Shown here piece by piece: positions 1 through 35,021 of a stretch of DNA of 35,021 bases. Position 1 is the first letter of the stretch; every line of letters begins with the position of its first letter. The stretch is from assembly GCF_000426225.1 (NCBI RefSeq), contig NZ_AUEY01000041.1, positions 1-35,021 on the forward strand, read 5' to 3'. Position numbers and translations under genes: made by a program. Below the pieces are notes generated by a model that saw nothing but the letters and a program-made list of their open reading frames with translations, searched no databases and had not been told where the DNA came from. The stretch is from Desulforegula conservatrix Mb1Pa (GTDB taxonomy: Bacteria > Desulfobacterota > Desulfobacteria > Desulfobacterales > Desulforegulaceae).

Positions 1-216
1 GGCCTTTACCGACGCCTGATGGTGACACTTGTGGCATTGGTACAGATCTCTTGATTTGAGCTCGCAAAATTTCGAACCGCCGCAATTCGGACAACTAAAA
101 CCATGCGGCCATCTAAGTCTGAATAATGAGTCTTGGCACTTATCTTCGGTCCCATATTCGGACAGGAATTCGTGAATACTCTTTCCTTTTTGAAATTGGA
201 TCATATTTTTTGCCAT
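1..216 (-). mobile_element. IS1595-family transposase, N-terminal fragment (cut by window edge)
   Basis: Reading the minus strand from the ATG at 216 gives 72 residues that run off the left edge without a stop. The segment SLFRLRWPHGFSCPNCGG, followed by a second cysteine pair in QCHKCHH, is the N-terminal zinc ribbon typical of IS1595/ISXO2-type transposases, which precedes a DDE-like catalytic domain. That catalytic domain would lie outside the window, so activity cannot be judged. A strong Shine-Dalgarno (GGAGGTG) precedes the ATG. The outer inverted repeat of the element is probably between 217 and about 300 but I cannot fix it. Confidence 0.82.
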
Positions 217-299
217 GCTACACCTCCATCATATCTGGATAATCTTTCACATGCCTTAAGATAAGCATGGCGGAGTAAAAATGGTAATCAAAAAACTTA

Positions 300-327
300 T
301 TGACACAAGGAGTATCACTAATATTAT
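300..327 (+). promoter_or_regulatory. Putative sigma70 promoter for proC
   Basis: A perfect -35 hexamer TTGACA (300-305) is followed after 16 bp by TATTAT (322-327), 45 bp before the proC start codon. It lies just outside, or at the edge of, the IS1595-type element, so the element may contribute part of it. Seen by eye only. Confidence 0.5.
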
Positions 328-372
328 GGCCCTGTGTTAATAAAATCTGAAAATGATAAAAAGGGCTTATAA

Positions 373-1221
373 ATGAAGACAGAAATTGGTTTCATTGGAT
401 CCGGGAACATGGCTGAAGCCATAATGGCAGGGATTATTAAAACCGGGCTCTGCAAAGCTGAATGCATAATTGCGTCTGACAAATCAAGGGACAGGATTGA
501 TTACCTCGGAAGATCCCTGGGTATCAAAGCTGCTTCAAGCAATAAAGAAGTCTTTGAGACTTCTAAAGTAATCATTTTGTCAGTAAAACCTCAAAATATG
601 AAAGAGATTCTTGAAGATATAAGACCTGAAGCAAATACCTCCGAGAAAAAAATCATCATTAGCATAGCCGCTGGAGTACAAATCAGCTTTATAGAAAGCG
701 TTCTTTATTCAAATATTGAAAAGAAAAATGAAAAGCAATTTCCTGTGTCAAGAGTCATGCCCAACACACCCGGACTTGCCGGAGCCGGAATGACGGGAAT
801 ATGCTTTAACCGGAATATTTCTGACTTGGACGCGGAAACCGTTAAGAACATATTTGGATCAATGGGCAAAACGCTGATCTGCTCCGAGCCTGATATGGAC
901 GGGATAACTGCCATGTCTGGCTCTGGCCCTGCATATGTATTTTATTTCATGGAATCCATGATTTCTGCGGGAAAAGAACTTGGGTTCAGCGATGACGAAA
1001 GCCTTCTTTTGACCTTAGAAACCATAAAGGGAGCTGTCAAACTGATGGAAACCCAGAACGAAGCGCCGGAGTCCCTCAGAAAAAAGGTTACCTCTCCAGG
1101 AGGTACAACAGAAGCTGCAATAAAACATATGGAGTCAGCGGGCGTTAAAACAGAAATAGTTAAAGGGATCATTGCTGCATCATCAAGATCAAAAGAACTC
1201 AGCAAGCTCTTGAGCAATTGA
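373..1221 (+). CDS. proC: Pyrroline-5-carboxylate reductase
   Basis: This enzyme makes the last step of proline synthesis: NAD(P)H-dependent reduction of 1-pyrroline-5-carboxylate to L-proline in the cytosol. The 282-residue product has the usual family length. The N-terminal Rossmann segment IGFIGSGNMAEAI carries the GxGxMA dinucleotide-binding motif. Further family signatures are SVKPQ (about 71-75), the RVMPNTP segment (about 127-133), and the C-terminal dimerisation and substrate region with MSGSGPAYVFYF and VTSPGGTTEAAI. The gene stands alone between the IS1595-type fragment and a repeat-bearing gap. The upstream Shine-Dalgarno is weak (AAGGGC). The start fits the family N-terminus exactly. 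Confidence 0.96.
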   Translation: MKTEIGFIGSGNMAEAIMAGIIKTGLCKAECIIASDKSRDRIDYLGRSLGIKAASSNKEVFETSKVIILSVKPQNMKEILEDIRPEANTSEKKIIISIAAGVQISFIESVLYSNIEKKNEKQFPVSRVMPNTPGLAGAGMTGICFNRNISDLDAETVKNIFGSMGKTLICSEPDMDGITAMSGSGPAYVFYFMESMISAGKELGFSDDESLLLTLETIKGAVKLMETQNEAPESLRKKVTSPGGTTEAAIKHMESAGVKTEIVKGIIAASSRSKELSKLLSN

Positions 1222-1762
1222 TAGATCTGATGTTCTCAATCAAGATGACTTTTTTGAATTTCACCTTCTGAAATTTTGTAACCAAGTATGTTAAATGTAC
1301 TCATAAAAAGGAAACAAACAGATTGTAATATGAATACTGACTTCAAAATAAGCAGACCGTATCCGAAATACAGTTTACAGGCTTTATGAACAGCAATTAT
1401 ATTTGATGGAGTCGCAAAAAGTCAGAAAAAGGGTTTCAGCGTCATGCCAACCTGATCCGGCATCCAGTGTTTTCAGATAATTCTGGATTCCGGCCAGAGA
1501 AGGAATGAAGACTATCGGACTTTTTGCTATCTTGGCAATAATCATAGGGTGCCCCTAAAAAAATAGATTTTTTGATGTGTTATCTCAAGGGAATCAGCGG
1601 AACCTCTCTAAAAACCTTGGTTTATGGGGTATAAAGAGGATTCATGTACGACGCTGAAGCAGCTAACGCGCAAAAGACCATTTTTTGATGTGGCCAAATA
1701 GACAAATCATGAATCTTTGAAGTGTCAGGTATTTATATCCGGGGCTTTATAAAGGGACAAAA
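1222..1762. other. Gene-free region containing a MITE-like repeat
   Basis: No convincing reading frame lies between proC and the ccdA-like gene. The region holds a 118-bp MITE-like element (1412-1529). Its 3' flank ends in a short CCCTAAAAAAAT-like stretch that is also found after the second copy. The rest is AT-rich sequence with nothing I recognise. Confidence 0.6.
1412..1529. repeat. MITE-like repeat, copy 1
   Basis: The left terminus TCGCAAAAAGTC is mirrored by GACTTTTTGCTA at the right end (one mismatch). The interior contains GATCCGGCATCCAG and TTCTGGATTCCGG. A second copy with the same 118-bp length lies at 9977-10094. This copy has lost some internal pairing (for example GCCAACCTGATCC where the other has GCCGGACTTGATCC), so it looks the more decayed. 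There is no coding capacity, which suggests a non-autonomous element moved by a transposase elsewhere. Confidence 0.78.
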
Positions 1763-2473
1763 ATGTACGATAATCTAACTTATCCCATGGCTTTTATGAA
1801 TGGAATCATGTCTTTTTTTTCACCATGCGTTCTTCCTCTTCTTCCGGCTTTTTTTACTTTTATAACCGGCTATTCCTTAGATGAACTCACCCAGGAAAGA
1901 GACAACAAAATAATCAAAAAAGCCGTGACATATACCATAGCCTACGTCCTGGGTTTTTCATCGATATTCATTCTTATGGGGGCATCCGCATCTTTTGTTG
2001 GAGGGTATGTCACTATCCACTCTAATATTATTCGAGTATTAGGCGGAATAGTTATTATAATACTCGGCATACACATGACAGGGCTTGTTCCCATAAAAAT
2101 ACTCCAGATGGAAAAACGCCTTCATCTCACTGACAGTCCTGTTCACATACTCGAAACCTTTGTCATTGGAATGGCTTTCGCTGCTGGGTGGAGTCCTTGC
2201 ATAGGGCCATTTCTTGCCTCTACGTTAATCATAGCAAGCAGCGAGGGCACTGCCATCCAGGGGGTCAAACTGCTTGCGGTTTATTCGGCTGGACTTGCAA
2301 TCCCATTCCTGATAATCTCGCTCTTCATTAACTTCGTGCTGACTTTCTTGAAAAAAGCATCGAAGGTACTCAGATATGTCAATATGATTGCTGGAATATT
2401 ACTTATACTGACAGGAATAGCACTCGTTACTGACAAACTGACAATGATAACAATTTTAATAGGCGGACAATAA
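1763..2473 (+). CDS. ccdA: CcdA/DsbD-type transmembrane thiol-disulfide carrier
   Basis: CcdA-family proteins pass electrons from cytoplasmic thioredoxin across the inner membrane to periplasmic thiol proteins, serving cytochrome c maturation or disulfide repair. The 236-residue product has about six hydrophobic segments. It has the two paired cysteines expected of the family: C22 in SFFSPCVLPLLPAF and C146 in AGWSPCIGPFLAS, each next to prolines. The length fits CcdA rather than full DsbD, which carries extra periplasmic domains. Its TAA stop shares a base with the ATG of the thioredoxin-like gene at 2473, so the two are translationally coupled and probably work as a split DsbD-like pair. 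A Shine-Dalgarno AAAGGGA precedes the start. Confidence 0.92.
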   Translation: MYDNLTYPMAFMNGIMSFFSPCVLPLLPAFFTFITGYSLDELTQERDNKIIKKAVTYTIAYVLGFSSIFILMGASASFVGGYVTIHSNIIRVLGGIVIIILGIHMTGLVPIKILQMEKRLHLTDSPVHILETFVIGMAFAAGWSPCIGPFLASTLIIASSEGTAIQGVKLLAVYSAGLAIPFLIISLFINFVLTFLKKASKVLRYVNMIAGILLILTGIALVTDKLTMITILIGGQ

Positions 2474-2982
2474 TGAAAAAAGTTTTCTATATTATCATGA
2501 CCTTCATCTGTTTCACAATGGCGGCTTCACCATCAATATGCCAGGAAAACGGTAGTTCTGCAAATGGTCAGACTAAAATTGAGGCGCCCCCAAAATCAGA
2601 GGCTTCACAAAAAAACGACGATGCCAAAGGGAAAACTCAAAAACAGGATCTTGTCGCATGGATGAAATATGACGAAGGCATGAAAAAGGCCCAGGAAAAA
2701 GATCTGCCGGTTTATGTCGAATTCTACGCGACCTGGTGCCCTCCCTGCAAGATGATGGCCCAGACTACCTTCCAGGATAAAGAAGTTGTCAGCCTTCTGA
2801 ATGACGGATTTGTTTCCATAAAGGTTGATATTGATCAGGAAAAGGAACTGGCACTCAGATACGGCGCAAGGTCCATACCGCACCATATAGTCATGAATTC
2901 AAAAGGTGATGTTTTAAAGGTTCTCAGAGGAGCAATGCCTGCGGATATCTTCCTTGCCAACCTGAAAGAAGCGGTAAAATAA
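2473..2982 (+). CDS. Secreted thioredoxin-fold protein (DsbD C-terminal-like)
   Basis: The protein starts with a basic and hydrophobic signal segment (about 1-19), so it should act in the periplasm. A low-complexity linker rich in Ser, Lys and Gln follows (about 25-58), then a thioredoxin fold. The active site WCPPC is at 88-92, and RSIPHHIVM supplies the cis-proline loop. The form YVEFYATWCPPCKMMAQTTF matches the DsbD C-terminal domain and similar reductases better than plain thioredoxin. It overlaps the stop of the ccdA gene, which is the likely electron donor. The physiological target (cytochrome c apoproteins or general disulfide reduction) is not visible here, since no ccs/ccm genes are nearby. 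Confidence 0.9.
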   Translation: MKKVFYIIMTFICFTMAASPSICQENGSSANGQTKIEAPPKSEASQKNDDAKGKTQKQDLVAWMKYDEGMKKAQEKDLPVYVEFYATWCPPCKMMAQTTFQDKEVVSLLNDGFVSIKVDIDQEKELALRYGARSIPHHIVMNSKGDVLKVLRGAMPADIFLANLKEAVK

Positions 2983-2992
2983 TTTTTAAGCA

Positions 2993-3027
2993 AACCGGCT
3001 ACGGCTGATTAACCGGAGCCGGTTTTT
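2993..3027 (+). terminator. Rho-independent terminator after ccdA-thioredoxin pair
   Basis: The inverted repeat AACCGGCT/AGCCGGTT is followed directly by a T run, 11 bp after the stop of the thioredoxin-like gene. It separates that pair from the NUDIX gene. Confidence 0.85.
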
Positions 3028-3041
3028 GAGAATCAAGATAA

Positions 3042-3638
3042 ATGACAAGACTCACAACTCAGACTATTGCAGATTCAATATCCGGCGCCGAGACAATCAA
3101 GTCCTCCATTTCCTTGAAGTACAAAAAAAAGGCCAGTGTTTTTCTCCTTATTACCAATATTGATGATCCGGAAGTTCTTTTTATCCAGAAGGCAGACAAT
3201 CCAGGCTATCCATGGAGAAACCAGCCTGCGTTTCCGGGCGGACATGTCGATCAGGCCGAAACAACCCTTGAAGCCGCTTACAGGGAAATAGAGGAAGAAC
3301 TCGCAATACCTTCCCATGATGTAGAAAGCATTGATTCACTTGGATATTACGAAACAATCAACAATACGGTACTTGAGGCATTTGCCGGCATGTGGAATGG
3401 AAAAAGCAAAATCAGCCATGATATGTCTGAAATATCAAGGGTGGTTATGGTAAAGGTAAAAGATCTTTTAAAAATCCATGAATCGAATAATTTTGCAGAT
3501 CGGGAGCCCAGCCTTTACGAACTTATATATTCCATAAACGGAATTGAGGTATGGGGCGTGACCGCAAGAATAGTCCACAAGTTCCTTGAAATCATAAGAA
3601 AATATCAGAATCACGGGTCTTTTTCAATAAATGCCTGA
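3042..3638 (+). CDS. NUDIX hydrolase, possibly CoA pyrophosphatase-like
   Basis: The 198-residue protein carries a full Nudix box starting at the GG of FPGGHVDQAE: G, five residues, E, seven residues, then REIEEEL. This box binds the metal that cleaves nucleoside-diphosphate-linked substrates. The preceding PGYPWRNQPAFPGGH resembles the HxGQxxFPGG part of the CoA-pyrophosphatase subfamily but lacks its histidine, so the substrate is uncertain. The C-terminal segment WGVTARIVHKFLEII also recalls that subfamily (WGLTA/WGxTxxIL). The last 47 bases overlap, tail to tail, a small minus-strand membrane gene. The start follows a terminator by 15 bp and has only a weak Shine-Dalgarno. Confidence 0.88.
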   Translation: MTRLTTQTIADSISGAETIKSSISLKYKKKASVFLLITNIDDPEVLFIQKADNPGYPWRNQPAFPGGHVDQAETTLEAAYREIEEELAIPSHDVESIDSLGYYETINNTVLEAFAGMWNGKSKISHDMSEISRVVMVKVKDLLKIHESNNFADREPSLYELIYSINGIEVWGVTARIVHKFLEIIRKYQNHGSFSINA

Positions 3639-3867
3639 CAATTAAACGCCGTATGACCGATAAAAACACAAATGAACTAGCCACAAGCAATATAGCAGGC
3701 AAATGCCAGTAGCCCATCCACTCGGGCTTTGAAAAAGCAGTGGAAATGCCTGACCACCCAAAAAAATTTACAACCGCCACAAACACCATGGTAACCAGAC
3801 AGATTTTATCTGAATCGTACCAGGACAACGCCGATCCCCTGAATATACCTTCTTTTTCTTTTCGCAT
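3592..3867 (-). CDS. Small two-helix membrane protein, unknown function
   Basis: The 91-residue product has two hydrophobic stretches, about residues 22-42 and 53-72, with a basic C-terminus (RRLIVRHLLKK). A good Shine-Dalgarno (GAGGAG) sits a few bases before the ATG, and this is the main reason for accepting it. Its 3' end overlaps the NUDIX gene convergently. I do not recognise a family. It could be a conserved accessory membrane protein or, less likely, a spurious frame. Confidence 0.6.
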   Translation of the reverse strand: MRKEKEGIFRGSALSWYDSDKICLVTMVFVAVVNFFGWSGISTAFSKPEWMGYWHLPAILLVASSFVFLSVIRRLIVRHLLKKTRDSDIFL

Positions 3868-3910
3868 AAGACTCCTCTGAACCTGAAATTATGACTTCTA
3901 CGCATCATAT

Positions 3911-3954
3911 ACAAAATTTTTAAAAAGCAAAGGCGGCATTTTAAAAATGCCGCC
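3911..3954 (-). terminator. Terminator of the Hsp20 gene
   Basis: A long stem of GGCGGCATTTT with its complement (3932-3954) lies 34 bp past the Hsp20 stop. On the minus strand it is followed by a T-rich run. Confidence 0.85.
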
Positions 3955-3987
3955 CCAGTGCGATACAACGATCAGACAGAATCTGCC

Positions 3988-4440
3988 CTATTCTATATTA
4001 ATCGTAACCTGCTTTGGTTTTTTCTCTTCTGGCTTCGGAATTTCAAGATTAAGAACTCCGTCCTTGAATGAAGCCTTAATTTTCTCACTGTCTGTTTCCA
4101 TTGGCAAGGTAAAGGATCTCTGGAATTTTCCGTATAAACGTTCCTTTCTGTAATAGAGTCCATCAGCTTCTTCTTTTTCGATTTTCCTCTCACCCTTCAG
4201 GGTCAATATATTTTCCTTAACCTCCACAGAAACATCTTCCTTTGCAACGCCTGGAAGCTCAGCATTTATGACGATGGAATCTGTCTTGTCAATGATATCC
4301 ACAGAAGGTCTCCATCCACCGACTACAGCCTCGTCGTCATTTTCGGCGGCAGCGCGTGTAAAAACATCATCAAACATCCTGTTAATTCTATCCTGAAGAG
4401 TCGCCACGTTCCTGAATGGTTCCCATCTCACAATAGCCAT
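3988..4440 (-). CDS. Hsp20/alpha-crystallin small heat shock protein
   Basis: Small heat shock proteins form oligomers that hold unfolding proteins in a refoldable state without ATP. The 150-residue product has an N-terminal arm starting MAIVRWEPFRNVATLQDRIN. The alpha-crystallin domain spans about 45-140 and includes VDIIDKTDSIVINAELPGV and the hallmark segment AFKDGVLNLEIP-like ASFKDGVLNLEIPKPEE. The tail KQVTINIE carries the I/V-x-I/V oligomerisation motif. A strong AAGGAGG ribosome site precedes the ATG. A TATAAT-like -10 and a TTAGGT/ACCTAA inverted repeat lie in the leader. The gene is single, with its own terminator. Confidence 0.95.
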   Translation of the reverse strand: MAIVRWEPFRNVATLQDRINRMFDDVFTRAAAENDDEAVVGGWRPSVDIIDKTDSIVINAELPGVAKEDVSVEVKENILTLKGERKIEKEEADGLYYRKERLYGKFQRSFTLPMETDSEKIKASFKDGVLNLEIPKPEEKKPKQVTINIE

Positions 4441-4470
4441 ACAAAACCTCCTTATAAAATATAAACTATT

Positions 4471-4496
4471 ATTATATTTAGGTTTTTACCACCTAA
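4471..4496 (-). promoter_or_regulatory. Putative -10 box and inverted repeat upstream of hsp20
   Basis: On the minus strand TATAAT (4476-4471) lies about 30 bp before the hsp20 ATG. Directly upstream is the inverted repeat TTAGGT-N7-ACCTAA (4478-4496), which could be an operator. No good -35 hexamer and no CIRCE element are visible, and no sigma32-like box was recognised. Confidence 0.35.
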
Positions 4497-4759
4497 CCCT
4501 TTTGAGACTAATTTAATCATAGCCAGAAATGTGTCAAGATGTTCAGTGATTTTTTTTTAAATATGGTACATAACGGATATGGATATTTTTGAAAGGCCTT
4601 GCAGATCCATTTCAGGCCGTATTTATTATTCCAATTTTATTCAATGGCTCATTGATTTGAATAGCGGCGGGGCGCTTTTTGAATAACCACTCCAAGGGAA
4701 TTAAACTTAAAAATGATTGTGCTTCGGATTCAATCATTTAGAGGGAACACCGCCTGTTA
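4497..4759. other. Gene-free spacer between hsp20 and mnmE
   Basis: Together with the hsp20 leader this makes a gap of about 320 bp. It is AT-rich with one GC-rich spot near 4658-4680, and no reading frame with a ribosome site. The plus-strand frame across this border is antisense to mnmE and is not credible. Confidence 0.5.
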
Positions 4760-6157
4760 TTATTTCCCGATGCAGAATCTGCTGAAAATATCATCAAGGA
4801 TATCCGCCTTCATATTCTCACCAAGAATAGCGTCCAATGCCCCCACAGATTCCCTAAGATCCTCTGCTGCAAGCTCAACAGAACCCGAAAATCTTATGGC
4901 TTCGATGGATCTGTTCGCATGGGAAATGGCCGACTCCAAAAGGTTCTTGTGCCTTAAATTAAGTGCAATCCCTGATTTCTCGGCGGATGAATCTGACAAA
5001 AGAAGCTCAATCATTGTTTGCTTCAGAAATTCGAGACCATTCCCTGTCTTTGCCGAAACCATAATGCCCGGCATATTATCAAATCCTGTGCTGTCATGTT
5101 GCTTTATCCCGGCCAGATCGGCCTTATTCCATACAAGTATTCCGTGCTTAACAGGAAAGGATCTGATTGTTTCAGACATTTTTTCATCAATTCCCTTTGT
5201 GATATCCATAACCCAGAGAACGGCATCAGCTTCTGATAATGCCTTTCTTGTAAGACTGATGCCTATTGATTCAACCTCGTCCTCAGACTCCCTGAGGCCG
5301 GCGGTATCTGTAACAAGCACGGGTGTGCCTGCAAGACTAAGCCTTTCCCTGACAAGATCCCTTGTTGTTCCTGGGATGGATGTCACTATGGATCTTTCTT
5401 CACCTGTAAGTGCGTTCATAAGACTTGACTTGCCTGCATTTGGCGGGCCGGCAATGACCAGTTTGACGCCATCACGCAAAAATCTGGTTTCTTCATATGT
5501 TTTCAGAAAAGCCTTCATTTCTGGTACGATATTTTTTTCCACCTCATCTGCACTGGCAGAAAGCTCCATGGCATCTTCAGTTTCATCAGGGAAATCAATC
5601 AGAGCCTCAAGCCCTGCGTGGACATTGCGCAGCCTGTCCCTAAGATCTTTTATTTTATCCCTGATTCCGCCGCCAATCTGGCTCGCCGCAAGTTTAAGGG
5701 CCTGATCCGACGAGGCTTCAATAAGATCGAGCACACCTTCTGCCTGGGTAAGATCAATCCGGCCATTTAGAAACGCCCTCATTGTGAACTCGCCTGGCTC
5801 AGCGATCCTTGCCCCCTGATCAATCACTATGGACAGTATCCGGCCAAGGACATATGATCCGCCATGTCCTTGTATTTCAACGACATTTTCTGCTGTAAAT
5901 GATCTCGGTGCTTTCATGTATACGGCAAGAACCTCATCAATGACCTCTCGGCAGGATGGATCAAATATCCTACCGTGGTACATCCTGTGAGATTCGAAAA
6001 TTCCGGTTTTGGTTATTTCTAAGGATGTAGCCGCGAAAATATTTCTGAGTATCGAAAGACTCTCAGGGCCGGATATTCGAATAATTCCGACTCCGCCATT
6101 TCCAGGAGGAGTGGCTATTGCTGCAATTGTTGAAAAATCCGTAAGATTATTTTTCAT
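4760..6157 (-). CDS. mnmE: tRNA modification GTPase MnmE (TrmE)
   Basis: MnmE works with MnmG to place (carboxymethyl)aminomethyl groups on U34 of certain tRNAs. Numbering from the upstream ATG at 6193, the folate-binding N-domain begins at DFSTIAAIATPPGNGGVGIIR. The G domain carries G1 GPPNAGKSS (249-257), G2 in IPGTTRD, G3 DTAG and G4 NKAD. The chain ends in the conserved FCIGK, whose cysteine is a family hallmark. I place the start at Met13 (6157) because the family begins near MKNNLTDFSTIAAIATP and because the 6193 ATG sits only 10 bp past the jag terminator stem. Neither start has a clear Shine-Dalgarno. The family function is certain; the start is not. Confidence 0.93.
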   Translation of the reverse strand: MKNNLTDFSTIAAIATPPGNGGVGIIRISGPESLSILRNIFAATSLEITKTGIFESHRMYHGRIFDPSCREVIDEVLAVYMKAPRSFTAENVVEIQGHGGSYVLGRILSIVIDQGARIAEPGEFTMRAFLNGRIDLTQAEGVLDLIEASSDQALKLAASQIGGGIRDKIKDLRDRLRNVHAGLEALIDFPDETEDAMELSASADEVEKNIVPEMKAFLKTYEETRFLRDGVKLVIAGPPNAGKSSLMNALTGEERSIVTSIPGTTRDLVRERLSLAGTPVLVTDTAGLRESEDEVESIGISLTRKALSEADAVLWVMDITKGIDEKMSETIRSFPVKHGILVWNKADLAGIKQHDSTGFDNMPGIMVSAKTGNGLEFLKQTMIELLLSDSSAEKSGIALNLRHKNLLESAISHANRSIEAIRFSGSVELAAEDLRESVGALDAILGENMKADILDDIFSRFCIGK

Positions 6158-6203
6158 TTTTTTCACTGTACAGATATCTGAATTAAATCTCATAAATACA
6201 AAA

Positions 6204-6230
6204 ACGCCGGCAGAATTTTCTGCCGGCGTT
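6204..6230 (-). terminator. Strong terminator downstream of jag
   Basis: An 11-bp perfect stem ACGCCGGCAGA/TCTGCCGGCGT with a short loop is followed on the minus strand by TTTTTG. It lies between jag and mnmE, and its T tract reaches the first possible mnmE ATG. Confidence 0.9.
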
Positions 6231-6284
6231 CATATTAACCGATCTGCCCGAATATTACACAGGGACTCAGCAAAAAATATATTT

Positions 6285-7187
6285 TTAGCTTGCCTGTTCT
6301 GCCTTTTTAACCGGCCTTCTTCTTCGAGCCGAGTTTCTCTTTGGAAAAATTACGAGCCTTCTGTAATATCCTTCGCCCATGCTCTGGGTACGCACGCCGT
6401 GATCATCTTTCAAAGCAAGATGAACAATTCTTCTGTCGTGGGCTGTCATCTGACCTATTGTTGAAGGCTTTCCTGTTTTCTTAGCCTTTTCAGCGAGTCT
6501 CAAAGCAAGCCCTTCAAGATTCTTTTTTCTTGTTTCAAGATATCCGCCGACATCAACCTGAACCCTGACCCTTGCATCCGCATTCCTGTTGATGAGTTTA
6601 TCTATAAGATACTGAACTGCTTCAAGGGTCTGACCTCTCTTTCCTATCAAGAGAGAGGGATCGCCGCCTTCGATATTGTAAACAAGGCGATCCTTTTCTT
6701 TAACCACTCTTATCGAAGCATCTTCCGTAATTGCGTCTGCAATCTTCTGGAGCGCAATGGTACCCTTTTCAATAACTTCGTCTGAAAGTTCATTGACCGC
6801 CGCAGCCATGCGCTCATCCACATCATCTTCATCATCATCAAAGCCCTCGTATGCGGAATCATCATCTGATTCTGACGCAGTTTCAATGGGAAGGGCCTCT
6901 TTTGCGGCTATAGGTGCTTTTGACTTTTTGCCGTTGCTGAAAGCTTCATCCACAAGAGACTTTGCGCCTGCCTTTGCTTCATGGTGCTCATCGTCATGTT
7001 TGGCAGACGTTTCAGGCATAACAACTTCGATCTTGGCTTTTTTGACTCCCACTATCCCAAAAATTCCTGTGGAACCGTAAGAGATAATTTCATATTTCAG
7101 ACGGTCCTTTGATACTCTCAGTTCCTTGCAGGCATTTTCTATTGCTATATCAACAGATTTGCCTTCAAAAATCTTGTTTTCTTTCAT
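6285..7187 (-). CDS. jag: Jag/KhpB RNA-binding protein (Jag_N-KH-R3H)
   Basis: Jag (KhpB, SpoIIIJ-associated) binds RNA and is normally encoded beside yidC. The 300-residue protein has three parts. The N-terminal Jag_N domain (about 1-55) begins KIFEGKSVDIAIENACKEL. A long acidic linker (about 60-135) is rich in Asp, Glu and Ser. A KH domain with the loop GKRG (182-185) is followed by an R3H domain with R252 and H256 in DRRIVHLAL. The basic tail RNSARRRRPVKKAEQ probably helps RNA contact. It starts 17 bp after yidC with a GGAGG ribosome site, so the two are co-transcribed; a strong terminator follows. Confidence 0.95.
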   Translation of the reverse strand: MKENKIFEGKSVDIAIENACKELRVSKDRLKYEIISYGSTGIFGIVGVKKAKIEVVMPETSAKHDDEHHEAKAGAKSLVDEAFSNGKKSKAPIAAKEALPIETASESDDDSAYEGFDDDEDDVDERMAAAVNELSDEVIEKGTIALQKIADAITEDASIRVVKEKDRLVYNIEGGDPSLLIGKRGQTLEAVQYLIDKLINRNADARVRVQVDVGGYLETRKKNLEGLALRLAEKAKKTGKPSTIGQMTAHDRRIVHLALKDDHGVRTQSMGEGYYRRLVIFPKRNSARRRRPVKKAEQAS

Positions 7188-7204
7188 GGCTTTCGGCCTC
7201 CGGT

Positions 7205-8869
7205 TTACGAATTACTCTTCTGAGTGTAATACTGCTGGGCAATTGAAATGATATTGTTCACCAACCAGTAAAGAACGAGCCCTGCGGGGAAATTTACAAA
7301 TATCAAGGTCATCATTACAGGCATGAAATACAGAAACATCTTTGCCTGCATCGGATCTCCGCCAGCTGGGGGCGACATCTTCTGCTGAAGAAACATTGTG
7401 ACGCCCATAATTAGGGTGAGGACAGGAATACCTGTCGGAGGGTCAATGCCCCAAATTGAAAAACTAAAATTAAAAAGTCTGTCTGGAGCAGACAGATCGG
7501 TTATCCATCCATAAAAAGGAGCATGTCTGAGTTCAACAGATTCATACAGCATTCGGTAAAGACCGATAAAAATAGGCATCTGGGCAAGAAGAGGAAGACA
7601 TCCGCTCATGGGATTTACCTTGTAAGTCTTGTACAGGGCCATGATCTCCTGGTTCATTCTTGTCTTATCATGCTCATATTTTTCACGGATCTTGTTTATT
7701 TCAGGCTGAAGCTTCTTCATGGCGCCCATTGCCTTATAGCTTTTGTTGCCAAGAGGCCAGAGAAGAAGTTTTATGAGTACGGTGAGCAGAATGACAGCAA
7801 TACCATAGTTTGGAATCAGCTTGTGGATCATATTCATCACAAGAAGACAGAACTTGGCGATTATATCAAACCATCCGAAATCTACGGCTGCGTCAAGCTT
7901 CTTGCCAATTGTTTTGAGAGTTTCAAGTCTTTTGGAACCGATATAGATATCAAATGCAAACTCTGACTTTTCTCCCGGCTTTATGATTTTTTCATCGCCT
8001 GTGAATAAAATCCGAACCGTTCCGTCAGCATTCTTTTTTGACTGAAGATGTCCGTTCTGCTGCTGGGCATCCGGAATGATGGCCTTCATGAAGTATCTGT
8101 CGAGGGACGCCACCCATGTTATTTTCCCGGAAAGATCAGAATCCTTTTCCTTGAGCTTTTCCGTATCAACTGTTTCCAGCGCCTTGCCAAGATATGCGGC
8201 AGGTCCTTCGAATCCCATTTTTTTCTTGGCGCCGTAATGATCCGTCATTGAGAGAATCAGGCCGTCCTTGAAATTAATGTTTGAAGTATTTGTCAATCCC
8301 ACAACATATTTAAAAAAAGGTTTATCAGGATAAAATGTAAAAACCTTGTCAACTCTTATTCCTTCGGGAGAAACCCATAAGAAAGACAGTTTGGTTTCCT
8401 TGTCAGATACAGTAACTGAGGGCTGGGCATTTTCAGCGTCATAAAGAGCTTCGTCCATACCCTTTATCGATTTATTGGCTGTGCCAGACTGAAGAATACC
8501 TGAAAATGCTTCTGGTGAGACCATTTCCTTTAAAGGCGAATCAGGCTTATTGGTTTCCTTGTAGTTTTTTAAAGTGAAATGGGTAAGAGCTGCCCCGCGG
8601 TCAGAAAACTGTGCCGTAAAAAAAGGGGTGTCTACTGAGTAGGTTTTTGCAGGCCTGTCCATAGCCATCTGTACTCCTGGCTGGGAAACGACGTCTGCCT
8701 TTTTATCAGGCTCCTGCATTTTGGGCGCCTCTTCAGGCTTTGCAGCTGTTTCTGCGGTTAATGCGGCCTGGTCAGGAATCGGTTTGGGCGGAGGACTGAA
8801 AAAAAAGCTCCATATGGCAAAAACGGCAACACACAGTACAACAGCAAGTAACAAGCGGAATTGTTCCAT
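7205..8869 (-). CDS. yidC: Membrane protein insertase YidC (Oxa1 family)
   Basis: YidC inserts and folds inner-membrane proteins, alone or with SecYEG. The 554-residue size and layout match Gram-negative YidC. An N-terminal anchor (about 5-23) leads to a Pro/Lys-rich linker and a large periplasmic beta domain (about 75-335). The conserved Oxa1 core of five helices follows, from about 340. Core signatures include YGIAVILLTVLIKLLLWPL, the MNQEIMALYKTYKVNPMSGCLPLLAQMP hairpin region (positions about 410-440), and FPAGLVLYWLVNN near the end. The ATG has an AGGAGA site. A terminator between yidD and yidC suggests that yidC also has its own promoter. Confidence 0.97.
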   Translation of the reverse strand: MEQFRLLLAVVLCVAVFAIWSFFFSPPPKPIPDQAALTAETAAKPEEAPKMQEPDKKADVVSQPGVQMAMDRPAKTYSVDTPFFTAQFSDRGAALTHFTLKNYKETNKPDSPLKEMVSPEAFSGILQSGTANKSIKGMDEALYDAENAQPSVTVSDKETKLSFLWVSPEGIRVDKVFTFYPDKPFFKYVVGLTNTSNINFKDGLILSMTDHYGAKKKMGFEGPAAYLGKALETVDTEKLKEKDSDLSGKITWVASLDRYFMKAIIPDAQQQNGHLQSKKNADGTVRILFTGDEKIIKPGEKSEFAFDIYIGSKRLETLKTIGKKLDAAVDFGWFDIIAKFCLLVMNMIHKLIPNYGIAVILLTVLIKLLLWPLGNKSYKAMGAMKKLQPEINKIREKYEHDKTRMNQEIMALYKTYKVNPMSGCLPLLAQMPIFIGLYRMLYESVELRHAPFYGWITDLSAPDRLFNFSFSIWGIDPPTGIPVLTLIMGVTMFLQQKMSPPAGGDPMQAKMFLYFMPVMMTLIFVNFPAGLVLYWLVNNIISIAQQYYTQKSNS

Positions 8870-8982
8870 TAAATTCTCCTGAGCTGAAATGCTCTAATAA
8901 TATCTTTGGTGCAGCCTGTCATGGCCTCTTAATAATTATAAATTCAGAATTTTTTCGAATTAGGGGCATACCATAAAATAAT

Positions 8983-9012
8983 AAAAGCCGCCCTGAACAG
9001 GTAACGGCTTTT
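8983..9012 (-). terminator. Terminator or attenuator between yidD and yidC
   Basis: The stem AAAAGCCG/CGGCTTTT encloses a nested CCTG/CAGG pairing and on the minus strand is followed by ATTATTTT. It lies just after the yidD stop and would end or attenuate rpmH-rnpA-yidD transcripts before yidC. Confidence 0.8.
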
Positions 9013-9020
9013 CTCGCATA

Positions 9021-9236
9021 TCATGGTACAGGATCAAATCCTCCTGGATGAAACGGATTGCATCTGCAAATGCGCTTTACGGCCAGCCAGGCTCCCTTTA
9101 TGAAGCCATAACGGGTGATGGCTTCAGCTGCGTACTCTGAACAGTTGGGATAAAACCTGCATGCAGGCCCAAGAAGCGGTGAAATAAAGTACTGATAGGC
9201 GCGTATCAAAAGGACGGCCGCATTCTTAATCAGCAT
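9021..9236 (-). CDS. yidD: Membrane protein insertion efficiency factor YidD
   Basis: YidD is a small inner-leaflet protein that helps YidC-dependent insertion. The 71-residue product contains the whole family core: an amphipathic start, then [32 protein letters not shown], and the C-terminal [15 protein letters not shown]. The cysteines in CRFYPNC and the PFHPGG turn are diagnostic. The start overlaps the end of rnpA by 11 bases, which is the usual arrangement and supports this start. Confidence 0.96.
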
Positions 9237-9582
9237 AGCTGTCTGATATTTTTCTGCATATTCTCATCAGGCACGCGTTGATATCCTCATGTGCGGCTTC
9301 GGCGGCTGAATGACGAGCAATAAAGTTAATATCCCATGCCCCTTTGACAAGCTGTCGGTTCAGTCGGTAAAATTCCCTGACAAATCTTCTTATCCTGTTC
9401 CTGATGACAGAGTTACCGACCCTCTTTGTAACAGTTATGCCGATTCTGGTCCTTCCCGTCTCAGAAGGAGTAAATACGGCAAACAGATGCCTGTCCTGGG
9501 CCTTCATACCCGAGCTTTTTATCCGCTCGAATTCTGATCTAATCAATAACCGGTCTTTTTTTTGAAATACTTTTTTAATCAC
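9226..9582 (-). CDS. rnpA: Ribonuclease P protein component
   Basis: RnpA binds the RNase P RNA and helps it remove 5' leaders from pre-tRNAs. The 118-residue product has the family length. The start [16 protein letters not shown], the strand [13 protein letters not shown] and the basic helix [17 protein letters not shown] (the RNR motif) form the RNA-binding surface. It is followed by an overlapping yidD and preceded, after 130 bp, by rpmH, as in most bacteria. The catalytic RNA gene (rnpB) is not in the window. Confidence 0.96.
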
Positions 9583-9595
9583 TTTTCAAGGCTGA

Positions 9596-9612
9596 GGCTG
9601 GCTATGCCAGCC
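9596..9612. other. Hairpin between rpmH and rnpA
   Basis: The perfect inverted repeat GGCTGGC-TAT-GCCAGCC lies 14 bp upstream of the rnpA start. It lacks a T run on either side, so it is more likely an mRNA processing or translational control hairpin than a terminator. Confidence 0.5.
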
Positions 9613-9624
9613 CTCCAAAGATCT

Positions 9625-9701
9625 TAATTCCATTGAAGTTCAGATGCGCAAAAACTGTCAGAAGCTCCAAGCGCCGCTAAAAAATAAACGCAATGGAATT
9701 A
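9625..9701. repeat. Inverted repeat in the rpmH-rnpA spacer
   Basis: TAATTCCATTG (9625-9635) and CAATGGAATTA (9691-9701) are perfect 11-bp inverted copies with 55 bp between them, filling the spacer just after the rpmH stop. They could pair in the transcript and close off a structured leader to rnpA. Confidence 0.6.
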
Positions 9702-9713
9702 GCCTGAACAGGA

Positions 9714-9848
9714 TTAAAGACCAAGACGCTTTCTGCCCTTGGCTCTTCTGCGCTTAATGATGTTACGTCCACCTACGGTTGCCATGCGGCTACGGAATCC
9801 GTGGGTCCTTGCTTTCTTGATTCTACTAGGCTGATAAGTTCTTTTCAT
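9714..9848 (-). CDS. rpmH: 50S ribosomal protein L34
   Basis: This short gene encodes 44 residues: it starts [19 protein letters not shown] and ends [13 protein letters not shown], the universal L34 pattern. Start and stop were read directly (ATG at 9848-9846, TAA at 9716-9714). It heads the block rpmH-rnpA-yidD and lies between the second MITE-like repeat and rnpA. No dnaA is found upstream in this genome; the next gene is RNase G. Confidence 0.97.
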
Positions 9849-9976
9849 TTTCTTTTTATCCTCACAACGTATTTATTTTTTCTAATACCCGGTCTATCCC
9901 GAATTTGTTCAGGCTCAAGCATTCTAAAAAAGCATAAAACATATTTGGTGTCAACCAGTTTGATGGTTTGATAGTC

Positions 9977-10094
9977 TCGCAAAAAGTCAAAAAAGGCGGC
10001 GACGTCATGCCGGACTTGATCCGGCATCCAGCATTTTTCAGACACTTCTGGATTCCGGACTACGCCGGAATGACGGGAATAGGACTTTTTGCGA
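9977..10094. repeat. MITE-like repeat, copy 2
   Basis: Perfect 12-bp terminal inverted repeats TCGCAAAAAGTC and GACTTTTTGCGA bound 118 bp. Inside, nested symmetry is well kept: ATGCCGGA/TCCGGCAT, and GTCATGCCGG against CCGGAATGAC. The same-length first copy is at 1412-1529. The element sits between the rng stop and the rpmH upstream region, and might supply or block regulatory signals there. Confidence 0.85.
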
Positions 10095-10134
10095 TCTTGT
10101 CATGATCTAGATCACCCTAAAAAAATCCTTAAAC

Positions 10135-11649
10135 TCATTCGAGCATGGATTCAATGATTTCATAATTCTCGATATGAAATACTTTTTCAGGGTAGATTTC
10201 CACCTTGAGACCCAGTTTTCTTTCCAGATTTGATACAACTTCACGTTCTTCCCCATGAAGCATCTCAGCCACATCAGGATGAACCCTTACAGTGAATTTT
10301 TTACCACGAAAATCACCGGAATGCTTTATAACATCCCTGTAAATCTTGTAGCAGATTGTCTGTCTTGAAAGATGATAGCCGCTTCCGTCGCAATATGAAC
10401 ATGGCTCACGAAGCATGCGGTTCAGGGATTTCCTGACCCGCTTCCTTGTCATCTGGATTATTCCCATATCAGACATGGGAAGAATATTGGTCTTATTCTT
10501 GTCGTTCTTCATGGCGTCTTTAACCGCAGCGTAGACTTTCTCCCTGTTAACAAGGCTCTCCATGTCTATGAAGTCAACGATTATAATTCCGCCAAGATTT
10601 CTAAGCCTTACCTGATATGCTATTTCTTTTACTGCCTCAAGGTTTGTTTTTAAAACAGTCTCCTCAAAGTTCTGCTTTCCGACATAGCGTCCTGTGTTTA
10701 CATCAATGGCCACAAGCGCTTCCGTGTGCTCAATGATTATATAACCACCTGATTTCAGCCATACTTTTCTTTTCATAGCCCTTGATATGTCGCCTTCAAG
10801 ATTGTAGGCCTCGAATATCGGCTCTTTGCCGTCATAATATTCAAGCTGAATGCTGTGCCCTGGAACGATTTTTTTCAGGAAAGAGTCGATCAGGTCATAT
10901 CCGGCCATTGAATCAACCACAACCCTGTCAGCCTCATGGGTCAGAAGGTCTCGCACGGCCCGGAGCGTTACAGTAAGATCCATGTGAAGAAGAGAAGGAG
11001 CCGGAGCCTTGCTGTATTTTTTCTGAATCTTGTCCCATATGGAATTCAGGAACCCCATCTCCCTTGCCATGATTTCTTCGTTAATTGCTTCGGCGGCTGT
11101 TCTGAAAATATAGCCAAGATTCTTTTCCCTCATTGAGATTATCATCTCCCTGAGTCTTGACCTTTCATCATCGTCCTCAATGCGTCTTGAAATACCTATA
11201 TGATCAACTGTAGGCATAAGAACAAGAAATCGGCCAGGAAGAGAAATATGGGTCGTAACCCTTGCTCCCTTGGTTTCTATAGGCGACTTTGCGACCTGAA
11301 CCATGATTTCCTGACCTTCCAAAAGAAGATCTTCAATCCTGCATTCCTTTGTTTTTGCGCATTTTGCTGCTTCCTCATCAAACGACAGTACTTCTTCACC
11401 CTGGTCATCAAAATTCGACCTCGGAGCTCCAAGCACATCATCAACGTAAAGAAAAGCGGCCTGCCTTAGTCCAATATCTACAAACGCAGCCTGCATTCCG
11501 GGAAGAACCCTCTGCACCCTGCCTTTGTAGATATTCCCGGCAATATTGGATTCATCGCCACGCTCTATGAAGAGCTCCGCGATTGTCCCGTTTTCAACCA
11601 GAGCGACCCTGGTCTCGGACTCAATGACATTTATGATGAGTTCTTTCAT
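10135..11649 (-). CDS. rng: Ribonuclease G (Rne/Rng family)
   Basis: RNase G is an endonuclease that matures 16S rRNA 5' ends and degrades mRNA. The 504-residue length fits RNase G, not the longer RNase E with its degradosome tail. An S1-like domain (about 35-130) contains NIYKGRVQRVLPGMQAAFVDIG, with an acidic insertion. The catalytic region has two acidic metal sites, in ALVAIDVNTGRYVG and IIIVDFIDM. The Zn-link CSYC occurs in REPCSYCDGSGYHLS. The upstream gene on the same strand is the radical SAM/DUF2344 protein, 96 bp away, so the two may share a transcript; this pairing is common in anaerobic delta-type bacteria. Confidence 0.94.
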   Translation of the reverse strand: MKELIINVIESETRVALVENGTIAELFIERGDESNIAGNIYKGRVQRVLPGMQAAFVDIGLRQAAFLYVDDVLGAPRSNFDDQGEEVLSFDEEAAKCAKTKECRIEDLLLEGQEIMVQVAKSPIETKGARVTTHISLPGRFLVLMPTVDHIGISRRIEDDDERSRLREMIISMREKNLGYIFRTAAEAINEEIMAREMGFLNSIWDKIQKKYSKAPAPSLLHMDLTVTLRAVRDLLTHEADRVVVDSMAGYDLIDSFLKKIVPGHSIQLEYYDGKEPIFEAYNLEGDISRAMKRKVWLKSGGYIIIEHTEALVAIDVNTGRYVGKQNFEETVLKTNLEAVKEIAYQVRLRNLGGIIIVDFIDMESLVNREKVYAAVKDAMKNDKNKTNILPMSDMGIIQMTRKRVRKSLNRMLREPCSYCDGSGYHLSRQTICYKIYRDVIKHSGDFRGKKFTVRVHPDVAEMLHGEEREVVSNLERKLGLKVEIYPEKVFHIENYEIIESMLE

Positions 11650-11745
11650 TGTTTGCCTCTGAGAATGACTCTCTGCACCTTAAGTAAATGTATATTTTAA
11701 AAATAAAAAATTTAGGAATCCTGTAATATCAGCCCAGCAATATGG

Positions 11746-14286
11746 TCATGCTGCGTCCGTGCCTGTCAAAAAAGGCCGCACCAGCGTTTTGATGATTCTC
11801 GAATATGTTGCAAGATCTCCATCTCTGCCGAATATGGCGCGCACCGCTTCAAAAGGACGAACAGATTCTCCCTGGGCGGATTTAAGGGTAATCTCGAGAT
11901 CTTTGTCAGTTATCAATTTTATTTTCCTGACAAGATCCCTCAGATCCATCTCCCTGACCATCCCTTTTTTACTTGTTTTACTAAACGGAAAGGATTCGGC
12001 AGACATGAAAGACTCAAGAGACTCGGCGGAGAAACATGAAGAAGGCATATGGATTCTATAAGTTTCCTCAACGCAGGATATTTTTTCCTTTTCATCTGAA
12101 AGCTCTGCCGAAAGTATTACAAGCCCCTCGGGCAGCCCCTGATTGATGAGCTCCGGAACATTTGAAAGATCATGGTTTTCAGGCAGATAAAGATAGAAAT
12201 GCTCGCAAAGACTCTCAAGACCAATGGGAAGCGGATCGTTAAAAGAAAGCTTTGGAATCGGATGAAAACCCTCTGAATAGCGAATAGGCAGTCTTGCCTT
12301 TCTAAGAGCTCTGGAAATATTGTTGGACATCTCTATGTGGCCGATGAATCTCGCATCTCCAGACTTGGAATATTCAAGACGTATTTTTTTGTATAAAATA
12401 TGGGAGTCATCGCCGGAACAATCTGAATTTTGAATTTCCAAGGGCTTGTCAAAAATAACCGGCATTACAGTCTCAAAATCACATACTCCGCAGCCCGTGC
12501 ATTCTCCATTTCTGCAGTCATGGGTAAGATCGCCAGTAAAAGCCCTGGAGAGCTCATCTTTAAGAAAGTTCTTGCTTACCCTCGAATCTATATGATCCCA
12601 GGGAAGAGGTTCATCGAGGCTTCTTTTTCTTGTTGTGAAAAATGCGGGATCTATGCCATTTTCGTCTAAAGCCTCCTGCCAGAGATCAAGCCTGAAATGT
12701 TCTGACCAGCCGTCAAGCCTGCAACCTTTTTCCCACGCTGAAACAATCACCTTGGCAAGCCTTCTGTCCCCCCTTGCAAAAACGCCCTCAAGAAGGCTGA
12801 GCTTCGGATCCTGCCATTTCACCCCTACTCCCGGAAGCCTCATTATGGCTGACCTGATCTTACCAATTTTTTCAAGGGATTCGGCCTGTGTTATCTGGCT
12901 TTCCCACTGAAAAGGGACATTAGGCTTTGGTATGAAGGTTGTGATGCTTACATGTATGGAATCCTGTCTTGACCTGCCTTTTTTCAGCCTGCGCAGACGA
13001 TCCGCAAGGTCAATTATTCCCTGAATATCATCATCTGTTTCAGAAGGCAGGCCAATCATGAAATATAGCTTTATGAGCTGCCAGCCCATTTCAAAGGCAG
13101 AATTTACGGTGTCAGAGATTTCATCTTCGGTCAGATTCTTGTTAATCGCATCCCTGAGACGCTGGGTTCCAGCTTCGGGGGCAATTGTAAATCCTGTTTT
13201 TCTAACCTTTTTCACTTCTTCCATGAGCTGCTGATTCAGTTTTCCGGCTCTTATGGAAGGAAATGAAACAGCTATCCTGTCGGAAGCATATTTTTTCATA
13301 AGACCGGTCATGAGATCTGAAAGGCAGCTATAGTCTCCCGTACTCAGGGAAAGAAGGGAAAGATCATCGTAACCTGTGGATCTAAGGCTTTTTTCTGTTA
13401 TCTCAAATAGTTTATCCAGAGACCTTTCCCTTACCGGTCTGTAGATCATACCAGCCTGGCAGAACCTGCATCCCCTTGAACAGCCCCTTGCAATCTCAAG
13501 CCTCAACCTGTCATGCACGGGTCTTCCAAGCGGAACAACCGGGGTATCAGGAAACGGAGCATTTTCGAGATCAGGACATACTGCCCTTGTAACCTTTGTA
13601 TAATTTTCATAAAGCGGAACAAGAGACTGAAATCCTTCGGAAGAATACTCAGGCGTGAAATATGACGGAATATATATACCTTCAATTTCAGACCATTTTT
13701 TCAGAATCTCTTTTTTGGAAGCTCCTGATTTTTTAAGTTCAAGCCAGACTTCGGATATCTTGAGTATTACATCTTCTCCATCACCTATGACAATTGCGTC
13801 AAAAAAATCAGCAACAGGTTCGGGATTGCATGTACAAGGCCCGCCAGCAATAATAATGGGCATGGATTCGTCCCTGTCTGATGCCTTGAACGGAATGCCT
13901 GCGAGATGAAGTGTGGTCAGAACATTTGTATAATTCAATTCATAAAGAAGACTGAAACCGATTATATCGAAATCTCTTAGAGGCCTTCTGCTTTCAAGAG
14001 CAGCAAGGCTGTGGCCGGTCTCCTTGAGCTTTTTTTCAAAGTCAGGGGCTGGTGTAAAAATTCGGTCAGCCATTATATTCTTATGACTGTTCAAAACATG
14101 GTAAAGAATCTGAAGTCCGAAATGGGAAGTGCCGATTTCATATAAATCAGGAAATGCCAGGGCAAATCTTAAGTCAACCGAATCAAAGGGTTTTCTCCTC
14201 GCATTGAGTTCCTTGCCTATGTAGTGGCTTGGCTTGTCGATATGCGGCAGGATGTCTTGAATTATGTCTGTGCTCATGCTATCCAT
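11746..14286 (-). CDS. B12-binding/radical SAM/DUF2344 protein (TIGR03960-type)
   Basis: The 846-residue protein is a known but functionally obscure fusion. The N-terminal part (about 35-200) resembles a B12-binding-like Rossmann domain. The radical SAM core begins near 260, with cluster ligands C269, C273 and C276 in ARGCSRGCRFCQAG. A second Cys-rich spot (CRNGECTGCGVC, near 600-612) could bind another metal or cluster. The C-terminal DUF2344 domain starts about 635 with IRLEYSKSGDARFIGHIEM and includes RYSEGFHPIPKLSF. The ORF has a second ATG four codons in. Linkage to RNase G is conserved in related genomes, and a role in RNA or tRNA modification is often supposed but is inference. Confidence 0.9.
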   Translation of the reverse strand: MDSMSTDIIQDILPHIDKPSHYIGKELNARRKPFDSVDLRFALAFPDLYEIGTSHFGLQILYHVLNSHKNIMADRIFTPAPDFEKKLKETGHSLAALESRRPLRDFDIIGFSLLYELNYTNVLTTLHLAGIPFKASDRDESMPIIIAGGPCTCNPEPVADFFDAIVIGDGEDVILKISEVWLELKKSGASKKEILKKWSEIEGIYIPSYFTPEYSSEGFQSLVPLYENYTKVTRAVCPDLENAPFPDTPVVPLGRPVHDRLRLEIARGCSRGCRFCQAGMIYRPVRERSLDKLFEITEKSLRSTGYDDLSLLSLSTGDYSCLSDLMTGLMKKYASDRIAVSFPSIRAGKLNQQLMEEVKKVRKTGFTIAPEAGTQRLRDAINKNLTEDEISDTVNSAFEMGWQLIKLYFMIGLPSETDDDIQGIIDLADRLRRLKKGRSRQDSIHVSITTFIPKPNVPFQWESQITQAESLEKIGKIRSAIMRLPGVGVKWQDPKLSLLEGVFARGDRRLAKVIVSAWEKGCRLDGWSEHFRLDLWQEALDENGIDPAFFTTRKRSLDEPLPWDHIDSRVSKNFLKDELSRAFTGDLTHDCRNGECTGCGVCDFETVMPVIFDKPLEIQNSDCSGDDSHILYKKIRLEYSKSGDARFIGHIEMSNNISRALRKARLPIRYSEGFHPIPKLSFNDPLPIGLESLCEHFYLYLPENHDLSNVPELINQGLPEGLVILSAELSDEKEKISCVEETYRIHMPSSCFSAESLESFMSAESFPFSKTSKKGMVREMDLRDLVRKIKLITDKDLEITLKSAQGESVRPFEAVRAIFGRDGDLATYSRIIKTLVRPFLTGTDAA

Positions 14287-14547
14287 TTTACAGTCAGGTA
14301 AAATCCCAATTTCTGTTTGTGATTTTTAAGTCTGCTGCTTCTTTTTTAGATTTAACAAAACTATTCGCAACCGGATTGGATCAATCGCTTAAGACTTGTT
14401 TTCAGGCTATTAAGCCTTATTTTAGTCCGAATAAAAGCGTCTGTTTCAGGGCCTTAATTCACCGCAATACTTTTACAGCCAAGGATTAAGCCCTATTTGT
14501 TTGAACACCCGGTTCATTTTTATCATTTTTAAAGAAAACAGGTAAAT

Positions 14548-15921
14548 ATGCACAAAAAAAACTTTAAAAACAACATGAAAAATATTCTTAGCCTATTATT
14601 CCTGGTTTTATCAGCATCGCCAGCATTTGCCGAAGCATCGAGGGAGACCCCCGTTGTTCAGGCCGTAAAGGCTGTCAGCCCTGCAGTTGTTAACATCAAC
14701 GCCGAGTATTTTGAAACCACCCAGCAGAATCCGTTTTCAGGATTCAGGGGCGATCCAATGATGCAGGAATTTTTCAGGGATTTTTTTGAAAATGGAAGAC
14801 CGCAGAGAGAGAAACGCACAAGTCTTGGTTCTGGCGTAATAATCGACGGTCAGAGAGGACTCGTTCTGACCAATGCCCATGTAATTGAAAGGGCTGGGGC
14901 TATAAAAGTAACCATGATGGATGAAAGGGAATTCGACGCTGAAATAGTAGGATCAGACGTAAACTCAGATTTAGCTGTACTCAAGCTCAATCACAGCGGA
15001 ACTCTCCCTGCCGTTGAAATGGGCAGGTCTGATGACCTGATGATAGGCGAAACAGTAATAGCCATAGGAAACCCATTCGGATTCTCCAACACCGTAACAA
15101 CCGGAGTCATAAGCGCCCTTGGCAGAAACATCAAGACTGACAACCAGACCTATCACAACTTCATGCAGATTGACGCTTCCATAAATCCTGGAAACAGCGG
15201 AGGCCCCCTTCTGAACATCAACGGCCAGCTCATAGGCATAAACACGGCAATTTATGCCAGCGGGCAGGGAATCGGGTTTGCCATTCCAATCAATCAGGCA
15301 AAAAGAATCATAAATGACCTTGTAAAATACGGCGAAGTTGTTCCGCCGTGGACGGGCATAAGCGTAAGGCCAATCGACAAACGTCTTGCAAATTATCTCG
15401 GCAGCGGGAAATCCGGAGTCGCGGTAGGCTTTGTAGAAAAAGGAAGTCCTGCTGCAAGTGCTGGAATCGCGTCCGGAGATATTATTTTTGCTGTTGGCGG
15501 GAAATCAGTACAGAATCCTTCTGAATTTCAGAGCCTGATCATGGAATACGCTCCAGGCGATGAAATAAAACTTTCCATGCTTAAGGCAAATGAAAAGACT
15601 GAAATAGAAATAAAGTCTGCGGTCTATCCTTCTGGCAAGGCTCCGGAACTTACATATGGTCTGCTCGGCATAGAAATCAAGACAGCCGCCATGGTTTCAG
15701 GCCAGACAATTCCTGGTGTTGTAATAACAAAAATCAATCCCCAGTCATTTCTTGCAGGAATTGGAGTAAGACAGGGAGACCTCATAAGAAAAATAGACGG
15801 GATAAAGACTGACAATACCGATGAGTTTTACAAAGTCATGATGAAATCGAGGCACAAAAGTTCCGTTGTTCTCCTGGTTCAAAGAGGAGGCAGGGGTTAC
15901 TATGTTACAGTTAATCTGTAG
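14548..15921 (+). CDS. Periplasmic DegP/DegQ-type serine protease with two PDZ domains
   Basis: HtrA-family proteases degrade or refold misfolded envelope proteins. A signal peptide ends near SASPAFA-EA (cleavage after about 28). The trypsin-like domain carries the triad H111 (NAHVIERAG), D141 (NSDLAVLKL) and S217 (PGNSGGPLL). A Gln-rich, flexible LA-like loop lies at about 55-90. Two PDZ domains follow, about 265-355 (GVAVGFVEKGSPAASAGI) and 365-457 (GVVITKINPQSFLAGIGV). The 457-residue length matches DegP/DegQ, not single-PDZ DegS. A histidine phosphatase gene follows after only 12 bp. DegP and DegQ cannot be separated from sequence alone. Confidence 0.95.
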   Translation: MHKKNFKNNMKNILSLLFLVLSASPAFAEASRETPVVQAVKAVSPAVVNINAEYFETTQQNPFSGFRGDPMMQEFFRDFFENGRPQREKRTSLGSGVIIDGQRGLVLTNAHVIERAGAIKVTMMDEREFDAEIVGSDVNSDLAVLKLNHSGTLPAVEMGRSDDLMIGETVIAIGNPFGFSNTVTTGVISALGRNIKTDNQTYHNFMQIDASINPGNSGGPLLNINGQLIGINTAIYASGQGIGFAIPINQAKRIINDLVKYGEVVPPWTGISVRPIDKRLANYLGSGKSGVAVGFVEKGSPAASAGIASGDIIFAVGGKSVQNPSEFQSLIMEYAPGDEIKLSMLKANEKTEIEIKSAVYPSGKAPELTYGLLGIEIKTAAMVSGQTIPGVVITKINPQSFLAGIGVRQGDLIRKIDGIKTDNTDEFYKVMMKSRHKSSVVLLVQRGGRGYYVTVNL

Positions 15922-15933
15922 GAAAGCATTCTT

Positions 15934-16650
15934 ATGATCAAAAACAAGGATGGCAGTATGGAATCCATCGAGCTCATAAACAGACTGGCTGAATCAGGAG
16001 CAAGCCGCATTTCAATCATAATGAGGCATGCTGCAAGAAAATATGACCAAGACATGAGAAAAGAGCCTTTTCTGGGACTTACGGATGAGGGCAAGCAGGC
16101 TGCGCTTGAATTCGGCAGGAATATCCCTCCTGATTTTGAACTGAGGCCATATTCAAGCTATATTGGCAGATGCATCGAAACAGCCTATCTAATGGACAAA
16201 GGCTATTCCATGATAGGCGGAAATACGAGAATCCCTGAAATAGAAGAAAGACTCGCTCCTTTCTACATAGTTGATATTAAAAAGATCCTGAGCATGGCGG
16301 CGTCATATGATGTTTTTGCGTTCATCAGAAAATGGATAGACGGAGACATTCCGGAAGATATCATGATGAGTCCTTATTCGGCTTCCATACAAATGATTGA
16401 TTTTCTAAAACAGGGGCTTGAAGACGACAAACCTGTCATTAATGTCTGCATAACCCATGACTGGAACATGTATCTGATAAGAGAAATTTTCCTTGGCCTA
16501 ATGCAGGAAGAAGCCGGAGAAGTTGCCTTTCTCGAAGGGATTGCCGTTTATGAAAAAGGCGGAGAGCTTTACATAACAGGGAAAGGCATTGAAAGACAGA
16601 TAACCGATATTCTGCCTGATGAGGAACTGAGGATATCAGATGATGATTAA
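15934..16650 (+). CDS. Histidine phosphatase superfamily protein
   Basis: The 238-residue cytosolic protein has the branch-2-like signature MRHAARKYDQD, with the RHA(A)R phosphoacceptor histidine, and a second catalytic-type histidine in CITHDWNMYL. Other family features are LTDEGKQAALEFG and the SSYIGRCIETAYLM segment (phosphohistidine pocket arginine). Substrates in this superfamily range from sugar phosphates to phosphoproteins and cannot be assigned. It is the second gene of a pair with the HtrA-like protease. Either the ATG at 15934 (AGGAAAG site) or the one at 15958 (AAGGA site) could be used. Confidence 0.85.
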   Translation: MIKNKDGSMESIELINRLAESGASRISIIMRHAARKYDQDMRKEPFLGLTDEGKQAALEFGRNIPPDFELRPYSSYIGRCIETAYLMDKGYSMIGGNTRIPEIEERLAPFYIVDIKKILSMAASYDVFAFIRKWIDGDIPEDIMMSPYSASIQMIDFLKQGLEDDKPVINVCITHDWNMYLIREIFLGLMQEEAGEVAFLEGIAVYEKGGELYITGKGIERQITDILPDEELRISDDD

Positions 16651-16997
16651 TTGAGACTCAAACCCTGAAATCATGGGGAACTATCTGGAAAACCTCTTTA
16701 CATAAAAGGGGTTTTCCAGAATTATCCGCTTATCTATGCAACAAAAAATTTCGTTGCTCTGCTCTATCTTCAGTATGGTCAGAAAAAATGAAAATGGTCG
16801 TCCCAAAGCCAGGGATCATCATTTTTTCGTTAAACTACAAAATCATAAATTTTTTGCGGAGCTTTTTCTAAAAAGCGACCCGCCGGAGGCATTCGGATCA
16901 ATGTCGGATTACGAGCAAAGGACGCTCTAATCCGACCTACTAATTGGCCTTTTTTACGGCAATTTAACCATACAAGGCAGCTTTTTGTTATTGCTAA
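16651..16997. other. Gene-free, hairpin-rich region between histidine phosphatase and prmA
   Basis: Three inverted repeats occur. One is CTGGAAAACC/GGTTTTCCAG (16685-16719), a likely transcript end for the protease-phosphatase pair although no clear T run follows. A second is GCTTTTT/AAAAAGC (16861-16876). The third is the near-perfect GTCGGATTA plus GAGC against GCTC plus TAATCCGAC (16903-16936). No believable gene is present; the small plus-strand frame has no ribosome site. Confidence 0.6.
16685..16719 (+). terminator. Hairpin after the protease-phosphatase pair
   Basis: A 10-bp perfect stem, extended by CTTT/AAAG pairing, lies 34 bp after the phosphatase stop. The missing T tract lowers confidence. 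Confidence 0.5.
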
Positions 16998-17918
16998 TTA
17001 AGATTTCTTAGCGCAGATGGCAACCCAGCCGCCATCTTCCATGACCTCAATAACCTCAAGGCCCACAGTCCTTATTTTCTCAAGAACCATTTCCATACGT
17101 TCTGTTATTATTCCTGAAAAGATCATCAGGCCGCCGTCTTTGACCCTTGCAGGCAGATTGTCAAGGAGCCTGACCACGACTTCGGCAAGGATATTTGCAA
17201 CGGCAACGTCATACTGACGGCTGATTTTATCCACAAGATCTCCGGCTTCCACAAGGAAAGATGTTTCCGGGACCTTGTTTAAAAGAAGGTTTTCCCTGGC
17301 AACAATAACTGCCACATCATCAATGTCTGTTCCGTGAAGAAAACCTGCCCCAAGCTTAGCAGAGGCGGCAAGAAGAATTCCTGATCCCGTTCCGACATCA
17401 AGGATTGAATCATCTGCCTTAAGATGTTTTTCGAGCATTCTTATGCATAGAGCGGTCGTGGGGTGGGCGCCAGTGCCGAAAGCCATTCCCGGATCAATTT
17501 CTATGATTATATCATCGCCCTGGGCCTCGTATTCACGCCATGTTGGTTTGACCACAATACGTTCCGATATTTTTTCTGGCCAGAAAAACTCCTTCCATGA
17601 TTCTGCCCAGTCTTCCTCATCAACCTCGGTATATTCTATCTCATAGGAAAACTCTCCTATTTCTGAAAGACCGGCTAACCTCTCCCTTACTTCATCAAGC
17701 CTTAAATCGGCTTTATCATCCTTTGGGAAATAGCCTTTTACCGCATATCTGTCCGAAGACTCTATGGCATCTTCACCCCAGTCAGCAAAAGGATCGCGTC
17801 CTGGCTCTTCAATAACAACACCCTGGAGACAAAATTCCATAAAAAGCCCTGAAACCAGATCAAGGGCCATTTCAGGACTTTCGGACTTAATAATTACAAC
17901 CGTTTCAATCCATTTCAT
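16998..17918 (-). CDS. prmA: Ribosomal protein L11 methyltransferase
   Basis: PrmA methylates ribosomal protein L11 with S-adenosylmethionine. The 306-residue protein has the N-terminal L11-recognition domain (about 1-115), starting MKWIETVVI. The class I methyltransferase domain follows, with IDPGMAFGTGAHPTTALCIRML, the SAM-binding loop DVGTGSGIL and the ANILAEVVVRL segment that holds the conserved Asn near the active site. The family's usual NPPY/NILA form is NILA here. A single gene, it reads toward the hairpin region and is divergent from the rubredoxin gene. Confidence 0.95.
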   Translation of the reverse strand: MKWIETVVIIKSESPEMALDLVSGLFMEFCLQGVVIEEPGRDPFADWGEDAIESSDRYAVKGYFPKDDKADLRLDEVRERLAGLSEIGEFSYEIEYTEVDEEDWAESWKEFFWPEKISERIVVKPTWREYEAQGDDIIIEIDPGMAFGTGAHPTTALCIRMLEKHLKADDSILDVGTGSGILLAASAKLGAGFLHGTDIDDVAVIVARENLLLNKVPETSFLVEAGDLVDKISRQYDVAVANILAEVVVRLLDNLPARVKDGGLMIFSGIITERMEMVLEKIRTVGLEVIEVMEDGGWVAICAKKS

Positions 17919-18013
17919 ATTTTCACCGTATTATTATTTTTTGACAAAACGCATCAAGGTAATTAATTTAGTTTTTAAATACAACCTGAAACCCTGAATA
18001 CAAGGAGAATCTG

Positions 18014-18172
18014 ATGAGCAAGTACGAATGTCCCTGTGGATATGTATATGATCCGGCAGAAGGTGATGTAGACCATGGTATTCAACCTGGTACCGCGTTT
18101 GAAGATCTTCCTGATGACTGGACATGTCCACTGTGCGACGCAGAAAAACAGTTTTTTGAAAAACTCGATTAG
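18014..18172 (+). CDS. Rubredoxin with shortened first metal knuckle
   Basis: This gene, too short for most callers, encodes 52 residues beginning [18 protein letters not shown] and containing [15 protein letters not shown], the two halves of a rubredoxin iron site. Rubredoxins carry single electrons between cytosolic redox enzymes, often in oxygen and peroxide defence of anaerobes. The first knuckle is CPC-G (one residue between cysteines) where most members have CxxCG; the second is the normal CxxC but followed by Asp instead of Gly. Start and stop were read directly, with AAGGAGA nine bases upstream. It is monocistronic, with a terminator shared with convergent lpxC. Confidence 0.9.
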
Positions 18173-18187
18173 ACAGATATATACAAA

Positions 18188-18218
18188 AAAGAGCTGCTGT
18201 TAAAAGGCGGCTCTTTTT
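18188..18218 (+). terminator. Terminator of rubredoxin, overlapping the lpxC stop
   Basis: The stem GAGCTGC/GCGGCTC with a T run (TCTTTTTATT) lies 16 bp after the rubredoxin stop. Its end overlaps the lpxC stop codon, and the A run on the other side lets it work in both directions. Confidence 0.8.
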
Positions 18219-19110
18219 ATTCCGAAGCTCCGCCTTTTATTTCCTCAAATGAGCAGGTTTCCCAGGCATCCTTATTCTGAAAAAAAGTTCTTATGAATGC
18301 ATTATTGAACATATGACCCGATTTTTTTGTAACCACATGACCTGTAATCGGCATGCCTATCAGGGAAAAATCGCCTATGCAGTCAAGAATCTTATGCCGG
18401 ACAAATTCATCAGCGTATCTAAGCCCTTCAGGATTCATGATCTCGTTTCCGTTTATAGCAATACCTGTTTCAAGGGTCGCGCCTTTTGCTAATCCATGCA
18501 TCTTCAAAAATTCAAGTTCATGAAGAAATCCAAAGGTTCTTGCCCTGCTGATTTTTTCTTCAAACTCACCCTTGGAAACATCCACTGTGAAATCCTGCAG
18601 ACCAATTACTGGATTGTCGAATTCAATCATACACGTGATCTTGAAACCGTCTGCCGGATAAATACCTGTAAATTTCCCATCGGCCTCGATTTCTATGGGC
18701 TTCTTAACGACAAAATACTGGCGAGCCGCATCCTGAACAGTAAGCCCTACGCTTGACACCATTTCAGTAAAGACAGCCGCACTTCCATCCATTATCGGCA
18801 TCTCGTAATTATCGAGCTCAACCAGCGCATTATCGACGCCCATTCCCGCGAAGCAAGCCATGAGATGTTCAATGGTTGAAACTATAACGCCTTCGGAGCC
18901 GATTACAGTGGCCATGCTGGTGTCGACCACAAGATGAAAAAGCGCTGAAATGGGACTGGTTCCGGGAAGATCGGTTCTTAAAAACCTGATCCCGAAATTA
19001 GGAGGCGCAGGGTTCAGCTTGAGCTTAACCTCTCGTCCTGAATGTACTCCCATCCCCTTGCATGAAATAGATCTGGCAAGGGTTCTCTGTCTGTTTGCGA
19101 AAAACATCAA
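18217..19110 (-). CDS. lpxC: UDP-3-O-acyl-N-acetylglucosamine deacetylase
   Basis: LpxC is the committed, zinc-dependent step of lipid A synthesis. The 297-residue product has the start QRTLARSISCKGMGVHSGREV, then the zinc histidine in STIEHLMACFAGMGVDNALVELD. A second ligand pair is in VRHKILDCIGDF (HxxxD), and the catalytic histidine in ITGHVVTKKSGH. The substrate-tunnel segment FGFLHELEFLKMHGLAKGATLE is also present. Finding lpxC shows the host builds an LPS outer membrane. It is monocistronic here, divergent from the comM remnant. Confidence 0.97.
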   Translation of the reverse strand: MMFFANRQRTLARSISCKGMGVHSGREVKLKLNPAPPNFGIRFLRTDLPGTSPISALFHLVVDTSMATVIGSEGVIVSTIEHLMACFAGMGVDNALVELDNYEMPIMDGSAAVFTEMVSSVGLTVQDAARQYFVVKKPIEIEADGKFTGIYPADGFKITCMIEFDNPVIGLQDFTVDVSKGEFEEKISRARTFGFLHELEFLKMHGLAKGATLETGIAINGNEIMNPEGLRYADEFVRHKILDCIGDFSLIGMPITGHVVTKKSGHMFNNAFIRTFFQNKDAWETCSFEEIKGGASE

Positions 19111-19293
19111 CCACTCTCCGAAAAATAAGACTTGAAAAAGCTCAAGAGCATATATACCACAAATGGTGTTTCCGCAAAAAAATTATGAAACAGTCATTTC
19201 AAAATGGCTTAAAAATTGTCCGACCTGTCTTAAAAACATAATTACCTAAAATCAGACATCTCTATTTTTGAATATAAATTATCGGAGACTGCA

Positions 19294-19956
19294 ATGCTTT
19301 CAAAAGTTTATAGCTGTGCACTTCACGGGGTTGACGGAAAAACGATAGAAGTAGAGATAGACATAAGTCACGGACTTCCCGCATATAACACGGTCGGACT
19401 TCCGGAAGCAGCTGTAAGGGAAAGCAGGGAAAGGGTCCGGTCAGCCCTGAAAAATTCTGGCTACAGATTCCCGGACGACAGAATAACAGTAAATCTCGCT
19501 CCCGCTGACATCAGGAAAGAAGGAACAGGATTTGATCTTCCAATTGCCCTTGGGATTCTCCTTGCCACAGGAATCATACGAGAAAAAAATCTTGATGAAT
19601 ACATGGTGATGGGAGAACTGTCCCTCGATGGAAGCGTAAAACCAATCAAGGGCGCGCTTTCAATGACCGCCGCAGCCAAGGACAAAAAATTCAGGGGCGT
19701 TGTAGTGCCTTTAGCAAACGCAAAGGAAGCGGCTGTAGTGGAAGGACTTGATATCATCCCTGTGAGTTTTCTACACGAAGTTGTTGATCATTTCAACGGA
19801 GACCAGATGATCAGCCCGGCAGAAGAAATATTCACCTCCACTTCTATCCGGGAGCAGGAGATGGATCTTGATTTTTCAGAAATCATGGGACAGGAAAACG
19901 CCAGAAGGGCCGTAGAGATTGCTGCTGCCGGGAATCACAATATAATCATATTGTAG
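19294..19956 (+). pseudogene. comM: ComM/YifB-type Mg-chelatase-like ATPase, 5' half only
   Basis: The first 220 residues match the N-terminal Lon-protease-like domain of YifB/ComM, with CALHGVDGKTIEVEIDISHGLPAYNTVGLP-type sequence and RVRSALKNSGYRFPD, then VNLAPADIRKEGTGFDLPIALG. The AAA region begins with FSEIMGQENARRAVEIAAAG. The frame stops at HNIIIL, exactly where GPPGSGKT (Walker A) should follow, so the ATPase core is gone; complete members have about 500 residues. ComM is a helicase aiding branch migration in transformation. The upstream GGAGA site is intact. The break marks the start of an AT-rich accessory region, so I read this as gene disruption by an insertion; the 3' half is not in the window. 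Confidence 0.9.
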
Positions 19957-20861
19957 TATATTTATAAATATTAATATTATCAATAATATCAAGGCTTTAT
20001 TGTTTTTAGGGCGATTCTTGTATAACCAATCTATCCAGCAAATTATGAATACAACTTCTTGTGTTATCTCTAATTGTTAGAGTGGCCACATTTATATAAG
20101 ACATGATAAAAATGTACATCTTTTTCATTGTACTTATTCTATCGGCTTATTTGATTCCCTGATCTCCCGTTTTTTTCAGATCAATCGGTACACATGCCTG
20201 AATAAAAAAGCCGGTTTTTTATCGCTAAATCATGATTCAGGAATAATATCTGGGGCCTGTTCAGCAAGCCGCTTGCCATAATCTTCTATGCTAATTGTAA
20301 CAATGCGGGTGTGGAAGGCATTTGCGCTGGTCGAAATGAAGGTTGTAAAAAGCAGGTTTTATTTATGTACGCTCTCAGCTTAATCTCCGGCTTTTGGATG
20401 TAAAAGCATATATGTATTACAGTTCATTATTTGAACAGCACAAAACCGCAAGCTCGTGTTTTCTCAGTAGGGTATTATTATTACTGTTACCGTCCCCAGC
20501 TTTTATGACCTTGATTCTGAATTGAAAGATGAAAATATGACAGGGCGTTTATGAGGATTCATTTCTGATTATCTGGATGCGATTGAACTTAAATTATCTT
20601 GATCGGATAAAAACTGGGGCATTAAAAAAACAGAGGGGACTAGGTAACTTGTTATTTTTACCTGCGAGACAAAAATTCTATCTAGCATATATAAACCTCT
20701 CCCATTCCAATATTCTATATTTATACATACACCTCTATATCCTACACAATATCCATAGTATACTATTATAACTAATGGCTAATGAGCCTATGATCATGCA
20801 TTATTCGTAATTATAACGAGGTGATCCGCCGGATTTCAAGGACTGCATTTTTGACGGTTTT
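19957..20861. other. Gene-free left part of the accessory region
   Basis: About 900 bp without a believable gene. The sequence turns very AT-rich at the comM break, with overlapping palindromes near 19963-19998 (an ATATTTATAAATAT-type block, then AATATTAT/ATAATAT). At 20197-20241 a nested structure is formed by CCTGAAT/ATTCAGG enclosing AAAAAA-GCCGG-TTTTTT. A hairpin GCAAGC-C-GCTTGC is at 20264-20276. The region could hold an element end, an origin, an untranslated RNA or decayed sequence; I cannot decide. Confidence 0.5.
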
Positions 20862-22187
20862 CTACCCGGTTTTTATAGGGCAAAAATACAGCTTTTTATC
20901 AGGTGAAATTGATGCAGATATTTTCTGATAACAGTCGGCCATAACAGCCTGAAGGACATCTCTGTTTTTTTCTTCAACGATAAAACTGTCATGGATGCAT
21001 AGGCAAGCTTGCTTCATATTTGCAAAATGAAGCATGACTTCAAGGGCTATCTGCGAGTCAAGTCTCATAAGCTTCAAGCCTTTACCGGAACAAAAAAAAT
21101 GCTCTATCGGCTGATGGGCTTTTTTAAAGATATCCAAAATCCCTTTTGCAGTAACTCCATATTTTTGTAGTGTTTCATGAAGGTAATGGTTCTTGAATAA
21201 TTCATAATTGCATGCCTTGACCATCTCTATTTCATTTTTGCAATTGAGCAGCGCGAGCAGTGCTATTTTTGCAAAGCCTCTTACATCCTTATAGTTGCAC
21301 TGCGGTATATTATTATAGTTGCTCATTATGGCTTCATAAGGGTCTTCTGTTAACTGTAACCCTACTTCAGCATAAAGCAGATGCGGGTGCAGGCCTGAAT
21401 AGTCAAGTTCAACGGTCTTATTGCCATTTATTCTTATATTTTGCCGATCTTCTGCCCTTAGCTGCTGATATCCATTAGCACCCTTAGTGTAAAAACGGCC
21501 TCCATAATCCAATGTATCATTAAATACCCGATGAAGGTCTGTGCTTAATTTAACATCTTTGTTTATGCTCTCGTCCAGATATGAAACAATAAAGCGCTTG
21601 TTGACACTATTGATATGCCTGACGTCCTTTTCAAGACTTATGGAGATTTTGGATTTGCTGAAACTTATATCTTTTTTATCCTTACTGTCCCGCATAACGA
21701 TCAGAGGGCTTGCATCAGTAATCAAAAAGCCTTGCGGCGATGCAAGGTAAAAAAGCTCTTGCTGTAGTTTTTCTGTGGCCCAGATTCTTGACCTGAAGCT
21801 GCTTTTACCTTCATAATCAAAAAAACCTTTTTTCAGCTCAATATACCCTTCATCAAGAAGCGTTCTTATTATAAAGATTGTAAATCTGGTCAGAGCCGTA
21901 TTGTGGTCGTAAAAGTTCTGATTCATATCGATTATTAAAGGCTTTTCTTTTGATGAGCTGAAAAGGTTTGCCGCTAGTATGAAAAAATCGCTCAGCTTGT
22001 TTTTTATCTTTGTGATCTTTTTTTGGTATTTTGGCAGTACTATGCTGTTAAAAAAGTCTTCTGTCCTTTTCTTTGCCTCTCCAGCCGGTAGAATATAAGG
22101 ATCAATCTCTACAGCCTTGTAATACAGATTATAATTATCTGCCTTACCGGCACGAGATTGAATGTACTGCGCTACTTTAGATTTCAT
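20862..22187 (-). CDS. Compact family A polymerase-like palm-domain protein
   Basis: The 441-residue product has no standard name I know, but three spaced motifs match the family A DNA polymerase/T7-type polymerase palm. Motif A is VELDYSGLHPHLLY (D262, compare DYSQIELR). Motif B is RGFAK (R303 and K307, the R-xxx-K of the O helix). Motif C is CIHDSF (H399, D400, S401; compare VHDE of Pol I and IHDSF of T7 RNA polymerase). The N-terminal 190 residues match nothing obvious and show no 3'-5' exonuclease motif. It is divergent from two DUF3102-like genes and near a Rep-like protein and a recombinase, which suggests replication of a mobile element. Alternatives are template-independent synthesis or a defence polymerase. 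The start has only a weak ribosome site. Confidence 0.65.
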   Translation of the reverse strand: MKSKVAQYIQSRAGKADNYNLYYKAVEIDPYILPAGEAKKRTEDFFNSIVLPKYQKKITKIKNKLSDFFILAANLFSSSKEKPLIIDMNQNFYDHNTALTRFTIFIIRTLLDEGYIELKKGFFDYEGKSSFRSRIWATEKLQQELFYLASPQGFLITDASPLIVMRDSKDKKDISFSKSKISISLEKDVRHINSVNKRFIVSYLDESINKDVKLSTDLHRVFNDTLDYGGRFYTKGANGYQQLRAEDRQNIRINGNKTVELDYSGLHPHLLYAEVGLQLTEDPYEAIMSNYNNIPQCNYKDVRGFAKIALLALLNCKNEIEMVKACNYELFKNHYLHETLQKYGVTAKGILDIFKKAHQPIEHFFCSGKGLKLMRLDSQIALEVMLHFANMKQACLCIHDSFIVEEKNRDVLQAVMADCYQKISASISPDKKLYFCPIKTG

Positions 22188-22597
22188 TTTTTTGAGGTCT
22201 TTAAGGTTAGGTAAAATTTGATGATGCCCTGAAAATCTTATTCTGATATCGTCTTTTTTACAACCCCGTCTGCACTCATATTTTAAGGGCCGTTGTGGGT
22301 TTGTAATATATAAAGGCTACGAGATAAAAAACTGAGAAAAGGGCTGTCACAACAGCCATCTTCATGTCTGATTTCTTTGCCAAGGTATAGCTCGTTTGCT
22401 ATAAATTCAAGATGATCTAACAAAAACTCCTTTTATTTTGAATATTTAGCTTGAAGATACGTTGCATTCCGAGGTATAAAGCTAAAGTTTGCGTTGCTCT
22501 CATCATCATAAATTAATAAGCTGTTTATATTCAATGCAGCATAGAAAAATAGAACCATTCTAAAAATAGAAATTCCCGAATAAGTATAGAGGCTCGT
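22188..22597. other. Divergent regulatory gap between polymerase-like and DUF3102-like genes
   Basis: About 410 bp with no convincing gene. A small hairpin GGCTGT-CACA-ACAGCC is at 22342-22357. The stretch must carry promoters for the divergent genes on either side. The 80-residue minus-strand frame at 22433-22675 overlaps the DUF3102-like start and lacks a ribosome site. Confidence 0.45.
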
Positions 22598-23440
22598 ATG
22601 GCAGATTATACACCTAAACATTTTGGAGATAGAAAAGCTATACTCAATTTGAAGGAATTTCGTGAAACCAATCAACCTCGTACTCTTCCCTATGCACTAA
22701 ATAAGCATCGAATATCGAGATTATCAGCAGAAAAAAGCGGTGGGCCAGAGGGTTATCTTAGTTCAATTGCCTCAGAGTTTAAACTTAGAGAATATATTTA
22801 CAAAGAAAATATATTTTTTATTGGTGATCTTTTATGTGAAGCTCGTGATGTTATAAAAACAAGTAAAGAAATTACTTTTAGTTTCAAAGAATGGGTCGAA
22901 AAAACGTGTGATTTTAGCTATGAGACGGCACTCAATTTTTGTCGTGTATACAGCCTATGCTCAGAAAGGACTATTAATGTTCTTCTTATTAAAAGGACTA
23001 TTCTGTTTGAAATATGCAGCGATAAATTTCCTGAAGATTTCAGAGATTATCTCCTTAGCTCAGAAAAAACTTTAGGCATGTCCATAAAAGGCTTCAAAAA
23101 ACTATATAAAACTTTTGAAGAGAAAGGATGGGCTGGGTTTGAGGCTGAGCTTGAAAACTATGAAGCTGCAAATCGTTTGATTGAACATATTCAAAATTAT
23201 AAACATAAAATTGAAAAAGCCATATCAATTCTAAGAAATGAGAGAACTGAATTTCTTAATGGTATAATAATACAAAAAATTGCAAACAAAATACCGTTAA
23301 ACGATCATGAGCAACGCCTGTATAATGTGTATCAAGCATTTGAGACAAGCATAAGGCAGCTTCATCAACTATCGGATGGGTATTTTGATGATGAACATAA
23401 AAATATTTTAGATCAATTTATTGATAATTTTGAAGCATAA
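22598..23440 (+). CDS. DUF3102-like protein, first of a tandem pair
   Basis: The 280-residue protein shares a core (about 50-130) with the next gene. That core runs through LSSIASEFKLREYIYKENIF, FIGDLLCEARDV, FKEWVEKTCDFSYETALNF and CRVYSLC. The pattern (small helical segment, GxxLxEAR, W(V/L), CxFSxxTAxNF) matches DUF3102, a helical family common on phages and plasmids, sometimes with a DNA-partition-like role. The remainder is coiled-coil-like and rich in Lys and Glu. I place it with moderate certainty. It has AT-rich codon use unlike the core genes, and its start is preceded by a weak AGAGG. Confidence 0.6.
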   Translation: MADYTPKHFGDRKAILNLKEFRETNQPRTLPYALNKHRISRLSAEKSGGPEGYLSSIASEFKLREYIYKENIFFIGDLLCEARDVIKTSKEITFSFKEWVEKTCDFSYETALNFCRVYSLCSERTINVLLIKRTILFEICSDKFPEDFRDYLLSSEKTLGMSIKGFKKLYKTFEEKGWAGFEAELENYEAANRLIEHIQNYKHKIEKAISILRNERTEFLNGIIIQKIANKIPLNDHEQRLYNVYQAFETSIRQLHQLSDGYFDDEHKNILDQFIDNFEA

Positions 23441-23574
23441 TTTATTTTTTTGAATTGATAAGTATACAGGCATAAATACTTATAACTAAATTGTTCTTTA
23501 AACTAATCAAATACAAAAATACGGCTTTTAAAAAAAATATTGTTTTTTATATACTTATTACAAGGGAGATTCAA

Positions 23575-24570
23575 ATGACCATCCCCCCAATCCCTCATCA
23601 TAAGAGTAAGTTTTTAAAATACGGCGGTGATCCGTGTGAAAATTTGTACCGCTATGCAGAAGATAGAAAACGTAAAAGGTTTGAAGTCGGTAGGTCACAA
23701 GGTGATCAAAAGTACCTTGATAGCTTAGCTGATGAAATAAAAATAAGAACAAAAATTACACAGCAAGAGATTTTTTTTATTGGTGAAATGCTTACAGAAG
23801 CACGTCAGGTTGTAAAATCAATAAAAGGGCTAAGCTTCAAGGTTTGGGTACAAAACACATTCGACTTTGGTTATCATACGGCAATAAATTTTTGTAATGT
23901 TTATGCCGTTTGCATGGGACGCATACAAGAAATTGCCAATATCCCGATCAGCGTTTTATACAATATCAGCCAGCCATCTTTTTCAGATGAACTCAGGGAT
24001 TTCCTTTTTAATTCAGGAGCAATTGAAAAATTATCCCTTTCTAAGGTAAAAGAGCTGCGCGATGAATATCAAAAGAATGGTATCAATGCTATTCGTGCTA
24101 AATTTTCAAGCATTGGTGAAGCTGCTGTTGTCTACCAACAGGTTAAACATGTACAAACCAGGGCAGAAGAAGCTGTATATAAGTTAAGCATGATTCAACG
24201 CAGCCTTCAAAATGAAGGTTTTGATTTTGATGCAACTCAAACGCTACAAAGCAAAGACAAGCACTACGAAAAGGGGAATATATACCAAAAAAAAATATTC
24301 GATACCTTTACTGCCTGTATCGATATGATCAATCTTGCAATAAATAGCATAGACATCAAAGTAGCTATTGTTCAGGATGGTACCGTATCCACAGATATAA
24401 TACTACATGATTCTATAAATACAGATGGTCAGCCTCCTGCTAAAGCAGATAATGGAGATACTGATGCTGATGCTGTTGTCGAGCCTGAAAATCCTGTCGG
24501 TGATAGCGATGTGGTTGGCAATGGAGATGTTATCGAGGCTCAGTTTACAGAGACTGATAAAGGTAAATAA
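23575..24570 (+). CDS. DUF3102-like protein, second of a tandem pair
   Basis: This is a paralogue of the preceding gene. Conserved pieces are LDSLADEIKIRTKITQQEIF, FIGEMLTEARQVVKS, FKVWVQNTFDFGYHTAIN and FCNVYAVC. The two share the order and spacing of the core but diverge elsewhere. I start at the ATG at 23575 (332 residues) because AGGGAGA sits before it; the longer frame from 23491 adds an AT-rich, lysine-heavy extension without a ribosome site. The C-terminus (about 285-332) is an acidic, low-complexity tail with repeated Asp, Ala and Val. The gap to the first copy is 134 bp, so they may be co-transcribed. The function is unknown. Confidence 0.65.
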   Translation: MTIPPIPHHKSKFLKYGGDPCENLYRYAEDRKRKRFEVGRSQGDQKYLDSLADEIKIRTKITQQEIFFIGEMLTEARQVVKSIKGLSFKVWVQNTFDFGYHTAINFCNVYAVCMGRIQEIANIPISVLYNISQPSFSDELRDFLFNSGAIEKLSLSKVKELRDEYQKNGINAIRAKFSSIGEAAVVYQQVKHVQTRAEEAVYKLSMIQRSLQNEGFDFDATQTLQSKDKHYEKGNIYQKKIFDTFTACIDMINLAINSIDIKVAIVQDGTVSTDIILHDSINTDGQPPAKADNGDTDADAVVEPENPVGDSDVVGNGDVIEAQFTETDKGK

Positions 24571-24660
24571 TTTTTAATGGGGTTATCAAGTTAACAATAT
24601 CTGTATTTTCAAATCATAAAAAGTCTTATATTATATACGGTTTTATATTATTATCGATCT

Positions 24661-24681
24661 ATAAATATATGATATATTTAT
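24661..24681. repeat. AT-only palindrome between convergent genes
   Basis: Two 10-bp arms (ATAAATATAT and ATATATTTAT) are separated by a single G, between the convergent DUF3102-like and Rep-like genes. It may be a bidirectional transcription end or an origin-type unwinding site. Confidence 0.5.
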
Positions 24682-24714
24682 GTATATGAGTTATATGTTA
24701 TGAGACACTGATGG

Positions 24715-25656
24715 TCATCGGGGTATTATCTCTGAATGAAATTTTTCATCATATAATGCCATTTCCCTTATTAGCTCTGCTGTAAACCCTTCAAATCTTG
24801 GGTTATTTTTCTTTTCCTGAATTATTGTTCGACCTACTATATCATATTTTTGCTTGTACACATTAAAAAATGAGCTGTATTCTTCCCAAGGCTTAGGCAG
24901 GTTTCTTGATTTGGTCTTCGCTATACAAAAAACAGGTAATTTTTTATGTATTCTAAGTATATGGAGATCTGATAGTAACTGGCTCAAGGTTTGTATCTTT
25001 AGGTAGCTTGTTATAAAGCTTCTTTCAGCGGTAAATTCCAATCGTATATATTTAATACTTTTTCTATCCCAGCCTTCTTTTCCATCTTGCGATTCTTTTT
25101 TATCTTTATCATTCCCTCTTTCGTAGCACTTCCATTCTTCACCCAAATAAAAAGTCCTATTTCTTCCAGCTTCATACTCGTATTCTTCAATGCTAAGCTT
25201 TTTAGCGTATTTGTAAAATGCTGATCTTTTGAGTGTGTCAAAGACCTTGGCCGGTTCATGCCGAGGGTAAATATCAAATGCGAATTCAAAGCTGCTTACG
25301 CTAAGCTCAAGCTTGCTGTTAAGGTCTTCAAGTATGAGACGCTGTTTTGCAGGGTTATTGTTTGTAATTACCAGAGAAATCATTGTTTGGGGCTTAAAGC
25401 CTGCGTTTGGATTCGAATAGATACTTATTGAATAACCAGCAGATAAAAAAACTTTCATGGCTTGAATATTATAATCAGGAAAGATGTCTGTTTTTGCCTG
25501 AATTATGGTTGGCTGGATTCTATCTTTGAAGCTGTTAAATGACTCATTGCAACTAAAAACCATGCGGTGCAAGTGAGCTTCGATGTAATCTATTTGCAGA
25601 ATAGGCTTGTCATACAAATAGCTTCTAATATTTTTCCTCAATAGCTTCATTTTCAA
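24715..25656 (-). CDS. Putative replication initiation protein (Rep_trans-like)
   Basis: The 313-residue protein shows the general layout of phage and plasmid replication initiators. LSVSSFEFAFDIYP (about 118-131) is the strand that normally begins the initiator domain. RTFYLGEEWKCYERGND (about 167-183) resembles the T-x-Y-x-G-x3-K...YDK signature. KYIRLEFTAER (about 202-212) resembles the R(V/I)E motif that follows. An HLH sequence (H28, H30) near the N-terminus is not in the position of a proven HUH motif. The catalytic tyrosine is not certain. It is convergent with the DUF3102-like pair and upstream of the recombinase on the same strand. The assignment is by pattern, not by close similarity. 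Confidence 0.5.
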   Translation of the reverse strand: MKMKLLRKNIRSYLYDKPILQIDYIEAHLHRMVFSCNESFNSFKDRIQPTIIQAKTDIFPDYNIQAMKVFLSAGYSISIYSNPNAGFKPQTMISLVITNNNPAKQRLILEDLNSKLELSVSSFEFAFDIYPRHEPAKVFDTLKRSAFYKYAKKLSIEEYEYEAGRNRTFYLGEEWKCYERGNDKDKKESQDGKEGWDRKSIKYIRLEFTAERSFITSYLKIQTLSQLLSDLHILRIHKKLPVFCIAKTKSRNLPKPWEEYSSFFNVYKQKYDIVGRTIIQEKKNNPRFEGFTAELIREMALYDEKFHSEIIPR

Positions 25657-25746
25657 GGATTACCCTTTTCAATATCTGTGTCCAACAATGCTCAATTACT
25701 ATTAAGCCTTTATAGAACAAATATTAAATAAAGCTCAAAATATTTT

Positions 25747-26412
25747 TTAATTACATCCCCCCCACATTCCGTTAATCTGTGCCTGTAAATCCTCCTGTGT
25801 AATATCGGCATATATTTGCGTGGTTGTAATTGACGAATGTCCGAGCTGCTTCTGTACTGCTCTCAAATCCTTTTTCTTCCGGTAAAGTTCAGTTGCGTAT
25901 GAATGCCTAAGGGAATGAACTGACTTACCTTTTTCATAAATGCCGAGCTGCTTCAGGTACTTCTTCAAAAGCTGCTGTATAGCCTGCCTTGTCCACGGCC
26001 CACGCTGGCCTATAAATATAAAGGAGTCTTCAGATACCTCTTCCTCATGCAGTTGCTTCCAACTCAAAAACCTTTTCAGGTGCTTTTTCAAAGCTTCTGA
26101 AATCTGAACCGTCCTTGATCGGCTGCCTTTTCCGTTTCGTATAAAAATTGCACTCTCGCCATACCCGGCCATGATATCTCCGCACCTGAGGTTTGCGGCC
26201 TCACTGACCCTGATACCTGTGCTTGTTATCAGGTCAACGGCCATCCATTCTTTTATTGCTGTCACATTATCTTTGCCTGATGCAAGCAGAGCCTTTTCCA
26301 TTACAGTTCGCCTCAGCAACTTTATCTGCTGGGTATTAAAATATTTGATACCATCAATGTTTCTGATCTGCCTTTCCGTTGACCTGTTATTGTTGCTTAT
26401 GGTAGCTGCCAT
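25747..26412 (-). CDS. Short tyrosine recombinase (phage integrase family)
   Basis: Tyrosine recombinases cut and rejoin DNA at specific sites. Numbered from the chosen start, the set is complete: R68 (TGIRVSEAANL), K95 (NGKGSRSR), H166 and R169 in HSLRHSYATEL, H192 (LGHSS) and nucleophile Y201 (TQIYADI). I start at the ATG at 26412 because GGAGG lies five bases before it, giving 221 residues; the longer frame from 26463 has no ribosome site and reads through the repeats. At 221 residues it is much shorter than XerC/D or phage integrases (about 300+), with a minimal N-terminal DNA-binding part. Three copies of a 12-bp motif lie directly upstream. Confidence 0.9.
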   Translation of the reverse strand: MAATISNNNRSTERQIRNIDGIKYFNTQQIKLLRRTVMEKALLASGKDNVTAIKEWMAVDLITSTGIRVSEAANLRCGDIMAGYGESAIFIRNGKGSRSRTVQISEALKKHLKRFLSWKQLHEEEVSEDSFIFIGQRGPWTRQAIQQLLKKYLKQLGIYEKGKSVHSLRHSYATELYRKKKDLRAVQKQLGHSSITTTQIYADITQEDLQAQINGMWGGCN

Positions 26413-26430
26413 TTTTACCTCCGAAATAAA

Positions 26431-26529
26431 ATGTATTGAGTTTTCGACATGTTTTAAAACCATGAATTGCGGCTTGACCAGTGCCAGACCCTAAAAACTC
26501 AATACATACTGCATAATATGTATTGAGTT
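26431..26529. repeat. Three copies of ATGTATTGAGTT upstream of the recombinase
   Basis: The motif occurs at 26431-26442 (direct, extended by TT), at 26496-26507 (inverted, extended by AA) and at 26518-26529 (direct). The last two face each other across a 10-bp spacer (26508-26517), the form of a recombinase core site or an operator pair. The copies begin 18 bp upstream of the recombinase ATG. Confidence 0.75.
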
Positions 26530-26562
26530 CGGTTTCCGGCTGTCTATCATGACCGGCTTCCC

Positions 26563-27378
26563 TCAAATTACATCCGATACAATCTTGCCATTTCTGAAAA
26601 CAATCATCTGGCCGGGCTGAAAAGTTGTCCACTCCTCATCGGTCAGTTTCTCTGTTGCTATTATGTACCCAGCCTCATTATCGTCCTTTACAATATTCAA
26701 ATCGATTTCCAGATCGCTGTCTCTCAGAATGACCTCCCTGAATGGACGGCTTCGCAAATATTTATATAAATTTTTGAGGGGATTTTTCGTTTTTTTTGCT
26801 CGATAGCAAAATAAATTTTCAGAATCTGAAAAAATGCAGTTAAAAGCCCCGTCACCGATAGTATTTATGGACTGAAGGATCTGATGAATCGCCTTGAACT
26901 GTCTCTGAGTGTATGAGTTCTTCTTACCTTGAGGTCTGAGACCCTGTGCTTTTATTTCTGTAAGCAAGATGCAAAAGGCTTTTTCACTGTCAGTCTGACC
27001 GAGAGGTAAATAGCTCAGCCCTTCATTTATGCTTCTCAGCCCATGCAAAGAGCCATTATGCGCAAAAGTCCATTCCCGCTTATTGTAAACTCTGCTGAAC
27101 GGATGCGTATTCGAGTGCGAGTTGTTGCCTATTGAAGCTCTGCGGATGTGTCCAATAAAGGTGTTTGATTTGATCTGGTCATAATTAAGAAGAAATGATG
27201 CAAGCTGACTGTCACATGCTGCAATAGGCTCTTTAAAAATAACAGCGGATTTGCTGCTTTCAGGGTAATAAGCCAGCCCCCATCCATCGCAATGATAATC
27301 TGAATTTGATTTCAAGCCTGCAAATGCAAATCTCGGTCTTATCGGCTTATTAAAACTCATGCCAAGAAGTTCACACAT
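26563..27378 (-). CDS. Class II glutamine amidotransferase (YafJ-like)
   Basis: The 271-residue protein starts MCELLGMSFNKPI, so Cys2 would be the N-terminal nucleophile after methionine removal, as in the GATase II fold. Further family signatures are CDGWGLAYYP (about 30-40), GHIRRASIGNNSHSNTHPF and WTFAHNGSLHGLR. The domain releases ammonia from glutamine; in YafJ-type proteins the acceptor is unknown because no synthetase domain is attached. The ribosome site AAGGAG is good. It stands on the same strand as the recombinase and the gamma-glutamylcyclotransferase-like gene, which also acts on gamma-glutamyl compounds. Cargo status is inferred. Confidence 0.88.
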   Translation of the reverse strand: MCELLGMSFNKPIRPRFAFAGLKSNSDYHCDGWGLAYYPESSKSAVIFKEPIAACDSQLASFLLNYDQIKSNTFIGHIRRASIGNNSHSNTHPFSRVYNKREWTFAHNGSLHGLRSINEGLSYLPLGQTDSEKAFCILLTEIKAQGLRPQGKKNSYTQRQFKAIHQILQSINTIGDGAFNCIFSDSENLFCYRAKKTKNPLKNLYKYLRSRPFREVILRDSDLEIDLNIVKDDNEAGYIIATEKLTDEEWTTFQPGQMIVFRNGKIVSDVI

Positions 27379-27528
27379 AAGTCACTCCTTATATATAATG
27401 TTAGCTACTGATGGGTTTTTTCGGTTTTTTTGCTTTTGAGGAGGAGGTCTGATATCGGTTGTGGTACTTGCTTTTCTGTTTCTTGTTTCTTTATTTATAT
27501 GTCCTGAGATACTTATCAATGAAGATCG

Positions 27529-27894
27529 TTACCGGATTTCATATATGCCGCTTTGGATTAAAAGACCTCGCTTTTCAGGGTAAAAGTATATCCATGCTGC
27601 GATTGCTTCTGCTGCTTCTCTTTCTTCCAAGCTGACTTTGATTGTTTCCCGTTTGTAGCAGTCCGGGTGTCCTTCAAGGCGATCCAGTTTTGCAAGGGTT
27701 GCTTGATTGACCACGTAAAGTTCACCATGAATGTGTGAAATGGATTCGTCCTTAATTACAAATGGTATCCCAGCTACATACAGGGCATACTTTTCTTGGG
27801 TTATGGCATTACCCTTGAATTCTGCATTTGCAAGCAGTCCATGATTGCCGAATCCCTTTTTAAGAGTGCCGTATACAAAAAGCATATGTCTCAT
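27529..27894 (-). CDS. Gamma-glutamylcyclotransferase-fold (AIG2/YtfP-like) protein
   Basis: The 121-residue product begins MRHMLFVYGTLKKGFGNHGLL, the characteristic YGTLKxG motif of the GGCT/AIG2 fold. The catalytic-type glutamate lies in LDRLEGHPDCYKRE. The fold covers gamma-glutamylcyclotransferases, gamma-glutamylamine cyclotransferases and YtfP-like proteins of unknown substrate. Length (about 120) is typical for single-domain members. AGAGG precedes the start. The gene sits 150 bp from the YafJ-like amidotransferase, so both may handle gamma-glutamyl or glutamine substrates, though they are not visibly overlapping in one operon. Confidence 0.88.
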   Translation of the reverse strand: MRHMLFVYGTLKKGFGNHGLLANAEFKGNAITQEKYALYVAGIPFVIKDESISHIHGELYVVNQATLAKLDRLEGHPDCYKRETIKVSLEEREAAEAIAAWIYFYPEKRGLLIQSGIYEIR

Positions 27895-28292
27895 TTAAAC
27901 CTCTTTTCGTTATACTATTTGCTTACTTACTCAATATATTTATATAGCCAAATGAGTCATAAATAAAGACCATATGTCTTATATATAATGAATTTATAGG
28001 GTTTTAATGAAATTCCAATTACAAGTAAAATAAGAAAGAACTCAAAACAGCTGCTTAAGTATTTAGTTAAATTTGAGTACGTGATGGTAGTTTGCCATAT
28101 TTGCAAACCATTCTGGATATCTTTGCAAGGACGTTGCAGGGGATGTCGGATGAGGGTTTATTACTGGACTCTTTACATGAACGGAGATGCATTTTTGAAA
28201 AGGTATATATTTTTTACTTTTCATCTTACAGGCATATCATTTAAAGCCTTGATCTCGATTACGAGAACAGGCTCTCTCGACTGAGAATAAAA
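27895..28292. other. Gene-free gap between GGCT-like and carbamoyltransferase genes
   Basis: About 400 bp, AT-rich, with no coding signal I trust. The small plus-strand frame near 28081-28284 has several cysteines in its first third but no ribosome site or family resemblance. The region probably holds the 3' end of the carbamoyltransferase transcript and the promoter for the GGCT-like gene. Confidence 0.5.
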
Positions 28293-30326
28293 TCATGGGA
28301 GTATTCTAATTGCGCGTAATTTCCATAGATAAATGAGTTCGTCAAAAAGTTCTTTATCGTACATCTCGAAATTCGTATCTTTATCAAGTAATAATTCTCC
28401 AACTGTAGGAGCTCTATCCGAAAAAGCGATGGCTTTAAAAAGCTTCTCTGAAATGTTAACACTCGCTTGGTCAAAGATGAGAGACGCAGTGGCCTCTATA
28501 GCAAAACGAATTTGCTTTTGACCTTCAACTGTCATCGTGCATCGTTTAACGAGCTTCTTGCTGGCCGACAGTTGCACCTTAAGCGATAAGATACATTGTG
28601 GATTAGAGATAAAATCATTCTTTGTCACTAAGTAATTACCAACTATCATTAGATCCAGTCCAGTAGTTAATAAGCAAACTACAGCATCGTCTATTGTATC
28701 TACTATCGGTTCCACACTATTGTTAAATGATGTATTCAAAATAGCAGGAATACCTGTTATTGAAAAAAAATCTTGTATGAGTTCCCAGTATAGGCGATTC
28801 TGCTTTTGAGATACAGTCTGAATGCGAGCAGAACCATTAACATGCGTAACCGCACCTAAAATTTCCCTATACTCTTTCCGAACTGGGAGAGTAAATGTCA
28901 TGAAAGATAAATCAGCTTTACATTTTGGGGTATCGATAATAGTTGTTAGCTTGTCTTCTATAATTGATGGCGCAAAAGGTCGAAATGATTCTCGATCTTT
29001 GACCATTTTGTTAATACGCGTCCAATTGTTAATAGGCCTTGGATCAGCAATGATACTTCTATTTCCAAGAGATCTGGGCCCAAATTCGGATCGCCCTTGA
29101 ACCCAACCAACTACTTCTCCTTGTGAAATTAGTTGTGCTGCAACGGCCGCAGGCTCTGTTATTGGGCTCATTTCAAGCACTGGCCCCCATGCTTCAAGAG
29201 CAGTCCTAATGTCCATATCGCTACCGATATCACGACCCAAAAAAACGTGGGGCATCTGTCGCCGACAAGACTGGTCGCCCTTCATTTCGTAGGCTGCGAT
29301 TGCCGCTCCTATAGCACCTCCAGCATCGTGAGATGCAGGCTGTACATATATTTTTTCGAATAAGTCACTACTGAGAAGCTTTCCATTTAAAGTAGAATTA
29401 TGTGCCACACCACCAGCTAAGCAAAGGTTTGACTTTCCGGTTTTTTTACGAAAATGGGTTATGACATGAAATACAATGGTCTCAAGAGCGTTTTGCAATC
29501 CTGCTGCAAAGTCTTTATGTACTTCATTGAAGGGTTCTCCTGCTCGCCGCGCCTGCTTGACCAGCCCCTCATCATACAGTAGTCCCCATCGTTCTTCTAT
29601 AGGTAATAATTCGAAGTTGCCCTCAGGAAGGAGTTGATACATTTTTTTGAATATACCATTGAAACGATTTGGATCACCATATGGGGCCAAGCCCATTGCT
29701 TTGTATTCATCAAATCGCTTGTAACCAAGGATTCGAATAAAATCTCTATATAATGTTCCTAACGATTGCTCGATAGAATGTTGTCTAAGAATACTAATAC
29801 CAATTGAGTCACCCACAGCAATACACCCTGAAAGACTATCTCCAAAACCATCATTCGAAACGACAAGCGCATCAGGAAAGCCAGAAGTTGAAAAGGCGCT
29901 CCATAAATGTGCTATATGGTGATTACAGAAGAATAGTTTATTAGAAACATCCGCAGAAAATTCGCGTTCAAAGAGCTCACAAATCATGTCTCTGACAGAG
30001 AAACTGCGCTGTTCTGGATATTCAAGAAAATGGTTCACAGAAGGTAGCCCTGCATCACACGGAAACACTTTCCGATTTTGCTCTATAAAATTCATAGCAA
30101 TGACATCAATGTCATCAAATGATAGCCCAGTAATCTTTAAACAATTATAAATGGCGTGAGCCGGGAAGTAATTAGAATGCTTTATGCGATTAAGGCGTTC
30201 TTCCTCGAAAGCGCAGATTAGATTTCCATCTCGTATAATAACTGCAGAGCCATCATGCGTTGACCACCCAGGAGCTGCATCCTGGAACTCCCTGATGATA
30301 CCACCATGCCATCCTAAAACAATCAT
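28293..30326 (-). CDS. NodU/CmcH-family carbamoyltransferase
   Basis: These enzymes make carbamoyl adenylate from carbamoyl phosphate and ATP in a Kae1-like domain and transfer the carbamoyl group to an acceptor hydroxyl of a sugar or natural product. The 677-residue chain starts with WSTHDGSAVIIRDGNLICAFEEERLNR, the classical family start. It continues with FCNHHIAHLWSAF, VVSNDGFGDS, LCLAGGVAHNSTLNGKL and FGPRSLGNRSIIADPR. The carbamoyl-transfer part ends near 565 (MIVGNYLVTKND). A C-terminal extension of about 110 residues is not obviously part of the usual domain. A TAGGAG site precedes the ATG. It is downstream of a DapA-like gene on the same strand. Confidence 0.92.
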   Translation of the reverse strand: MIVLGWHGGIIREFQDAAPGWSTHDGSAVIIRDGNLICAFEEERLNRIKHSNYFPAHAIYNCLKITGLSFDDIDVIAMNFIEQNRKVFPCDAGLPSVNHFLEYPEQRSFSVRDMICELFEREFSADVSNKLFFCNHHIAHLWSAFSTSGFPDALVVSNDGFGDSLSGCIAVGDSIGISILRQHSIEQSLGTLYRDFIRILGYKRFDEYKAMGLAPYGDPNRFNGIFKKMYQLLPEGNFELLPIEERWGLLYDEGLVKQARRAGEPFNEVHKDFAAGLQNALETIVFHVITHFRKKTGKSNLCLAGGVAHNSTLNGKLLSSDLFEKIYVQPASHDAGGAIGAAIAAYEMKGDQSCRRQMPHVFLGRDIGSDMDIRTALEAWGPVLEMSPITEPAAVAAQLISQGEVVGWVQGRSEFGPRSLGNRSIIADPRPINNWTRINKMVKDRESFRPFAPSIIEDKLTTIIDTPKCKADLSFMTFTLPVRKEYREILGAVTHVNGSARIQTVSQKQNRLYWELIQDFFSITGIPAILNTSFNNSVEPIVDTIDDAVVCLLTTGLDLMIVGNYLVTKNDFISNPQCILSLKVQLSASKKLVKRCTMTVEGQKQIRFAIEATASLIFDQASVNISEKLFKAIAFSDRAPTVGELLLDKDTNFEMYDKELFDELIYLWKLRAIRILP

Positions 30327-30480
30327 TTACTACTCCTACCAACAAATTGTTTTTTTTGATCAAGGATCATACTTCTATTAGATTTGGTCCAACAATATCT
30401 ATTTTTATAAAGTATTTATCAGTTAATCAACTGATGATCCTTTACATAAGGGTCTAATGAATTATTTGCTCTCATAAAAT

Positions 30481-31401
30481 TTAGTTATTATCGTATTTAT
30501 CTTCAATACTAAGATTTTTCATTATATTAGATAAATCGGAAAGAATTTCAGAATTTAGATAGGAAGAAACGCCTCTTAGAACAGCAGTTTTGATCCAGCC
30601 ACGCTGTCTTAGAATTTCTTTACGAATCGCTAAACCTATCTTTGGCTGAAATTCAAAAGTGAGGAGGGGGAGAATCCAAAAGTAGCTTTTCTCAGCACTT
30701 TTTTGGTTGTCATTGTTCCAGTGATTCCATATTTCTAGTAAGGCTTCCGAGTAGGCGAATCCATTCATTGTACCATTTGCGCCTTTGAGAAGCTCATCAA
30801 AAAATAAGACGCCACCATTTCCGCCAACAATAGCAATGTCATCATTAACTATTTGTCGTGTCTCACTCATTCTCAGTGGAGTTGGTGGAGTTTCAAGCTT
30901 AATAGCAGCAATTTGCGGCACTGATCTCAATAAATCAAGCATATTTTGAGGAGATAAATCAACCATAGTCACCTCAGCGTAGTCTTGAAGCACAATTGGA
31001 ATAGATATAGATTTGGCCACTTCACTGTAATGCTCTATTAGTTGAGGTCCAAACTGCAAGCCCTTAGGTGGCGCAATCATAACTGCCGCAGCGCCATGAC
31101 GTTCCGCAAAGCAGGAAGCAGAAACAACTTCTTTTGTAGAATTACTGGAAGTGCCTACGATAATTGGACATCTACCAGCTACCGTTTCAAATGCCTTAAC
31201 TGTAATTTCAGATCGCTCTTGGTCTGAAAGCTTATGTGCTTCGCCAGCCACACCTAAGATTGTAATCGCATGGACACCCTTAGAAACAATTTTGTCAATT
31301 ACATTACAAAGACTATCATAATCGACCTTCTCCGTTTCCGTGAACGGAGTAATCATTATGTTATTAATTCCAGCAAAGTTCATACGAGATGATGTACTCA
31401 T
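30481..31401 (-). CDS. DHDPS/NAL-superfamily aldolase or synthase (DapA-like)
   Basis: The product belongs to the (beta/alpha)8 Schiff-base lyases. After MNFAGINNIMITPF, the loop ILGVAGEAHKLS corresponds to the GTTGE region. The Schiff-base lysine is in IAAIKLET, and the LQDYAEVT strand matches the position of the catalytic tyrosine region. It also has VGGNGG near 210, as in DapA-type proteins. GVAGE replaces the usual GTTGE, so it is more likely an accessory member than housekeeping DapA. I choose the ATG at 31401 (306 residues), which has AGAGGA upstream; the longer frame runs back through IS200 sequence. It would act in the same pathway as the carbamoyltransferase 155 bp away. Confidence 0.85.
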   Translation of the reverse strand: MSTSSRMNFAGINNIMITPFTETEKVDYDSLCNVIDKIVSKGVHAITILGVAGEAHKLSDQERSEITVKAFETVAGRCPIIVGTSSNSTKEVVSASCFAERHGAAAVMIAPPKGLQFGPQLIEHYSEVAKSISIPIVLQDYAEVTMVDLSPQNMLDLLRSVPQIAAIKLETPPTPLRMSETRQIVNDDIAIVGGNGGVLFFDELLKGANGTMNGFAYSEALLEIWNHWNNDNQKSAEKSYFWILPLLTFEFQPKIGLAIRKEILRQRGWIKTAVLRGVSSYLNSEILSDLSNIMKNLSIEDKYDNN

Positions 31402-31454
31402 TTTTTTTCCTCTATACAAAAAGATCGCTAAGAAAAATTTATCCATAGAAATAA

Positions 31455-32095
31455 AGATAGATCCGTAAGTCACCGACCACCGGCAAAGCCGGTGGCATGG
31501 AATTCTGAACCGCTCAAAGCGGTAAAAAAAAACAGGGATCACCTAAAGGTGATTAATCAAACTGCCTTAACTGTTCAATCCTGCGGTCTTCGTGTTCTTG
31601 TTTTCTAATATACTCTCGAACCGATAGCTCATCTTTGCGAACTGTCGATACATAAAAGTCTCTTGCCCAAAAATTCTGGCCAGTAAAATTCTTTTTCCGG
31701 CCAACATAATCCCTTGCAATACTTATTGCACTCTTACCCTTTATAAAGCCTACTACTTGATCCACAGAATACTTTGGGAGAATCGAAATAAGCATATGAA
31801 CATGATCTGACATCAAGTGGCCTTCCAATATTGCACATTCTTTATGCCCGGCCAAATCTCGAAAAACATCTCCCAAATATTTCTTCAATTCTACATAAAT
31901 AGTCTTTTTTCTATACTTTGGAATCCATACTACATGATACTTGCATTCCCAGGCACTATGACTTAGGCTTTGTCTGTCGCTCATTGAAGTCTCCTTTAGC
32001 TTGAACTTTAGGCGGTTCAGTTATTGGAGACTTCTTCTTATTCCAGGATCTGTCAAACTCTGTGAGTCCACCGGCAGAGCCGGGGGGTTACTTAT
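31455..32095 (-). mobile_element. IS200-family insertion sequence
   Basis: The tnpA gene is flanked by subterminal hairpins of the same core: CCACCGGC-AAA-GCCGGTGG at 31477-31495 and CCACCGGC-AGA-GCCGGGGG at 32068-32086. Such hairpins mark the ends recognised by IS200/IS605 Y1 transposases. Additional hairpins (ACCGCT/AGCGGT, and ATCACC/GGTGAT at the tnpA stop) lie at the 3' side. No tnpB/IscB is present. Outer ends are estimated, since these elements make no target duplication. It separates the DapA-like gene from the two-helix membrane gene. Confidence 0.85.
31553..31984 (-). CDS. tnpA: IS200-family transposase TnpA (Y1 HUH)
   Basis: The 143-residue product begins with SAWECKYHVVWIPKYRKKTIY, typical of IS200 TnpA. 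It has the HUH pair in SDHVHMLISI and the catalytic tyrosine in REYIRKQE. It cuts and joins single-stranded DNA at the element's hairpin-marked ends. Length and motifs are complete, so it looks active. It reads in the same direction as its neighbours. Confidence 0.96.
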   Translation of the reverse strand: MSDRQSLSHSAWECKYHVVWIPKYRKKTIYVELKKYLGDVFRDLAGHKECAILEGHLMSDHVHMLISILPKYSVDQVVGFIKGKSAISIARDYVGRKKNFTGQNFWARDFYVSTVRKDELSVREYIRKQEHEDRRIEQLRQFD

Positions 32096-32210
32096 GATTA
32101 ATTAATTTAACGTTCAACATCATAAAATAATATGTTTATTAGAGCATGCCAGTATATGGCCAATATCGATAACTTTCAATTTTTAAGACTATTTGAGTTC
32201 TGCTAATGCT

Positions 32211-33038
32211 TTATTTAACAATGTCTATATATTTATGTGAATATTTAATCTGCTCTTGCCTAAGATCTATAAAGTCTTGAACTCGCTTGGAAGGTGGGCG
32301 GTAGATAATTTGATGATTTGTTGCATCAATTGCTTCGGTGTCATCAAAGATTGTAAAATTTCGGTCAATACGACGTGTTGGGGCGATATGATCAATATGT
32401 AAATCTTCTATCCAAATGATCCTAACTTCAATACCCGCATCTACCTGAGTCTGGATCACAGCTTTACATTCTTCATTCCATGAATTACTACCATTATTAA
32501 TAGTTTGAGCATGCGATAATACAAATGTTCTGGTAAATTTAACTCCATTTTGTGACCTAATCCGGCTGGTTTCTACTATCTGTTTAAATCGTGCATTTGA
32601 TGACCAGCGAAGTAAATCCTCTCTAGTTAGTGAAATATTAGAAGCGTAAACATTATTTTTTGAGTTGTTGTATAGAACTGGTACGCGTACAGAAGTAATG
32701 TGTGTAGGTACCTCTCCTGTGCTTAGGCGATGTGCCAATAAAAACACCTCTTGTTGAAGCTGTTCATCGTCGATTTCTTGAATCATTCTAAAGATATCAA
32801 ATCGTTTACCAAGTTCCTCAATGATCCATTGCTTTATGTTCGATGATTCAGACTGCAAGCGCTGCTCTATTAATGCAATACCAAGTGAAACAGTAATACC
32901 AGTCGAGAATACAATAAAAGTGCCTTTGTCATCTAATTTAACAACAAAAGTGGATACTACCGTAAGTATTAGAGTCGCAAAAAAGCTAATAATTGGTAAA
33001 ACAAATGCGTTAAGAAAGCCTAAAACAGATCGCTTCAA
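32211..33038 (-). CDS. Two-helix membrane-anchored protein of unknown function
   Basis: The 275-residue product has two close hydrophobic helices (about 8-34 and 40-58) and then a soluble part. Within it, YASNISLTREDLLRWSSNARFK, GVKFTRTFVLS, and GIEVRIIWIEDL suggest a repeated beta-alpha layout, possibly PLD-like or another sensor/effector fold, but I do not recognise a family. The start codon is TTG at 33038-33036, with AAAGGA before it; no in-frame ATG nearby offers a better start. It is the last gene of a cluster with DprA-like and HAD genes, 22 bp after the HAD stop. Small two-helix anchored proteins are common effectors in defence operons, which is inference. Confidence 0.7.
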   Translation of the reverse strand: MKRSVLGFLNAFVLPIISFFATLILTVVSTFVVKLDDKGTFIVFSTGITVSLGIALIEQRLQSESSNIKQWIIEELGKRFDIFRMIQEIDDEQLQQEVFLLAHRLSTGEVPTHITSVRVPVLYNNSKNNVYASNISLTREDLLRWSSNARFKQIVETSRIRSQNGVKFTRTFVLSHAQTINNGSNSWNEECKAVIQTQVDAGIEVRIIWIEDLHIDHIAPTRRIDRNFTIFDDTEAIDATNHQIIYRPPSKRVQDFIDLRQEQIKYSHKYIDIVK

Positions 33039-33060
33039 TGAAATATTCCTTTAAATAAAT

Positions 33061-33546
33061 TTAGAATTCTATTTGTGAAGGGTGGCTAACAACACACCCC
33101 CATTCACTAATACGGCAATAGTTCTCGTTCCAACCTGCTCCATAAGAAAAAATTCCTGAGCATTTCAGCGAAATTGCGTCATCAGCAGAATCACCAATAC
33201 CTATTGTTTTTGTTATGTCGAGATTAAGTTTTTTAACGGCTAAAAGATATGGTTCAGGATGTGGCTTACGATTGTTCACATCGTGGTAAGCTATAAGAAT
33301 ATCATATTTGATCTGATGATAATTTAAAACATTTATAGCATAGTTTGATATACTTGAGGTTACGACACCAATAGCAATATTATTGTCTTTAGCTCGTCGT
33401 AGTAATTCTGAAATACCATTATATATCTGAGTTTTATGAAGATTATCTTTGCATTTATTCCAGAGCCTTTCTAAGCGAAGCTCGTCTATCTCAGAAGTAT
33501 TAACGAGTGTTCCATCTAGATCAATAAGTAAACCAGAAATTGTCAT
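33061..33546 (-). CDS. HAD-family hydrolase (PGP/beta-phosphoglucomutase-like)
   Basis: The 161-residue product has the full HAD core. Motif I is DLDGTLVNT (D9 and D11), motif II VVTSS, the motif III lysine K94 is in NRKPHPEPYL, and motif IV GDSADD carries D119 and D123. The cap is small, limited to a short helical insert between motif I and II, and the protein is shorter than most phosphatases of this type (about 210). Substrate is unknown; a nucleotide or sugar phosphate would fit. It begins 2 bp after the DprA-like stop, so it is clearly translated in the same operon. Confidence 0.88.
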   Translation of the reverse strand: MTISGLLIDLDGTLVNTSEIDELRLERLWNKCKDNLHKTQIYNGISELLRRAKDNNIAIGVVTSSISNYAINVLNYHQIKYDILIAYHDVNNRKPHPEPYLLAVKKLNLDITKTIGIGDSADDAISLKCSGIFSYGAGWNENYCRISEWGCVVSHPSQIEF

Positions 33547-33548
33547 AT

Positions 33549-34481
33549 TTAAAACCCTTTTAAGTCCATTTGAGTGCTCAATGGAAGAACCCTTTTAGAA
33601 GGAATGGATAGACGATTAAGGAGTTCAATTGTTGAACCAATTTTAATTCCGCCCATGTTATTTATGATCATTTGTCCACCAGAAGCATTAAAACAGGAGT
33701 ATACATCTTCATTTGGAGGGATTACTACATAGAGTTCTTTGCCTTGTGATTTCGTAAACTTTGCTTGATGGATAGTTCCTCCTTTTTCTCCAGTCTCAAT
33801 TATTACCGAAAAATTAGACATACCACTTTGTATTCTATTTCTTTTAGCGTATTCTGGTGGATATGCTGGCACTTCAGGTGGATGCTCGGACACCAGTGTT
33901 CCTCCATTTTCAAGGATTTTATTGGCAAGAATGCTATTTGATTTAGGAGTCACTGTATCTAAGCCATGAGCTAAAATAGCTATTGTTGTTCCGTTAGCTT
34001 TAAGAGTCCCCTCATGAGCTGATGTGTCTATACCCAAAGCAAGCCCACTTACAATTGTGAAACCATTATTAGCCAATGATTCCGAAATTTTTTTTGATAT
34101 TTTTTTGCCCACATCACTTGCTTTTCGAGTACCAACAACAGCTGCACATTTATTTGATAATGCAGTGAGAGATCCCTTAGCATAAATTAAAGGGGGATAA
34201 TCAGCTATTTTTTTAAGTAAATGAGGGTAATAGTTATCTAAACATGATAATATCTCAATATTATATTTGTTACAAAGTTCGATAATTCTGTTTGCTTTTG
34301 CTTCAGCAGCATTTAAATATTCTTCACTATCTTTTGGTATTAAAGCTCTATTGATCAGAATTTGAATATCTGAGTTGTGTTCAGTCATTGTTTTAGCAAT
34401 AGACCTAAGTTTTGCAATACCAACAGTAGGCAATTGAAGAAAAAAAAGTAGATTTTTAGTTTCAGTAGTTAAATATTCCAT
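33549..34481 (-). CDS. DprA/Smf-like SLOG-domain protein
   Basis: DprA loads RecA onto incoming DNA in transformation; SLOG relatives in accessory operons sense or make nucleotides. The 310-residue product has a short helical N-domain (about 1-85) and the Rossmann core: AAVVGTRKAS (113-122), SGLALGIDTSAHEGT (145-159), AHGLDTVTPKSN, RNRIQSG (214-220) and EKGGTIHQA (232-240). The usual GxLITA/SGS loop is changed to GGTIHQA. No C-terminal winged helix follows. It lies between the PRTase and HAD genes (4 bp and 2 bp gaps) and is AT-rich. I read it as an accessory DprA-family protein rather than the housekeeping copy, with moderate certainty. Confidence 0.85.
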   Translation of the reverse strand: MEYLTTETKNLLFFLQLPTVGIAKLRSIAKTMTEHNSDIQILINRALIPKDSEEYLNAAEAKANRIIELCNKYNIEILSCLDNYYPHLLKKIADYPPLIYAKGSLTALSNKCAAVVGTRKASDVGKKISKKISESLANNGFTIVSGLALGIDTSAHEGTLKANGTTIAILAHGLDTVTPKSNSILANKILENGGTLVSEHPPEVPAYPPEYAKRNRIQSGMSNFSVIIETGEKGGTIHQAKFTKSQGKELYVVIPPNEDVYSCFNASGGQMIINNMGGIKIGSTIELLNRLSIPSKRVLPLSTQMDLKGF

Positions 34482-34485
34482 TTGC

Positions 34486-34767
34486 TCACATTAATAATTT
34501 TGAATCCCATATTTCTGCATATTCTTCTGGGACATGATTATTGTTAATTTCAATGCCAATATGATTTGCATAATTTATATTTTCTGTTTTGCCAAGAACA
34601 ACCCCAAAAATAATAGAGACTTGATTAGATGTCCTTATGGCTCTAATTATTTCTGATATTGTTGCCCCCCTTGTAATTAGATCATCGACAATACAAATGT
34701 ATTTATAGTCTTTCAAGTCATCTAATATATAGTATTTAGAGCTGGTCTGGAAAAATTGGACAGCCAT
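34486..34767 (-). pseudogene. Phosphoribosyltransferase, 5' part lost to an IS3-type element
   Basis: The frame contains ICIVDDLITRGATISEIIRA, with the VDDxxTRGAT PRPP-binding motif of type I phosphoribosyltransferases (ComF and orotate types), and ends 4 bp before the DprA-like gene. The first nine codons derive from the end of the insertion sequence, whose TGGAAAAATTGGACAGCC begins about 34747. About 85 native residues remain, against about 150-230 in complete enzymes, so the N-terminal hood and earlier strands are missing. It is likely inactive in this strain, and the promoter of the four-gene cluster has gone with it. Confidence 0.8.
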
Positions 34768-35021
34768 TTAAGTGAAAATCTGCTTTATTAGAACATCAAA
34801 AAAAAGGAGCAGAAGAATGGCAAAAGGAATCAGAAGAAATCACGGACCAGCATTCAAGGCTAAAGTGGCGTTAGCGGCTTTGAAGGGAGACAAAACCCTC
34901 TCGGAATTATCCGATCAGTTTGGTGTGCATTCCAATCAGATATCAGCCTGGAAGAAAGAGCTTGAACAGAATGCCTCAGAACTGTTTGATCGTGGAAAAA
35001 GGAATGATGAAACAGGATTGG
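34744..35021 (+). mobile_element. IS3-family insertion sequence, left end (runs off window)
   Basis: The end near 34744-34760 (CTGGAAAAATTGGACAG) is followed by a leader and an orfA-type transposase on the plus strand. The element separates the PRTase gene from its 5' part. Its other end lies outside the window. Confidence 0.75.
34817..35021 (+). CDS. IS3-family transposase OrfA, 5' part
   Basis: The open frame from the ATG at 34817 gives 68 residues to the edge, including RRNHGPAFKAKVALAALKGD, then KTLSELSDQFGVHSNQISAWK. This is the helix-turn-helix of IS3-group OrfA (RRxHSPEFKAKVALAA...QITxWKK). AAAGGAGC lies eight bases before the ATG. The DDE-containing OrfB would follow outside the window by frameshift. 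Confidence 0.93.
   Translation, partial: MAKGIRRNHGPAFKAKVALAALKGDKTLSELSDQFGVHSNQISAWKKELEQNASELFDRGKRNDETGL

Follow-up and report, generated by a model that had tools for sequence, protein, structure and literature searches.

What does a compact protein carrying the motifs of a family A polymerase do in a bacterial genome, and whose DNA might it copy? The question is raised by a gene with an ATG start at 20862-22187 on the reverse strand of a 35,021-nt contig of Desulforegula conservatrix Mb1Pa (NZ_AUEY01000041.1; here, C41), the whole of which constitutes the window analyzed here. The initial annotation had recognized family A motifs in this gene and envisaged a mobile-element replicase, a T7-like RNA polymerase offshoot or something new. 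Our results indicate that the 441-residue product is probably a polymerase of the TV-Pol family encoded by an integrated mobile element, most likely the predicted primase-polymerase of that element.

Motifs and conservation

We found D262, R303/K307 and H399-D400-S401 at the residues originally given, with motifs A, B and C in the right order within 441 residues. Motif A (D262 to H267) is encoded at 21387-21404, in a register obtained by hhalign with Escherichia coli PolA; motif B (R303-K307 to N315) at 21243-21281, with the RxxxK+8 spacing checked on PolA and T7 RNA polymerase (RNAP); and motif C (H399-D400-S401) at 20985-20993, where it aligns with T7 RNAP. A GGRFY stretch including R231 (21489-21503; all four features are on the reverse strand) aligns with the TGRLS stretch of PolA, and the counterparts of R231 by motif are R668 of E. 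coli PolA and R425 of T7 RNAP, in which GRVY starts at 424.

The only family recognized with the single protein was PHROG 4756 (function not assigned), which matches residues 39-423 with an E-value of 1.1e-66. In searches up to E 10, no Pfam, NCBIfam, PADLOC or PDB sequence match was obtained, in agreement with the originally noted unmatched N-terminus, and neither the DNA_pol_A model (PF00476) nor the RNA_pol model (PF00940) was matched; the latter is matched weakly by 3 of 61 family members (best E 0.011).

These members were collected by scanning with alignment A2, which yielded 33 bacterial-genome loci and 61 viral-contig loci. ORFs were read from 88 of the 94 loci (six viral ones were omitted); 84 were complete and 69 remained after removal of near-duplicates. 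Alignment A4 consists of the window protein and 60 of the 69, two (L037 and L089) having been dropped as over-long and seven more for input size. Ten residues, R231, R248, E260, D262, Y284, K307, H399, D400, S401 and M416, are identical in all 61 sequences, R303, H267, D282 and D377 are each identical in 60, and N315 is conserved in 56. With D262, K307 and the H399-D400-S401 triad invariant and R303 changed only once, the motifs are not due to chance.

Predicted fold and the RNA polymerase likeness

An AlphaFold2 model built on A4 (mean pLDDT 89.9, pTM 0.81) was compared with known structures. Foldseek returned 112 PDB matches at E 0.001 or better (best E 2.9e-7), and the 50 listed among them are all family A DNA polymerases. 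In VIA-align, the same best Z score of 14.4 was obtained for apicoplast DNA polymerase (rmsd 4.7 over 250) and yeast mitochondrial RNAP (rmsd 3.6 over 260), followed by KlenTaq (Z 13.7, rmsd 4.6 over 236) and T7 RNAP (Z 13.4, rmsd 3.6 over 256). The modelled fold matches family A DNA polymerases and T7/mitochondrial RNAPs alike. The protein has the palm/fingers fold and ordered motifs A, B and C in common with DNA polymerase I and T7-like RNAPs. A chance match of the motifs is ruled out by the model, its fold matches and the conservation across 61 members taken together.

Profile comparisons gave a mixed picture, in which the half around motif A pairs with E. coli PolA and the half around motif C with T7 RNAP, both weakly. 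Against Pol I, hhalign gave a probability of 23 percent (E 9.2e-4), and against T7 RNAP one of 80 percent (E 1.5e-5); the test is insensitive, since the control alignment of Pol I with T7 RNAP gave a probability of 0.05. With the A4 profile, a Taq polymerase chain was matched no better than E 1.7.

These results bear on an alternative that we regard as unlikely, namely, that the protein is an RNA primase or small RNA polymerase that joins NTPs, either for primers or for transcription of element or phage genes. The T7-like GRFY and HDSF sequences, the alignment of the motif C half with T7 RNAP, a best rmsd of 3.6 to RNAPs (256-260 residues) compared with 4.0-5.3 to DNA polymerases, and the missing Glu sugar gate of Pol I are all consistent with such an enzyme. 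However, the longer alignments in the other RNAP rows have rmsd values as high as 8.9, the positions at which the window family has His and Asn are Gly and Tyr in T7 RNAP, motif A and the motif spacing resemble Pol I, and CCPol, discussed below, prefers dNTPs (PMC7581432). The motif A and motif C aspartates are 138 residues apart in the window protein, compared with 177 in E. coli Pol I and 275 in T7 RNAP. Hence, of the suggested T7-like offshoot, the likeness itself is real (GRFY, HDSF and the equal best Z), but the aspartate spacing differs and motif A aligns with Pol I. A T7-like RNA polymerase in the strict sense is ruled out by the absent Pfam match and the motif spacing.

Probable assignment to the TV-Pol family

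The TV-Pols were described by Iyer, Abhiman and Aravind in 2008 as predicted prim-pols from mobile elements of diverse bacteria (PMC2579912). They have 400-600 residues, a palm with two Asp, an invariant Arg in a hairpin, a thumb formed by a two-helix coiled coil, and fingers that are inserted after the first palm strand and carry a conserved Asp and RxxxK; one subset has an N-terminal globular domain and another a fused or adjacent D5-like helicase, and the genes are found near resolvases, lambda-type integrases and restriction-modification genes (PMC2579912). In the window family, we identified the palm Asp pair (D262 and D400, 61/61), the invariant hairpin Arg (R231, 61/61), the fingers residues (D282 and R303, 60/61 each; K307, 61/61) and recombinases of mobile elements nearby (25 of 34 loci, including the integrase at 25747-26463 of the window). 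Motif C is HDS in the family, in contrast to HDE in Pol I. In the AlphaFold2 model, R231 starts a strand (231-234) preceded by another (218-223), and one clear helix (180-196) lies ahead of this hairpin, a candidate thumb helix for which no coiled-coil partner was identified in the model. By its motifs and neighbourhood, the family appears to fit TV-Pol; having been described in 2008 (PMC2579912), it is not the new family that had been considered, and the window gene is ordinary in kind.

Cyanophage Ma-LMM01 offers a possible link to the published family. A search of this phage with A4 gave no match at E 1; with filters off, a short match scored best (0.46) and gp030 next (E 0.6), and hhalign with gp030 gave E 0.034 and a probability of 1.5. 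The gp030 gene, which lies beside transposases, shares with the window family the residues R, Q and R, the D with His at +5, and the K with Asn at +8. We infer that gp030 is the TV-Pol member published in PMC2579912, which names this cyanophage; the text of that paper makes no mention of members from ICP1-type phages.

The N-terminal part is a candidate winged helix. This domain (residues 30-158; 21714-22100, reverse strand), modelled alone by AlphaFold2 (pLDDT 85.6), consists of helices and a beta wing. Its profile had 26 matches among PDB sequences (best E 0.0087), of which 19 are named transcription regulators, of kinds (PadR, MarR, SarA and ArsR) that we take to be winged helices. In structure comparison, the best Foldseek match of the domain had an E-value of 0.25 and its highest Z was 6.6; the 50 VIA-align rows include many ribosome entries (chain not named) as well as LmrR, MepR and a kinetochore subunit. 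The domain is conserved and is perhaps a winged helix; the modelled helices and beta wing differ from the all-helical N-terminal domain predicted for TV-Pols in PMC2579912.

Comparison with CCPol and the question of priming

CCPol is itself a TV-Pol, and together with MP, as encoded on SCCmec, it is a proven dNTP primase-polymerase; without MP it performs primer extension only, and it prefers dNTPs (PMC7581432). According to Bebel 2020, no TV-Pol other than CCPol was known to be biochemically characterized (PMC7581432), and in Rice 2023 the CCPol branch is derived from Pol I (PMC10061031). CCPol-MP and PolA-SSB primases resemble the system considered here in the family A palm, in their elements being moved mostly by large serine recombinases, and in the proposed role in element copying. 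Pipolins offer a further likeness, being integrative elements equipped with a recombinase and a primer-independent polymerase (piPolB) of their own; they differ in that the polymerase belongs to family B.

CCPol has no N-terminal domain (PMC10061031) and depends on an OB-fold protein encoded separately, whereas the window protein is one longer chain. In an alternative that we consider unlikely, the protein would be a DNA polymerase that requires a primer and serves to fill gaps or synthesize the second strand, incapable of priming. CCPol lacking MP is a precedent for a TV-Pol that extends primers only (PMC7581432), and no MP-like partner is evident next to the window gene: upstream on this strand, the sole small ORF listed is one of 80 aa with a TTG start (22433-22675), which is 245 bp off, overlaps the next gene and has no PHROG match. 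On the other side, the chain carries the conserved N-terminal domain that CCPol lacks (PMC10061031), and Pfam recognizes no exonuclease in the window protein.

Under the primase-polymerase reading that we prefer, the enzyme would act when the element excises or enters as single-stranded DNA. The N-terminal domain would grip the template, and the palm would join the first nucleotides without a primer by a two-metal mechanism (D262 and D400), after which the primer would be extended by the window protein or passed to host polymerases. The element could then be copied independently of the chromosome. Functions that SCCmec divides between the two chains of its enzyme, CCPol and the OB-fold protein MP, would here be united in one.

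A distinct nucleotide pocket

H267 occupies the sugar-gate position, corresponding to E710 of PolA and G542 of T7 RNAP (by motif register, with both references checked). By the same kind of register, L311 corresponds to PolA F762 and T7 M635, and N315 to the O-helix Tyr, Y766 of PolA and Y639 of T7 RNAP. In this superfamily, sugar choice is governed by T7 Y639 and PolA Y766, among other residues. It is likewise governed by PolA E710 and F762, which CCPol keeps as its E174 and F225 (PMC7581432), whereas the window protein has H267, L311 and N315. These CCPol-type gate residues are not a feature of the window family, which has His at position 267 in 60 of 61 members and, at position 311, Leu in 33, Asn in 23, Met in three, and Phe and Gln in one each. 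Judging by the alignment, the active site looks somewhat unusual in that the conserved nucleotide pocket differs from that of the studied relative, CCPol. Since H267 and N315 stand in place of residues kept or discussed in connection with Pol I, what was found for CCPol may not apply here. With a different conserved pocket, one purified member would reveal whether dNTPs, NTPs or both are preferred, and also whether a single chain suffices for priming.

A mobile element inserted in comM

The 5' half of comM, encoding an Mg chelatase-like ATPase, is located at 19294-19956 of the window (forward strand; PF13541 and positions 1-27 of PF01078), where it is cut by the element. The 3' part (PF01078 positions 23-206) was found on contig C3 (L115, 138-3137; L116), where it adjoins a large serine integrase (phrog_95, E 8.9e-76), with genes of the contractile-tail type (baseplate, tail fibre, PAAR and tape measure) and a DNA methyltransferase farther along. 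The left end of the element (19942-19964) overlaps the end of the comM fragment and matches the inverted right end on C3 at 22 of 23 bases; the two ends, ATAATCATATTGTAGTATATTTA and, reverse-complemented, ATAATCATGTTGTAGTATATTTA, together form an inverted repeat. Given this match, the C41 and C3 junctions look like two ends of one insertion or of an insertion stack. The TV-Pol gene sits in a mobile element inserted in comM, between comM halves on two contigs.

The gene may belong with the tail genes or with another element, one mobilized by the tyrosine recombinase (Phage_integrase) encoded at 25747-26463 (reverse strand; PF00589, E 1.6e-33; phrog_216, E 1e-38). Two related ORFs of 280 and 359 aa, which match each other with a phmmer E-value of 1.1e-31, occupy 22598-24570 (forward strand), and the first of them has weak phmmer relatives near TV-Pol genes (L011, E 3.6e-5; L013, E 4.8e-5).

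No capsid protein or replication helicase was recognized among the 23 C3 proteins run, and no replicative helicase or initiator among these and 12 further C41 proteins from the two contig pieces of the element; nor was a D5-like helicase recognized among the element proteins run from C41 and C3. Iteron-like repeats are not clearly enriched close to the gene, with 44 arrays in 282 kb compared with 106 in 954 kb elsewhere, so that the 13-bp repeat seen in L080 does not characterize the family. Between 19900 and 35021 of the window, there is a single weak repeat array (19967-19992), at the comM junction and away from the gene.

Other genes of the window were also noted. Relatives of a glutamine amidotransferase-like gene (26563-27378) and a gamma-glutamyl cyclotransferase gene (27529-27894) adjoin the integrase of the Desulfogranum locus L013. 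A Nol-like carbamoyltransferase gene (28293-30326; phrog_1601, E 2.1e-97) lies between the comM junction and the contig end, and the product of 33549-34481 matches phrog_4299 (function not assigned; E 2.1e-71) and, weakly, DprA (E 8.7e-6).

Neighbourhoods in other genomes

The bacterial loci belong to two Desulfobulbales genera, many Alphaproteobacteria, Nitrosomonas and other MAGs, including a spirochaete and Ignavibacteriae. The occurrence is patchy: among 58 genomes of the same order, source included, only the source genome had a match.

A recombinase was detected in the fetched flanks of 25 of the 34 bacterial loci (33 plus the window), with tyrosine recombinases at 23, resolvases at 11 and large serine recombinases at four; the profiles were built from these same loci, which makes the comparison internal to them. 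The nine loci in which no recombinase was flagged are L012, L017, L018, L019, L027, L029, L039, L040 and L041, four of these stretches being shorter than 11 kb; at L017, an ORF that the profile missed clusters with the flagged recombinase of L038. Recombinases account for 18 of 129 genes within two places of the TV-Pol gene and for 21 of 323 farther away (Fisher one-sided p 0.011). Nearby recombinases may, on the other hand, be a mark of any genomic island. The start of the TV-Pol gene shares 4 bases with a resolvase ORF in L020 and L024 and 8 bases with a tyrosine recombinase ORF in L035.

The comM arrangement recurs. The comM gene of a Syntrophaceae MAG (L016) is interrupted at the equivalent position by 7.8 kb that carry a TV-Pol along with a resolvase and a large serine integrase, and in L022, a 3' part of comM, a serine integrase and a TV-Pol are lined up; the comM parts of both loci were judged by clustering and translation. 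A mobile-element replicase with a family A palm, as first proposed, is supported by structure, conservation and neighbourhood.

Several individual loci are of separate interest. In L011, an AAA_25 ATPase gene (6642-7868; Pfam E 1.2e-21) ends 27 bp before the TV-Pol start; its product also matches phage primase/helicase families and is a possible helicase partner. L080 contains a tandem array (1-11114; periods of 4659 and 3347 bp) whose units each encode a TV-Pol together with a tyrosine recombinase; this may be a very small circular element that was assembled, or became integrated, in concatemeric form. In a Desulfovibrio MAG (L032), a 1058-residue ORF (9605-12781) lies downstream of the TV-Pol gene, and we take its opening residues to resemble Cas9.

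TV-Pols in phages

By tblastn, relatives were found in 288 phage records (144 Vibrio, 115 Rheinheimera, 14 Aeromonas, 6 Pseudoalteromonas, 5 Shewanella and 4 others) and in 3 plasmid records, none of them with a single place covering 80 percent of the query; the viral_contigs set searched with the window protein alone gave no result. Among the 40 phage records listed, the gene is annotated as hypothetical in 38, as 'DNA polymerase' in one, and has no annotation in one. The assignment also suggests a function for PHROG 4756, a family called hypothetical in nearly every phage record listed. For a gene of a known kind, two points sustain interest: the pocket unlike that of CCPol, and the presence in phages, often in several copies, under hypothetical labels among the records listed.

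ORF100 (gp100) of ICP1 is a member of the family and the one copy in this phage, which also encodes DNA polymerase I (Gp58) and a helicase-primase (Gp57) (PMC9040626). Of 31 phage or viral records picked for carrying the gene, a separate DNA_pol_A match is present in 17 (16 above the cut-off) and missing from 14, some of which are fragments; two or more TV-Pol genes are present in 13, as counted by reading with split matches merged. In three cases of two-copy contigs, the copies are 42-52 percent identical, and one TV-Pol copy of Vibrio phage 193E37-1 holds two internal stops. Given a separate PolA or several TV-Pols in one phage, the TV-Pol there is not the sole polymerase but an extra.

That phages carry the gene alongside their own PolA would also suit a reading that we deem very unlikely, in which the gene is island cargo with an accessory or defence function and not the copying enzyme of the element. 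Methyltransferase or restriction-type genes adjoin it in L006 and, by similarity, in L026 and L030, a DNA methylase gene adjoins it in Vibrio phage qdvp001, and a defence role is named as a possibility for PolA-SSB primases in Rice 2023 (PMC10061031). However, PADLOC gave no match, and in the 7.8-kb comM element of L016, which has its recombinases, no other polymerase or initiator was recognized among the ORFs searched, all but one of 107 aa.

Returning to the primase-polymerase reading, a more elaborate version of it can be offered tentatively, as a possibility that we rate below even chances. The family would comprise single-chain prim-pols with a third sugar gate of superfamily A, formed by His and Asn (H267/N315) as compared with Glu/Tyr in Pol I and Gly/Tyr in T7 RNAP; the N-terminal winged helix would replace the OB-fold SSB in cis; and the one to three diverged copies that phages such as the ICP1 group have alongside a PolA of their own would serve origin-specific priming or act against competing elements.

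Two further observations concern viral copies. On the viral contig L069, a GIY-YIG gene (3549-4289, E 1.8e-13) abuts the TV-Pol gene, and spread by homing is possible. In gp030 of Ma-LMM01 (L149, 1247-2767), motif C seems to be HNS, compared with HDS elsewhere, and this copy is perhaps inactive.
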